From Aradus depressus (lineage: Eukaryota; Arthropoda; Insecta; Hemiptera; Aradidae): DNA of 64,000 nt. The position numbers were made by a program, and so were the translations under genes. How positions within the stretch are numbered: the stretch's first letter is position 1; each line of letters starts with the position of its first letter. Positions 1-64,000 of this stretch are shown piece by piece. The notes beneath the pieces were generated by a model that made no database searches, was not told where the DNA came from, and saw only the letters and a list, made by a program, of their open reading frames with translations. The DNA lies in NCBI GenBank assembly GCA_963662175.1, contig OY759221.1, forward strand, positions 36,826,045 to 36,890,044, written 5' to 3'.

Positions 1-582
1 AGTCCAAACCGAAGGACGACGTGCTCAAATTTATTTTTATCTTCCCGATTAAAACATCTGACCTAAGTGACTTGGCTAGATTTCGAAATGGCCATCCTGA
101 GCTCGGTAAACTCCATTCTTCAAATTTCTCGCTTTTAAACGGTTTTTAGTTTTAATATTTGTTAAAACTGATGAACAACCGGGATATCTGAATCCTACCC
201 AAAAATTGAAATAAAAATGTTTTTCGAAAAACGTCGGGCTAAATACCATTCTTCAAATTTCCTGCTTTTTAACGGTTTATAGATTTAATATTTGTTAAAA
301 CTGATAGACAGATTTAGATATATCGGGAAAGTCCTATCCGAAGGACGACGTGCTCAAGGTTTTTTGAACCTAAGTGAAATTTTAGCTACCTAGGTTTAGT
401 TACATAACATAGGACTCATTATCGAGCACCTGACATACAAAAAGGCCCTCGATCATAGCCTAAAGTCTAATCCGAAGGACGACGTGCTCAAATTTATTTT
501 TATCTTCCCGAATAAAATATCTGACCTAAGTGCCTTGGCTAGATTTCTAAGTGGCGATCCTGAGCTCGATAGACTCCATATG
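1..582. repeat. Fragment of the ~441-bp SINE-derived satellite
   Basis: This stretch matches the tandem satellite at 4,287-6,510: the same order of motifs (CCGAAGGACGACGTGCTCAA, then GACCTAAGTGCC, then GATCCTGAGCTCG) occurs twice, at about 10-110 and 470-570, with diverged spacer between. It is more degenerate than the copies at 4.3-6.5 kb. It is probably the left part of one array that was later split by Helitron insertions. From 583 to 727 I see no recognisable feature. Open frames here are not genes. Confidence 0.8.
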
Positions 583-727
583 TATGATAAAATAAGTTAC
601 CGTTTGGTTTCTACTAACATTATCAAGGAAGAAATGTGGAATATAAGTGGGCTTTGGAGATGGTAGTAGGAAGTTGGCAGGAGTGTTGGGTGATGTCACG
701 TACCCTATGTTGAGCGGAACGTTTAAG

Positions 728-1686
728 TCTATATTAATAAAGCTGAAACGGGGTTTGTGGGTTTGTGTGTTTGTATGTTTGTTCCAGCATCACGCCCATA
801 CGGCTGGACGGATTTTTATGAAACTTCACATGTAGCATTCTTTTGAGCCCGATTGGATAATAGGCTATGTCGCGTCCCAAAATTTTGATCGGGAGGGGGG
901 GTAGTAAGGGGGGCCTAAGTATATAAATAGTGCTAACTCATTAACTAATGGTCGAATTGACATGAAATTTCACATGTAGTATTTTTAAAAGCCAAAAAGG
1001 AAAAAAAGGTGTGTGGCGTCCCAAAGTTTTGAACGGGAGGGGGGTTGTGGGGTAGGCGTAAATTTGAAGATAGTGATAGATCATTTACGGATGATCGGAT
1101 TGTCATGGAATTTTTTATGTAGTATTCTTGATGGCCAAATAGAAAAATACACTATGTGACATCTTCAAAAATTTAACAGGGGGGGGGGGGGGAGCAAAGC
1201 ATAAAAAAATGCTGATTGATTAAAGGGTAATCGGATTGTCATGAATTTCACATGTAGTAGTAACTATGTATTCGCTGTGGGGTCCGCTGTTGCAAGGAAC
1301 ATACTAGCCGTGGTGCCCAGCGTTCCTAACTACGTACTTAATGTGGTGTTCGCCGTCGCAAGGCACATACTAGCTGTGGTGCCCAGCGTTCCTAACTACG
1401 TACTAGATGTGGGGTCCGCCGTCAGCGTTCCTAACTTCTTACTAGCATCGCTGCAAGTATTCACTAGCTGGGGTTTCCGCCGTTTAAAGGCGCATACTAG
1501 CTGTGGTGCCTAGGGGTCTTAAAAACTTATTAGCGTTACTATAGTTGAAGGACTATAAGCCTTATTCCGTATGAATAATCGAAAATTATAACATCATGAA
1601 TGTGGTGTCGAAGGATTGAATAGACTTACAGGAGATATTGAGAGAAAATTCAAAGTTCCCCGGGCAACGCCGGGTATTACTGCTAG
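728..1686 (+). mobile_element. Helitron copy 1 (non-autonomous, 0.96 kb)
   Basis: It starts with TC (TCTATATTAATAAAGCTGAA) and ends with CTAG at 1,683-1,686. The end is preceded by a short hairpin (CCCGG-GCAACG-CCGGG) about 10 bases upstream. These are the hallmarks of Helitrons: 5' TC, 3' CTRR and a subterminal hairpin. The interior holds degenerate copies of a G-rich repeat of about 143 bp (840-1,230), then a short run of a 33/66-bp minisatellite (1,250-1,510). No Rep/helicase is encoded, so it is non-autonomous. Its 3' CTAG abuts directly on the 5' TC of copy 2. The base before the 5' TC is G rather than the expected A, so the left junction may be altered. Confidence 0.85.
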
Positions 1687-4286
1687 TCTATATTAATAAA
1701 GCTGAAACGGGGTTTGTTTGTTTGTTTGTATGTATGTTTGTTCCAGCATCACGCCCAAACCGCTGGACGGATTTTTATGAAACTGCCCATGTAGCATTCT
1801 TTTGAGCCCGAATGAATAATAGGCTATGTGGCGTCCCAAAATTTTGATCGGGAGGGGGGGTTGTAAGGGGGGCCTAAGTATAAAAATAGTGCTAACTCAT
1901 TAACTAATGGTCAAATTGTCATGAAATTTCACAGGTAGTCTTTTTAAAAGCCAAACAGGAAAAAAGGTGTGTGGCGTCCCAAAGTTTTGAACGGGAGGGG
2001 GGGTTGTGGGGGGGCCTAAGTATAAATATAGAGCTAACTCATTAACTAATGGGCGAATCGTCATGAAATTTCACATGTAGTATTTTTAAAAGCCAAATAG
2101 GAAAAAAAGGTGTGTGGCGTCCCAAAGTTTTGAACGGGAGGGGGGGTTGTGGGGGGGCCTAAGTATAAATATAGAGCTAACTCTTTAACGGTTGGTCGGA
2201 TTGTCACGAAATTTCACATGGAGTATTCCTGAAGACCAAATAGAAAAATAGGCGGTGTGACGGCTCAAAATTTTTTACGGGAGGGGGGGGTAGTTGGGGG
2301 GCCTAAGTATAAATATAGAGCTAACTCATTAACTAATGGGCGAATCGTCATGAAATTTCACATGTAGTATTTTTAAAAGCCAAATAGGAAATAAAGGTGT
2401 GTGGCGTCCCAAAGTTTTGAACGGGAGGGGGGATGTGGGGGGCCTAAGTATAAATATAGAGCTAACTCTTTAACGGTTGGTCGGATTGTCACGAAATTTC
2501 ACATGTAGTATTCCTAAAGGTCAAATAGAAATATTAGGCGTGTGACGGCCCAAAATGTTGAACAGGAAGGAGGGTTGTGGGGGGGACTAAGTATAAATAT
2601 AGAGCTAGCTCATTAACGGTTGATCGTATTGTCATGAATCGGATTGTCATGAATTTTACATGTAGTAGTAGTAACTATGTATTCGCTGTGGGGTTCACTG
2701 TTGCAAGACATTTACTAGCTGTGATGTCCAGCGTTCCTAATATCGTACTAGCTGTGGGGTCCGCTGTTGCAAGGTCTTTACTAGCTGTAGTGCTCAGCCC
2801 CAGCGTTCCTAACTATGTACTGGCTGTGGGGTTCGCTGTTGCAAGGCACCTATAAGACATTTACTAGCTGTAATGCCCAGCGTTTCTAATTACGTACTAG
2901 CTGTGGGGTCTGCTGTTGCAAGGCGCTAGCAGTGTGGCCCAGCGTATTTCACTCGTAGGTACTAGCTGTGGGGTCCGCCGTTGCAAAACTCATACTAGCT
3001 GTGATGCCCTGTGGTTCTAACTACATACTATCTGTGGGGTCCGCAGTTGCAAGGCACCTACTACCTGTAGGGCCCAGCGTTCCTAAAAACGTACTAACTG
3101 TGGGGTCCGTCGTTGCAAAAGCATACTAGCTGTGATGCCCAGGGTTCCTAATATCGTACTAGCTGTGGGGTCCGCTGTTGCAAGGTCTTTACTAGCTGTA
3201 GTGCTCAGCCCCACCGTTCCTAACTATGTACTGGCTGTGGGGTTCGCTGTTGCAAGGCACCTATAAGACATTTACTAGCTGTAATGCCCAGCGTTTCTAA
3301 TTACGTACTAGCTGTGGGGTCTGCTGTTGCAAGGCGCTAGCAGTGTGGCCCAGCGTATTTCACTCGTAGGTACTAGCTGTGGGGTCCGCCGTTGCAAAAC
3401 TCATACTAGCTGTGATGCCCTGTGGTTCTAACTACATACTATCTGTGGGGTCCGCAGTTGCAAGGCACCTACTACCTGTAGGGCCCAGCGTTCCTAAAAA
3501 CGTACTAACTGTGGGGTCCGTCGTTGCAAAAGCATACTAGCTGTGATGCCCAGGGTTCCTAATATCGTACTAGCTGTGGGGTCCGTTGTTGCAAGGCATT
3601 TACTAGCTGTAGTGCCCAGCGTTCCTAACTTCGTACTAGCTGTGGGGTCCGTTGTTGCAAGGCATTTACTAGCTGTAGTGCCCAGCGTTCCTAACTATGT
3701 ACTAGCTGTGAAGTTCGCTGTTGCAAAGCACTTACTAACTGTAATGCCCAGCGTATTTAACTACATACTAGCTGTGGGGTCCGCTGTTGCAAGGCACTTA
3801 ATAGCTGTGATGCCCAGCGTTCCTAACTTCGTACTAGCTGTGGGGTCCGCTGTTGCGAGGCACATACTAGCTGTGGTGACCAGCGTTCCTAACTACGTAC
3901 TAGCTGTTGGGTCCGCCGTCGCAAGGCACATACTAGCTATGATGCCCAGCATTCCCAACTACGTACTAGCTGTGGTGCTCAGCGTTGCAAGCCACATACT
4001 AGCTGTGGTCACAAACGTTCTTAAGTACGCACTGATTAGGACGTCCAGCGATGCTAAGTATTCACTAGGTGTGGCTTCCGCCGTTGAAAGGCGCATACTA
4101 GCTGTGGTGCCCAGGGGTCCTAAAAACTTACTAGCGTTAGAACAGCTGAAGGACTATAAGCCTTATTCCGTATGAATAATTGAAAATTATAACATCATGA
4201 ATGTACTGTCGAGGAACTGAATAGCGTTATAGAAGATATTGGGAGAAAAATCAAAGTTCCCCGGGCAACGCCGGGTATAACTGCTA
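1687..4286 (+). mobile_element. Helitron copy 2 (non-autonomous, 2.6 kb)
   Basis: It begins TCTATATTAATAAAGCTGAA immediately after the CTAG of copy 1. It ends at about 4,286 in CCGGGTATAACTGCTA followed by TAG of the flanking satellite, so the terminal CTAG has lost one base or the junction was repaired. It inserted into the 441-bp satellite, which resumes at once as TAGATTTAATATTTG. Inside are G-rich repeats (1,800-2,640) and a long 66-bp minisatellite (2,645-4,135), then the conserved 3' 150 bp shared with the other copies. It encodes no transposition protein. Confidence 0.82.
2645..4135 (+). repeat. 66-bp minisatellite (two 33-bp half-units) in Helitron 2
   Basis: About 22 tandem units. 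Each is made of two related 33-mers, both starting ACTAGCTGTGG: one continues GGTCCGCTGTTGCAAGG, the other TGCCCAGCGTTCCTAAC. Because 66 is divisible by three, a frame stays open for 210 codons from 3,543. It reads as a 22-residue repeat around VPNYVLAVGSAVARHLLAV. Other parts of the same array are interrupted by stops and small indels. Segments of about 400 bp within it are themselves duplicated (around 2,880-3,150 and 3,280-3,550). I read it as a non-coding Helitron tandem array. Confidence 0.85.
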
Positions 4287-6510
4287 TAGATTTAATATTT
4301 GTTAAAACTGATAGAGAACGACCGGATTATCTGAATCCTACACAAAAATCAAAATAAAAATGTTTTTCAAAAAATTCACGCTATTTAACGGTTTATAGGC
4401 TTGATAATTGTTAAAACTGATACGACAGAATCAGGTATATCCGAAAAGTCCCATCCGACGGACGACGTGCTCAAGGCTATTGTCAACCTAAGTGAAATTT
4501 CACCTAACCAGGTTTATTTACATAACATACGTCTCATTATCGAGTACCTCACATTCGAAAAAGCCCTGGATCATCGCTTAAAGTCCCATCCGAAGGACGA
4601 CGTGCTCAAAGTGTTTTTTAACTTCCCGATTGAAACATCTGACCTAAGTGCCTCAGCTAGATTTCTAAGTGGCGATCCTGAGCTCGGTAGACTCCATTCT
4701 TGAAATTTCTCGTTTTTTAACGGTTTATAGATTTAATATTTGTTAAAACTGATAGAGAACGACCGGATTATCTGAATCCTACACAAAAATCAAAATCAAA
4801 ATGTTTTTCAAAAAATTTGCTCTATTTAACGGTTTATAGGCTTAATAATTGTTAAAACTGATACGACAGATTCAGATTTATCCGGAAAGTCCCATCCGAA
4901 GGACGACGTGCTCAAGGCTTTCAACCTAAGTAGAAATTGACCTACCCAGGTTTATTTACATAACATACGTCTCATTATCGAGTACCTCACATTCGAAAAA
5001 GCCCTGGATCATTGCTTAATGTCCCATCCGAAGGACGACGTGCTCAAAGTTATTTTTAGCTTCCCGATTAAAACATCTGACCTAAGTGCCTCAACTATAT
5101 TTCTAAGTGGCGATCCTGAGCTCGGTAGACTCCATTCTTGAAATTTCTCGCTTTTTAACGGTTTATAGATTTAATATTTGTTGAAACTGATAGAGAACGA
5201 CCGGATTATCTGAATCCTACACAAAAATCAAAATAAAAATGTTTTTCAAAAAATTCACGCTATTTAACGGTTTATAGGCTTAATAATTGATAAAACTGAT
5301 ACGACAGAATCAGATATATCCGAAAAGTCCCATCCGACGGACGACGTGCTCAAGGCTATTTTCAACCTAAGTGAAATTTCTCCTAACCAGGTTTATTTAC
5401 ATAACATACGTCTCATTATCGAGTACCTCACATTCGAAAAAGCCCTGGATCATCGCTTAAAGTCCCATCCGAAGGACGACGTGCTCAAAGTGTTTTTTAA
5501 CTTCCCGATTGAAACATCTGACCTAAGTGCCTCAGCTAGATTTCTAAGTGGCGATCCTGAGCTCGGTAGACTCCATTCTTCAAATTTCTCGCTTTTTAAC
5601 GGTTTATAGATTTAATATTTGTTAAAACTGATAGAGAACGACCGGATTATCTGAATCCTACACAAAAATCAAAATAAAAATGTTTTTCAAAAAATTTGCG
5701 CTATTTAACGGTTTATAGGCTTAATAATTGTTAAAACTGATACGACAGATTCAGATTTATCCGGAAAGTCCCATCCGAAGGACGACGTGCTCAAGGCTAT
5801 TTTCAACCTAAGTGAAATTTCACCTACCCAGGTTTATTTACATAACATACGTCTCATTATCGAGTACCTCACATTCGAAAAAGTCCTGGAACATCGCTTA
5901 AAGTCCCATCCGAAGGACGACGTGCTCATAGTTATTTTTCACTTCCCGATTAAAACATCTGACCTTAGTGCCTCAGCTAGATTTGTAAGTGGCGATCCTG
6001 AGCTCGGTAGACTCCATTCTTCAAATTTCTCGCTTTTTAACGGTTTATAGATTAAATATTTGTTAAAACTGATAGAGAACGACCGGATTATCTGAACCCC
6101 ACACAAAAATCAAAATGAAAACGTTTTTCAAAAAATTCGCGCTATTTAACGGTTTATAGGCTTAATAATTGTTAAAACTGATACTACAGATTCAGATATA
6201 TCCGGAAAGTCCCATCCGAAGGACGACGTGCTCAAGGCTTTCAACCTAAGTAGAAATTGACCTACCCAGGTTTATTTACATAACATACGTCTCATTATCG
6301 AGTACCTCACATTCGAAAAAGCCCTGGATCATCGCTTAATGTCCCATCCGAAGGACGAAGTGCTCAAAGTTATTTTTAACTTCCCGATTAAAACATCTGA
6401 CCTAAGTGCCTCAGCTAGATTTCTAAGTGGCGATCCTGAGCTCGGTAGACTCCATTCTTCAAATTTCTTGCTTTTTAACGGTTCATAGATTTAATATTTG
6501 TTAACTGACA
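4287..6510 (+). repeat. ~441-bp tandem satellite array (five copies)
   Basis: The motif TAGAGAACGACCGGATTATC recurs at about 4,312, 4,753, 5,191, 5,632 and 6,073, giving a period of 438-441 bp. Each unit contains two related blocks with CATCCGAAGGACGACGTGCT. One also carries GAGTACCTCACATTCGAAAA...CATCGCTTAAAGTCCCATCC. The order of these blocks parallels the body of the tRNA-derived SINEs found elsewhere here (GAGTACCTGACATCGTACAG...CATCGCTTAACGTCCCATCC). The satellite therefore appears to have grown from a SINE fragment. Open frames of 87-100 codons occur in several units but are not conserved as genes. At 6,511-6,675 there is unique AT-rich sequence. Confidence 0.88.
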
Positions 6511-6714
6511 GAGCCATAGAGTGTGCTGGTTTCGGATTATGCCAACGTCAGCACAACGTTCAGACTGACTTTAAATATGGTGACACCGATCCACTATGGA
6601 AGAAAAATGCCAAAAAAAAAAAGATGTATGTATAGATATGAACACAAATTAAAACTTGTGTACATTGTGATATAATCTATATAAATAAAGCTGAAACGGG
6701 GCATTCTTTTGAGC

Positions 6715-8390
6715 CCGATTGAATAATAGGCTATGTGGCGTCCCAGAATTTTGAACGGGAGGGAGGGTTGTAAGGGGGGCCTAAGTATATAAATAGTGCT
6801 AACTCATTAACTAATGGTCAAATTGTCATGAAATTTCACACGTAGTCTTTTTAAAAGCCAATCAGGAAAAAAAGGTGTGTGGCGTCCCAAAGTTTTGAAC
6901 GGGAGGGGGGGTTGTGGGGGGGCCTAAGTATAAATATAGAGCTAACTCATTAACTAATGGGCGAATCGTCATGAAATTTCACATGTAGTATTTTTAAAAG
7001 CCAAATAGGAAAAAAAGGTGTGTGGCGTCCCAAAGTTTTGAACGGGAGGGGGGGTTGTGGGGGGGGCCTAAGTATAAATATAGAGCTAACTCATTAACTA
7101 ATGGGCGAATCGTCATGAAATTTCACATGTAGTATTTTTAAAAGCCAAATAGGAAAAAAAGGTGTGTGGCGTCCCAAAGTTTTGATCGGGAGGGGGGGTT
7201 GTAAGGGGGGCCTAAGTATATAAATAGTGCTAACACATTAACTAATGGTCGAATTGTCATGAAATTTCACATGTAGTATTTTTAAAAGCCAAATAGGAAA
7301 AAAAGGTGTGTGGCGTCCCAAAGTTTTGATCAGGAGGGGGGGTTGTGGGGGGGGCCTAAGTATAAATATAGAGCTAACTCATTAACTAATGGGCGAATCG
7401 TCATGAAATTTCACGTAGTATTTTTAAAAGCCAAATAGCAAAAAAAGGTGTGTGGCGTCCCAAAGTTTTGAACGGGAGGGGGGTTGTGGGGGGGCCTAAG
7501 TATAAATATAGAGCTAACTCTTTAACAGTTGGTCGGATTGTCACGAAGTTTCACATGTAGTATTCCTGAAGACCAAATAAAAAAATAGGCGGTGTGACGG
7601 CTCAAAAGTTTTTACGGGAGGGGGGGTTGTGGGGGGGCCTAAGTATAAATATAGAGCTAACTCATTAACTAATGGGCGAATCGTCATGAAATTTCACATG
7701 TAATATTCCTAAAGGTCAAATAGAAATATTAGGTGTGTGACGGCCCAAAGTTTTGATCGGGAGGGGGGGTTGTAAGGGGGGCCTAAGTATATAAATAGTG
7801 CTAACACATTAACTAATGGGCGAATCGTCATGAAATTTCACGTAGTATTTTTAAAAGCCAAATAGGAAAAAAAGGTGTGTGGCGTCCCAAAGTTTCGAAC
7901 GGGAGGGGGGGTTGTAAGGGGGGCCTAAGTATAAATATAGAGCTAATTCTTTAACGGTTGTCGGATTGTCACGAAATTTCACATTCCTGAAGACCAAATA
8001 AAAAAATAGGCGGTGTGACGGTTCAAAAGTTTTTACGGGAGGGGGGGTAGTGGGGGGGCCTAAGTATAAATATAGAGCTAACTCATTAACTAATGGGCGA
8101 ATCGTCATGAAATTTCACATGTAATATTCCTAAAGGTCAAATAGAAATATTAGGTGTGTGACGGCCCAAAATTTTGAACAGGAAGGAGGGTTGTGGGGGG
8201 GGGGGCTAAATATACATATAGAGTTAGCTCATTAACGGTTGGTCGTATTGTCACGAAATTTCGCATATATTATTCCTGAAGGCCAAATAGAAAAATAAGG
8301 TGTGTGGCGTCCCGAAGTTTTGAACGGGTGACGGGGTTGAGGGGGGGGTATAAATATAGAGCTAGCTCATTAACGGTTGATCGTATTGTC
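6715..8390 (+). repeat. G-rich ~143-bp tandem array in Helitron 3
   Basis: The anchor GTGGCGTCCCAAAG recurs at about 6,880, 7,023 and 7,167 and onward, a period of 143-144 bp. There are about eleven units, the later ones shuffled and partly degenerate. Each unit has an AT-rich half (TCATGAAATTTCACATGTAG) and a half with two runs of seven or more G. The G runs are on the Helitron sense strand. The same unit forms arrays in Helitrons 1, 2 and in the copy at the right edge of the window. A weak minus-strand frame at 7,851-8,108 is a by-product. Confidence 0.85.
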
Positions 8391-8399
8391 ATGAATCGG

Positions 8400-10190
8400 A
8401 TTGTCATGAATTTCACATGTAGTAGTAGTAGTAACTATATATTCGCTGTGGGGTTCACCGTTGCAAGACATTTACTAGCTGTGATGTCCAGCGTTCCTAA
8501 TATCATACTAGCTGTGGGGTCCGCTGTTGCAAGGCACTTACTAGCTGTAGTGCTCAGCCCCAGCGTTCCTAACTATGTACTGGCTGTGGGGTTCGCTGTT
8601 GCAAGGCACCTACAAGACATTTACTAGCTGTGATGCCCAGCGTTCCTAATTACGTACTAGCTGTGGGGTCTGCTGTTGCAAGGAGCTAGCAGTGTGGCCC
8701 AGCGTTCCTAAAAACGTACTAACTGTGGGGTCCGTCGTTGCAAAAGCATACTAGCTGTGATGCCCAGGGTTCCTAATATCGTACTAGCTGTGGGGTCCGT
8801 TGTTGCAAGGCATTTACTAGCTGTAGTGCCCAGCGTTCCTAACTATGTACTAGCTGTGAAGTTTGCTGTTGCAAAGCACTTACTAACTGTAATGCCCAGC
8901 GTATTTAACTACGTACTAGCTGTGGGGTCCGCTGTAGCAAGGCAATAGCTGTGATGCCCAGCGTTCCTAACTTCGTACTAGCTGTGGGGTCCGCTGTTGC
9001 GAGGCACATACTAGCTGTGGTGACCAGCGTTCCTAACTACGTACTAGCTGTGGGGTCCGTTGTTGCAAGGCATTTACTAGCTGTAGTGCCCAGCGTTCCT
9101 AACTATGTACTAGCTGTGAAGTTCGCTGTTGCAAAGCACTTACTAACTGTAATGCCCAGCGTATTTAACGACATACTAGCTGTGGGGTCCGCTGTTGCAA
9201 GGCGCTAGCAGTGTGGCCCAGCGTATTTAACTACGTAGGTACTAGCTGTGGGGTCCACCTTTGCAAAACTCATACTAGCTGTGATGCCCTGTGGTTCTAA
9301 CTACATACTATCTGTGGGGTCTGCAGTTGCAAGGCACCTACTACCTGTAGGGCCCAGCGTTCCTAAAAACGTACTAGCTGTGGGGTCCGTCGTTGCAAAA
9401 GCATACTAGCTGTGATGCCCAGGGTTCCTAATATCGTACTAGCTGTGGGGTCCGTTGTTGCAAGGCATTTACTAGCTGTAGTGCCCAGCGTTCCTAACTA
9501 TGTACTAGCTGTGAAGTTCGCTGTTGCAAAGCACTTACTAACTGTAATGCCCAGCGTATTTAACTACGTACTAGCTGTGGGGTCCGCTATAGCAAGGCAC
9601 TTAATAGCTGTGATGCCCAGCGTTCCTAACTTCGTACTAGCTGTGGGGTCCGCTGTTGCGAGGCACATACTAGCTGTGGTGACCAGCGTTCCTAACTACG
9701 TACTAGCTGTGGGGTCCGTTGTTGCAAGGCATTTACTAGCTGTAGTGCCCAGCGTTCCTAACTATGTACTAGCTGTGAAGTTCGCTGTTGCGAGGCACAT
9801 ACTAGCTGTGGTGACCAGCGTTCCTAACTACATACTAGCTGTGGGGTCCGCTGTTGCAAGGCACTTAATAGCTGTGATGCCCAGCGTTCCTAACTTCGTA
9901 CTAGCTGTGGGGTCCGCTGTTGCGAGGCACATACTAGCTGTGGTGACCAGCGTTCCTAACTACATACTAGCTGTTGGGTCCGCCGTCGCAAGGCACATAC
10001 TAGCTATGATGCCCAGCATTCCCAACTACGTACTAGCTGTGGTCACAAACGTTCTTAAGTACGCACTGACTATGACGTCCAGCGATGCTAAGTATTTACT
10101 AGGTGTGGCTTCCGCCGTTGAAAGGCGCATACTAGCTGTGGTGCCCAGGAGTCCTAAAAACTTACTAGCGTTACAACAGCTGAAGGACTA
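8400..10190 (+). repeat. 66-bp minisatellite in Helitron 3
   Basis: Same two-part 33+33 bp unit as in Helitron 2, about 26 copies, ending near 10,100 in variant units and the common Helitron tail. One frame stays open from 9,412 to 10,209 (265 codons) because the unit is a multiple of three. The frame is broken repeatedly further left (stops near 8,630, 8,950 and 9,210). Every 33-mer contains a CTAG. Confidence 0.85.
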
Positions 10191-10321
10191 TAAGCCTTAT
10201 TCCGTATGAATAATTGAAAATTATAACATCATGAATGTACTGTCGAGGAACTGAATAGCGTTATAGAAGATATTGGGACAAAAATCAAAGTTCCCCGGGC
10301 AACGCCGGGTATTACTGCTAG

Positions 10322-10977
10322 TAACAATATATATACAAATATATATAGTTCTTATGGAATAAATAATGATAAGTGAAAGTGGTATTGTCTTCTGAGATTA
10401 TTTTAATCACCGTTACACCTTTTTAGTTTCTAGATTGATTGTGAGTCGTAGTGTCCCACGGGAAATAAAAGTGTTGAAGGTACAGCAGCTTAATTCTAAT
10501 TTGTCAATATAATCAAACTAAGCTATGGAGATAATTAACTGAGCCAGTGTATGGTTCACATGAACTCAATGTAATCATTAGATGCATTGAGACCTATGGA
10601 GTAGCGAGAGAGGGGGGGTCACAAGTTTGAAACAATGTCTATTTATCTCTAGATAAGTGACTTGTCCTTAAATAAAAATGTGATGGAGCCATATCTGAAC
10701 TTTCTTATACCAACCGTATACACTCCTCCTCTGACCTCTTAAAATTTTTTCATACTGACATTACTGGATATAAGAATGTAGTATGCTGGCATCAGCGGTT
10801 TTATTTGTTTCATTCCACATCATAATTCTGAGTGTAGACTTTCTTATACCCAGTATGAAATTATTTTGGGGAAGGGAGAAAAACATGTTTGGTATAAGAA
10901 AGGCTTATTACATATACTTTAGTTTTATCCTTTTTAATAAAAAACAAATAATAAAAACATATTTAATTTTTTGTATT
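10322..10977. other. No gene seen; AT-rich spacer
   Basis: Unique AT-rich sequence between Helitron 3 and the first SINE. A 105-codon plus frame (10,783-11,100) runs into the SINE and has no recognisable protein features. Confidence 0.6.
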
Positions 10978-11325
10978 AGGTTTGGGTTAGGTTTTATGAC
11001 TCATGCCCGGGCTTCAACTACGAGGTCATATCGCCTACTACCAGAGCGCTCTTTCGTCACTCTGGTGGACATGAGCCCGACTCTACTGTGGGAGTCCTAA
11101 ATTTTGCCTAGCCTAAATTTTTATTCACCTAGGGTAGGGGTCTTTAACGAGTACCTGACATCGTACAGGCTCAGGACCATCGCTTAACGTCCCATCCGAT
11201 TGACGGCGTGCTTAAGTTTATTTTACCTCCAAGATAAAATAAACTAAGGGCCTCGGTCGGGCTACGAACCCACGACCTTGAGCTCAGAAGTCAAGCACGC
11301 ATACCACTGAGCTACCGGCGCCCTC
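10978..11325 (-). mobile_element. tRNA-derived SINE (full length, minus)
   Basis: The right end, read on the minus strand, is a tRNA-like head: GGCGCCGGTAGCTCAGTGGT (box A region), then GGTCGTGGGTTCG (box B region). The body contains TAAAATAAACTTAAGCACGCC, CGATGGTCC and GGGTAGGCAAAATTTAGGA. It ends ATGAGTCATAA. At least a dozen full or broken copies of this family occur in the window, which makes the consensus easy to see. SINEs of this type are transcribed by RNA polymerase III and mobilised by LINE proteins. The head is not a functional tRNA. Confidence 0.88.
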
Positions 11326-12329
11326 TTTTTTGTACTATATTTAATTTGAACATTGCATTGAATTGTTTTCTACAGTAATTTATTGTAACTTTTTTGGAAC
11401 ACTATACTATTATTCTCGGATATACTGATGGTTGAAAATTTAATAAGGAACATTTTTTGTAAGAATCAATTTTTCAATAGGAACAACCGTTTTCGCGTAA
11501 ATCAAGGAAACATTTTACAAAATGGGTTTCAAAGTGATATTTTAGAACGGTTTTCAACAATACAAACCAACAAAAATCAAACCGAGCAACCTCCTGCCAT
11601 TTTTTATCCTTTTAAATAAAAAAATTACCTAATAATAAAAACATATTTTAAAATTCGTTGCCATACGTTACAATTCAAACATTATTTTGTACTTGTGTGG
11701 GACGTTAAGCGATGGTCCAATATCGCCTAGTACTACAGACAGATGTGCGGTACTGCCTCAGTGCTGCTATGAAGGCGCTCCTCCCCCCACCCCAATCATC
11801 CCCTATATCTTCAAGATGCTGAGGATCCTACCATCACTCCACTGTCTCCACTCAGCCATCCCTCCTACAGGACTACACCATCCAGGTAACCAAATATACA
11901 TACTCTCATAACCTAAATAGTTTAACTTCTAGTATGTATTTTTCATAAATGTGTTTCCTTGAGACATAAAAGGAAAATGTTTCATCTTCAGAATACTCAG
12001 AAATATTATTATTGAGAAAAGTGACATCTTTCAAATGATCCCTCTTAAGATTTATATCCTTTTGTAAAGTATTTTATCCAACATTTATTTCCAACAGTCA
12101 TAAAATAGTATTTTTTCTCAGAATTTTGGAATAATCATTTATAAGACTATTTGAGAAAAATGACATACAGAACAATCTGAGAGACCTCGTGGCGTGCACA
12201 CTTGGAATCCCATTATGCTTATTTTTATTTGTTGGAATTTATTTATTATTTATTTTTCTATACCTTATATTAATTCGATTTGTTGGGGTCAAATCTGGCG
12301 ATCGCTTTTTGTCGTCATTATGGCGTTCT
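11326..12329. other. No gene seen; AT-rich, one SINE scrap
   Basis: Mostly AT-rich sequence. GGGACGTTAAGCGATGGTCC near 11,699 is a scrap of the SINE body. A C-rich stretch follows (11,750-11,900). I cannot support any coding exon here. Confidence 0.5.
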
Positions 12330-13206
12330 ACAAATATGAAAAATACAGAAAAATCACAGCACATCACATTTACACTTCGACGAGAAAGTCCCCCGTTTTC
12401 ATTTACGACAAGTCCCTCCCTCAAACTAATACTGTACGATACCTAGGACTGAATTAAATTCCGAAAACTGATATGGAACCCTCACACGATACAAGCTGAA
12501 CCGTCGACCCAAAATACTCTACGGACTTCTAAATCGATGATCAAAATTAAACATGACACAAAAACGGAAATGTCACACTTACTTACTGTTATTATGGACA
12601 TACCGATCACAGATATATGGTTCAGCAAAAACATCCAACATCAAACTAATTCAGGCGTTTCAGTCAAAAATCCTCAGACTGATAACACAGTGCCCCCCAT
12701 ACATAAACAGCAGAACACTTCATAACGATCTCATGATACACACAGTACCCAACACAATACAAACTACTCACATATGGTTTTTTAGAAAACTTTACATAAA
12801 TACAAACCCAGAAATACGTACTTTATCTTCACAACACTTACCACATAACCCCCCACGAAGGTTGAAGAGAAGATGGAACCGCGACTTATTGCCATCTTGA
12901 ATAATATTCGTTATTAATATTTTTTTTTACATTATTTCCCTTTACTTTTATCATCTCTCTTACCCATCCATCAAAGTTGTCTTTCAATTCCTTTTTATTT
13001 ATTATTATTTTTTTATTTATTTTTTTTTAATCTTTTTATTTTGTCCTAATAATTAAGATAAATTTTCGTCCCGAGGACCTACCACTGGGTGGCCTTCCTC
13101 TCACATGCCCTTCACGCCAACATATTAACACCATCATAGATGCTGGTTGTTGCACCCCAGCAACAGTTGTATCTTTATAAATAAAATACAAAAAAAAATA
13201 AAAAAA
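12330..13206 (+). pseudogene. Jockey-clade LINE, 3' end of reverse transcriptase plus tail
   Basis: Three frames together spell the end of a Jockey-type ORF2. KSQHITFTLRRESPP lies near 12,350. Then PQTNTVRYLGLN (the YLG motif after the RT fingers/palm) lies near 12,430. Next comes WTYRSQIYGSAKTSNIKLIQ near 12,600, and the family's terminal PPRRLKRRWNRDLLPS ending in a stop at 12,900. At least two frameshifts and internal stops break it. The 3' untranslated part runs to an A-rich tail at about 13,185-13,206. The 5' part is missing, the usual truncation of LINE copies. Confidence 0.8.
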
Positions 13207-13207
13207 A

Positions 13208-13430
13208 GTTATGGCGTTCTGGGTACACATATAGAATTTCGTGTCGTACACATGTACTGGGTACACATATTGGGATCGACACATCGGGAGTTATCGTATT
13301 CACAGACAGGATTTTTTATTTTCATGCTTAGAGTCAAAGGGTCAGAAAATTTGAAATTCCGGTGAAAACGTAACACCGAATTGCTGACCAGTTGCATAAC
13401 TTTCCCAATATTTCGTAAGGCTGGGGAAGT
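13208..13430 (-). repeat. Dispersed repeat family B, partial copy
   Basis: Contains the family B landmarks: ATTTCGTGTCG, a run like TATCGTGTTCACAGACA, and the terminal CTTCCCCAGC...GGGAAAGTTAT seen on the minus strand. The same order is found at 21.3-21.7, 54.5-54.9 and 59.4-59.9 kb. Family B codes for nothing I can recognise. It directly abuts the candidate exon to the right. Confidence 0.65.
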
Positions 13431-13525
13431 CCAACTTTTATTTTGTCCCTCCATCATTTGGAGGCTGACATCAGTTGGAACAACAAACACTGGGATCCCG
13501 GTTCTTTGGATAACCGATATCACTT
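13431..13525 (-). CDS. Candidate coding exon of an unidentified minus-strand gene
   Basis: On the minus strand, a long pyrimidine tract (CTCACCCTCTCTTCTGTCTC) ends in ACAAG, a good splice acceptor. It is followed by an open frame reading EVISVIQRTGIPVFVVPTDV and SLQMMEGQNK. The composition looks like a real protein rather than repeat sequence. Family B begins immediately after, and I see no clear GT donor, so the exon may be truncated. Its start phase fits the end phase of the candidate exon at 35,664-35,763 on the same strand. I do not recognise the family. It could be a pseudogene fragment. Confidence 0.3.
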
Positions 13526-13574
13526 CTTGTAGAGACAGAAGAGAGGGTGAGACTTGGTAAATATGCCTCATTCC

Positions 13575-13904
13575 GGTGACAATGTATTACATCAAAATTT
13601 CAGACAGATCAGTCGAGTTTTTCACTGTTTATCCAGTGCATGTCCTATATCATATTGCTCAATGAAAAAATCATCTATAACAAAAAATGTTCCTTATGAA
13701 ATTTGTGACTAACCTATTTTTGTCAAATTTGAAGTAGGACCAACGTGCACAGTAATAGCGTCTCAAAGACTGCTTTCCATAAATATAATAAAATATAGAT
13801 ATTAATCCAACAGCTGTTAAATAAAACCTATTGAGCTACTAACCTCTCTGTCTAACCTCTCTGTCTAACCTCTCTGTCTAAGATCAACAGTAATGTTTAT
13901 CTGA
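13575..13904. other. No gene seen; short tandem repeat
   Basis: AT-rich spacer. TAACCTCTCTGTC is repeated three times at about 13,841-13,880. Confidence 0.5.
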
Positions 13905-14430
13905 TATGGACAACGATGAGTACAACGATCAAGTTGACAGGCTGGCCAAGGAGGCGAGAGAGCCTCATGGACCTCATAGATCAATGCACACATCAAAACT
14001 GCATCAATGCTGATATGACAGAGAGAATACGAAGCAATGAAGGGGAGCTTCTTCACCAGGATCCAGCCATCTATCCCTTCCAAACCATGGTTCCACCACA
14101 TCATCCAACCAGACCCTTCTTCACCAGGATCAAGCCTTCTATCCCTTCCAAACCATGGTTCCACCCCCATCATCCAACCAGACACTTCTTCATTTCTATT
14201 TGTCGCCTTAGACTCAGCCACAACAGATTACCTTTCCACCTTTACAAAATCAAATCAATTTTAGAACATCCTTTTTATAGCTGGGACCTAACTCCAGTTG
14301 AATTCAACCATGTTCTGTTAGCGTGTCCACTAACTGCCCTCCACAGAGACCAGCTATCCCATCGGGTCCCCCTACCAACCAATACCAGACTAATAATTAT
14401 TAGAGTCTATTTCACAAAAAAACATATATA
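13905..14430 (+). pseudogene. LINE fragment: end of RNase H and C-terminal region
   Basis: YNDQVDRLAKEAR near 13,930 resembles the final conserved block of LINE RNase H domains. The later frame FISICRLRLSHNRLPFHLYK...FNHVLLACPL is the C-terminal region typical of Jockey/Loa-type ORF2, where a cysteine-histidine cluster normally follows. The frames are out of register. A 68-bp segment (about 14,053-14,120) is duplicated in tandem as 14,121-14,188, shifting the frame. The copy is dead and truncated at both ends. Confidence 0.7.
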
Positions 14431-15545
14431 ATAATATTATAAAGGAAGGGTATATTATTGAAGGAAGGGTACTGTTTGGATTGTAAACTGGTTGAACTTC
14501 CATTTAGTATTTGTTAAGTCGTGGCTGAAGACTTTTTTATTAAGTGTTTCACAATATCTCCGCAAAAAATGTCAAGTATCATTAAATTATTTAGTCCCCT
14601 CTAGTCAAATTCTGAATTTCACTAGTGTCACACCGCTGATATTCACTATCCATAAGGTCAAAAAAAAAAATATATATATGTATATATAATAGTTTTAAAA
14701 TATAGGTAAATAACTAAAAAATGAAATAATATGAAAAACAGTTTTTTTCAAAAATATACCTTATATTGCAACTGAAAAGTAGAAAATATATGTTTTCCTT
14801 CCGCAAGGAATGTTCTTGGGTGAGACTCACATTTTATGTTACATTGATGATCTTGTCAATAACCTCATTACTACTCACATTATTTCGGAATTTATTTTTT
14901 TAATGTTCATTATTCACTTCACATTTTGTCTCCTGTTAGCGCCACAAAGTTAATTTAACATATTGTGTATTTTTATTAAAGAGAGTATAAACACATTTTT
15001 ATTTTTTTTCTTGTACTTTGATATTATCTCATATGGACCTTAATTCTTATATATATAACATATATTCTACTATAAACCTCATTCTTTAGCCAGATTTTTT
15101 TTTTTTTTTTAATTTCTTACTATTACATTTTCTTTATTTTATTATATTATTGACAATTATCCAATCACTAAAATATTTTTTACCTAGAGGATAGAGTGTC
15201 AGCTGTTAGGTAATCTGAGGAAACCTGAGGATTATATAAATATGACAACCTAGCAATCTTAAATGTCACTTTTGAACTTTGTGCTGATGAAATCGGTACA
15301 TTATGTATAATATATTATATTTGTGTGGAATTAGACAATATAAAAATTAAACAAGTTCTTTGTTTTTAGTGAATTTGAAATAATAGAATAGAATGCATCT
15401 AAAAAGAAATAGTGATAAATATGTCTTGTACTGTTCTACTCTGTACCGAGGTTTCCCCGACCGGCAGTGAAGTGCTTCTATCAGATTGTATCTAGTTTAG
15501 TACAAATATGTTGTAGTGCAACGTTAGTTCTTGTAGTTTGTTCAT
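14431..15545. other. No gene seen; AT-rich spacer
   Basis: Low-complexity AT-rich DNA with poly-A/T runs (14,660-14,690; 15,092-15,112). No conserved coding signal. Confidence 0.55.
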
Positions 15546-15549
15546 TTTC

Positions 15550-15735
15550 GTCTAACTACGAGGTCATGTCGCTGACTACCTTTATCGTCTGGTGGAACTG
15601 TGCTCAACTCTACTATGGGAGGGAATCATACATTATACCTCCCAGATTTAATTAGGTGTCTTTAACGAGTACCCGACATGGCACAGACCATCGCATAACA
15701 TACCATCCGAAGGATATCGTGCTCAAGCTGGGATG
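15550..15735 (-). mobile_element. Diverged SINE fragment
   Basis: AACTACGAGGTCATGTCGC, TCAACTCTACTATGGGA, TTTAACGAGTACCCGACAT and CATCCGAAGGATATCGTGC appear in the usual SINE order, with several deletions. The tRNA-like head is missing. Confidence 0.7.
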
Positions 15736-16079
15736 AGACATGCTGGCTACCTCTCTCTATACTACCGACGAGAGCTGTTCTATTGGGAGGTGGCCACTCG
15801 AGGTGAAGGTCTCTTATTGACCACCCATAGACGGCATTAGATACCGTAGTGTTAATAAGACAGACACACATCCTCCGACTGTTGCCAATATATTATTTGA
15901 ACAGAAGTGTGTTTCGTCAATCCCGCCGAGCCTCTGTCAATATGTAGTCTACACAACTCAACATCCCTCCTGCTGTCTTAAGTAATAAAAACCCGCTAAA
16001 AACTTTTATTATTTTTTTGCCCAATCTCTGCTATATAAGGAATAGGCTATATCGCCAAGTTCACCCACGTCTTTTTGGG
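15736..16079. other. No gene seen
   Basis: Unique sequence. A 69-codon minus frame (15,662-15,871) overlaps the SINE and has no recognisable domain. Confidence 0.5.
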
Positions 16080-16262
16080 TGGTTTTGTTATCCCAAGTAA
16101 TCGGTCAGAAGTTCGATGTTGGGTTTTCACCAGAATTCAATGTTTTCTGTACCACTAATTCCAAAAAATAAAAAAATAATCCTGCCGATTTGTAGGTATC
16201 TGTGAACACGATAACCCCAATATAAGGAATATATCGTCACGAAATTATATATGTGTGTCCAG
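16080..16262 (+). repeat. Family B repeat, left piece
   Basis: AAGTAATCGGTCAGAAGTTC, then TTTTCACCAGAATTCAATGT, TCTGTGAACACGATAACCCC and CGTCACGAAATTATATATGT, in plus orientation. The family normally continues into a CCAGAACCCC...ACACCTATC block, which is found here only after 16,700. The copy is therefore split by the LINE fragment. Confidence 0.65.
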
Positions 16263-16690
16263 ACAGTAGATACTAGTTTCCGTAGCGGCCGATCCACAAC
16301 TGATGCCCTCATGATACTCACATCATCAATCGAGATAGCATTTTCTAAAAAACAAGTACTTATGGCCCTAGACATAGACAAAGCATATGACAATGTAAAT
16401 ATTAACAAACTAATAAACGTCCTAGATAAATCAAAAATTCCACAGGAGATAACGATATGGCTACATAAATATTTATTTAAGAAAACACTATATATAAAGA
16501 CAGATGAAGGGGACGTAGAGATGGACTCATACAGAGGACTGTTACAGGGAGATGTTTGGTCACCAATCCTCTTTAACATGTATACTAGAGAGATACACGG
16601 GGAGCTAGAGCTATTATATACAGCTTCCAACAATTTTCATCAGAATCGGTCCAAGAGGAGGGGGCCAGAGGTGAGGATGTTGTGTACAAA
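16263..16690 (+). pseudogene. LINE reverse transcriptase fragment (fingers/palm)
   Basis: One open frame of 148 codons carries non-LTR reverse transcriptase blocks in order. They are FRSGRSTTDAL (block 2-like), LMALDIDKAYDNVN (catalytic motif A, with the first Asp) and GLLQGDVWSPILFNMYTREI (equivalent of the usual GLPQGSPLSPLLFNLY). The YADD motif is not reached, because coding similarity stops at about 16,620. The fragment has no stop inside, so it may be younger than the other LINE pieces, but both ends are missing. Confidence 0.8.
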
Positions 16691-16885
16691 ACCCTAATAA
16701 CTGACTATATAAATGACGTATCGACATGAAATATTATATGTGGATCCAGGAACAAATGACACCTATCAATTTTCAATGAAATTGGCCAAAGGCAAGGGTG
16801 GAATAAGAAGACCTCAATTCAAAAATACTAATACCTACCGATATAACGATTGTATCGACAAAAAATTTAGTATGACGATTTCTTA
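16691..16885 (+). repeat. Family B repeat, right piece
   Basis: TCGACATGAAATATTATATG, GTGGATCCAGGAAC and ACACCTATCAATTTTCA continue family B after the LINE fragment. The segment ACCGATATAACGATTGTATC at about 16,847 recurs at about 17,507 with an added A run. Confidence 0.6.
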
Positions 16886-17576
16886 TGATAGTTAGTTTTG
16901 TTCGATTTAATTTTTAAAAAATTAACAATTTAAAATTTCATGAGTGGGGACAGATATGTGAGTCACTACACTCAGAGGTGACTTCACAGTCAAATTATGT
17001 TTTCTAAATTATTTTACCAGACTGCCTGATGATGAGGGCAACCTCGAAAGCCGGTTAGCATAAAATAATAAATCTTGTGAGGGGTCAGAATACATTTTAC
17101 TTCCTCAGCTATACGAAGTATAGGGGAAGTTACGTAATCTCTCAGAAAATCTATTCGGAGTTTTCAACGGAATTTCATTTTTCCGACCTTCTGACTTAAT
17201 TTTTTTTTTTTTTTTTTTACAAAGAGATATTTACAACTGTATAAAAATATATACAACAAGCAAATATGCTAATACAGACATAATGGCAATGTCAAAATGT
17301 CATGAGGGGAGAAATCACCCATTGGTGACACTTCCTAGTCACTGATTTTCTCTCATTTGTAACTAATCACTGTCACTGTCACTGCTGCTGCTAAGGAGGT
17401 CTCTAGGCCATTGACGCTTAAGCCGTCGTTGGGGAAGTACGGGAGAATGGAGGGTTAAAAAAAATTAATTTAAAAGTTTCTGTCTGTGTCTTTGTACAAA
17501 ACCTGCCGATATAACGATTGTATCGACAAAAAAAAAAAAAAAAAAAAATGTAGTATCACGATTTCTTATGATAGTT
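16886..17576. repeat. Patchwork of retroposon tails and family B ends
   Basis: CCTGATGATGAGGGCAACCT near 17,026 resembles the CCTGATGATG motif of retroposon tails here. CAGCTATACGAAGTATAGGG near 17,107 is a family B end with its small TATACGAAGTATA inverted repeat. Poly-T (17,201-17,218) and poly-A (17,529-17,547) runs separate the pieces. No gene. Confidence 0.5.
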
Positions 17577-17815
17577 ATTATGACCCATGCCCGGGCTTTA
17601 TCTAAGGTCATATCGCCTCTTTCGTCACTATGGTTAACATGAGCCCGACTCTGCATTGGGAGTCCTAAATTTTGCCTACCCAAAATTTTTATTCACTCAG
17701 GCTCGGGACCATCGCTTAACGTTCCATTGGAAGGACATCGTGCTTAAATTTACTTTACTTCTCAGATGAAATAAACTAAGGGCCTCGGCCGGGTTTCGAA
17801 CCCACGATCTTCAAC
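17577..17815 (-). mobile_element. SINE, minus, internally deleted
   Basis: From TTATGACCCATGCCCGGGC to TTTCGAACCCACGATCTT. It lacks about 60 bp of the body (no GAGTACCTGAC block) and the distal half of the tRNA-like head. Box B is present on the minus strand as GGGTTCGAAACCC. Confidence 0.8.
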
Positions 17816-18359
17816 TTAATTAATTCATGCTGGGGAAGTATATCGCCGGTGATTCACCGAACATATTTCAGACATACGAGTAGAGCTCATTGTTCTAACC
17901 GAACGACCAGTCCGGTTAGGTTCGAAGACCAAGGCATGATTTACGAATTACTACACAAGACCTCAATTAGGTTACCAAACCGTTCACTCCCATGGGAATC
18001 TTATCTCTCTACTCCTCATTATCTGACCCTTTTTTCTTCTAGTTTCCGAGGATTGAGAAATTAAAATTGTTCTTTTTTTAATTATTTGTGCGTGTCGGCA
18101 GTGAAATTGACCATTCCCAACATAGAGATGTTAAAGGTGTTTGTGAAATGTAATGCCTTGAAGTAAAAATCTCGAAATGGTTTAAAGGCAGTGGATAGAT
18201 AACAGCTCATCAAATTTTTAAATCAAATAGGGATGGCTTTTCTGATGTGAAAAAATAAAAAGTTAACACTTTCAGCACCGGGTAAGTAAGAATTGAGGAA
18301 ATTCATTGAATATTCTCGATACTCTGATATCATGTCAATTAGGAATTAGGGTACTGTCT
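17816..18359. other. No gene seen
   Basis: Unique sequence with no supported coding exon. Confidence 0.5.
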
Positions 18360-18527
18360 TCTAAGGTCGAAACCTTAGGTTTTTTTATCGGGGAGGTAAA
18401 AGAAACTTGAAGAAGCCGTCCTTTGGATGAGACGTTAAGGAAGACCCCAGGTGAATAAGCCTAGGTAGGCAACATTTAGATCTCTTAATCGACGGAAGAG
18501 TTCTCTGGTAGTAACCGATATGACCAC
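18360..18527 (+). mobile_element. Diverged SINE fragment, plus
   Basis: ACCTTAGGTTTTTTTATCGG, AGCCGTCCTTTGGATGAGAC, GTAGGCAACATTTAG and TCTGGTAGTAACCGATATGA follow SINE order. Heavily mutated; the tRNA-like head is absent. Confidence 0.65.
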
Positions 18528-18561
18528 AATAACTATATGTATATGTATAGGTTAGGTTAGG

Positions 18562-18890
18562 TTTTATGACTCATGCCCGGGCTTTAACTACGAGGTCATA
18601 TCGCCTACTACCAGAGCGCTCTTTCGTCACTCTGGTGGACATGAGCCCGACTCTACTGTGGGAGTCCTAAATTTTGCCTACCCTAAATTTTTATTCATCT
18701 AGGGTAGGGGTCTTTAACGAGTACCTGACATCGTACAGGCTCGGGACCATCGCTTAACGTCCCATCCGAAGGACGGCGTGCTTAAGTTTATTTTACCTCC
18801 CAGATAAAATAAACTAAGGGCCTCGGTCGGGCTACGAACCCACGACCTTGAGTTCAGAAGTCAGGCACGCTTACCACTGAGCTACCGGCT
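18562..18890 (-). mobile_element. tRNA-derived SINE, minus, near full length
   Basis: Runs from TTTTATGACTCATGCCCGGG to GAGCTACCGGC and is nearly identical to the copy at 10,978-11,325, including GGTTAGGTTAGGTTTT just before it. Both copies share the GGTTAGGTT flank, so the pair may be a segmental duplication, or this is part of the SINE 3' end. Confidence 0.88.
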
Positions 18891-19640
18891 AATATAATAA
18901 AATCATAAATATAATATAATATAATAAAAGATGACACAGGCACATCCTAATGTCAAGTATTCACCTACAGATGCCACTTCAAAACTTATTATTTGGTGGG
19001 TGCAAACTTCAAATGCATAATGGTAATTAGGGGGCCTTATTATACCTAACGTAAGAACAATGATCGGATTTGTATAAACTTATGGTCCCATATGAATATT
19101 TTCAAAATCTAGTAATAATAATTATTAAGGCTAGTTAACCTGCAACTATTTTTGAAAAACTACTTTTTTGTCGAAAGTGTATATACATTTTATTGCAAAA
19201 TTTGTAATGGCAGAAAAGAGAAAAATTGTAATCATCAAATTACAGATAATCGCAACAATAATCGTAAAATATGTTTACTAGAATTGAAACTTTGTGCATT
19301 TACTTGGAAGACATTTTTGTTTATTTATTTCTCCCAAGCATTAGGAGGTCATAGCTCCATACGTCTTCTGCATTGTAGTTATCACAAATCAAAGAGCGTT
19401 TGTCCACTTTAAAGTTTTCAGTATTAACAAAGTCTGTCTAAAGAGGCTACTTTGAGAAGTGTAGGTTCCCAAAATTCAGGTTATATTTTCTTTATTTGGT
19501 TCAATTAAAAGTAAGTTGAATAAATTGCGGAAAAATAGAGTATTATGTTAGTTGGCAGGTGTAGTTTGGCAAAAATCGGGACAAACTGCTATATGTCGGG
19601 ACAACATGTGAACTGAAAATAATAATTTGAAGCCCTTTAA
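18891..19640. other. No gene seen; AT-rich spacer
   Basis: An 86-codon frame (19,152-19,412) has no domain I recognise. Confidence 0.5.
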
Positions 19641-19667
19641 TATAGTTTTCTTAGGTATATAAACTCA

Positions 19668-20445
19668 ATGGCAGCACTACAAGCAACCCAAGTATTGTAT
19701 ACTGATAATCCTCTCGTGAGTAGAATCCATAGATACACAGATTATATCTTATCTGAGGGCAAGTCAGTCATATTTATGTGGGTTCCATCACATGAAGGCA
19801 TAGAAGGAAATGAACAAGCAGACCTTGCTGCAAAAGATGCCTCAACTTCAGCTGCTGAATGTAATGAAATTTCTACAAAATCGGATCTCAAACAGATACT
19901 ACATAGTAAGGTTCCACTGGGTTGGACCAACATGTGGAACGAAGTTGACGGCCGCAACAAATTAAAAAACATCAAAAAAGGGGTGGAACCATGGAAAACG
20001 TCCATCAGGGATAACCGACGAGAAGAAGTGGCAGTGATGAGGCTACGAGTGGGTCACAGTCGGCTGAGCCACGGCCACCTGATAAGAAGAGAGCAAGCCA
20101 GGAAGTGTGAACTGTGTGAGGAGGAACTGTCGGTGCGGCACATCCTGGAGGAGTGTCCACTCTATCAGGAGGAACTGGCCAGGAGAGGCATCACCAGAGC
20201 ACTACCAGCAGCACTAGGCAACCAGAGGAGCTGTCGGTGCGGCACATCCTGGAGGAGTGTCCACTCTATCAGGAGGAACTGGCCAGGAGAGGCATCACCA
20301 GAGCACTGCCAGCAGCCCTGGGCAACCACAGGAGCTGTCGGTGCGGCACATCCTGGAGGAGTGTCCACTCTATGAGGAGGAACTGGCCAGGAGAGGCATC
20401 ACCAGAGCACTACCAGCAGCACTAGGCAACCACCGATAGCCACTC
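19668..20445 (+). pseudogene. LINE ORF2 C-terminus: RNase H and zinc-knuckle region
   Basis: The frame reads VIFMWVPSHEGIEGNEQADL, matching the last blocks of LINE-type RNase H (VPSHxGIxGNExAD). It is followed by MRLRVGHSRLSHGHLI and CELCEEELSVRHILEECPLY, the Cys-Cys-His-Cys cluster at the C-terminus of Jockey/I-type ORF2. A 104-bp block around this cluster is present three times in tandem (CTGTCGGTGCGGCACATCCT at 20,127, 20,231 and 20,335). Since 104 is not a multiple of three, the frame shifts at each repeat. The 5' RT part is missing. The 3' tail ends in A-rich sequence near 20,540. Confidence 0.82.
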
Positions 20446-20539
20446 CAGAGAACTATAGACTTTTTTAGTGATAAAAAACTAATGGACGAGCTATAATTCA
20501 AGCAAAAATGTTAAAGTAAACAATAATACTTAAAAAAAA

Positions 20540-20640
20540 AAATATATGTATTTGGATGTATGTCTGTATATGTGTATATATATGTATAGATGTGTGTATA
20601 TATGTGTGTGTATGTGCATATGTGCATCTGTCTCCATCCC
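20540..20640. repeat. TATATG/TGTGTA microsatellite
   Basis: Degenerate run of TATATGTG, TATGTA and GTGTGTAT units after the LINE tail. Confidence 0.75.
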
Positions 20641-21255
20641 AAAGTATTTAGATGCTTATGACCTAGATGTTGAGTATCTATAACCCTAATCCTAAACTTA
20701 AATGTTTATGTCCAGATACAATATCAGTCAAATAAAAGTAATACCTATAAATAATGTCCAAATAAGAGATCAATTAAATTAAATCTGTGAAGAACAATTA
20801 ACAATTAAATGTTAAAATAACAGAAAGTAGCTAATTATCTCCATTATCTTTAATAACGGTTAAGAAATAAATAAAGAAATTAGAATATATAAATTAGTTC
20901 GAAGGGAAAACACAAATTAAATAATTCAGGAAGAAATATTAATACACTAACATAAGATAATAACACTAGCAAATTCTAACAGGAACTTAATATCTGGAAA
21001 GTGACTATATACATACCTACTTATTTTATAAAAACATAAAAAGAAAAATAACAATAAAAGGATAAATAATAATGAACTGAATACTATTATTTAAATGTGT
21101 GATATATGTAATGAGTATGAATAAATCTTATTGAAAATATATATGAAACAGTTAATGTCCAACCGGAATGTTCTACTTGAGAATTAAATTTTCAATAGAT
21201 AAAACAATATCATTCAAAAGAGAGAGAAACATTAAAAAATAAAAAGTCGATTATG
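20641..21255. other. No gene seen; very AT-rich
   Basis: Spacer with no coding signal. Confidence 0.5.
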
Positions 21256-21259
21256 GCCA

Positions 21260-21692
21260 ATTTGTCTGAAATCAATCGATGTTGTCCTGATGAGCTTCTG
21301 GATCCACATTAAGTATCTGGTGTCCATATTTCCTGGTCAATATGTCGGGAGTAACCGTGTTCACCGACATAAAGAGAGACATTTCTCATAAAATAAAAGA
21401 CATTGTCTTCCCACTGTTTTATTTTCAATCATAACAGGTTTTCAACGTATAGTGTGATGTCTAACCGAACTCAGTGCCACTGCAGTTGAGGTGAAAATTG
21501 GTTCTGATCAAAAAGGACAGCGTTTTTTTATTTCTATGAAAACATCTTACTGTCACATATAAAAAAGACATAATTTTTTGGGCATTTTAAAGATTCTGAT
21601 GTCGGAAAACATTCAATTCTGGTAAAACTCAACATCAAATTGTTAACTAATTACATAACTTTCCCTGTACTATTTATAGTTGGGAAAGTAGG
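21260..21692 (-). repeat. Family B repeat, minus
   Basis: Ordered landmarks: GTAACCGTGTTCACCGACAT, GTCGGAAAACATTCAATTCT, AACTCAACATCAAATTG, ACATAACTTTCCCTGTAC. It ends AGTTGGGAAAGTAG. An internal insertion of about 150 bp separates the two halves. Confidence 0.65.
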
Positions 21693-22777
21693 TGAAGATT
21701 GTAGGTACACCCGGTAGATAGATGGGGGCTACGGGTTCTGAACCGACTCTGTTTTGACTTTGATGTTTGACCTATTAAATCCTATTTCGTGATGTGTTCT
21801 ATTTGAAGAGCCTACGTTTCCAGGGATGCCATTGTCCCTGAGAGCTGACCCGCTGACCGCTAAGACAATGACGCGAGGTTTCACAAGGAAGAGGATTCTT
21901 CTCTGACCCAACGTTGTGTGTGGCAATCAGACATCTTTCTGTGGTTTACCAAACATATCCAGTCGTTATCTTCCCACCATCTCCACCTGACTATATAGTA
22001 CAGGCCTCGCTAATCCCATCTCTCAATAATGACAACTTCTGATGACATCACCTTGTCATAAATCCCTCTCTTAAACAACGTCGCACATACGCACTAAGCC
22101 AGTCTCTTCAACTTGGAGTTCGCCTCCCCAGAAGACCTACAGATGGGCGAAATCGAATTGCGCCAATGGGATACCTTTTATTTTAAGTTACCTTTGTTTA
22201 TGATATTTAAAACTATTGAACTGCGCCAAACATCCTTTCTAACTTATATCGAATTCCGCCAACTGTATTTTTTGTTTATATGATTCGTATTCTATTTTCT
22301 ATCTGGAATGAATCTAATTCGCTAAATTCAGTTTTTTCGTTCTGACTGTGTTTATATTCTCTATTAGTCCGATAGTCGAAGTCCTGTGTTATATTATGAA
22401 AATGTGCGATATCTAGCTAAAGCAAATGGAAATATAATTGACAAACTATATCGTCTATATTGAGAAATACTTTTCTTTTTTGTGCTCCCCCATAGGGTTT
22501 CTCTATATCAGGAGACCTGGGACTCTTTCACTAAAAGGACCGACGGGAGGGTCAACATTTTATTTCTTTGGATACATCAACTGAATTTACAAAGAGTAAG
22601 TGGTTTCTATGCCACAATTTTGTAGTGATACCAAATACATTCTTGTATTTTATACCAACTTTGTCACTTTGTAAGGTAATATATAATATGTACGTAGACA
22701 GTGTTAATAAAATGTGTTTTGGAGGAGTTCAATGTTTTTTTCAATTTATACCCAATTTTCAAATGAGCGCAGTTCAA
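21693..22777. other. No gene seen; unique flank of the palindrome
   Basis: Contains three spaced copies of a (T/A)GCGCCAA-like motif (about 22,160, 22,220 and 22,256) but no supported gene. This is the left flank of the large palindromic element. Confidence 0.5.
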
Positions 22778-22783
22778 TACAAG
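22778..22783. other. Left target-site duplication (TACAAG)
   Basis: TACAAG directly precedes the left terminus AGTAGAAGGG of the palindromic element. The same six bases directly follow its right terminus at 35,566-35,571. Confidence 0.85.
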
Positions 22784-22889
22784 AGTAGAAGGGAAATGGG
22801 GACTCTGGCGCAGTTGCCCCACATGACCTTTGACCCCACGGGGATCACGTGACCCATCACCCCCCACCCTCCCCAGCTCCGAATCACCC

Positions 22890-23525
22890 ACCATAGTACA
22901 TCCCCAGCTCAATAAGTTTCCGCTCTCCCTCTAAACCCCAATAAGTTTCCACTCTCCCTCTAAACCTCAATAAGTTTCCGCTCTCCCTCTAAACCTCAAT
23001 AAGCCCCCCCCCCCTAATTTTTTCATCTCAATTTTGGTCCTTTGAATCACTACCAATCTACTTCCCCATCTAAATAAGTTTCCACTCTCCCTCTAAACCT
23101 CAATAAGTTTCCACTCTCCCTCTAAACCTCAATAAGTTTACACTCTCCCTCTAAACCTCAATAAGTTTACACTCTCCCTCTAAAACTCAATAAGTTTCCA
23201 CTCTCCCTCCTAACCTTAATAAGTTTCCACTCTCCCTCTAAACCCCAATAAGTTTCCACTCTCCCTCTAAACCTCAATAAGTTTCCGCTCTCCCTCTAAA
23301 CCTCAATAAGCCCCCCCCCCCTAATTTTTTCATCTCAATTTTTGTCCTTTGAATCACTACCAATCTACTTCCCCATCTAAATAAGTTTCCACTCTCCCTC
23401 TAAACCTCAATAAGTTTCCGCTCTTCCTCTAAACCTCAATAAGTTCCCCTCTCCCTCTAAACCTCAATAAGTTTCCGCTCTTCCTCTAAACCTCTATAAG
23501 TTTCCGCTCTCCCTCTAAACCCTGC
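22890..23525 (+). repeat. 29-bp subterminal minisatellite, left arm
   Basis: Units of CTCAATAAG-TTTCC(A/G)-CTCTCCCTCTAAAC, about 16 copies, interrupted twice by the same insert of about 80 bp that starts with a run of 11 C. A block of about 325 bp is therefore duplicated. It is mirrored at 34,821-35,450. Such subterminal repeats are often binding sites for proteins that act on transposon ends. Confidence 0.88.
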
Positions 23526-23739
23526 TTTACATTTTTATCTCACCCCTCGCCTGTGCCCCTATATTTTTTTTAATTAGCCCACTAGTAACAATTTTTATAT
23601 TTTTAAAGACTGATTTCGTGACCTTGAACAGGCACTTTCGTGATCTAACATGTCGAACCCTGCATTCGTGTAGCCTACCATATCATGTCCTAGCATGATC
23701 ATCATCATCATTGTATTCAGTATTATTTTAAACTGAAGT

Positions 23740-24060
23740 ATAATGATGGAATAATCGCCTACCTACAATTTTGAGCATGCCGTCCTTCGGTGCCTTGAAA
23801 AGTATTGCATTTAAAAATATAACTCAAAGCTCGTCATATTGAGTATGTTGTCCGATTGGAGTAATATGATGGAAAAATCGCCTACCTACACTTTTGAGCA
23901 TGCCGTCCTTCGGTGCCTTGAAAAGTATTGCATTTAAAAATATAATTCAAAGCTCGTCATATTCAGTATTATTTTAAACTGGAGTAATATGATGGAAAAA
24001 AAAAGCATTTATCTTCAATTCCGAGCACGCTGTCCTTTGGTGTTATTTGTGAATTCTTGT
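23740..24060 (+). repeat. 123-bp direct repeat with SINE-like motif, left arm
   Basis: TTGAGCATGCCGTCCTTCGG occurs at 23,771 and 23,894, each followed by TGCCTTGAAAAGTATTGCAT. A weaker third copy (GAGCACGCTGTCCTTTGGTG) lies near 24,024. The motif matches the GCACGCCGTCCTTCGGATGG body of the local SINEs, so the element appears to have captured and then duplicated SINE sequence. The block is mirrored in the right arm (about 34,286-34,606). Confidence 0.7.
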
Positions 24061-27000
24061 TTTTTTTATTTCAACAATCATTTATTAGTAATTTTGCGTT
24101 TTCTCCAATCTGAAGACATCCTAGACCTTGAAATGGTTTTTGCATGCATTATACATGTTCAAACATGTCGAGACCTGTTGTTGCAGGCATACTTCACCAA
24201 TTTTTATTTCATGATTTAATCTTACATCCCCACGTCAATTAACACATCCAATGTGCTTCCCCATCTTAATACCCCTGCTCTCCCTCCGATTCACTACTCT
24301 CTATCTTCAGTATAGCGGCGTAGCCAATCCATCTCAATTTTCTCACTTATACTTCCCCACCTAATTCTCCCTTTAAACCTTTTACTCAGACACACATCCA
24401 AGCAATTTTCTTTAGATTTCATCATAGTCCACTACTCTTAGCACCATCATGCTTCGCCCCTGTTCAACACCTACAACCTCTCTAGATCGTCTGACATTTT
24501 CATTATAACCCGGTCTACTCATACATAAACCTACATTCTACGTCCATTAGCCTCTCCCTCTGAATCAGTCATATTTACCCACCTCAAATCACCTTCAATG
24601 CACATACCCACATCAATTATTCTAAAACATAATCTTTAATTATAGTTCTAACTCCTCAGACCAATTGTACTTCTTCCAATCCGGCAGAGACTTTGCAACC
24701 CACACCTAATCCTCAGATCTTTCTCCTAATTTTTATGAATCACTTCTACTTCCCCATATCAATTGTCTAATTTTTTTCTCAACTTGTCCTAACCAATTTT
24801 CTGCTCTCTAATTCTAAAAAACCTTTTACTCATACATACCCCGCCCATACACGCGGAGTAATCTTTACATCTAGATGTGTCTTTCCAGGGGTCTCATGGA
24901 TACATTCTTAGGCTAACATGCAGTATATTTAACTTACGTTATGTTACATGATGCTTTTTGTGTACCTAACGGCCAAAACAATTTCTTTCTCCTTCCACCA
25001 ACTATCCTCTACTGTAATTGCTCTCCTAACCTTCTGAAATCCCCGCACAATTCTGACAACGACCAATCCATCCCAATATTCTGCTCTCCACTTCTACTTC
25101 CCCAACATCATATCAAGTCAGAACCCTACAAGTGTAGACTACTGCACCGTCAACATTTCTTTCTGATTCAAACCACTCTACCCCACCTCACTATCCCTCT
25201 AAACCTTCACTCAGACATACCTACACACTTGCATCACCCAAGGGATTTTCTTGATCATCGTTCAGCCAGTATCAGTTTTATTTTTAGACTTTTCTTTTGC
25301 ATGTCCCAAAACCATTCACCCAACTCCACTTCACTCATATCACTACAACCTATTCGATATTCATACTTCCGATCCTCTGATCCTAGGACCCCGGTAGACG
25401 CCAGGCCTTCATTTACACCATATTTTATACAAGTTTGAATGCTTCTCCCTAACTAAACCGCCAGGTCAACATCCCCACAGTTCTCGTCGATATTTAGATT
25501 CGCATTTCCAATATTACTTTACCATCACTACTTTTACGACTAATAACCTGCAATCTAACAGGAACTTAAATCACACAGACACCCCCCTGCACAACACTAC
25601 TCCGGAGATATTCAGAACCCACTCCCACACATCTGAGCACCAATAGAACTCCAACCTAGGACCCCTGCTGTGTAGGCTCACTCACATTGGTACCTGTCAA
25701 CCCATCTTCATAACTGCAAAAGCCGGGGGTAATTTCATATTCAAGTATTTTTCCTAAGATTTCATACTGATGAAGGCTCTAGACCCCTTCATCACCAACG
25801 AGATCAGTTAAAGAACTATTTTATAACACAGCCCCAACGTACATATAAGGTGTGTCCAATACAATAGGAACTCTTCTTATATAGCTATCCTAAGAAGAAG
25901 TCATTGAAAACTTTACCCACTGAGCCGGATAATTATTTATAGTAGAGATACTAATATTTTTTGAATGGGTAGGCGGCCTTGTGTAACATTTCATTATCAG
26001 AGATTAGCTGTGATGTACTTTTCTACAAATCAGAGACTATGCAGAGACAATAGAATCCTTCCGAGAGATCCAATATATCGTCACGACACAACACTTCACA
26101 AAAATACGGAATTGTTCACCTATCCCTATAAACATCACTCAACTGCAACTTCCCCAAATCTAAAAAACTTAGAAGTCGCTCGGACACATTTTTAAAACCC
26201 CACCACTCTTCTATATACTTCCTCAGCTAAATTCTTTCCCTGGTTCCCCTCTATAGTATATCTTAAACTCTAAAGTAACCCACAACCCGAACACCATTCC
26301 TATCAATCTAAACTTTTATTTCTCAGTCATGCACCATAGATAGGGTTTTCTATAGGTGCTATCACCAATCTCCTACATGCATATATATATAATATATTTT
26401 CTATAGTTCCCCCGACATTTTTCTACAACTAACACTCAACCGTTCCTCAATTAATATTATAACGCAGCCCTCACACCCATACTCCATTGTATTTATTTTT
26501 CAAGTCCCAAGCTCTTCGTCTAATATACATCACAGTTCCCACCGGTATTTGAGAACCCATATAGTATTATTGTTCCATCCTCACCCACATCTCATGGATC
26601 CCACAATTCACCCCTCCTTCCCCGCATATATGGTATTGAGAGCCAAGACTCTTACGATGACCCAATACAACAGTTATTTTACCGATTCATCTTCATAGCC
26701 ACAAAACCCGGGATTATTTAATATTTTAGTATATTTCTTTTTTCATTATTTGTCACAGTTTTTTTTTCCCCACATACAACGCCTACTCCACTCAACTGTT
26801 TTTTCTTAAAGTCCTATACATATCTTACATCCTTTCATATATTTATTTTTTATTTAGTCATATTATTTTATATTTTATGCGATTAATATTTATTTACATT
26901 TTCGAAAATTTACGTAAATTATGAAAATTTTGTAGCATATTCAGGAACATTTTTTGTGATGAATGTGACTGCGTAATAACTATCGTGTATATACGAAAAA

Positions 27001-27180
27001 TTGGTGAGTACAAGCTGGTCAGTATTAAGAAATAAAAATCGTATATAGGTTCCATATCATAGGCAGTTTCTTATTGTTGTTGGGGCTAGGTGTATTGCTG
27101 GAAACCCATTAATGATCGGCTCTTCTCGGCTCGTCTCGGATTTTATCGGCTCCTTTCGTTGCATGTAGGATGAAAAAAAC

Positions 27181-27310
27181 TATAAATACGTTCTGTTTGG
27201 TCAGTAGTTATCTGTTTTCATTGTGAACGTGTTAACAACTTTGAGATAAATACAATCTGATCATTCACTGTTTATTGAACCGAAGTTGTCAACCCTGTTA
27301 CAATAAATAC
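27181..27310 (+). promoter_or_regulatory. Three TATAAATAC-type blocks upstream of the HTH gene
   Basis: TATAAATACGTTCTGTTTGG (27,181), ATAAATACAATCTGATCATT (27,246) and ATAAATACGGTCTGTTTGGT (27,303) are three related blocks 57-65 bp apart, ending about 50 bp before the ATG at 27,374. The first has a TATA box at a fitting distance. The spaced repeats suggest a promoter or an operator bound by the element's own HTH protein; that is inference. The mirrored copy is at 31,036-31,165. Confidence 0.5.
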
Positions 27311-27373
27311 GGTCTGTTTGGTGATTATTAGGCAGACTTCATTGATCTAGTAATCCACAGCAGGTTAGATACC

Positions 27374-27904
27374 ATGGGGGTCAAACGAAACGCTCTCACT
27401 ATAGAAAATAAAATGAAAATAATTAAACTTTTTGATGAAGGAGAAAAGGTTGGAGAAATATCGAAACATTTCAAGATTCCTCAATCCACGATTTCTTCAA
27501 TTTTAAAGAGGCGAGCAACCATTTTTCAATTAGATACATGTGGTAAAAGACATATTAAACGAATTAGAACTAATGGTGGAACACACTCCCAGAATACACC
27601 CCCACTTGCCTTCAACGGAGAGAATTACACACAACAACACACAGACTCTTCAGAGGACGATGTGGGTGAACACTCCAGTTCATCACAACAGCAAACGGTC
27701 TCTTCACAGCATGATTCGGGTGAAGACGGAAGTGAACGAATTCATTCAACAGAACACCGAAGAGTAGTATATGGTGATAAAAAACCAACAAAAAAGTTCA
27801 ACCTTCCTAAACCCGTAAAAGGCTTAATACCTCTGTCTAAGGAAAATATGACGTTTTTACGTTTGGTCGGGTATAAAGTTCTGTCATCAACGTATAGATG
27901 TTAG
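27374..27904 (+). CDS. HTH (CENP-B/psq-like) DNA-binding protein, left arm
   Basis: 176 residues. Residues 1-50 (MGVKRNALTIENKMKIIKLF, then EISKHFKIPQSTISSILKRR) form a helix-turn-helix of the CENP-B N-terminal/pipsqueak type. This fold is used by pogo-like transposases and derived regulators to bind DNA. Residues 80-125 are rich in Ser, Gln, His and acidic residues, likely a flexible linker. Residues 133-170 are basic (KKPTKKFNLPKPVKG). The ATG sits in a good context (ACCATGG). There is no DDE catalytic domain, so this is not a complete transposase. The stop overlaps the start of the next ORF by seven bases (ATGTTAG). An identical protein is encoded in the right arm. I infer a regulator or end-binding protein of the element. 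Confidence 0.7.
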   Translation: MGVKRNALTIENKMKIIKLFDEGEKVGEISKHFKIPQSTISSILKRRATIFQLDTCGKRHIKRIRTNGGTHSQNTPPLAFNGENYTQQHTDSSEDDVGEHSSSSQQQTVSSQHDSGEDGSERIHSTEHRRVVYGDKKPTKKFNLPKPVKGLIPLSKENMTFLRLVGYKVLSSTYRC

Positions 27905-28218
27905 ATTTGGATAGTTCAAAGAGGGGTTCGGGTATCATTTTCATTACCGAAGCCATCGGGGGTATAGATGGAATAAGAAAATCTGTTCGACATGAAAACA
28001 CTCACACTTTGCCATCATATAGGTTTATCTATTTAAAAGGTAGATTTTTTCAAGGAGAATGGGACAACGACAGTTGCAACATTCTAAAAGCGGGTTTTGT
28101 TCAATTCCAGTGCTTCCTAGGTAATAACTCGGACTATATTTTGAAGGATATATCAATAATGGGCATTAACTTTATTGGGAATAGGTACACAGCATATCAC
28201 AAACGAAAAGATTATTAA
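27898..28218 (+). CDS. Overlapping ORF of unknown function, left arm
   Basis: 106 residues starting MLDLDSSKRGSGIIFITEAI and ending TAYHKRKDY. It contains FIYLKGRFFQGEWDNDSCN in the middle. I do not recognise a family; there is no clear membrane segment. Its ATG overlaps the stop of the HTH gene by seven bases, and the codon just upstream in its own frame is a stop. It can therefore be reached only by its own ATG, by re-initiation, or by a frameshift within those seven bases. The identical copy in the right arm argues against a random sequencing error. It could also be the broken C-terminal half of one longer protein. Confidence 0.55.
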   Translation: MLDLDSSKRGSGIIFITEAIGGIDGIRKSVRHENTHTLPSYRFIYLKGRFFQGEWDNDSCNILKAGFVQFQCFLGNNSDYILKDISIMGINFIGNRYTAYHKRKDY

Positions 28219-28246
28219 AAAGAATCAAATCGAATGCTGTGAGGTT

Positions 28247-28330
28247 GAAGGCTTGGAGAGGCTATAAACGCACGCAGGTCGTATGAGTGAAGGTTTGGAG
28301 AGGATATAGATGCCCGCAGACCAGTGTGAT
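28247..28330 (+). repeat. 42-bp direct repeat downstream of the ORFs
   Basis: GAAGGCTTGGAGAGGCTATA (28,247) and GAAGGTTTGGAGAGGATATA (28,289) start two units 42 bp apart. They sit between the end of the ORFs and the loop array, and are mirrored at 30,016-30,099. Confidence 0.75.
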
Positions 28331-28669
28331 CACCAGCAGTTCTAAATGTTGAAAACACTGATTTGAGGAAAAGTAGGAGAGTACAATCGTGTTAATATGC
28401 CTGTATTTTTGATTTGCAGGAAAGGGCCTTGCCCCTTTTTATTCATGCTTTGTATCCAAAAGTATATATATTTCAGTTTTCATTTGACTATATGCTTATA
28501 TCATCTCTTTGTGAGAGCGGTTCTAAATCTGCTGGGTAAGTTTCGTTCTTGATCAGTGTATACATGTACCCCCAAAATCCTGTTCCTTTGAACCAAATTC
28601 AACTCAGTCAAATCGATTCAAATCCCTATATTATACTGCAATATTCTCGCTCAAACATCACTACACTAT

Positions 28670-29676
28670 CCTTCTAGTTATAACGATATCGTTATAAATA
28701 TAGCGATATCGTTATAACTACTGTGATATCGTTATAAATATAGCGATATCGTTATAACTCCTGTGATATCGTTATAAATATAGCGATATCGTTATAACTC
28801 CTGTGATATCGTTATAAATATAGCGATATCGTTATAACTACAGTAATATCGTTATAAATATAGCGATATCGTTATAATTCCTGTGATATCGTTATAAATA
28901 TAGCGATATCGTTATAACTACTGTGATATCGTTATAAATATAGCGATATCGTTATAACTACAGTAATATCGTTATAAATATAGCGATATCGTTATAATTC
29001 CTGTGATATCGTTATAAATATAGCGATATTATAACGATATTACTGTAGTTATAACGATATCGTTATATTTATAACGATATTACTGTAGTTATAACGATAT
29101 CGCTATATTTATAACGATATCACAGTAGTTATAACGATATCGCTATATTTATAACGATATCACAGGAGTTATAACGATATCGCTATCTTTATAACGATAT
29201 TACTGTAGTTATAACGATATCGCTATATTTATAACGATATCACAGTAGTTATAACGATATCGCTATATTTATAACGATATTACTGTAGTTATAACGATAT
29301 CGCTATATTTATAACGATATCACAGTAGTTATAACGATATCGCTATATTTATAACGATATCGCTATATTTATAACGATATCACAGGAGTTATAACGATAT
29401 CGCTATATTTATAACGATATCACAGGAGTTATAACGATATCGCTATATTTATAACGATATTACTGTAGTTATAACGATATCGCTATATTTATAACGATAT
29501 TACTGTAGTTATAACGATATCGCTATATTTATAACGATATCACAGGAGTTATAACGATATCGCTATATTTATAACGATATCACAGGAGTTATAACGATAT
29601 CGCTATATTTATAACGATATCACAGTAGTTATAACGATATCGCTATATTTATAACGATATCGTTATAACTAGAAGG
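28670..29676. repeat. Loop array: 40-bp AT-rich tandem repeat with internal flip
   Basis: The 40-bp unit holds two related 20-mers, TAGCGATATCGTTATAACTC and CTGTGATATCGTTATAAATA, each with the palindrome GATATC inside ATAACGATATCGTTAT-like sequence. Units run in one orientation from 28,680 to 29,029 (about 350 bp) and in the reverse orientation from 29,030 to 29,668 (about 640 bp). The orientation switch is thus about 145 bp left of the symmetry centre at 29,173. Flanks CCTTCTAG/CTAGAAGG mark the array edges. The array is the only substantially asymmetric part of the element. Confidence 0.9.
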
Positions 29677-30127
29677 ATAGTGTAGTGATGTTTGAGCGAG
29701 AATATTGCAGTATAATATAGGGATTTGAATCGATTTGACTGAGTTGAATTTGGTTCAAAGGAACAGGATTTTGGGGGTACATGTATACACTGATCAAGAA
29801 CGAAACTTACCCAGCAGATTTAGAACCGCTCTCACAAAGAGATGATATAAGCATATAGTCAAATGAAAACTGAAATATATATACTTTTGGATACAAAGCA
29901 TGAATAAAAAGGGGCAAGGCCCTTTCCTGCAAATCAAAAATACAGGCATATTAACACGATTGTACTCTCCTACTTTTCCTCAAATCAGTGTTTTCAACAT
30001 TTAGAACTGCTGGTGATCACACTGGTCTGCGGGCATCTATATCCTCTCCAAACCTTCACTCATACGACCTGCGTGCGTTTATAGCCTCTCCAAGCCTTCA
30101 ACCTCACAGCATTCGATTTGATTCTTT

Positions 30128-30448
30128 TTAATAATCTTTTCGTTTGTGATATGCTGTGTACCTATTCCCAATAAAGTTAATGCCCATTATTGATATATCC
30201 TTCAAAATATAGTCCGAGTTATTACCTAGGAAGCACTGGAATTGAACAAAACCCGCTTTTAGAATGTTGCAACTGTCGTTGTCCCATTCTCCTTGAAAAA
30301 ATCTACCTTTTAAATAGATAAACCTATATGATGGCAAAGTGTGAGTGTTTTCATGTCGAACAGATTTTCTTATTCCATCTATACCCCCGATGGCTTCGGT
30401 AATGAAAATGATACCCGAACCCCTCTTTGAACTATCCAAATCTAACAT
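30128..30448 (-). CDS. Overlapping ORF of unknown function, right arm
   Basis: Mirror of 27,898-28,218 with an identical 106-residue product. Both copies keep the same seven-base overlap with the HTH gene. If only one arm were active, the other should drift; none has occurred, so either the duplication is very recent or the arms correct each other. Confidence 0.55.
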   Translation of the reverse strand: MLDLDSSKRGSGIIFITEAIGGIDGIRKSVRHENTHTLPSYRFIYLKGRFFQGEWDNDSCNILKAGFVQFQCFLGNNSDYILKDISIMGINFIGNRYTAYHKRKDY

Positions 30449-30972
30449 CTATACGTTGATGACAGAACTTTATACCCGACCAAACGTAAAAACGTCATAT
30501 TTTCCTTAGACAGAGGTATTAAGCCTTTTACGGGTTTAGGAAGGTTGAACTTTTTTGTTGGTTTTTTATCACCATATACTACTCTTCGGTGTTCTGTTGA
30601 ATGAATTCGTTCACTTCCGTCTTCACCCGAATCATGCTGTGAAGAGACCGTTTGCTGTTGTGATGAACTGGAGTGTTCACCCACATCGTCCTCTGAAGAG
30701 TCTGTGTGTTGTTGTGTGTAATTCTCTCCGTTGAAGGCAAGTGGGGGTGTATTCTGGGAGTGTGTTCCACCATTAGTTCTAATTCGTTTAATATGTCTTT
30801 TACCACATGTATCTAATTGAAAAATGGTTGCTCGCCTCTTTAAAATTGAAGAAATCGTGGATTGAGGAATCTTGAAATGTTTCGATATTTCTCCAACCTT
30901 TTCTCCTTCATCAAAAAGTTTAATTATTTTCATTTTATTTTCTATAGTGAGAGCGTTTCGTTTGACCCCCAT
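30442..30972 (-). CDS. HTH (CENP-B/psq-like) DNA-binding protein, right arm
   Basis: Mirror of 27,374-27,904 with an identical 176-residue product and the same upstream TATAAATAC blocks. The two genes point towards the loop array and would produce convergent transcripts meeting in it. Confidence 0.7.
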   Translation of the reverse strand: MGVKRNALTIENKMKIIKLFDEGEKVGEISKHFKIPQSTISSILKRRATIFQLDTCGKRHIKRIRTNGGTHSQNTPPLAFNGENYTQQHTDSSEDDVGEHSSSSQQQTVSSQHDSGEDGSERIHSTEHRRVVYGDKKPTKKFNLPKPVKGLIPLSKENMTFLRLVGYKVLSSTYRC

Positions 30973-33900
30973 GGTATCTAACCTGCTGTGGATTACTAGA
31001 TCAATGAAGTCTGCCTAATAATCACCAAACAGACCGTATTTATTGTAACAGGGTTGACAACTTCGGTTCAATAAACAGTGAATGATCAGATTGTATTTAT
31101 CTCAAAGTTGTTAACACGTTCACAATGAAAACAGATAACTACTGACCAAACAGAACGTATTTATAGTTTTTTTCATCCTACATGCAACGAAAGGAGCCGA
31201 TAAAATCCGAGACGAGCCGAGAAGAGCCGATCATTAATGGGTTTCCAGCAATACACCTAGCCCCAACAACAATAAGAAACTGCCTATGATATGGAACCTA
31301 TATACGATTTTTATTTCTTAATACTGACCAGCTTGTACTCACCAATTTTTCGTATATACACGATAGTTATTACGCAGTCACATTCATCACAAAAAATGTT
31401 CCTGAATATGCTACAAAATTTTCATAATTTACGTAAATTTTCGAAAATGTAAATAAATATTAATCGCATAAAATATAAAATAATATGACTAAATAAAAAA
31501 TAAATATATGAAAGGATGTAAGATATGTATAGGACTTTAAGAAAAAACAGTTGAGTGGAGTAGGCGTTGTATGTGGGGAAAAAAAAACTGTGACAAATAA
31601 TGAAAAAAGAAATATACTAAAATATTAAATAATCCCGGGTTTTGTGGCTATGAAGATGAATCGGTAAAATAACTGTTGTATTGGGTCATCGTAAGAGTCT
31701 TGGCTCTCAATACCATATATGCGGGGAAGGAGGGGTGAATTGTGGGATCCATGAGATGTGGGTGAGGATGGAACAATAATACTATATGGGTTCTCAAATA
31801 CCGGTGGGAACTGTGATGTATATTAGACGAAGAGCTTGGGACTTGAAAAATAAATACAATGGAGTATGGGTGTGAGGGCTGCGTTATAATATTAATTGAG
31901 GAACGGTTGAGTGTTAGTTGTAGAAAAATGTCGGGGGAACTATAGAAAATATATTATATATATATGCATGTAGGAGATTGGTGATAGCACCTATAGAAAA
32001 CCCTATCTATGGTGCATGACTGAGAAATAAAAGTTTAGATTGATAGGAATGGTGTTCGGGTTGTGGGTTACTTTAGAGTTTAAGATATACTATAGAGGGG
32101 AACCAGGGAAAGAATTTAGCTGAGGAAGTATATAGAAGAGTGGTGGGGTTTTAAAAATGTGTCCGAGCGACTTCTAAGTTTTTTAGATTTGGGGAAGTTG
32201 CAGTTGAGTGATGTTTATAGGGATAGGTGAACAATTCCGTATTTTTGTGAAGTGTTGTGTCGTGACGATATATTGGATCTCTCGGAAGGATTCTATTGTC
32301 TCTGCATAGTCTCTGATTTGTAGAAAAGTACATCACAGCTAATCTCTGATAATGAAATGTTACACAAGGCCGCCTACCCATTCAAAAAATATTAGTATCT
32401 CTACTATAAATAATTATCCGGCTCAGTGGGTAAAGTTTTCAATGACTTCTTCTTAGGATAGCTATATAAGAAGAGTTCCTATTGTATTGGACACACCTTA
32501 TATGTACGTTGGGGCTGTGTTATAAAATAGTTCTTTAACTGATCTCGTTGGTGATGAAGGGGTCTAGAGCCTTCATCAGTATGAAATCTTAGGAAAAATA
32601 CTTGAATATGAAATTACCCCCGGCTTTTGCAGTTATGAAGATGGGTTGACAGGTACCAATGTGAGTGAGCCTACACAGCAGGGGTCCTAGGTTGGAGTTC
32701 TATTGGTGCTCAGATGTGTGGGAGTGGGTTCTGAATATCTCCGGAGTAGTGTTGTGCAGGGGGGTGTCTGTGTGATTTAAGTTCCTGTTAGATTGCAGGT
32801 TATTAGTCGTAAAAGTAGTGATGGTAAAGTAATATTGGAAATGCGAATCTAAATATCGACGAGAACTGTGGGGATGTTGACCTGGCGGTTTAGTTAGGGA
32901 GAAGCATTCAAACTTGTATAAAATATGGTGTAAATGAAGGCCTGGCGTCTACCGGGGTCCTAGGATCAGAGGATCGGAAGTATGAATATCGAATAGGTTG
33001 TAGTGATATGAGTGAAGTGGAGTTGGGTGAATGGTTTTGGGACATGCAAAAGAAAAGTCTAAAAATAAAACTGATACTGGCTGAACGATGATCAAGAAAA
33101 TCCCTTGGGTGATGCAAGTGTGTAGGTATGTCTGAGTGAAGGTTTGGAGGGATAGTGAGGTGGGGTAGAGTGGTTTGAATCAGAAAGAAATGTTGACGGT
33201 GCAGTAGTCTACACTTGTAGGGTTCTGACTTGATATGATGTTGGGGAAGTAGAAGTGGAGAGCAGAATATTGGGATGGATTGGTCGTTGTCAGAATTGTG
33301 CGGGGATTTCAGAAGGTTAGGAGAGCAATTACAGTAGAGGATAGTTGGTGGAAGGAGAAAGAAATTGTTTTGGCCGTTAGGTACACAAAAAGCATCATGT
33401 AACATAACGTAAGTTAAATATACTGCATGTTAGCCTAAGAATGTATCCATGAGACCCCTGGAAAGACACATCTAGATGTAAAGATTACTCCGCGTGTATG
33501 GGCGGGGTATGTATGAGTAAAAGGTTTTTTAGAATTAGAGAGCAGAAAATTGGTTAGGACAAGTTGAGAAAAAAATTAGACAATTGATATGGGGAAGTAG
33601 AAGTGATTCATAAAAATTAGGAGAAAGATCTGAGGATTAGGTGTGGGTTGCAAAGTCTCTGCCGGATTGGAAGAAGTACAATTGGTCTGAGGAGTTAGAA
33701 CTATAATTAAAGATTATGTTTTAGAATAATTGATGTGGGTATGTGCATTGAAGGTGATTTGAGGTGGGTAAATATGACTGATTCAGAGGGAGAGGCTAAT
33801 GGACGTAGAATGTAGGTTTATGTATGAGTAGACCGGGTTATAATGAAAATGTCAGACGATCTAGAGAGGTTGTAGGTGTTGAACAGGGGCGAAGCATGAT

Positions 33901-34820
33901 GGTGCTAAGAGTAGTGGACTATGATGAAATCTAAAGAAAATTGCTTGGATGTGTGTCTGAGTAAAAGGTTTAAAGGGAGAATTAGGTGGGGAAGTATAAG
34001 TGAGAAAATTGAGATGGATTGGCTACGCCGCTATACTGAAGATAGAGAGTAGTGAATCGGAGGGAGAGCAGGGGTATTAAGATGGGGAAGCACATTGGAT
34101 GTGTTAATTGACGTGGGGATGTAAGATTAAATCATGAAATAAAAATTGGTGAAGTATGCCTGCAACAACAGGTCTCGACATGTTTGAACATGTATAATGC
34201 ATGCAAAAACCATTTCAAGGTCTAGGATGTCTTCAGATTGGAGAAAACGCAAAATTACTAATAAATGATTGTTGAAATAAAAAAAACAAGAATTCACAAA
34301 TAACACCAAAGGACAGCGTGCTCGGAATTGAAGATAAATGCTTTTTTTTTCCATCATATTACTCCAGTTTAAAATAATACTGAATATGACGAGCTTTGAA
34401 TTATATTTTTAAATGCAATACTTTTCAAGGCACCGAAGGACGGCATGCTCAAAAGTGTAGGTAGGCGATTTTTCCATCATATTACTCCAATCGGACAACA
34501 TACTCAATATGACGAGCTTTGAGTTATATTTTTAAATGCAATACTTTTCAAGGCACCGAAGGACGGCATGCTCAAAATTGTAGGTAGGCGATTATTCCAT
34601 CATTATACTTCAGTTTAAAATAATACTGAATACAATGATGATGATGATCATGCTAGGACATGATATGGTAGGCTACACGAATGCAGGGTTCGACATGTTA
34701 GATCACGAAAGTGCCTGTTCAAGGTCACGAAATCAGTCTTTAAAAATATAAAAATTGTTACTAGTGGGCTAATTAAAAAAAATATAGGGGCACAGGCGAG
34801 GGGTGAGATAAAAATGTAAA

Positions 34821-35450
34821 GCAGGGTTTAGAGGGAGAGCGGAAACTTATAGAGGTTTAGAGGAAGAGCGGAAACTTATTGAGGTTTAGAGGGAGAGGGG
34901 AACTTATTGAGGTTTAGAGGAAGAGCGGAAACTTATTGAGGTTTAGAGGGAGAGTGGAAACTTATTTAGATGGGGAAGTAGATTGGTAGTGATTCAAAGG
35001 ACAAAAATTGAGATGAAAAAATTAGGGGGGGGGGGCTTATTGAGGTTTAGAGGGAGAGCGGAAACTTATTGAGGTTTAGAGGGAGAGTGGAAACTTATTG
35101 GGGTTTAGAGGGAGAGTGGAAACTTATTAAGGTTAGGAGGGAGAGTGGAAACTTATTGAGTTTTAGAGGGAGAGTGTAAACTTATTGAGGTTTAGAGGGA
35201 GAGTGTAAACTTATTGAGGTTTAGAGGGAGAGTGGAAACTTATTGAGGTTTAGAGGGAGAGTGGAAACTTATTTAGATGGGGAAGTAGATTGGTAGTGAT
35301 TCAAAGGACCAAAATTGAGATGAAAAAATTAGGGGGGGGGGGGGGCTTATTGAGGTTTAGAGGGAGAGCGGAAACTTATTGAGGTTTAGAGGGAGAGTGG
35401 AAACTTATTGGGGTTTAGAGGGAGAGCGGAAACTTATTGAGCTGGGGATG
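34821..35450 (-). repeat. 29-bp subterminal minisatellite, right arm
   Basis: Mirror of the left-arm minisatellite, read as GAGGTTTAGAGGGAGAGTGG units. Carries the 14-base G run that differs from the 11-base run on the left. Confidence 0.88.
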
Positions 35451-35565
35451 TACTATGGTGGGTGATTCGGAGCTGGGGAGGGTGGGGGGTGATGGGTCAC
35501 GTGATCCCCGTGGGGTCAAAGGTCATGTGGGGCAACTGCGCCAGAGTCCCCATTTCCCTTCTACT

Positions 35566-35571
35566 TACAAG
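35566..35571. other. Right target-site duplication (TACAAG)
   Basis: Exact repeat of 22,778-22,783. Joining the flanks without the element would give AATACAAGGATACAAGG. Confidence 0.85.
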
Positions 35572-35663
35572 GATACAAGGAGGCCAGTTCCATAAATATT
35601 TGTTTATTAGAATTATAATATTGCTCCACTTTTTTACCTGAAGTTGTTTGACTTGAGACATAC

Positions 35664-35763
35664 CCTTGTTTTTGCCGCCGGACTGTCCGATGAACTCAGC
35701 TGCTAGTATCAACGGCTTACGCTTGTCTAGGATACCAACTATCTCCATGACCGCAACACGATA
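35664..35763 (-). CDS. Candidate coding exon of an unidentified minus-strand gene
   Basis: On the minus strand: acceptor TATGTATATTTCAG, then 100 bp of open frame, then donor GTATGT. The peptide reads YRVAVMEIVGILDKRKPLIL and AAEFIGQSGGKNK. It has balanced composition, unlike the surrounding AT-rich DNA. It ends with one base of a split codon (G); the candidate exon at 13,431-13,525 begins with two bases (AA), giving a Glu codon and a continuous frame. If they belong together, the intron would be about 22 kb and would contain the palindromic element. I do not recognise the protein. Confidence 0.4.
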
Positions 35764-35934
35764 CTGAAATATACATACTATTTTTATTATTAATAGAAAT
35801 GATATAGATATATTTATTTCGCGAAATTTCATTATAATAAATAAAACTGTAACAACCAGGTTCCCCCGTTATGGCTTCTCTGTTATGTTACGAATTCTCC
35901 TCCAGGCCAATTGGTTTTCAATACATATATGTTT

Positions 35935-36060
35935 ATTTTATTTATTTTTTTTGGCCTAATGTATGGTATATATTTGCCATGTCCCTTATAAAGGTGTTAT
36001 CTAGTTATTTGCAACATCTATGGGAGAGACTTCTATCTACGAAATCTATATACATACTTA
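35935..36060 (-). mobile_element. Fragment of a second SINE-like family
   Basis: CCCTTATAAAGGTGTTATCT, then TTGCAACATCTATGGGAG and CTTCTATCTACGAAAT, match the copy at 49,465-49,655. The tRNA-like part is missing here. Confidence 0.6.
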
Positions 36061-36422
36061 TATATATGTATATTGTCTAAGAGAAATTGGAAGTCAGTTT
36101 CATAGGTTAAGTTAGTGTACAGTTGAATAGTAAGATGTGAATAGTTGCTTTTAGTGTTTATTAAATAAGGTCCAGTTTTCTAATACATATTAGGTTGTGA
36201 ATTCTTTTGAACGAGAGTAATTTTTATGAGTTATATAAAAATAGTTTTGTTTTTTGTCCTCACTTTTTCAGTTTGTCATGTTCCATTTTGAACTGGCAGG
36301 GTCAAGCGTGTACAGTTGAAGGATCCTAACTGAATATTGTGGATAATTTATTACGACAAATTAGACTGAGAAGTGTAGGCAAGTCTGTGACAATATATTA
36401 GTTATTACTTTATTTTTATTTG

Positions 36423-36748
36423 TAATTGTAGGAGTATTGAGGGTCAGTCAAAGATGGAAAAAAAAAAAACACTATTCAGATGCCAACGTTTCGATATATT
36501 TTATATCATCATCAGGGCCTACAAACATGGGGGAGAAATCAAGATTAGAATCAAAAATAAACAAAATAAAAAAAAATAAAAAAAAAAAAAAAAAAAAATT
36601 TTTTATTTTGTTTATTTTTGATTCTAACCTTGATTTCCCCCCCATGTTTGTAGGCCCTGATGATGATATAAAATATATCGAAACGTTGGCATCTGAATAG
36701 TGTTTTTTTTTTTCCATCTTTGACTGACCCTCAATACTCCTACAATTA
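36423..36748. repeat. Fold-back hairpin, ~140-bp arms around poly-A/poly-T
   Basis: TAATTGTAGGAGTATTGAGG at the left end returns inverted (CCTCAATACTCCTACAATTA) at the right end; positions add to 73,171. The arms include TGCCAACGTTTCGATATATT and its complement. The tip is a long A run joined to a short T run (about 36,570-36,606). It looks like two head-to-head or tail-to-tail copies of a retroposon 3' end joined at their A tails. Open frames on both strands are by-products. Confidence 0.85.
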
Positions 36749-36964
36749 GAATCCACAGTCGCTAATCAACATCTTTATTTTTATTGTATATAATGCAATA
36801 AAACATTTTGCCTTTTAATAACAATGATTTTAGATGCGACTTTCAACTCTCTTTTTTTTTTCAGAACACATTGAAAAACGTCATTTACAACATAAACAAC
36901 CGACGTTAATGATATGCAATTCATCTAATCTGTAATATTAATCAGAAAAACAAAATATATTTTC
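36749..36964. other. No gene seen
   Basis: AT-rich spacer. Confidence 0.4.
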
Positions 36965-37515
36965 ACATAAGTATATCCGATATCTGGGACTTCATTTAGA
37001 CATACGTTTAACTTGGACTACCCATATCAGATTGAAACGTACAACAAAAAGACGATTTGGACGACTGAAATCGTGATCAGACAAAAAATCAAACATACAA
37101 AGTCTTCAGTCACTGCAATCCATTATACTACACCACATTGCCGAAGCGAATTTTTACATTTCCAATCTTACATTGCATAAAGACCTCAACATCGCATTTG
37201 TACCCCCTCTATTATTAGGATACGGTATCAACATTTTCACGACAAACTCCATCATCACGCCAATCTACTTATTCTACAAATATACACAAACACTCTTCCC
37301 ACAAATCCGCCACGACGCCTAAAGCGGGCATGGCAGAGGGACCTGCTCCAGGATTAGCCTGGACTCCTCTTCAGTCACGAAGCAGTACAGCCACGCCCAT
37401 GTCATTCCTCGACATCGCACTTTTACTAATGACGAACAATTCGTTGATGAATATATATATATTCAGGAATATTTCATTTATCTTCGTTATTTATTTGCGT
37501 ATTAGTTTTAACTAA
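36965..37515 (+). pseudogene. Jockey-clade LINE 3' end
   Basis: Frames give IRYLGLHLDIRLTWTTHI (after the RT palm), LQSIILHHIAEANFYISNLT and LHKDLNIAFV. The family's terminal PPRRLKRAWQRDLLQD then ends at a stop near 37,356. The 3' untranslated tail follows to about 37,515. Several frameshifts and a stop make it dead. It ends with the same RRLKR.W.RDLL signature as the copy at 12.3-13.2 kb, so both come from related lineages. Confidence 0.8.
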
Positions 37516-38346
37516 CTACTGTATTCTTGAATTCTTGATACATATAGTAGGAATTGAATAATTCTCCATCCACTAAGATAGCAGATGTGAGTTGATATTA
37601 TCGAACCATGGATATCGACATCTCTAGCCATAGGAGCAGGTGTTACTACAGATATCACTCTTCGCCCCCTTTTGTTCTGTCTCTATTGTTTTGACACACC
37701 GGATCATACATCACTTTGCATTACTCCTGAGACACCATTTATATCAGAACACTCTGACTTGCCAACAACTTAGTAGTTCACCGGGCTGTGACTAAAAGAG
37801 AGACTAGACTCTATCATAGTCGTTGCTTCACAAGGATCTTCCCAACAGGTCAGGATCCATCGCCAAAAAGTGGAAAGCGTTTGGCCCATTCGAATTACCA
37901 GTTGGGAACGTACACTTCCTCAATATAGAACGGATTACTCATTGCGAATATCCGACAACAGATTTTCACGTTTCAAGGGTAACCTAAAAATGTTTGACCA
38001 TTTTGCGAGGATGACTGCGTGTATGTGATTGAAAAGTTGTGAGCGCACTGCTGCAAAAACGATAGTAGCTATGAACTTAACATTTGTAAAGAAGGGATCA
38101 CTTGGGCTAACTTAGATCTGGTTAGATTTTGGCCGAAATTAAACGAAAATGTCCACTTGTCTTGTCTCTCACTCGGTTTAAATTCAATGCCAGATCTCCG
38201 GGTTGTCAGGTTCATTCCATCAGCACTCCATTATTCATCAATTTTTATTTTACTTTTCTTATATATTACGAGAATATTTCTTATTTTAGTCACTTTTTCT
38301 TTTCTCATTTTTTCTTTTTACTAAAGATTCTATTTTTATTCATTTA
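37516..38346. other. No gene seen
   Basis: Unique sequence; no exon I can support. A 73-codon frame (38,129-38,350) has no domain and ends in T-rich sequence. Confidence 0.5.
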
Positions 38347-38861
38347 CTAGCAGTAATACCCGGCGTTGCCCGGGGAACTTTGACTTTTCTCCCAATATCT
38401 CCTATAAGGCTATTCAGTTCCTCGACAGTACATTCATGATGTTATAATTTTCAATTATTCAAGGCTTATAGTCCTTCAACTGTAGTAACGCTAGCTTTGG
38501 AGCTAAAACTAATTTATTCAAAAATATTTCTCATTAATCGTTGCAATGGTTTTCGAGTTACAAAGATTGCGTGAGTGGATGCTGGGATGGACCAGGGGTT
38601 GATTAAAAAATAGACCTTAACCTTCCGGTAGATAAAACTTATCTATTCAAAAAGATTCCTCATTAATCATTTCAGTGGTTTTTGAGTTACAAAGATTGCG
38701 TGGGTGGATGCTGGGATGGACCAGATATTGAGGTACTAATACGCCTATAACCCTCCACAGACGATGACGAACAAATTAAAAAAAAAATTAATCAAATCCA
38801 TCAAGCCGTTCGTGAGTTATAGCGGTACAACGCACAGACATTTTCAGCTTTATATATATGA
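38347..38861 (-). mobile_element. Short Helitron copy 4 (515 bp)
   Basis: Reverse orientation: CTAG at 38,347-38,350 next to the hairpin CCCGG-CGTTGC-CCGGG. The other end is the complement of TCATATATATAAAGCTGAAA at 38,861. Flanks are A before and T after, as expected for A|T insertion. It shares its two ends, and the GGCTTATAGTCCTTCAACT segment, with Helitrons 1-3 but has none of their arrays. Instead it has two copies of a segment of about 115 bp (GAGTTACAAAGATTGCGTG...GCTGGGATGGACCAG). Confidence 0.9.
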
Positions 38862-39599
38862 TTTATTCTTTCTCTTTTTTTGTATTGCTTCTCTTCATTA
38901 GTTTTCTCTATATCTTAATATGTACTTTTTTTTTTTTTTTTTTCTCCAAGGGCTGATTGAATCACTGCGGCCAGAGTAGGCCTATTGTGTGCCCTTTGTG
39001 TGTTGGTCCCTACAGCTGTACCTTTAATAAAGCAGATCTAGCGATGCCCTAAGACCACTTTACTCCGGGGCCTTACAAGATACCGCTTATGTTTATGATA
39101 TAATCAAAAATCTTTTCAAGTAAATTTGTAAAAAAAAACTGAAATACATATTTTATATGCTGTACACTAGGGTGGAACGAAAAAATCACCTTTTGATTTT
39201 TAATTTGGAATAGCGCGGAAAAGTTGCCTTTTAGTGTAGATAAGATAAATTAAAAATATGCAAAATATTGGAGTACGTCTTGAGGTGCCGCAAGGACCAG
39301 TTTAATGTGGCAATGAAGTAGAAACAAACATTTTGCAGCTGTAACATTTGTAATCATTAAGGATACAGAAGTAAGAAATACAAAGTTTGACATTTGAGGG
39401 AGGGTGAGAGTGATTGATCTGTAAGCGTGGTTGGTATAATAAGTCCTGTTAGGGCCACATTACATAATTTTTTTCACAGAAACTACTTTATGTAGTCGAC
39501 CTTGACGACTAAGATCAGCGTGGCCCATGGGGCCTTAGAGAGATTTGACATCGCTCAATTTTGAAATATAACTGAGTAAACATATTGGTGTTTTAGTTA
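38862..39599. other. No gene seen; transposon scraps
   Basis: GTGTGCCCTTTGTGTGTTGG...CCTTTAATAAAGC (about 38,980-39,040) looks like a retroposon 3' tail. CACTAGGGTGGAACGAAAA at 39,166 resembles the end of a DNA transposon, but I found no partner end. Confidence 0.4.
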
Positions 39600-39725
39600 G
39601 TTATTGTGACTCATGCCCGGGCTTTAACTAACTTCTTAAGGTTACATTGCCTACTACCAAAGGGCTCTTTCGTCATGAGCCCAACTCTACTATGGGTTTC
39701 GAACTAGCGATTTTAAGCAGATACT
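39600..39725 (-). mobile_element. SINE fragment, minus
   Basis: TTGTGACTCATGCCCGGGCT to TGGGTTTCGAAC with the middle deleted. Confidence 0.75.
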
Positions 39726-40317
39726 TTGGCAATCTGCCAGCCACAGATTGTACAACCAGGGGGTTACTCAAGGTCCCTTCCTGAGTCTCCTTTTGTTTTC
39801 GCACTCTTGTTGTGACATGCCGACTCCATCAGTTTGCTTTGCTTCTTGGACACCATAAATAACAGAAGGCACGCCAGTGGATCACTGTTCTGTAACAGGG
39901 CTCTAATTTATAGTCTTTCAGGCTGTTTCACGGTGATTCAGTAGCAGGAACTGACCGTAATTAAAACACATGAACATAAATACTGCAAGTATCTTCATCC
40001 AACCATGAATTTGTTTTAACAGTATCTATAAAAGGTTTCCGGCCTGTAGACTCTTCCACGAGAAATAGTAGATCTGAAAAAGAGAAACCTGTCTATCCAA
40101 ATATTAGAGTCCATACTTCAAAAAGTTTTATAGGCCAATTTCAGATTTATCTTATTTTATTTTTATTTTTTGTCGCTTCAACTGCTTTAGTTAATAAAGG
40201 TAGGCTATCTACAGGTTACCATCCTCTTTCAAACGACCATCAGTAGTCATATTAAACTTGAACTTATATTGGATGCCGGTGGAACTCGAACTTACGATTT
40301 GTAGGCAATGATGCTAT
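39726..40317. other. No gene seen
   Basis: Unique sequence without supported exon. Confidence 0.4.
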
Positions 40318-40440
40318 GCTTTGCCCACCCTAAATTTTTATTCACCTAGGGTAGGGGTATTTAATGAATTACCTGACCATACAAGCTCAGGACCATCACT
40401 TAACGTCCCATCCGAAGGAAGGCGTGCTAATTTTATTTTA
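40318..40440 (-). mobile_element. SINE body fragment, minus
   Basis: TTTGCCCACCCTAAATTTTT through CATCCGAAGGAAGGCGTGCT. Confidence 0.75.
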
Positions 40441-40487
40441 CTAATTACTACATATTATATAATATACTATGATAGATGAATAAACCT

Positions 40488-40598
40488 GGGTAGACAAAAC
40501 TCTCAGTCTCATGTCTATCAGAGTGACAAAAAGAGCGCTCTGGTAGTAGGCGATATGACTTCTTAGTTAAAGCCCAGGTATGAGTCACAATAATGATA
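40488..40598 (+). mobile_element. SINE 3' fragment, plus
   Basis: GTCTATCAGAGTGACAAAAA, GAGCGCTCTGGTAGTAGGCG and AGCCCAGGTATGAGTCACAA. It lies 48 bp from the minus-strand fragment; together they look like one SINE whose 3' part was inverted. Confidence 0.75.
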
Positions 40599-41436
40599 TA
40601 GATTTTCCATAAAAACAATTTATTAAAATTGAAACTTTTTGACATAATTTTGGAAATAATAATACATTAAAAAAATCATTCTGGCTTCTTAAAACTAGTA
40701 CTTTTTTATTCTGGCAGTACAGACTCTGGTTGAGTAATCTAAATTCGTATTATTTTCGTTATTACTATTAGAACTTCTGTAATACATCTTTGTGTTCCTA
40801 TTTATGTTTGTGAAATTATTAAAAATAGGGTTATAATATTATAAATAACTATTGAAACAGTAGCTGCAGGATCAAGAAAACAGAACGATGTAATTATGAG
40901 AAAAGATTAAAAGTTTAAGGAGAAAATTGTTGTGGGTAATAATATTGATGCATGAATAATTTTTAATAAAACTGGTTTTAAATAAAATAACTTTAATTGT
41001 TGGAATAAAAACACTATTACGAAAAATGAATAGTATCATAGAAGGGTACGTTCCCCGAAATTGAAGGACGCCTGATCACCCTGTTCCAGGTACATATCTC
41101 TGAAGTCAGTAGAAATACCTATACAGCTGTAAATGTGTCTGAATGGTTGAGTTGCCATTAACGGTTTAGCTTAGATATAATTAAAACCATGACAGGTGTA
41201 TATTGTATGGTTAAAATATGGCAGCTAATTGTCTGTTTAAGTAGTAATGTCAAATCAACTGGGAATTAGTCTGTGTCTTTGTAGGTTTCCGAAAAAGAGG
41301 AAGGGTTAGTGCTATGAATGTGGAAAACTGCTCCTTAACAGGAATAAGTTGATACTGCTCCAAAAAATACCGGTTACAAATACCTAATATTGAGGAACAG
41401 GAATTTCACGCATGCGCAATGGCAGAAAAGCTGGTT
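40599..41436. other. No gene seen; AT-rich
   Basis: No coding signal. Confidence 0.45.
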
Positions 41437-41802
41437 AGTTAGTTATTGTGACTCATGCCCGTTCTTTAACTACCCATAATAATGAAATATTTTGTAATTC
41501 GATGCTATGCGATACAATTTAAACATTACTTTGAAATATTTCCTAAATTTTTTTTACATTCATTGAGGCGCTATAACCTTACTCGTATTGGTCCTATCTC
41601 AAAATCGGACACAATGACGATTGGAAATTTAATAAGGAACATTTTTGAAGCTATGATGTCATATTGTCTACTACCGGAACGCTCTTTCGTCAAGTTTATT
41701 TTACCTCCCAGATAAAATAAACTAAGGGCCTCGGCCGGGTTTCGAACCAGCGACCTAGAGCTCAGTAAGCAAGCATGCAAACCACTGAGCTACCGGCGCC
41801 CT
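41437..41802 (-). mobile_element. Broken SINE with internal insertion, minus
   Basis: The 3' end (TTGTGACTCATGCCCGTTC) lies at 41,448-41,470. The rest (GTCTACTACCGGAACGCTCT to GAGCTACCGGCGCCCTC) lies at 41,668-41,802. About 190 bp of AT-rich sequence sits between; part of it (AATTTAATAAGGAACATTTT) also occurs near 11,440. Confidence 0.75.
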
Positions 41803-42103
41803 CAGAAAAGCTTGTTAATAATATTTTCAAGATTACTTGAATTACAAAAATTCCTAATGTTTTATATCTAATATTTTGTAACTGGAACTTCAAACATGTG
41901 TGATAGGAGAAAAACTAGTTACAAAATACCTAATATTTTGGAACAGAAATTTCACACCAGGAGCTGGAGCTATATCTATAAATCAGTTACAAAATACTTA
42001 ATATTTTTCAACGCTCTTATGACGCAGTAGTTCACTCTGTAATATTTATTTAGTATTTACTTTCTTTAGTTTCCAGTTATCCCGATGACTGAAAATATTT
42101 TGT

Positions 42104-42652
42104 GTTACAGACAGGGGCGTAGCCAGGGGGGGCAGGGAGGGGCACGTGCCCCCCCCCCCCCCCCTGGCCAGAGCAAAAAACCAAAATTACGAAAATTGTG
42201 CTTACTTAAATGTACATGTACAAAACAAGTCATATTACATTTACTTAAATATATATGAATTCCATCATTTCATTTCCTCGTTCAAAATCTTCATTTATGT
42301 TATACTTTATACTCTGAAAGCTGATTTTACATGCGCAGTAAAAATGCAAAGCGCAGCAGCGGCAAATGCACGCTATTTGATGTGAGTCATTTAATGCTAA
42401 AAGCACAGAAACCACAGCGTGCATTTGCTGCTGCTGCGCTTTGCATTTTTGCTGCTTAAGTATTACAGTCAGTGGTTTCCTCAGGGGGAACTTCTAGGGG
42501 TCCGAGTCTCCCAAATTAATAACAAAAAGTCTGCAGCGCTACCCACGGAAACTGTGGACTGTGTCTCCGGGAGTCTATAGCCCCCCCACTGTAGCCTAAC
42601 TTCCCCCCCCCCCCCCCCTGCTCAAAATCCTGACTACGCCCCTGGTTACAGA
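42104..42652. mobile_element. hAT-type MITE with 8-bp TSD GTTACAGA
   Basis: Element 42,112-42,644. It starts CAGGGGCGTAGCCAGG and ends CCTGACTACGCCCCTG, flanked by GTTACAGA on both sides. Terminal repeats of this kind with an 8-bp duplication mark a hAT-superfamily element. It is 533 bp and codes for no transposase. An internal hairpin (about 42,333-42,455) pairs GCAAAGCGCAGCAGCGGCAA with its near-complement. Runs of C (about 16 each) lie next to both ends. A partial relative lies at 56,834-56,950. Confidence 0.9.
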
Positions 42653-43284
42653 TGTCCTTAATTTTATTACTACCGCTGTGATTGGTGGTTGGCTAGCCAT
42701 ATGGTACGCTGCTTTTTACCTAGTGGTTTTTGAATTTTGCTGGCAGAAATAAGTGTTTTTTTTCTAAATTAAAATATTCATTACAGATATTCCAGTGTAT
42801 GTTAAACCGGCTTCCATTTTTTAAAATAATTATTGTTATAGCTTTGTTAAATTAGAAGTTGAAATTGAAGCTGTAACTCATAAGTTAGTCACATTTTTTT
42901 ATTATAATAATTATTTTTTATATCAATCCGTTACAGCTCCTTTCTAGAAGCTTATACGGTAAAAATAACTAATACTTACAGGAACTAATATTTTCAGTAG
43001 CAATGAACATATGGTTACAGTGATAAACCCATACCTGTTAGGGACATTACTATAAGCTAGCAAAGGACATTACTAGTTAGTGCTAACTTATCTGGTAATC
43101 CGTATAGGATAACTTAGTATTGCGAGGTAGATAAAAGTGAATCACCAATCCAATTGCCTACAATGTCCTAACATATTGAATTTATCGTTATTATCGCATA
43201 CAAAAGAATGAAACTTGTAACTGTTATGTTCTGCATAGCTTTTCTTTGTCTAAAATATAAAAAATAAATATATTTTTGTTGCAG
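42653..43284 (+). other. Upstream region/5' intron of the CPAP1-like gene
   Basis: AT-rich. It ends in TTTTTGTTGCAG directly before the ATG at 43,285, so at least one 5' untranslated exon must lie upstream. I could not identify it or a promoter. Confidence 0.45.
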
Positions 43285-43350
43285 ATGGATAAATCTTGCT
43301 GGGGCCTTACAGTTCTCTCCTCGCTGATCTTACTTTACGTACAATGGTGT
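43285..43350 (+). CDS. CPAP1-like gene, exon 1 (signal peptide)
   Basis: ATG lies immediately after the acceptor TTGTTGCAG; donor GTAAGT follows TGGTGT. Encodes MDKSCWGLTVLSSLILLYVQ plus WC. Confidence 0.85.
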
Positions 43351-46300
43351 GTAAGTATCGCTCTAGAGCTCTGCGCGTAAATACCTAATAACATCTGTCT
43401 CAATGGTTTATACTTATATTCATTTATTTCTTATGTTATAAAAATTAGGGGGACGTAGGTCCCACAATAAAGATGTTTTTTTTTATTTTATTAATATGAA
43501 GATTCGAGGTTCAAACAACATTACAGTCAGAGGTAGCGTGCTTGTCTACTGAGCTCAAGATCGCGGGTTCGAAATCCGGGTGAAGCCCTTAGATTTTTAT
43601 CTAGGAGGTGGAAAAAGCTTGAGCACGCCGTCTTTCGGATGGGATGTTTATCGATGGCCCTGAGTCTGTACTATGTCAGGTACTCTAATTTAAGGTAGGC
43701 AAAATTTAGGACTTACGATACATAGTAGAGTCAGCCTCAACGAAAGAGCGCTCAGGTGGTTACCCGTGATCTTGAGCTAAAGAAGCAAGTACGCATACCA
43801 CTAAACTACCGGCGCCCTCACCAGGTTTATATTTTTTTAGAAAGTTGCATATAGGATGTATCGGTGAAAGGTATAATTGAATTAGAAAAATACATTAGAA
43901 AATTTATGAAAACAATTTTATATCATCAAAGTATGTTTTATGTATTCTATTTACATACTTTCGTTATTATTAATTTTCACGTCATTTCATTATCATCAGT
44001 TACAGCGTTTAAAGTGGAATTTTCAAAAAATGAAACAATAGCTTTAATTAATATAAATATTATAACGAGCATAATAACAGCTGATTATATTATCAGCTGA
44101 CCCCGTTGTACGTCATTTCCGTTGCACCTTAGTCACGAACAAAATTACAGCTCGAGTTTCCTGAGACACAACGATTTGAAATCAGTTTCACTTCAATAAC
44201 AAAAAATTAAAAAAATGGTGGCAACAATTTCCTATATTTGGCCATTGAGAATGTGATTGGGAGGAGGCATACCAACTCAGGTCAATTATTCTGATTGTTG
44301 GAGAAGTGTTGACTAATAACTTTAAAAAAATTCGTATTTCAACACATCTAATATATTATGTGCGAACCTGGTTTCATATTAGGTGGGCGTAGTTATCTTA
44401 TGTTCTCACAGGATTATCATAAAACTATGAGAAAAGAACAAAAATGTTGATTTTCATTATAGATTACTAAAGTATTGCATATGTTTTGTTTTGTCTTTTA
44501 TGCCCGGTATTTGAAAATTAAGGAAAAAACAGAGGTTCATATACGCTTTCTTGAATGTTATTGACACAAAAACAAAACAAAGAAAAAACATATTTTATTT
44601 GTCTTATTTTCGTATTTATCGTTTCGAAACTCTGCACAATGATCTTGTTAATCCTAGAAATCGGTGTGAAATATTGAAAAAAGCGAACAAGGAGATTTTT
44701 TTAGTAAGTCATGTATAAAGGCATACGAGATCATATCGCCTACTACCAGAGCGATCTTTCGTCGCACGACTCTACTGTGAGTCTTAATATTGTCTACCCA
44801 GGTTTATTGAGTAACAAGGGTAGGAGTCTTGAACGTGTATGACATCACACAGACTCGGGACCATCGCTTAACGTCACATCCGAAGAACATCTTGCTCTAG
44901 TTTTTTTTACCTTCCAGGTAAAAAACTTTGTCCCCTTTGGGGGATTTGAACCCTTCAGTTCAGTTGGCATCTGAACTACCGGCGCCTCGGAAAATTTTTA
45001 TAATAATTTTCCTTTAGATCTAAGTATATTTGTACAGAAGTAGCGTGTTTCCCTTCTGTGCTCAAGATCGTAGACCGAGGTTCTTAGGATTTTTTAACTG
45101 GGATGTAATAAAAACTTGATTATGGGATCCCCGTTGGATGGGACGCTAAGCAATTGTCTCTAGAGGTAGCGTACTTGTTTACTGAGCTCAAGATCGCGGG
45201 TTCGTAAATCTGGCTGAGGCCTTAGGTTTTTTATCTAGGAGGTGGAAAAAGCTTGATTTATGCAAAAAATATTGATTTATGTAAGCGTCGTGTCAATAAC
45301 ATCTGTCAATAACTCTAGAAAAAAGAGAGAGAAAAGGGAAAATCTCTGTACCTGAAATATTTCTTAGTAAACTCACTCACCTTTGGTTCTTGTAACGAGA
45401 TTCTGAATTTATAAGAATATATAATTTTTCACAGTTTTATTTGCTCTCAATATGACTTTTGTACTTTACCACCTAGCAAATAGACGTTTCGGAAAATATT
45501 CCCATTAGTCTCTATGATTTATTTGCTGATCTTCATTGTAATAATGTTTCCTTTGTATTGATCATATTCTTTTATACTAAGATGTATGTTTGTTGCAGTT
45601 GTGTCAGGAGCCAGGATACCCAACATACAACTCAGTACCTCCAGGACTCCAGTTTTCCTGCATCTCTCGGCTTCCAGGATACTACGCCGACCCAGATGCA
45701 CAATGTCAGGTAATCAGTGGACTGACTGAGGAAAACATCAACTTTTAGTTGGGATTAAGACCACCTCCTTTTAACAATAAAAAATACTGTCTTTAAAGAA
45801 CAGTCTAGATACTGAAGATCCTGTCCGGACTCCTCATATAAGGAAGGATCATCTAGAGCAGTGGTTCCCAACCTTTCATAGCTCACAACCCACTAAAATA
45901 GCAACCATTAATTCTCGCGACCTATGAATGTAAACTCTTCTTTTTTTGGGGGGTAGGGGGAGTTAATAGTCTATTTCCATGACTCTATTTGTTACAATAA
46001 AACTTTGTGAAATTAACAAGTAAACATCTAGGCTGTTCCAATAATCAGTCATTTGTTAGAACATATTCCCAGTTAGAATGAAAAATAATGTTTTGAAAAT
46101 GACACTCACATAATATGTATTAAATACAACTTATGTAATGCTGAACGAAAAACAATATAGGTATCAAAACAAACTGAAAAAAGCCCCAATTCGTAGGATC
46201 ACCAAATATCGATTCCCAATCATCCCAAACATATCATTAACAAAAGTTTTCAATAACAACATGAGTTTTTTTTCTAATTATATTTTTAAGTAAAACCATT

Positions 46301-48536
46301 CTTAGATGAAAAACTCTTAAATATGAAGCTCTATGGTCTTCCAAATATATTAGTGACCGACCGAAACAGGATTTTCAGCCGAAACCGAATCTTTGGCCTC
46401 GGTCTCAGTTTCGGCCGAAACCGAAACTTATTTAGACATGTTAAAATTTCCATTGTATACTGAAATTTAGTGTATTTTTTACAAATACACCTACCTACAG
46501 ACAGTTAACTCGTGTTAAATGAAATAAAAAACAATAATTGAAGTATGTAACAAAAATAGGTATTTATTTATGTTACATTAACAATTTAACATGAACAAAA
46601 ATAATAAACATGTTAAAGTGAAGCCCTACCTTGTAAGTGAACTTTGTCAAAATCAACACTTAGATTAGATATAAAGTACAGACTCCTTAATTAAGTTACC
46701 TAATATAATTGTGTTCACAATATTCTTAAGATTAATTTATTTTTTCCTGAGATCTTGTATTTAGCACTTGGTGATTAAAGAGTTACCTAATTATCTGTCT
46801 TAACAACGATTACAATAATTTGTACGACTATCAAGTAATTACTTAATTTAAAAAAACAGTTTTAAAATCAAAAGAAAAAAACGAAATATTATTATTAGAT
46901 AACTAATTAATTTTAGTATTCGTAGTTTTATGTTATACGCTAAGAAAAGCAGTTTATCTACATTTTCACCACGTAGGCTACATCCGAAGTTAGTCGAACG
47001 ACGCACGTCAAGTCACGAAAACTGAGTTTCGGCGTGGCCGAAGTTTCGGCTGATTTTTGGCCGAAACCGAATCTTCGGTCGGTCACTAAAATATATCGTC
47101 GGGTGGTAAACTAGCGAATCTACAAAAACAGTTTCTCAGTTCTCATGAAATGGAGTCCCAATCTAACTTTTCTATTCCAACTATTTATCTGCCTGACATT
47201 GTACAAGCACATCGCTTAACTACCCATCCGAAGGACAACGTCATCAACGTTTTTCTTACCTCCCAAATAAAAAACCTAAGCGCTTAAACCAGGTTTCGGA
47301 CCTGAGGGCTTGACCTCAGTAGACAAGTCTGTATGAAAGATTTTTACAATGCAGTATGTTTAGAGTTATTTAGTTATTATGACTCATGCCCGGGCTTCGA
47401 CTATAAGGTCATATCGCCAACTACCAGAGCATTCTTTAGTCACTCTGGTGTACATGAGCCCGACTCTACTGTGGGAGTCATAAATGTTGCCTACCTAAGT
47501 TGATAATATGGAATGTTTATTCAAAATGTATTTAATGATGTCTCTGCCTGGCAGGTATGGCACTGGTGTCTGCCGAGCGGAGCCATGTTCTCGTTCCTCT
47601 GTCCCAACGGCACTGTGTTCAATCAGGATGTCCGGGTATGCGACTGGTGGTTCAACGTAGACTGCGCCACCGCACCCAACAGGTATGCTAAACAGAAAAT
47701 ACACTTTCACGGCCTTTCGGTCTCCAAAATATGTTTTTAATATTTGTATGTTTGTTGAAGTTCCATCCGTTCGGGAATTTTCAAAATACAATCGAGTATT
47801 GCACAGTTTTTAATAACAACATCAAAAATTCAATAATTTATATTTTTGTACTTTGGAATAAAATATCGTCTCTTGGCTTTCTTTTCGTTAATTTGGGATG
47901 GCGTGCTCAAGGCTTTTTACCTCAGGTAACAACTAAAAAAAAAAACTAAAAGCCCCGACTGGGTCAATCTCAAGTTAACAAACTGTGAAATATTTTTCTT
48001 CGTATTATTATTATATGAGGAGTTTGGAGCCAGAGCGGACCAACTGGTTGAAACTGAACAGGAAGAAAATGGCAATTGAAAATTGAGTACATTTTGTTTA
48101 TCTCCATAAATGGGCCCCAAATATTTATTTATATTTGAAATTTTAGAATAGTATTGGATGAGTGATCCCTTTTTTTGTTCTATAAAGTTTTTGAAGGCCG
48201 TATGATCCATTGTGACTTTGAAAATATATGCACAAAATACTTGTGGACTAAACTTAAAGTGCTGCTATCTATCACTGAAGTGAAGAAACTAAGTGATCCA
48301 CACTGGTTTTGAAAAAGGGAACCTATGCCAACATAAGGATGGTAATAACTCAATTTCCGAAAAATTGTGGGTTGGTCCGCTCTGGCTCCAAACTCCTCAT
48401 ATATTATATATTCTTTATTTATTTACTAAGCCACAACTAGAGAATAAAATGAACTACAAACGGCTTTCTATTATTAAATTGCAGGTACAGTGTGAATGAC
48501 GACCTCTACCGGGATACAAAGGGAAACCTCATCTAG
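43285..48536 (+). CDS. CPAP1-like single peritrophin-type chitin-binding protein
   Basis: Coding exons 43,285-43,350, 45,599-45,709, 47,555-47,682 and 48,485-48,536 join to 119 codons including the stop. All introns have GT...AG ends; phases are 0, 0 and 2. Residues 1-22 are a signal peptide with core LTVLSSLILLYV. Residues about 40-97 form one ChtBD2 (CBM14) domain with its six cysteines: FSC, AQC, WHWC, FLC, VCDWW and VDC. It has the aromatic signature GYYADPDAQC and CPNGTVFNQDVRVCDWWFNV. The C-terminal tail RYSVNDDLYRD is also seen in this family. Single-domain secreted proteins of this type (cuticular proteins analogous to peritrophins, group 1) bind chitin in insect cuticle. The short length is normal or slightly short for the group. 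I cannot assign the subgroup letter. Confidence 0.9.
43530..43822. mobile_element. SINE with two tRNA-like heads facing each other, intron 1
   Basis: A plus-strand head (GCGTGCTTGTCTACTGAGCT, GGGTTCGAAATCC) and body run from 43,535 to about 43,768. A minus-strand head (complement of GGCGCCGGTAGTTTAGTGGT) follows at 43,769-43,822. One SINE probably inserted into another, or its 3' end was replaced. Confidence 0.75.
43823..44720. other. Intron 1, no feature recognised
   Basis: AT-rich intronic sequence; a 78-codon frame (43,864-44,100) is not supported as coding. Confidence 0.45.
44722..44996 (-). mobile_element. SINE, minus, diverged, intron 1
   Basis: ACGAGATCATATCGCCTACT through ACTACCGGCGCC; box B region present as GGGATTTGAACCC. 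Confidence 0.8.
45035..45260 (+). mobile_element. Two overlapping SINE heads, plus, intron 1
   Basis: TCTGTGCTCAAGATCGTAGA at 45,056 begins a degenerate copy. AGAGGTAGCGTACTTGTTTA at 45,163 begins a second, with GCGGGTTCGTAAATC and TATCTAGGAGGTGGAAAAAG as in the 43.5-kb copy. Confidence 0.7.
45599..45709 (+). CDS. CPAP1-like gene, exon 2
   Basis: Acceptor TTTGTTGCAG, donor GTAATC. Encodes LCQEPGYPTYNSVPPGLQFS, then the first two domain cysteines and GYYADPDAQCQ. Phase 0 on both sides. Confidence 0.9.
45857..45995 (+). mobile_element. End of a hAT transposon (CAGTGGTTCCCAACC), intron 2
   Basis: CAGTGGTTCCCAACCTTTCA followed by CACAACCCAC and TCTCGCGACC is the common terminal sequence of many hAT elements. 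I found no matching right end, so only one end is preserved. Confidence 0.65.
46343..47096. mobile_element. hAT-type MITE with 8-bp TSD AAATATAT, intron 2
   Basis: Element 46,351-47,088 (738 bp). It begins TAGTGACCGACCGAAAC and ends TTCGGTCGGTCACTA, with AAATATAT on both sides. Subterminal regions are full of TTTCGG/CCGAAA motifs (TTTCGGCCGAAACCGAAAC). No transposase frame. TIR style and 8-bp duplication indicate hAT. Confidence 0.9.
47195..47510 (-). mobile_element. Two SINE fragments, minus, intron 2
   Basis: 47,195-47,325 carries CATCGCTTAACTACCCATCC, CCGAAGGACAACG and a degenerate head. 47,378-47,500 carries GACTCATGCCCGGGCTTCGA to GTGGGAGTCATAAATGTTGC. They may be the two halves of one or two elements. 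Confidence 0.75.
47555..47682 (+). CDS. CPAP1-like gene, exon 3
   Basis: Acceptor CTGCCTGGCAG, donor GTATGC; ends two bases into an Arg codon. Encodes four of the six cysteines and the aromatic core (VWHWCLPSGAMFSFLC, DVRVCDWWFNVDC). GC-rich compared with the introns, as expected of coding DNA here. Confidence 0.92.
48014..48401. mobile_element. MITE with TA flanks, intron 3
   Basis: Element 48,016-48,399. The left end TGAGGAGTTTGGAGCCAGAG returns inverted as CTCTGGCTCCAAACTCCTCA, with GCGGACCAAC also paired. TA on each side suggests a Tc1/mariner-like duplication. Non-coding. Confidence 0.85.
48485..48536 (+). CDS. CPAP1-like gene, exon 4 (terminal)
   Basis: Acceptor AAATTGCAG; completes the split Arg codon, encodes YSVNDDLYRDTKGNLI and stops at TAG. 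I see no canonical AATAAA in the next 480 bp, so the polyadenylation site is unknown. Confidence 0.85.
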
Positions 48537-49464
48537 CTGAGTTCGTTGGTTCCTCACTAGAGTGAAGCACGCTCAACAACAATTCTTTTCATGATCTAGC
48601 CACTAGAGTTCAGCCCCTGTGACATTGCCTCAAGAAAGTTTATATTTCATTGATTATTTATTTATGTATACCTCTTGTTTACTAGAATATGTCAATAAGT
48701 GTTCTGTTGTATTGTTTTTGTATTAGCATATTTAAACAATAAGTAATTGTTAATTTTTTCAATTTCAACTTAAACTTATTCTGTTGGAAAAAATACAAAA
48801 ACTTAGATTGTTCCGTCATCTAGATATATGATTAATCGGCATTTCACTTGAAGTTTTTTTTATGTAAAGATATCTTTAATTGTTTTAATTTATTTATTTT
48901 TTTTACAAATTTAACTGTTAGTTTAATACTTAAATTAAGTTATAAAAAAGTCTTATTTAGGAAAACTTTTTGGACAATTATAGTTAGATCATAGTATTTA
49001 TTTTTACAACAGGTTTGTTTTAACCTCGCTAAAATTAAAATTCATATACATTTTTCGTTTTGTGTAGATTTTTTAATTCCTTTAAATTTCGAAAATTAAA
49101 TTCCCTAGCCACTACCTCACTAGCTTGTCCCATCATCTTCGGAACTGTCATCCTCTTCTTCCGCTGTCTCTAGGGCTCCATTCTAGGTCCTCCTCCTAAT
49201 GTCCGCCCCAGCAAGACGTTCTTCCCGGTTCGTTATTTTATTTTTTTTTCAACGCATCGGCTACTGTGATCGTTAGCGTTTCCGATATAGGATTAGCGGT
49301 GGCGACTGGAAAAGTAGGGCGAGAAGGTGATCTGAGGTAGCAATGGATCCATTTTATTTTTTCTAGTTGTAATTAAATTGATTGATTTTCATAATTTACA
49401 GTCAGTTTCAGGCTGCTGCCGTCAGATATCGTAACGTTACTAGCTACATTTCTTATTAAGTTTA
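48537..49464. other. 3' flank of the CPAP1-like gene
   Basis: 3' untranslated region then AT-rich sequence. At 49,110-49,330 there is a more GC-balanced stretch without a supportable exon. Confidence 0.45.
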
Positions 49465-49655
49465 GCTTTTGGCCTTATGAACAATGCATAATAGCCATGC
49501 CTCTTATAAAAGTGTTATCTACTTATTTATTACAACATCCGTGGCCCCGGGAGGGAGTTCTATCTACGAAATAACACTCACTCCCGGACGGGAATCAAAC
49601 CCGCAAACCATAGTGAGACCATGCGACCAAAGCCCTGCACGACCATCATCTCCGA
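49465..49655 (-). mobile_element. Second tRNA-like SINE family, minus
   Basis: On the minus strand GGTCGCATGGTCTCACTATG and GCGGGTTTGATTCCCGTCC look like a tRNA head with box B. The body CTTATAAAAGTGTTATCT matches 35,968-36,000. Distinct from the main SINE family. Confidence 0.65.
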
Positions 49656-50845
49656 TTAATTTTTTGCCTTATCAAAAAATAGCTTTTACAAACATTTCGA
49701 GAGGACTCCCATCTTCAGTGTCTAAATATTGTATATTTCAATCAACAAAAATAAGTCATGGCAAGATGTACATCAGTATTTACAAATTATATTTCAGTTT
49801 AACAATTAAAAATTACACCGCGACCTAATATAAGGGCGCCGGTAGCTCAGTGGTATGCGAGCTTGCCTTCTGAGCTCAAGAACGTGGGTTCAAAACCCGA
49901 CCGAGGCCCTTAGTTTATTTTATCTGGGAGGTAAAATAAACTTAAGCACGCCGTCCTTCGGATGGGACGTTAAGCGATGGTCCCGAGCCTGTACGATGTA
50001 GACCCCTCCCTAGTTGAATAAAAATTTAGGGTAGGCAAAATTTAGGACTCCCATAGTAGAGTTAGGCTCATGTCCATCAGAGTAAGGAAAGAGCGCTCTG
50101 GTAGTAGGCGATATGACCTCGTAGTTACAGCCCGGGGATGAGTCATAATAACCAACTAAATTACAAAAATACCATCCAACCTATAATACAAGTTTTCTTA
50201 GGTTAACTATTTCTTCTGTCAATCAGAATCTTTTTTTATAGAACCGACATAACATTTATATATTTTTTATATGTTAATTCAATTTAAATACACTTATTAT
50301 TATATAAGTCCAAAATGTAATAATAAACTAAATTAATATTTAATATTTTTAAAAAATAACAGAAGGAATAGTTAACCTAAAGAACACAATTGAGGGGGTT
50401 AGAAGCACCTTTGATGTAAGTGACAAAAATGTAATTTCGAGATAATTACCTTCAAAGTTATAGTAACATCGTAAATTCAGGTATTACCCAGGTATTTTCC
50501 ACTAGTAACAGCATTACTGGTACTAACAATCGTTCTGATCATTAGCCAGTAGTCAGGTTAGGTGTCAAGGAAGATGTTTACACACATATCTCAATTTCAG
50601 CCGAATTGTCACTTACATCCCTTTGCTTCTAATCCCCTCAATTAATATAGGTTGGTGGGCATTATAATCAATTATTGATAAACTGAAATATAATTTGTAA
50701 ATACTGACGAACATCTTAGGTTGTTATTTTTGTTGATTGAATTTAAAATATTTCAGACACTGATGATGCGAGAGCTTTCCAAAACTTTGAAAAAGTTTTG
50801 TGAATACTATTTTTTGATAAGGCATAAAATAAATGAGAGAACTGA
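49655..50845. repeat. ~170-bp inverted repeats flanking an 850-bp core with nested SINE
   Basis: TTTTTTGCCTTATCAAAAAA (49,660) and its complement (50,807) begin the arms. They continue through the TCAGTGTCTAAATA and TTTCAATCAACAAAAATAA segments to TTACAAATTATATTTCAGTT (49,779) and its complement near 50,685. A second, inner inverted pair is AATTGAGGGGGTTAGAAGCA (50,390) versus TGCTTCTAATCCCCTCAATT (50,623). The core contains the intact SINE at 49,834-50,155. It may be a fold-back DNA element that received a SINE. Confidence 0.75.
49834..50155 (+). mobile_element. tRNA-derived SINE, plus, full length
   Basis: Best plus-strand copy. Head GGGCGCCGGTAGCTCAGTGG, box B GTGGGTTCAAAACCC, body GGCCCTTAGTTTATTTTATC, GCACGCCGTCCTTCGGATGG and GAGCGCTCTGGTAGTAGGCG, end GATGAGTCATAATAACC. 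It lacks the CAGGTACTCGTTAAAG step present in other copies. Confidence 0.9.
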
Positions 50846-51020
50846 CGTAATAATATATATTAAATATATATATATATATAATATTATTATATATACAATA
50901 TGTATATAATATTATTATATATGAATTAAGAATCTCCTTACAAAACACAAAAAGTAAAAAAAAAACATCATATAGTAGTAAATAATATATACTTGGATAC
51001 ACTGGAAGAACAATGTTTTT
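50846..51020. repeat. AT-rich microsatellite
   Basis: ATATATTATTATATA-type sequence at 50,850-50,930. Confidence 0.7.
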
Positions 51021-51022
51021 CT

Positions 51023-51420
51023 TTAGGACAGTCTGAGATTTTCTTTGACTTTGAGAAAAAGGAGACTGGAGTTTTTCCTTTCTGCTGAGGACCTATTTAT
51101 TAGTAAAGGAAGGCCCCCACGGAGAGCTGCATGATGGATGGGGCCCCCTGGATCCAATATTAATAGGAGGGGGGGGGGGGGGGGGGGGGCGTAGATTGAA
51201 CACTTCCTCCCCTGCTCTGCGGCATAAGGAATAAGGGCCAATAAAAAGAGTCGACTCGGGACGGTAAACAACCCCAGCCAGGTTCTTATTGGTTTATTCA
51301 GAAGGCACCGCCCCCATCCGAACAAACCTCCAGGGGGTGCACAATTATCAGACATCACCCTCTGTCTTATCAAGGGTTCGATAGGAGGCAATCAGCCCTT
51401 CATCTATCTGTCTTTCCAAA
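51023..51420. other. GC-richer stretch with a long G run; no gene assigned
   Basis: A minus frame of 122 codons (51,023-51,391) is Pro-rich because of the run of 21 G at 51,169-51,189. I see no domain and no splice signals that would support it. Confidence 0.4.
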
Positions 51421-52095
51421 AATATTGACCTCCAACCTATGAATAAAAAATACAATTTCTGTGGTGAAGGAAAGATGTGCTTGTTTTGAAACCGGTTGTA
51501 ACTTCAGTAGATAACATCTCATTGGTCTTCGGTCTCCCAAATGTATTTATATTTTATATATCGATTGATATTTTATCCATTCGGACATTTTCAAAACTTT
51601 TTTCCGTGTTCCGTGTCTAAATACTTTTTATCTTGTCAGTCATAGTATACAATATACATATCCATAATAAAATTTATGGCTAAAATGTATGCAACTTCTG
51701 AACATTAAAAAAATAATTTTGTTAATTACATACATTGAGGCCATTTTTCTTAAACGTCTATGGACATATCACTCGTTTGTTGCAACAATACATAACAAAA
51801 AAATTGGAGTTTTTGAGTTATGGGCATAGAAAGAACCATTCTGACATATACTTTTAGCGAGTAGAACGATAGATCTGAGCTTCAACTACTCACCGAGTAA
51901 ACAATTATTACTGCAAGAATTTCATAATTTAAAGTAAGGGTAGTTATGAGGTTAAGGGAGGAACCTCAGTAAGGCCTATAGCTGTTACTGTACATTTTCT
52001 CTTCTTTTATATTGTATTCTTTCAATAAAACATGCTGATAAGTTATTTTCGAATGAATACATCAAGTTATTATACACAAGTTTGAATTGCTCCTC
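51421..52095. other. No gene seen
   Basis: AT-rich spacer. Confidence 0.4.
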
Positions 52096-52176
52096 CTGGA
52101 AAATCACAGTTTTTGAGTTATGTCGCTGTTGCAGCAAATGGCCCTAATATTCTTAAAAAAAAAATCATCACTGAAA

Positions 52177-52332
52177 TCTCAAAAAATTCTGAATCCTCAT
52201 ACAAATGTTACATAGTTACAAATCCTCACACAAAATTTCGTGTAGAAACAATACATCGGCAATCATTGGGGTACTGGGATGTTTGTAGACATACGTATCT
52301 CGTCTTGTATGAGGATTCAGAATTTTTTGAGA
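52177..52332. repeat. Perfect 28-bp inverted repeat, 100-bp loop
   Basis: TCTCAAAAAATTCTGAATCC... at 52,177-52,204 is exactly complementary to 52,305-52,332. It lies within an open frame of 105 codons (52,113-52,430), which is probably an accident of the inverted repeat. Confidence 0.85.
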
Positions 52333-52639
52333 AAAACGAAAAAGATAAAAACTTTTTTGAGAAAATTTCATTGCCGGTGATTAGAGACTCTTGGTTTAAT
52401 GGGAACTTTAATATGAGGAACTGGATCTAAATGACTGTCCTTCTTTTCAGACATAAGAACCCATGAAAATGTTCCCTTAAATATCAGAAAGTCGGTAGGT
52501 ATATCTATAATGTAACATTTGAAAGATTTTATTTATGACTGCTAGAAGTGGGTGCATTTTCGTTATTTTGTCTTATAAGAAACAGTAAATTTGCAATTTA
52601 GGTGAATATAGATAAAGTTGATGGGGAGGTGGACTTTAG

Positions 52640-53100
52640 CCGGTAGTTGTTGGTGGGATAGCAGGGAGGTCCATTCTCCTCATTTGGTATTCTGTTTCAA
52701 TCTGGAGGACGGCACTAGCCCTGAGGTGAAGTGTCCTGCTCCGGTGAGGGGGGGGAGGGGGGTGAGAAGTGATAAAAAGTTCAGAGCCCGGGTGTGACCG
52801 CTCCTAAATCAGGCCAACGCCGAGGGGGCGGCGCCCCAAGGGGCCCAACAAATCGAGTTAGCCCCAATCAGGGGGTCCGTCCTCCATCCCCACCCCACAC
52901 CTGACACCAATTCCAAACGGAATCAGACGATATGAAGCGAGGCTTGCGGTAACTCTCAGCCAATCAGAACAGTGGTGTTATACTTTAGCACCCTCAACTG
53001 TTCAATGATGCACACTTCCACCCCTTGCCCTTACGAGTTTTTAACAACTCTGAGGGAGATCCACCCCTCTGCAACCCCTGGAAAAATTTAATTCTCCTGG
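52640..53100. promoter_or_regulatory. GC-rich island with CCAAT box, possible promoter
   Basis: Markedly GC-rich against its AT-rich surroundings. It holds CGCCGAGGGGGCGGCGCCCC at about 52,821-52,840 and several CpGs. CAGCCAATCAGAACAG at about 52,957 contains a classical CCAAT box. I find no adjoining coding exon, so the promoter reading is inference. It could instead be a transposon fragment. Confidence 0.35.
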
Positions 53101-53410
53101 GGGTTTCCCTGCTTTGCAAGTATCTTTTCAATTTCCTTCATTCCCTGCCCCAGCAACTCACCCTTCTTCCAAGCATTCATATGAAGTAAGTTGTAAAATT
53201 CTTTCATTTCTCTCTCTGAGAAGATTAAAAACAAACTTTGCCCAACATATGACTTTCTTACATACAAACAAAAAAAAAAATTTTTTGTGACTGTTACTTT
53301 ATGCACGAAATAATTCGCGAAGAGCAGTAGTATCTAGGTGAGTTGTGAATAAGAGAGCCATGCACAAATGAACCAATGCCTTTCTTGCAGGATTACGCCC
53401 ATTTTTATTA

Positions 53411-54200
53411 TTTATAGACCGCATAGACGTCTCCCAACCACCCTGTAGGCTCCACTAGTTTGAACTTTGAATGCATATAGTGAACTAGCAGTAATACCCG
53501 GCGTTGTCCGGGGAACTTTGACTTTTCTCCCAATATCTCCTATAAGGCTATTCAGTTCCTCGACAGTACATTCATGATGTTATAATTTTCAATTATTCAT
53601 ACGGATAAGGCTTATAGACCTTCAACTGTAGTAACGCTAGCTTTGGAGCTAAAAATAATTTATTCAAAAAGATTTCTCATTAATCGTTGCAATGGTTTTC
53701 GAGTTACTAAGATTGCGTGAGTGGATGCTGGGATGGACCAGGGGTTGATTAAAAAATAGACCTTAACCTTCCGGTAGATAAAACTTATCTATTCAAAAAG
53801 ATTCCTCATTAATCATTGCAGTGGTTTTTGAGTTACAAAGATTGCGTGGGTGGATGCTGCGATGGACCAGATATTGAGGTACTAATACGCCTATAACCTT
53901 CCACAGACGATGACGAACAAATTAAAAAAAAAATTAATCAAATCCATCAAGCCGTTCGTGAGTTATAGCGGTACAACGCACAGACATTTTCAGCTTTATA
54001 TATATGATTACAACATAGACCATAGGAATCAACCAATGACCGACCAAAAGAAAGTCTCGGTGCCTTCGAACCGCCCTATGGACTACAACGGTCTGAACTA
54101 GTGACGCGAATAGTGAGTTAGAAAATAGACCACGGGAATCAACCTACGACCGCCCGAAAGAAGCTTCGGTGCCTTCGAACCGCCCTTTAGACTCCATCAG
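53411..54200. repeat. Tandem ~110-bp repeat split by a Helitron
   Basis: ATAGACCATAGGAATCAACC (54,016) and ATAGACCACGGGAATCAACC (54,126) start two copies. Both include TCGGTGCCTTCGAACCGCCC. A degenerate relative (TATAGACCGCATAGACG, 53,420) lies left of the Helitron at 53,485-54,007, so the Helitron seems to have landed in the repeat. Confidence 0.65.
53485..54007 (-). mobile_element. Short Helitron copy 5 (523 bp)
   Basis: CTAG at 53,485-53,488, hairpin CCCGG-CGTTGT-CCGGG (one loop base differs from copy 4), far end the complement of TCATATATATAAAGCTGAAA at 54,007. Very similar to copy 4 along its length, including the two GAGTTAC(A/T)AAGATTGCGTG segments. Flanks A/T. Confidence 0.9.
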
Positions 54201-54465
54201 TCACAGTTTACCGTTATCCTTGTAACTTGCTTATAGACAGAGAGATTAGCTAGTACTGTCTTTACCTGGCAGACATGAGGGCTGACAACCCTTTCGGAAT
54301 CCCACAAAGGCATAGACTGAGTCCCATCATAATCCTGTCTTTATACTGCTACCTACCTTTATGCTCATGGTTAACTAAATCCGTTAATGGCAACTTAACA
54401 ATCCATTCACTGTTTGTTACTACTGTAAATGTATCAAATGAATAAAACAAATATCTTTTTCTCCC
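54201..54465. other. No gene seen
   Basis: Unique sequence. Confidence 0.4.
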
Positions 54466-54892
54466 CAAACTATACGAAGTATAGAGAAAATTATGTAATT
54501 GGTCAAAAATTCGTTGTGGTGTTTTCAACAGAATAACATGTTTGTTTTCTGCCTTCTAGAATCCAAACACGAATGAAAATAAAATTCTGTGTGTCTGTGA
54601 ACACGATAACTCCCTATATAATGAATGTATCGACACGAAATTTTATATGTGAACCAGAACCCCATAACACCTATCGTTTTTTAGCCAAATCGGGCAAAGG
54701 GGAGGGGGGAATTAGGGGGGAGGTTTAACACAAAAATTCTAATAACTAACGTAATAAATTTATCAACACATAATTGCATATGTGAATTCAATTTGACACT
54801 GTTAAAACCCAATGAGAATACAACCTGTCAAATTTCAGCGATTTCGGCTGAAGGGGAAAACGGGTTCAGGGGGGGGGGGGGGGGGGGGGGGC
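54466..54892 (+). repeat. Family B repeat, plus, long copy
   Basis: Begins CCCAAACTATACGAAGTATA with the small inverted repeat. Then come TTATGTAATTGGTCAAAAAT, GTGTGTCTGTGAACACGATA, TCGACACGAAATTTTATATG, ACCCCATAACACCTATCG, a second similar module (CATATGTGAATTCAATTTGA), and a run of about 22 G at 54,870-54,891. Two modules of about 170 bp seem to repeat within the element. Confidence 0.7.
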
Positions 54893-54914
54893 TCTCAATT
54901 ATGTTTTATTCATT

Positions 54915-55185
54915 TGATACTTAGGTTTTTATCTGGGAGGTGAGAACTTTTGAGCATGCCGTCCTTCGGGGAACTTTAAGCGATGGTCCCGAACCTGTAC
55001 GATGTCAGATACTCGTTAAAGACCCCTATCCTTGTTGAATACAAATTTAGGGTAGCCAAATTTAGAACTCCAACAGTAGAGTCGGACTCACGTAAACCAG
55101 AGTGAAAATAGAGAGAGAGCTCTGGTAGTGGGCGATATGACCTCATAGTTAAAAGTCGGGCATGAGTCATAATGACTATGTCTAC
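54915..55185 (+). mobile_element. SINE body without head, plus
   Basis: ATACTTAGGTTTTTATCTGG through GGGCATGAGTCATAATGAC; the tRNA-like head is missing, and the join to family B falls at its left edge. Confidence 0.8.
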
Positions 55186-55655
55186 TGAGCTCAAGATATG
55201 ACGGGCGATTTGTCGACTTCCACTCCCGAACTAAAACCCTCTAGTACAGGACCGTAACTCTAACCACATAGTAACATTTATTCTCAGGAAGTGTATTTAT
55301 ACAAATATTATATAATAATAATCTAAATATTAGTTACAACTTATACAAATAGTATACAAACAATACATTCAAATTTTGGCTTAGAGTCTTACTAAATATG
55401 AAAATGGATAAGATTACTTATACAAAACTATAAACCAATGATAATAAAATGATAACTAGGAGAAGTGAAAATCCATTTTCCAGGAAGGAGAGAAACAAGC
55501 GGAAAATTGTCCTTGTCTGGTTGTTAGTGACTAGTGTTGAAGTGGATGCTCATAAAAACAGAGGTGATGGCTACCGTCATCTGTCATAGGGACCAGTCAA
55601 AGGGATGTAAAAACATTTGTCAAAATCAAACCAATACTAATTTTGAGGAGGGATG
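55186..55655. other. No gene seen; AT-rich
   Basis: A CTGAGCTCAAGAT scrap of a SINE head occurs at 55,184-55,197. Nothing else is recognised. Confidence 0.4.
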
Positions 55656-55659
55656 GGGG

Positions 55660-55775
55660 AATAAGGGAGGGCACCGGTAGCTTGCTAGCCTATATAGCTC
55701 AAGATGGAAACCCAGCCAAGAGGTGAAAAAAACGTGAGCACGCCGTCCTTCGAATGGACCTTGGCCGTTAGGGTA
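55660..55775 (+). mobile_element. SINE fragment, plus
   Basis: GGGCACCGGTAGCTTGCTAG, GAGGTGAAAAAAACGTGAGC and ACGCCGTCCTTCGAATGGAC. Confidence 0.7.
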
Positions 55776-56833
55776 CTGCAAAATCCTGTCCAAGATGACC
55801 AGTCGTTCAAAAGTGAGTTAACCAAGTACAGAACTTTACAAACGAATTATTCCCGTCATTAAAGCTTTTTGTTTATTCTGGCTCTGAAATAGGATGTTAT
55901 TCTATGGTCTTTGCGAAACCATCTCTTACTCTTCTCTACAGTTCAACCGACGTACAAATGAAAATTCCCAAATGAGACTGCTTCAACTGAATACACAATC
56001 GTTGATCATGATTAGTAATTGAACATTGAGTTATTCTGATTGAACGTACTGGTTCAGGCACCTCCACTCCAGCCACCTTGTACTCTCCCTCAACTCACAT
56101 TTTATAATTAGTAGATCTATGGATCAGTGACCACAATATTATAACAAATATACTTCACTATTTAAAATAGTGCATTCATAATTGAATGTTTTAGTTGTAT
56201 TTCCTTTCGTTTTAATTATAGTACACTGAAAAGTAGAAAATAAACGTTTTCTTTCTACAGATGATAGATGAGAATATAGATAATAGACATTAAACAAATA
56301 AATAAATTCAGACATAATTTAAACTGTTGTATTTTAAGTTGCCAGATTCTCTGGTGTTTGGGCAAAAGGGCTTAAGTCAGAATAAGTCTTGTGGTCCAAA
56401 GGACAAGTGCATTTAAATATTTTCACCAAATGTAACTCAATGTTGCAATATTATACTTTGTTTATATTTAATACTTTATAGAAATAATATTTCAAGCACC
56501 TAACATAAATATGTTTTACCTGATTTGCAGGAATTTTTCGAACCTTCAGAAATTCTCATCCTAACATTCACCCAACACCGATCGCCTGCGTAAAGAAAAC
56601 GTTTATTCTCTTATTTTTTAGTTATTTGGTACATCAAATTTGCAGATATTTTGGTATCGGAAACCGAAAATCCTTTGCAGTGAAGGATGTTCCAAATAAT
56701 GTAAGTTTTTCTGTAAAACATTTTTCCTACACTTAACTAAACAAATTTTAGATTAAAAATTCCGTCTCAATGGTTTCTGCATGCTAAGCGTTCACAGAAA
56801 GTGGAAGTTCTTTCACGATTTTCGAAGGATAAA
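55776..56833. other. No gene seen
   Basis: AT-rich; no exon I can support. Confidence 0.45.
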
Positions 56834-56950
56834 CGAAAATTGTGCTTTACTTAAATGTACATGATGTACAAAACAAGTCATATTACATTCCCCTGTAGAT
56901 TAACTTTGTCCCCCCCCCCCCCTGCTCAAAATCCTGGCTACGCCTCTGTT
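56834..56950. mobile_element. Fragment of the CAGGGGCGTAG hAT MITE family
   Basis: ACTTAAATGTACATGATGTA, AAACAAGTCATATTACATTC, a C run, and TGCTCAAAATCCTGGCTACG. These match parts of the element at 42,112-42,644, with the middle lost. Confidence 0.8.
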
Positions 56951-56979
56951 AATCCTGATTCCCTTTCAATCAAAAAGGT

Positions 56980-57170
56980 GCGATGGGGTTTTGAATACAC
57001 AAATAAAATTTCGTGTCGATACAATCATTCTACCGAGAGGTATCGTGTTCACAGACAACTTTGATAGAAATTTTTCTTCATTTTTGGAATCGGAGGGGCG
57101 GAAAAAATAAAAATACAGTGAAAACTCTATATGTAATTTTTGACGGATGATATAACCTCTCCTATACTTG
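56980..57170 (-). repeat. Family B fragment, minus
   Basis: GGGGTTTTGAATACACAAAT, AAAATTTCGTGTCGATACAA and TATCGTGTTCACAGACAAC, then TTTGGAATCGGAGGGGC. Confidence 0.65.
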
Positions 57171-58094
57171 TTGGAATTGAAGATCTGTAAATAGAAGGGT
57201 TGACGTTTGGTGAATGGACCGTTGTAACTAATAGTTGATCAGACTATGACATCATCTTACAACTCCTCGTTATCCAGATTGGGCAAAATGAGCATGAACC
57301 GTCCAACAATACAGGTACAAATCAAGAAGCCTGCTATAGATTAGATGTCCTTCTGCAGTTGACTCCTTCCAAAGAGGTACCATAGAGCCCCAAGCCCCTG
57401 GTCAGTTACCTGGAGGGTGTTCTTCTACACTATTGTACCAACACAGGTCTACAAAACACTTGGATACGGTTCTTTTTTTTTTTTTAGGTAACCTTAGCAC
57501 TCTCAGTGACTTCTTTCTGCTAGCTCTTAATAGAAATCATCCTCATCTGATCATCATGTCAATAAATGTTATAACATCACAGATGAGTGAGTAGTGGCAG
57601 ATCTATAACTGTAGGGGCCCTCAGGATTTTCCTCATCATTGATGAGACTATGTGGGGTAATACAAGAAGTAAATAAATATTTAATAAATGGTTTGATCTA
57701 ACCCCTTATCCTCCCTACATTTAAAATTGTTTTTAAAAATATTTATAATGAAAATAAATTAATTACTGATTTATTTATACAACCATAGAATATGAAGAAA
57801 CTGGAGAATAGTTTTGATGATATACTGAAAAAAAACTCGCAGTTATAAATGTATCAATAAACCAATTATTACATTATAAATAAGATAAAGAATAAGATCC
57901 TATGTATTTTTAAAAAAATATATACAAAAATAAATAATATATCTGTATTTCTAAGGCTTCTCTGGGATCATTGTTAGTTACGTTTATCTGGAATTTCTGC
58001 CAGAGGTGTCTTCTTCATGATTTGACAAGATTTCGGGACATATAATCGTCAATATACTCATTCAAACCCATGTTTTCTGATAAACACATACAGA
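57171..58094. other. No gene seen; AT-rich
   Basis: No supported coding exon. Confidence 0.45.
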
Positions 58095-58225
58095 AAGCAT
58101 TTTTTTTTTTTTCATTGTTGGAATCAGGGGTAGGAAAATTTTAGTGAAAACTCAACATCGAATTTCAGACCGATTATATAACTTTTCGTATACTTCATAT
58201 AGCTGGGGATACATATATGTATATA
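58095..58225 (-). repeat. Family B terminal fragment, minus
   Basis: TTGTTGGAATCAGGGGTAGG, TTAGTGAAAACTCAACATCG, TATATAACTTTTCGTATACT. Confidence 0.6.
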
Positions 58226-58650
58226 CCATACACTATATTATACATTATATCAAACTATTATCCCATTTTCTGGATCAAAAAAAATAAAAAAAATCGTTCT
58301 TGATTTATATTTAAAATTGTCCATAATACATATTTATGTTTATATTGATTAATAGAGTCGACAGTATATTTTCAATGTAGAAGGAATTCGAGGTTCTGTC
58401 GTTTAAATGAAAAATTCAAAATTTGGCCAACGTTTCGTACTCTATATTATACAATATATCAAATTATTATCCCATTTTCTGGATCCAAAAAAAAAAAAAA
58501 TAATATAAAATCGTACTTGATTTATATTTAAAATTGTCCATAATACATATTTATATTTATAATGATTAATAGAGTCGAATTTATAAATAGTTTTCGAAAA
58601 GTTGGCCAAATTTTGAATTTTTCATTTAAACGACAGAACCTCGAAATATT
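58226..58650. repeat. Nested direct and inverted repeats
   Basis: CCCATTTTCTGGATC (58,262 and 58,471) starts two direct copies of about 130 bp that share TTGATTTATATTTAAAATTG and TTAATAGAGTCGA. TTCGAGGTTCTGTCGTTTAA at 58,386 returns inverted (TTAAACGACAGAACCTCGAA) at 58,626-58,645, arms about 42 bp. Confidence 0.75.
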
Positions 58651-59409
58651 TATGTTTATACAAATTCCATATTGGAAAGCATAGAATGAACTGTGATAAA
58701 CATATTGTTAGTCAACTGTAGTTCCTCATCGGATGACAATTTGACTGTTGTCTGCAATTTGTCTTCCTGTACTATTGTTGGGGAAGTAGCAAATGTTGAC
58801 ATTGAAAAGACACTCCCAAGAAGAAGGAACGGAAAGGTTTATGGCGGAAAGGGAAATGATTTGTGATGAAGGAAGAAGGCAGAGGTCCCAGCAGACATTA
58901 TCTTCTGTTTGACCAAAAGTAAAAGTAATAAAGATTCCAGAACCGGCTGTTTGAGGGGAGACAGAGGCAGTACGTGGAAAGACGGTACTTGAAACCGTCT
59001 CGGTGCATCACTGTTGCATTAGAGTCAGTCTCTCAACAAAACGGCCTGGGAACCGTTTTACACCATAAGTACAGTCTTTGGTTTTGTTTAACTGCCCTCC
59101 GGTCTACCTGGAACTGGAGGTAGGATCAAAACGAAACAAGAATAGGGAAACAAAACAACTCTTCAACTGTACTCAGGAAATTCGGTGCCCTGGGCTGAAG
59201 GGATAGGCTACCGCCGACTCTGCAGGTCTGCTGTGAACACTGGCCTAACGCTAAGTTCTTATATCTTCCATTTTGATTTTTTTTTTTTAATTGACAATGG
59301 GTAATATGCCCATAAGTGAACTTGACGTGATACTATTAAAAAAAAGTCTTTGGTAAATCACCGGCAATGTATTTCCCCAGAACAAATTAATCAATTCACT
59401 TTTCACTTC
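58651..59409. other. No gene seen; moderately GC-balanced unique DNA
   Basis: Less AT-rich than its neighbours, but I find no long frame or splice-bounded exon. Confidence 0.4.
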
Positions 59410-59905
59410 CCCGGCGCTAATATTCAATAGGGCTCCTAAATCTTCATACAAAATTTTATGTCGATAAATTCATTTCATCGCGTCATTAGGCTTTTTGATT
59501 AAGCCCCTCCTCTGAACTCCCCTTCCCTTCAGCCGATATCGCTGAAATTTGACAGGTTGTGTTCTCATTGGGTTTTGAATTCACATATGAAATTTCATGT
59601 CGATACATTCATTACATCGGCAGTTATTACAGTTTTTGAGTTAAGCCTTCCCCCTAATCCCCCTTTTATATTTGGTCGATTTGGCTGAAAATCAACGGGA
59701 GTCATCGTTAGAGGTTTCTGGATTCACATATAAAATTTCGTGTCGATGCATTCATTCTATTGGAAATTATCGTGTTCGTAGACACACAATTTTTTTTTTC
59801 ATATTTGGAATTTGGATTTCGGAAAACATGAAATTCTGTTGAAAACTCCTCATCAAATTTTGGAGCGATTACGTATCTCTACTTCTTATAGATGGGGAAG
59901 TAAAA
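59410..59905 (-). repeat. Family B repeat, minus, longest copy
   Basis: Contains two modules: TTCATTTCATCGCGTCATTA and GATACATTCATTACATCGGC, each followed by an AGCC(C/T)(C/T)CC...CCCC block. Then come ATATAAAATTTCGTGTCGAT and TATCGTGTTCGTAGACACAC, and the terminus ACGTATCTCTACTTCTTATA with GGGGAAGTA. It abuts the 38-bp minisatellite. Confidence 0.7.
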
Positions 59906-59913
59906 ATACAATT

Positions 59914-61406
59914 AAGAAAAAAACATTACTACAGCAATGTCGGTAGATAGGCGAAGAAAAACATTACTACAGCAATGTCGGTAGATAGGCAAAGAAAAAC
60001 ATTACTACAGCAATGTCGGTAGATAGGCGAAGAAAAACATTACTACAGCAATGTCGGTAGTTAGGCGAAGAAAAACATTACTACAGCAATGTCGGTAGAT
60101 AGGCGAAGAAAAACATTACTACAGCAATGTCGGTAGATAGGCGAAGAAAAACATTACTACAGCAATGTCGGTAGATAGGCGAAGAAAAACGTTACTACAG
60201 CAATGTCGGTAGATAGGCGAAGAAAAACATTACTACAGCAATGTCGGTAGATAGGCGAAGAAAAACATTACTACAGCAATGTCGGTATATAGGCGAAGAA
60301 AAACATTACTACAACAATGTCGGTAGATAGGCGAAGAAAAACGTTACTACAGCAATGTCGGTAGATAGGCGAAGAAAAGCATTACTACAGCAATGTCGGT
60401 AGATAGACGAAGAAAAACGTTACTACAGCAATGTCGGTAGATAGGTGAAGAAAAGCATTACTACAGCAATGTCGGTAGATAGGCAATGAAAAACATTACT
60501 ACAGCAATGTCGGTAGATAGGCGAAGAAAAACATTACTACAGCAATGTCGGTAGTTAGGCGAAGAAAAACATTACTACAGCAATGTCGGTAGATAGGCGA
60601 AGAAAAACATTACTACAGCAATGTCGGTAGATAGGCGAAGAAAAACATTACTACAGCAATGTCGGTAGATAGGCGAAGAAAAACATTTCTACAACAATGT
60701 CGGTAGATAGGCGAAGAAAAGCATTACTACAGCAATGTCGGTAGATAGGCGAAGAAAAACGTTACTACAGCAATGTCGGTAGATAGGCGAAGAAAAACAT
60801 TACTACAGCAATGTCGGTAGATAGGCGAAGAAAAACATTACTACAGCAATGTCGGTAGATAGGCGAAGAAAAACGTTACTACAGCAATGTCGGTAGATAG
60901 GCGAAGAAAGTCATTACTACAGCAATGTCGGTAGATAGGCGAAGAAAAACGTTACTACAGCAATGTCGGTAGATAGGTGAAGAAAAGCATTACTACAGCA
61001 ATGTCGGTAGATAGGCGAAGAAAAACGTTACTACAGCAATGTCGGTAGATAGGCGAAGAAAAACGTTACTACAGCAATGTCGGTAGATAGGCGAAGAAAA
61101 ACGTTACTACAGCAATGTCGGTAGATAGGTGAAGAAAAGCATTACTACAGCAATGTCGGTAGATAGGCGAAGAAAAACGTTACTACAGCAATGTCGGTAG
61201 ATAGGTGAAGAAAAGCATTACTACAGCAATGTCAGTAAATAGGCGAAGAAAAGCATTACTACAGCAAAGTCGGTAGATAGGCGAAGGAAAACATTACTAC
61301 AGCAATGTCGGTAGATAGGTACCTAGATGAAGAAAAACATTGTCGGTAGATAGGTAGATGAAGAAAAACATTATTACAGCAATGTCGGTAGATACGCGAA
61401 GAAAAA
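59914..61406 (+). repeat. 38-bp minisatellite, ~39 copies
   Basis: Unit GAAGAAAAACATTACTACAG plus CAATGTCGGTAGATAGGC. Copies are nearly identical with a few recurring variants: ACATT, ACGTT and GCATT at the same place, and AGGCGAAG or AGGTGAAG. The variants appear in linked pairs towards the right, indicating short higher-order units. Copies degrade at the right edge (61,316-61,406), with short insertions and a truncated unit. Confidence 0.95.
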
Positions 61407-61888
61407 CTCTCAAAAGAGCAAAAACTGAAGTTAAGGGTCCTTGAAATTAAGATATCGAAGATTTAGATGGAGAATTGGAACTTTTGTCGAACTTTGGAAC
61501 TGTGGACCCGGTTCAGGTGTGAAACCGAGAACTGGCTACCAGAAAAATCAAATGCCGGGTTTTGCTGGCGCCAGGAACTGGTTGCGGTTCTAACAGTCCT
61601 AGTACCTAGTCATGCCTGCCAACTCACTTGCAGGATCACCTCGGCTTACCGCTAAGCCTTAGAGCGACTCATACCCGTTGATACCAATTAGGGTTTCGTT
61701 TATTGCCCTGAGGCTGTCTCATATTAGAAATCTGGGATCAGCCCTGGTCAGAGGGTCTCGGGACCAGGAGAAGGAAATCTCTAATGGGCCTATAATTGAT
61801 TGGGTTAATACCGTGTTAACTCTTTCAATTCACTCCAATCACCACAATCCTCCCACTAACGGAAAGTTGTGTTCATTTAGTGGCTCTG
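61407..61888. other. No gene seen
   Basis: GC-balanced unique DNA with short open frames (62 and 89 codons) that I cannot link to a family. Confidence 0.4.
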
Positions 61889-61953
61889 GCCGATTACGTA
61901 ACTTCCCCTATACCTTCCATATACCAAGTATAGGGGAACTTATGTAATCGGCC
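61889..61953. repeat. Hairpin of two family B ends
   Basis: GGCCGATTACGTAACTTCCC and GGGGAACTTATGTAATCGGC are near-complementary, with CTATAC/GTATAG extending the stem. Two family B termini sit head to head with little between. Confidence 0.75.
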
Positions 61954-61994
61954 CTCCCTGATTCCAAATATTAAAAAATAAATAAGAAAAGAAG

Positions 61995-62050
61995 AACATC
62001 TAAACTCAGTGAGCAAGCACGCATACCACTGAGCTACCTGCGCCATCTAA
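61995..62050 (-). mobile_element. SINE head scrap, minus
   Basis: AGTGAGCAAGCACGCATACC and ACTGAGCTACCTGCGCC. Confidence 0.7.
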
Positions 62051-62476
62051 CTCGAAGTTAACAATGAACTTGTGTCTCTGATTATATTTACTGATCGTTA
62101 TGGAAGGGTTACTATCAACAGGGAGGGGGAAGTTCAATGCATCGATAAAAAAAAACAATAAACCCAACAATGGGCTAACAATGGATGATGGGATTACAAC
62201 AATATAGGATCAAGTGGAGCAATCTGCCGGGAGTTAGACGGACCAGAGAGAGAGAGAATGAGTGGAGGAGGCAGATGGACAGAGGCAAGGGTTGCTAGGA
62301 CATTAACAAACAATATCACAACATGATCATAACACCAGGGTCTTCATCCCCTGATGGATGACTTCTAAACAACCCCTTCTGTATATCCTAGGAGCATATG
62401 TACCATTTGAAGGGTGTAGAACCAAAACAGATAGTCTCCGCCCACCCATTTTTTAGGATATATAACAAAAATAATT
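62051..62476. other. No gene seen
   Basis: Purine-rich stretch at 62,240-62,290 but no coding signal. Confidence 0.4.
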
Positions 62477-62672
62477 AAGTTAGTTATTATGATTCATGCC
62501 CGGACTTTAACTATGACGTCATGTCGCCTACTACCAGAGCACTCTTCCATCGCTCTGTTGGACATGAGCCTGACTCTACTGTGGGAGTCCTAAATTATGT
62601 CTGCCAAAATTTATTCAGCTTGGGGTCTTTAACGAGTACCTGGTTTTTTTCAACTCCCAGATAGAAAAACTA
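62477..62672 (-). mobile_element. SINE, minus, truncated by the Helitron
   Basis: GTTATTATGATTCATGCCCG through TTTAACGAGTACCTGG and CTCCCAGATAGAAAAACTAA. The head is missing because the Helitron at 62,677 starts there. Confidence 0.8.
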
Positions 62673-62676
62673 AAAA

Positions 62677-64000
62677 TCTATATAATAAAAATGACTGCCT
62701 ATTTTTGCTAAGCGCAAAACTCGAGAACGGCTGGACCAATTCGGCTAATTTTTTTTTTCAAATATTCGTTGAAGTCCGAGGAAGGTTCTTATGAAGAGAG
62801 TTCCTAGCGGTCAACTGGAGGGGGGGGGGGGGGCCTAAGCACAAAAATTGCTCTAGCGCATTAACGGATGGACGGATTGTCATGGAATTTCATATGTAGT
62901 ATTTTCAAAGGCCAAATAAAAAAATAGGGTGTGTAACGTCACATAATAGTGAACCTGAGGGGGGGGGGGGGGGGGGTAGGTCTAAATATAAAGATAGTGA
63001 TAGGTCATTAACGGATGATCGGATTGTCATGGAATATCACATGTAGTATTCTTAAAAGCTTAGTTAAAAAATAGGCTATGTGGAGTCCCTAAATTTTGAA
63101 CGGGAGGGGGGGTTGTGGGGGTAGGCCTAAATATAAAGATAGTGCTAGGCCTAAATATAAAGATAGTGCTATGTCATTAACGGATGATCGGATTGTAATG
63201 GAATTTCATATGTAGTATTCTTAAAGGCCAAATAAAAAAATAGGGTTTGTGACGTTACAAAATAGTGAACCTGAGGGGGGGTTGTGGGGGTAGGCCTAAA
63301 TATAAAGGTAGTGCTAAGTCATTAACGGATGATCGGATTGTCATGGAATTTCATATGTAGTATTTTTAAAGGCCAAATAAAAAAATAGGGTGTGTAACGT
63401 CACATAATAGTGAACCTGAGGGGGGGGGGGGGGGTAGGTCTAAATATAAAGATAGTGATAGGTCATTAACGGATGATCGGATTGTCATGGAATATCACAT
63501 GTAGTATTCTTAAAAGCTTAGTTAAAAAATAGGCTATGTGGAGTCCCTAAATTTTGAACGGGAGGGGGGGTTGTGGGGGTAGGCCTAAATATAAAGATAG
63601 TGCTAGGCCTAAATATAAAGATAGTGCTATGTCATTAACGGATGATCGGATTGTAATGGAATTTCATATGTAGTATTCTTAAAGGCCAAATAAAAAAATA
63701 GGGTTTGTGACGTTACAAAATAGTGAACCTGAGGGGGGGTTGTGGGGGTAGGCCTAAATATAAAGGTAGTGCTAAGTCATTAACGGATGATCGGATTGTC
63801 ATGGAATTTCATATGTAGTATTTTTAAAGGCCAAATAAAAAAATAGGGTGTGTAACGTCACATAATAGTGAACCTGAGGGGGGGGGGGGGTTGTGGGGGT
63901 AGGTCTAAATATGAAGATAGTGATCGCTCATTAATAGATGATTCAATTCTCATGGAATTTCACATGTAGTATTTTTAAAGGCGAAATAGAAAAATACATT
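62677..64000 (+). mobile_element. Helitron copy 6, 5' part, cut by the window end
   Basis: TC at 62,677 preceded by A, then TATATAATAAAAATGACTGC. The terminal sequence differs from copies 1-5 after the first ten bases (CTCGAGAACGGCTGGACCAA), so it is a related subfamily or a different element. The interior holds the same type of G-rich repeat (TCGGATTGTCATGGAATTTC...GGGAGGGGGGGTTGTGGGGG). A higher-order unit of about 460 bp is evident: GTGTGTAACGTCACATAATA recurs at about 62,929, 63,390 and 63,848. Confidence 0.7.

What the first reader, a model, noticed from the sequence alone, without database searches (positions are those of the whole stretch)
22784..35565. A 12.8-kb near-perfect palindromic mobile element with Polinton-like ends
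Seen directly: two arms of about 5.9 kb are inverted copies; comparing all mirrored ORFs and several other segments I found one substitution and one homopolymer difference. The termini AGTAGAAGGG...CCCTTCTACT are flanked by a 6-bp direct repeat TACAAG. Known: Polinton/Maverick elements make 6-bp duplications and have AG-starting ends, but their terminal repeats are usually under about 1 kb and they carry polymerase, integrase and capsid genes. Here the inverted repeats make up the whole element and none of those genes is present. Inferred: a fold-back derivative of a Polinton, or an undescribed family with giant terminal repeats. The TSD exactly at both palindrome ends argues against a library or assembly hairpin artefact, which would not stop at a duplication.
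Basis: partly seen in the sequence, partly recalled or inferred. Interest (0 to 1): 0.92.

Follow-up and report, generated by a model that had tools for sequence, protein, structure and literature searches.

The report
Palindromic satellite family of a Polinton
A 12.8-kb mobile DNA element in what looks like an arthropod genome is a near-perfect mirror image of itself; it belongs to a multi-copy family built the same way, derives from a virus-like Polinton found in the same genome, and its two halves are kept almost identical copy by copy.

Summary
Observation confirmed: window 22784-35565 has inverted arms of about 5.9 kb that, outside a central repeat array, differ by one substitution and a 3-nt homopolymer change, flanked by TACAAG. 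The window's own 698-Mb genome answered two searches: terminus and arm gene recur as inverted pairs. Of ten paired loci fetched, all have the same ends, eight have exact 6-bp duplications and nine are palindromes. The tenth, E9, is a coding Polinton with DJR capsid, rve integrase, A32-like ATPase and PolB. The palindrome's arm carries collinear remnants of three neighbouring E9 genes. Inner arms of one copy differ by 0-0.125% (10 of 10 copies); arms of different copies by 0.06-4.95%, median 1.46%. Something equalises the arms within each copy.

Best reading: a non-autonomous fold-back (satellite) family derived from an internally deleted Polinton and moved by Polinton integrase; arms probably re-equalised through self-annealed hairpin DNA during replication. 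Chromosomal gene conversion is the main rival. New variant of a known kind.

The parts
22778..22783 (+). target-site duplication TACAAG, left
35566..35571 (+). target-site duplication TACAAG, right
22784..28684 (+). left arm of the palindrome (5,901 nt)
29662..35565 (-). right arm of the palindrome (5,904 nt)
22784..24173 (+). outer 1.39 kb of the left arm: related to the right (polymerase-side) tip of the coding Polinton E9 (949 columns at 95.7%, 443 at 97.5%; outermost 0.5 kb, tandem repeats, at 79%); mirrored in the right arm
22908..23521 (+). 29-bp tandem repeats in the left arm; mirror at 34825-35441
23714..24000 (+). 123-bp tandem repeats in the left arm; mirror at 34346-34632
24201..26900 (+). 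C-rich non-coding stretch, probably a decayed array related to the tip repeats; mirrored in the right arm
   Evidence: weak
27374..27904 (+). ORF1, 176 aa: CENP-B-type helix-turn-helix (residues 4-50) joined to the C-terminus of the small Polinton gene that lies before the capsid gene (residues 129-174)
30442..30972 (-). ORF1, mirror copy
27898..28218 (+). ORF2, 106 aa: fused remnants of the Polinton capsid N-terminus and of the next gene
30128..30448 (-). ORF2, mirror copy
28238..28323 (+). 86 bp at 93% identity to E9 DNA beyond its last gene, the innermost Polinton remnant of the arm
28685..29661 (.). central array of 40-bp units with palindromic TATAACGATATCGTTATA cores; direction reverses near 29030

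Best explanation
The element is one copy of a multi-copy, non-autonomous family of palindromic derivatives of a Polinton (Maverick / adintovirus type). Shown here: fixed AGTAGAAGGG..CCCTTCTACT ends, mostly with 6-bp duplications; a coding Polinton (E9) with the same ends in the same genome; in each arm, collinear remnants of three neighbouring Polinton genes; and inner arms that are almost identical within a copy although copies differ from one another. Inferred: an internally deleted Polinton was folded back at the repeat array, so that its polymerase-side end now stands at both sides and the other end, about 2 kb, is lost. The product keeps the cis-acting ends and is replicated and integrated by Polinton polymerase and integrase in trans, much as a snap-back defective genome lives on its parent. 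In protein-primed, strand-displacement replication the displaced strand can anneal to itself as one long hairpin with the array as loop; repair or copying of one arm from the other makes the arms identical again before each integration. The helix-turn-helix protein of the arms may bind the central palindromic array. Likelihoods: Polinton-derived palindromic family 0.95; moved by Polinton integrase in trans 0.85; arms equalised through a hairpin replication intermediate 0.55; ORF1 protein binding the array 0.35.
For: 22 of 22 ends of 11 elements begin AGTAGAAGGGAAATGGGGAC; exact 6-bp duplications in 9 of 11. E9 has DJR capsid (1.3e-119), rve, chromodomain and Pox_A32 matches and a PolB whose relatives bear PF03175 and include a protein named PolB of an adintovirus. 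Arm DNA at 27759-28069, 28088-28168 and 28238-28323 matches E9 in the same order and orientation at 68%, 74% and 93%, with no match to the reversed control. ORF1 residues 129-174 match the small E9 frame before the capsid gene at 65% (30 of 46); ORF2 matches the capsid N-terminus (23 of 53) and the start of the next gene (15 of 42). The arm tip fits E9's right tip better than its left. Within-copy arm difference 0-0.125% (n=10) against 0.062-4.953% between copies (n=180); for 18 of 20 arms the mate is strictly the nearest sequence. ORF1 hits form 60 convergent pairs (120 of 150 scored hits), 43 of 60 with equal scores against 7.5% of random pairs.
Against: E9 is a relative, not the parent: DNA identity of the remnants is 68-93%, and the region from the 1.39-kb tip to ORF1, the helix-turn-helix part and the array have no counterpart in E9. 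The ten loci were chosen because their termini were paired, which favours intact palindromes. E1 and E10 lack a duplication. E1's arms are no closer to each other than to the window copy. In the gene segment some different copies are identical; in the outer segment E6's arms differ by 1.5%, and E5's right arm lacks it. Arrays that run mainly one way in six of ten copies show that the arms are not re-made by a turn inside the array in every cycle. ORF1 shows no excess of synonymous change (1:5, 1:5, 3:15, 2:5, 1:5 synonymous to other codons against the window copy), so a conserved function is not shown. Transposition in trans was not observed.
Confidence: 0.82

Rival explanations
1. Same family and same mobilisation, but the arms are kept identical by ordinary chromosomal gene conversion after insertion (cruciform or intrachromosomal recombination), not by replication through a hairpin.
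For: Long inverted repeats so close together are expected to convert (general knowledge); lesions shared by both arms of one copy (E8 ORF1; E4 and E5 ORF2) fit conversion as well as hairpin repair; E5 and E6 also show differences confined to one arm, so arms do change after insertion.
Against: All ten copies, whatever their distance from the rest, lie in the same narrow range of 0-0.125%, which also fits arms that are born identical in young insertions; no copy with old, half-converted arms was seen in this small and selected set.
Confidence: 0.35
2. A foldback transposon of a cut-and-paste superfamily (Mutator- or P-type, as FB, Tetris or Galileo) that resembles a Polinton by chance.
For: Anatomy matches foldback elements: flanking domain, tandem-repeat domain, inner domain, middle array (Tetris, passages of PMC4079207); Galileo copies reach arms of 4.2 and 4.7 kb and extend arms by tandem repeats (passages of PMC4168063).
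Against: 6-bp duplications, not 7-10; tips shared with a coding Polinton, and Polinton gene remnants in order.
Confidence: 0.03
3. IS3EU/GingerRoot-type transposon, which also makes 6-bp duplications.
For: 6-bp duplications (passages of PMC10045372).
Against: Those have TA..TA or TG..CA ends; here AG..CT and Polinton remnants.
Confidence: 0.01
4. Assembly or library artefact.
For: Long palindromes are hard to assemble, and polishing can make arms look more alike (general knowledge); reads were not available.
Against: Unlike flanks with a 6-bp duplication exactly at the ends in 8 of 10 palindromic copies; each copy has its own arm sequence, up to about 5% from others; the two array halves of the window copy differ.
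Confidence: 0.01

Closest known systems
Polinton / Maverick (adintovirus type); here E9, G000:C7:35577951-35591783
   Same: Same first 20 bases at both ends, related tips, 6-bp duplication; remnants of three E9 genes in the palindrome's arms
   Different: E9 carries capsid, integrase, ATPase and polymerase genes and is not a palindrome; intact vertebrate Mavericks have terminal repeats of 46-1,447 bp (passage of PMC8097293). Kilobase repeats do occur in polinton-like viruses, whose finders allowed up to 8 kb (passages of PMC12220804)
Foldback elements: Tetris (Mutator-like) and Galileo (P superfamily)
   Same: Very long inverted repeats with internal tandem repeats, little or no coding capacity; foldback layout said to arise independently from different superfamilies (passages of PMC4079207 and PMC4168063)
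   Different: Duplications of 7-10 bp, other superfamilies, arms up to 1.7 kb (Tetris) or 4.2/4.7 kb (longest Galileo copy); here 6 bp, Polinton ends, arms of 5.9 kb
Snap-back defective genomes of adeno-associated virus
   Same: Self-complementary genome that keeps one end and part of the genes and replicates when the missing functions are supplied (passages of PMC8235507)
   Different: Unrelated virus with another way of replication, not a germline family; analogy of working only. Palindromic incomplete adenovirus genomes would be a closer parallel but are recalled, not looked up

Membership tests
Polinton/Maverick (autonomous element) | carries protein-primed PolB, rve integrase and capsid genes | tested here: not met
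   ORF1 and ORF2 and the other five frames of 75 aa or more tested in the left arm give no such domain; only short remnants of the capsid gene and its neighbours
Polinton/Maverick (autonomous element) | terminal inverted repeats of 46-1,447 bp (range in intact vertebrate elements, PMC8097293) | tested here: not met
   arms of 5.9 kb
Non-autonomous Polinton derivative | 6-bp target-site duplication | tested here: met
   window copy; 8 of 10 palindromic copies and E9
Non-autonomous Polinton derivative | Polinton-type end motif | tested here: met
   AGTAGA..TCTACT against (AGT)2//(ACT)2, 5 of 6 bases
Non-autonomous Polinton derivative | same ends as a coding Polinton in the same genome | tested here: met
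   E9
Non-autonomous Polinton derivative | remnants of Polinton genes in collinear order | tested here: met
   three DNA pieces in order, two ORFs
Non-autonomous Polinton derivative | moved in trans by Polinton enzymes | not testable with these tools
   inferred from shared ends
Foldback element (architecture class) | long inverted repeats with tandem repeats and a middle domain | tested here: met
Mutator-type foldback (Tetris) | 8-10-bp duplications | tested here: not met
   6 bp (Tetris values)
Galileo (P superfamily) | 7-8-bp duplications | tested here: not met
   6 bp (Galileo values)
IS3EU/GingerRoot | TA..TA or TG..CA ends | tested here: not met
   AG..CT ends (family values)
Snap-back (self-complementary) defective genome | one genome end present twice in mirror image, the other lost | tested here: met
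   both arms carry the tip most like E9's right end; arm remnants stop about 2 kb short of E9's left end; parent not identified
Snap-back (self-complementary) defective genome | made and copied by replication through self-annealed DNA | not testable with these tools
   inferred from equalised arms

The most novel reading that the evidence does not exclude
A self-sustaining class of self-complementary Polinton satellites: the mobile form is a strand that folds into one 5-6-kb hairpin with a repeat-array loop; every transposition cycle passes through it and so rewrites both arms to one sequence; and the arm-encoded helix-turn-helix protein acts on the loop as a dedicated replication or packaging factor. 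This would be a hairpin-genome way of life for an integrase-type element, held at high copy number in an animal germline.
Probability: 0.3. Interest if true: 0.87.

Novelty: new variant of a known kind. Interest (0 to 1): 0.75.

Why it matters
How Polintons replicate inside animal cells is little known. A natural family whose two halves are equalised copy by copy offers a genomic readout of a replication intermediate, and shows how a satellite-like derivative of an endogenous virus can become a multi-copy germline family. It also puts many very large, nearly perfect palindromes (possible fragile sites and sources of long double-stranded RNA) into one animal genome, and shows foldback architecture arising in the Polinton lineage as well as in the Mutator- and P-type elements known for it.

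Tried and rejected
ORF2 and ORF1 against 5.8 billion proteins: none at E 1e-3; the tool's length limits exclude relatives much longer than the query, such as a full capsid protein. Viral contigs by protein and by DNA pattern: no relatives; three contigs hold the 18-mer of the array once each and were not followed. Prokaryote contigs: none. Rfam: no match. Structure model of ORF2 alone: useless (mean pLDDT 32.7). A profile of the tip repeat found one weak match in the inner arm (E 0.23), while the shared-word test was significant: that the C-rich stretch is a decayed array is likely, not proven. The tip as single-stranded DNA is not unusually structured (z 1.30). A TATA-like box at 27181 with TCAGT at 27201 is badly spaced and not claimed. 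A candidate intron at 27815-27897 that would join ORF1 and ORF2 is rejected: its codons belong to the stretch of ORF1 that is 65% identical to an E9 frame, and E9's small frame overlaps the capsid start in the same way. An earlier comparison of the inner arm with E9 used one strand only and found nothing; with both strands the remnants appeared. E9's long frame gave no polymerase hit in Pfam, PHROGs, NCBIfam or the PDB; its identity rests on its homologues. The 165-aa frame at 24941-25438 is not claimed as a gene: no domain and an open frame as long arose in 94 of 2,000 shuffles. Inversion of the middle by recombination between arms was considered from the array directions and dropped, since insertion direction alone explains them.
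Full report
Observation. The palindrome is real at the stated coordinates. Outside the central array the arms 22784-28684 and 29662-35565 differ by one substitution and a 3-nt homopolymer length. The centre is an array of 40-bp units built on TATAACGATATCGTTATA that reverses near 29030; its halves share the order of the first nine 20-bp variants and then differ in order and number. TACAAG flanks both ends, and of word lengths 4-9 only 6 matches; 116 of 200,000 random spans have equal 6-bp flanks. The host looks like an arthropod: a chitin-binding domain lies at 47507-47737, and the three best relatives of the E9 polymerase are insect proteins (Chrysoperla, Halyomorpha, Rhodnius), though spiders, a coral and a mussel also appear in the list. 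No species name is available.

Anatomy of an arm, from tip to centre: a tip of about 120 bp, 29-bp tandem repeats, 123-bp repeats, about 2.7 kb of C-rich non-coding DNA, ORF1, ORF2, then the array. GC skew in 500-bp steps over 23000-26999 is -0.15 to -0.79, and positive in the mirror stretch. The C-rich stretch shares 27 ten-letter words with the tip array against 2.9-4.0 expected, reached by 0 of 300 shuffles for each of three shuffle orders; a profile search was weak. ORF1 begins with a CENP-B-type helix-turn-helix (E 3.9e-11); an open frame as long as its 190 codons arose in 2 of 2,000 shuffles. ORF2 had no match in Pfam or the protein collection.

The family. When the window's genome (697.7 Mb, 74 contigs) answered, the 217-bp terminus gave 870 first-look candidates, of which 40 were scored. 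Many rows lie as + and - pairs 11-14 kb apart; some termini had no partner in the capped list. ORF1 gave 834 first-look candidates, 150 scored. Of these, 120 form 60 convergent pairs less than 6 kb apart; 43 of 60 pairs have equal bit scores, against 7.5% of random pairs. Three of the 150 contain a stop, but the 150 are the best-scoring ones, so this does not measure decay. At least 60 paired copies are thus seen; that there are hundreds is inference from the candidate numbers.

Ten loci with paired termini were fetched as separate halves, chosen for the pairing. With the window copy this makes 11 elements. All 22 ends begin AGTAGAAGGGAAATGGGGAC. Exact 6-bp duplications flank 9 of 11 (not E1, E10; that of E4 is CCCCCC). 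Nine of the ten fetched loci are palindromes over most of their length; in E5 one arm lacks about 1.1 kb.

The Polinton. The tenth, E9 (13,833 bp; duplication TTAAAG), carries frames for a DJR capsid protein (PF21738, 1.3e-119), an rve integrase with chromodomain (1.5e-12, 2e-07), a Pox_A32-like ATPase (4e-05) and a protein with a weak, below-cut-off match to adenovirus endoprotease (0.08). Its 1,270-aa protein matches 7,980 of 7,981 scored candidates over residues 600-1270; relatives carry PF03175 and one is named PolB of an adintovirus. Direct domain and PDB searches did not call it a polymerase. The window arm's outer 1.39 kb matches E9's right, polymerase-side tip in pieces of 95.7% (949 columns) and 97.5% (443), the repeat-rich outermost 0.5 kb at 79%; E9's left tip matches at 80.7-89.9% apart from one 97.8% piece of 232 columns.

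Descent. With both strands compared, three arm pieces match E9 in the same order and orientation: 27759-28069 (68%, E 4e-31), 28088-28168 (74%, E 6e-09) and 28238-28323 (93%, E 3e-32); the reversed sequence gives none. ORF1 residues 129-174 match a 66-codon E9 frame that overlaps the capsid start (30 of 46, E 3e-16). ORF2 residues 4-52 match the capsid N-terminus (23 of 53, E 6e-11), and residues 64-105 the start of the next gene (15 of 42, E 1e-08). So an arm reads as a Polinton from its polymerase-side tip with most genes removed, the tail of a small gene, the head of the capsid gene and the head of the next gene left in order, ending about 2 kb short of the other tip (E9 position 1974), where the array and the mirror copy begin. 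The helix-turn-helix part, the C-rich stretch and the array have no counterpart in E9. At 68-93% identity E9 is a relative, not the parent.

Arms are equalised within each copy. Over the inner 3.2 kb, arms of one copy differ by 0.000-0.125% (10 of 10 copies, median 0.063); arms of different copies by 0.062-4.953% (180 comparisons, median 1.464). For 18 of 20 arms the mate is strictly nearest; both arms of E1 tie with the window copy. E5 is 0.09% between its arms and 4.0% or more from any other arm. Alignment gap blocks agree between arms in 7 of 10 copies, not in E3, E5, E6. ORF1 is frameshifted in both arms of E8; ORF2 is damaged in both arms of E4 and E5 and in one arm of E6. In the gene segment alone the contrast is weaker (within 0-0.222%, between 0-6.315%), and in the outer segment E6's arms differ by 1.495% (n=9, E5 left out for lack of the segment). 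Plain inheritance of both arms would have let left- and right-specific differences build up in the family; the tree pairs mates instead.

How it works. Shown: same ends as a Polinton, 6-bp duplications, Polinton remnants, equalised arms. Inferred: Polinton integrase and polymerase act in trans on the two like ends; the displaced strand folds on itself, and differences between arms are removed before integration. The array runs mainly one way in E2, E3, E4, E6, mainly the other way in E5, E10, and has clear internal reversals in the window copy, E1, E7, E8. It thus behaves as a loop that need not be palindromic, which favours annealing of whole arms with repair, or gene conversion, over a fresh fold-back in every cycle. 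ORF1 shows no excess of synonymous change, so its function is open.

Literature. Passages, not whole papers, were seen of PMC8097293, PMC12220804, PMC4168063, PMC6431247, PMC12910113, PMC8235507, PMC4079207, PMC10045372, PMC10622511, PMC8363768 and PMC11071308. Among the papers listed by the ten searches (two searches showed 20 each of 1,254 and 83, one search showed 10 of 11) I saw no title or abstract start that describes a palindromic or foldback family derived from Polintons. The library lacks most subscription papers, and Repbase reports were not searchable.

Noticed in passing
window 726-10231 and 62810-63996: Large satellite-like arrays with units of about 143, 441 and 33/66 bp at both ends of the window.
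   Followed up: no
window 59919-61407: About 39 copies of a 38-bp repeat.
   Followed up: no
window 36420-36751: A second, small palindrome: 333 columns at 90.7% to its own reverse complement, just right of the element.
   Followed up: no
window 38346-38863 and 53484-54009: Direct duplication of about 0.5 kb at 97%.
   Followed up: no
window 16215-20433: Reverse transcriptase and RNase H fragments; a 104-bp stretch is repeated three times in the RNase H frame.
   Followed up: no
window 54946-54969 and 23890-23913: 24 identical bases shared by the 123-bp repeats of the arm and an unrelated repeat of the window.
   Followed up: partly
G000:C6:4236056-4287482: Cluster of several termini and ORF1 copies, some on the same strand; E10 of this cluster lacks a duplication.
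   Followed up: no
L011 and L015 (G000:C14:15066813 and 15067437): Two termini in the same direction 624 bp apart, like a nested or repeated end; E1's left flank also holds part of a terminus.
   Followed up: no
window 23000-26999 and its mirror: Very strong mirrored strand asymmetry (GC skew to about 0.79) in the non-coding arm, absent in the gene part; cause unknown.
   Followed up: partly
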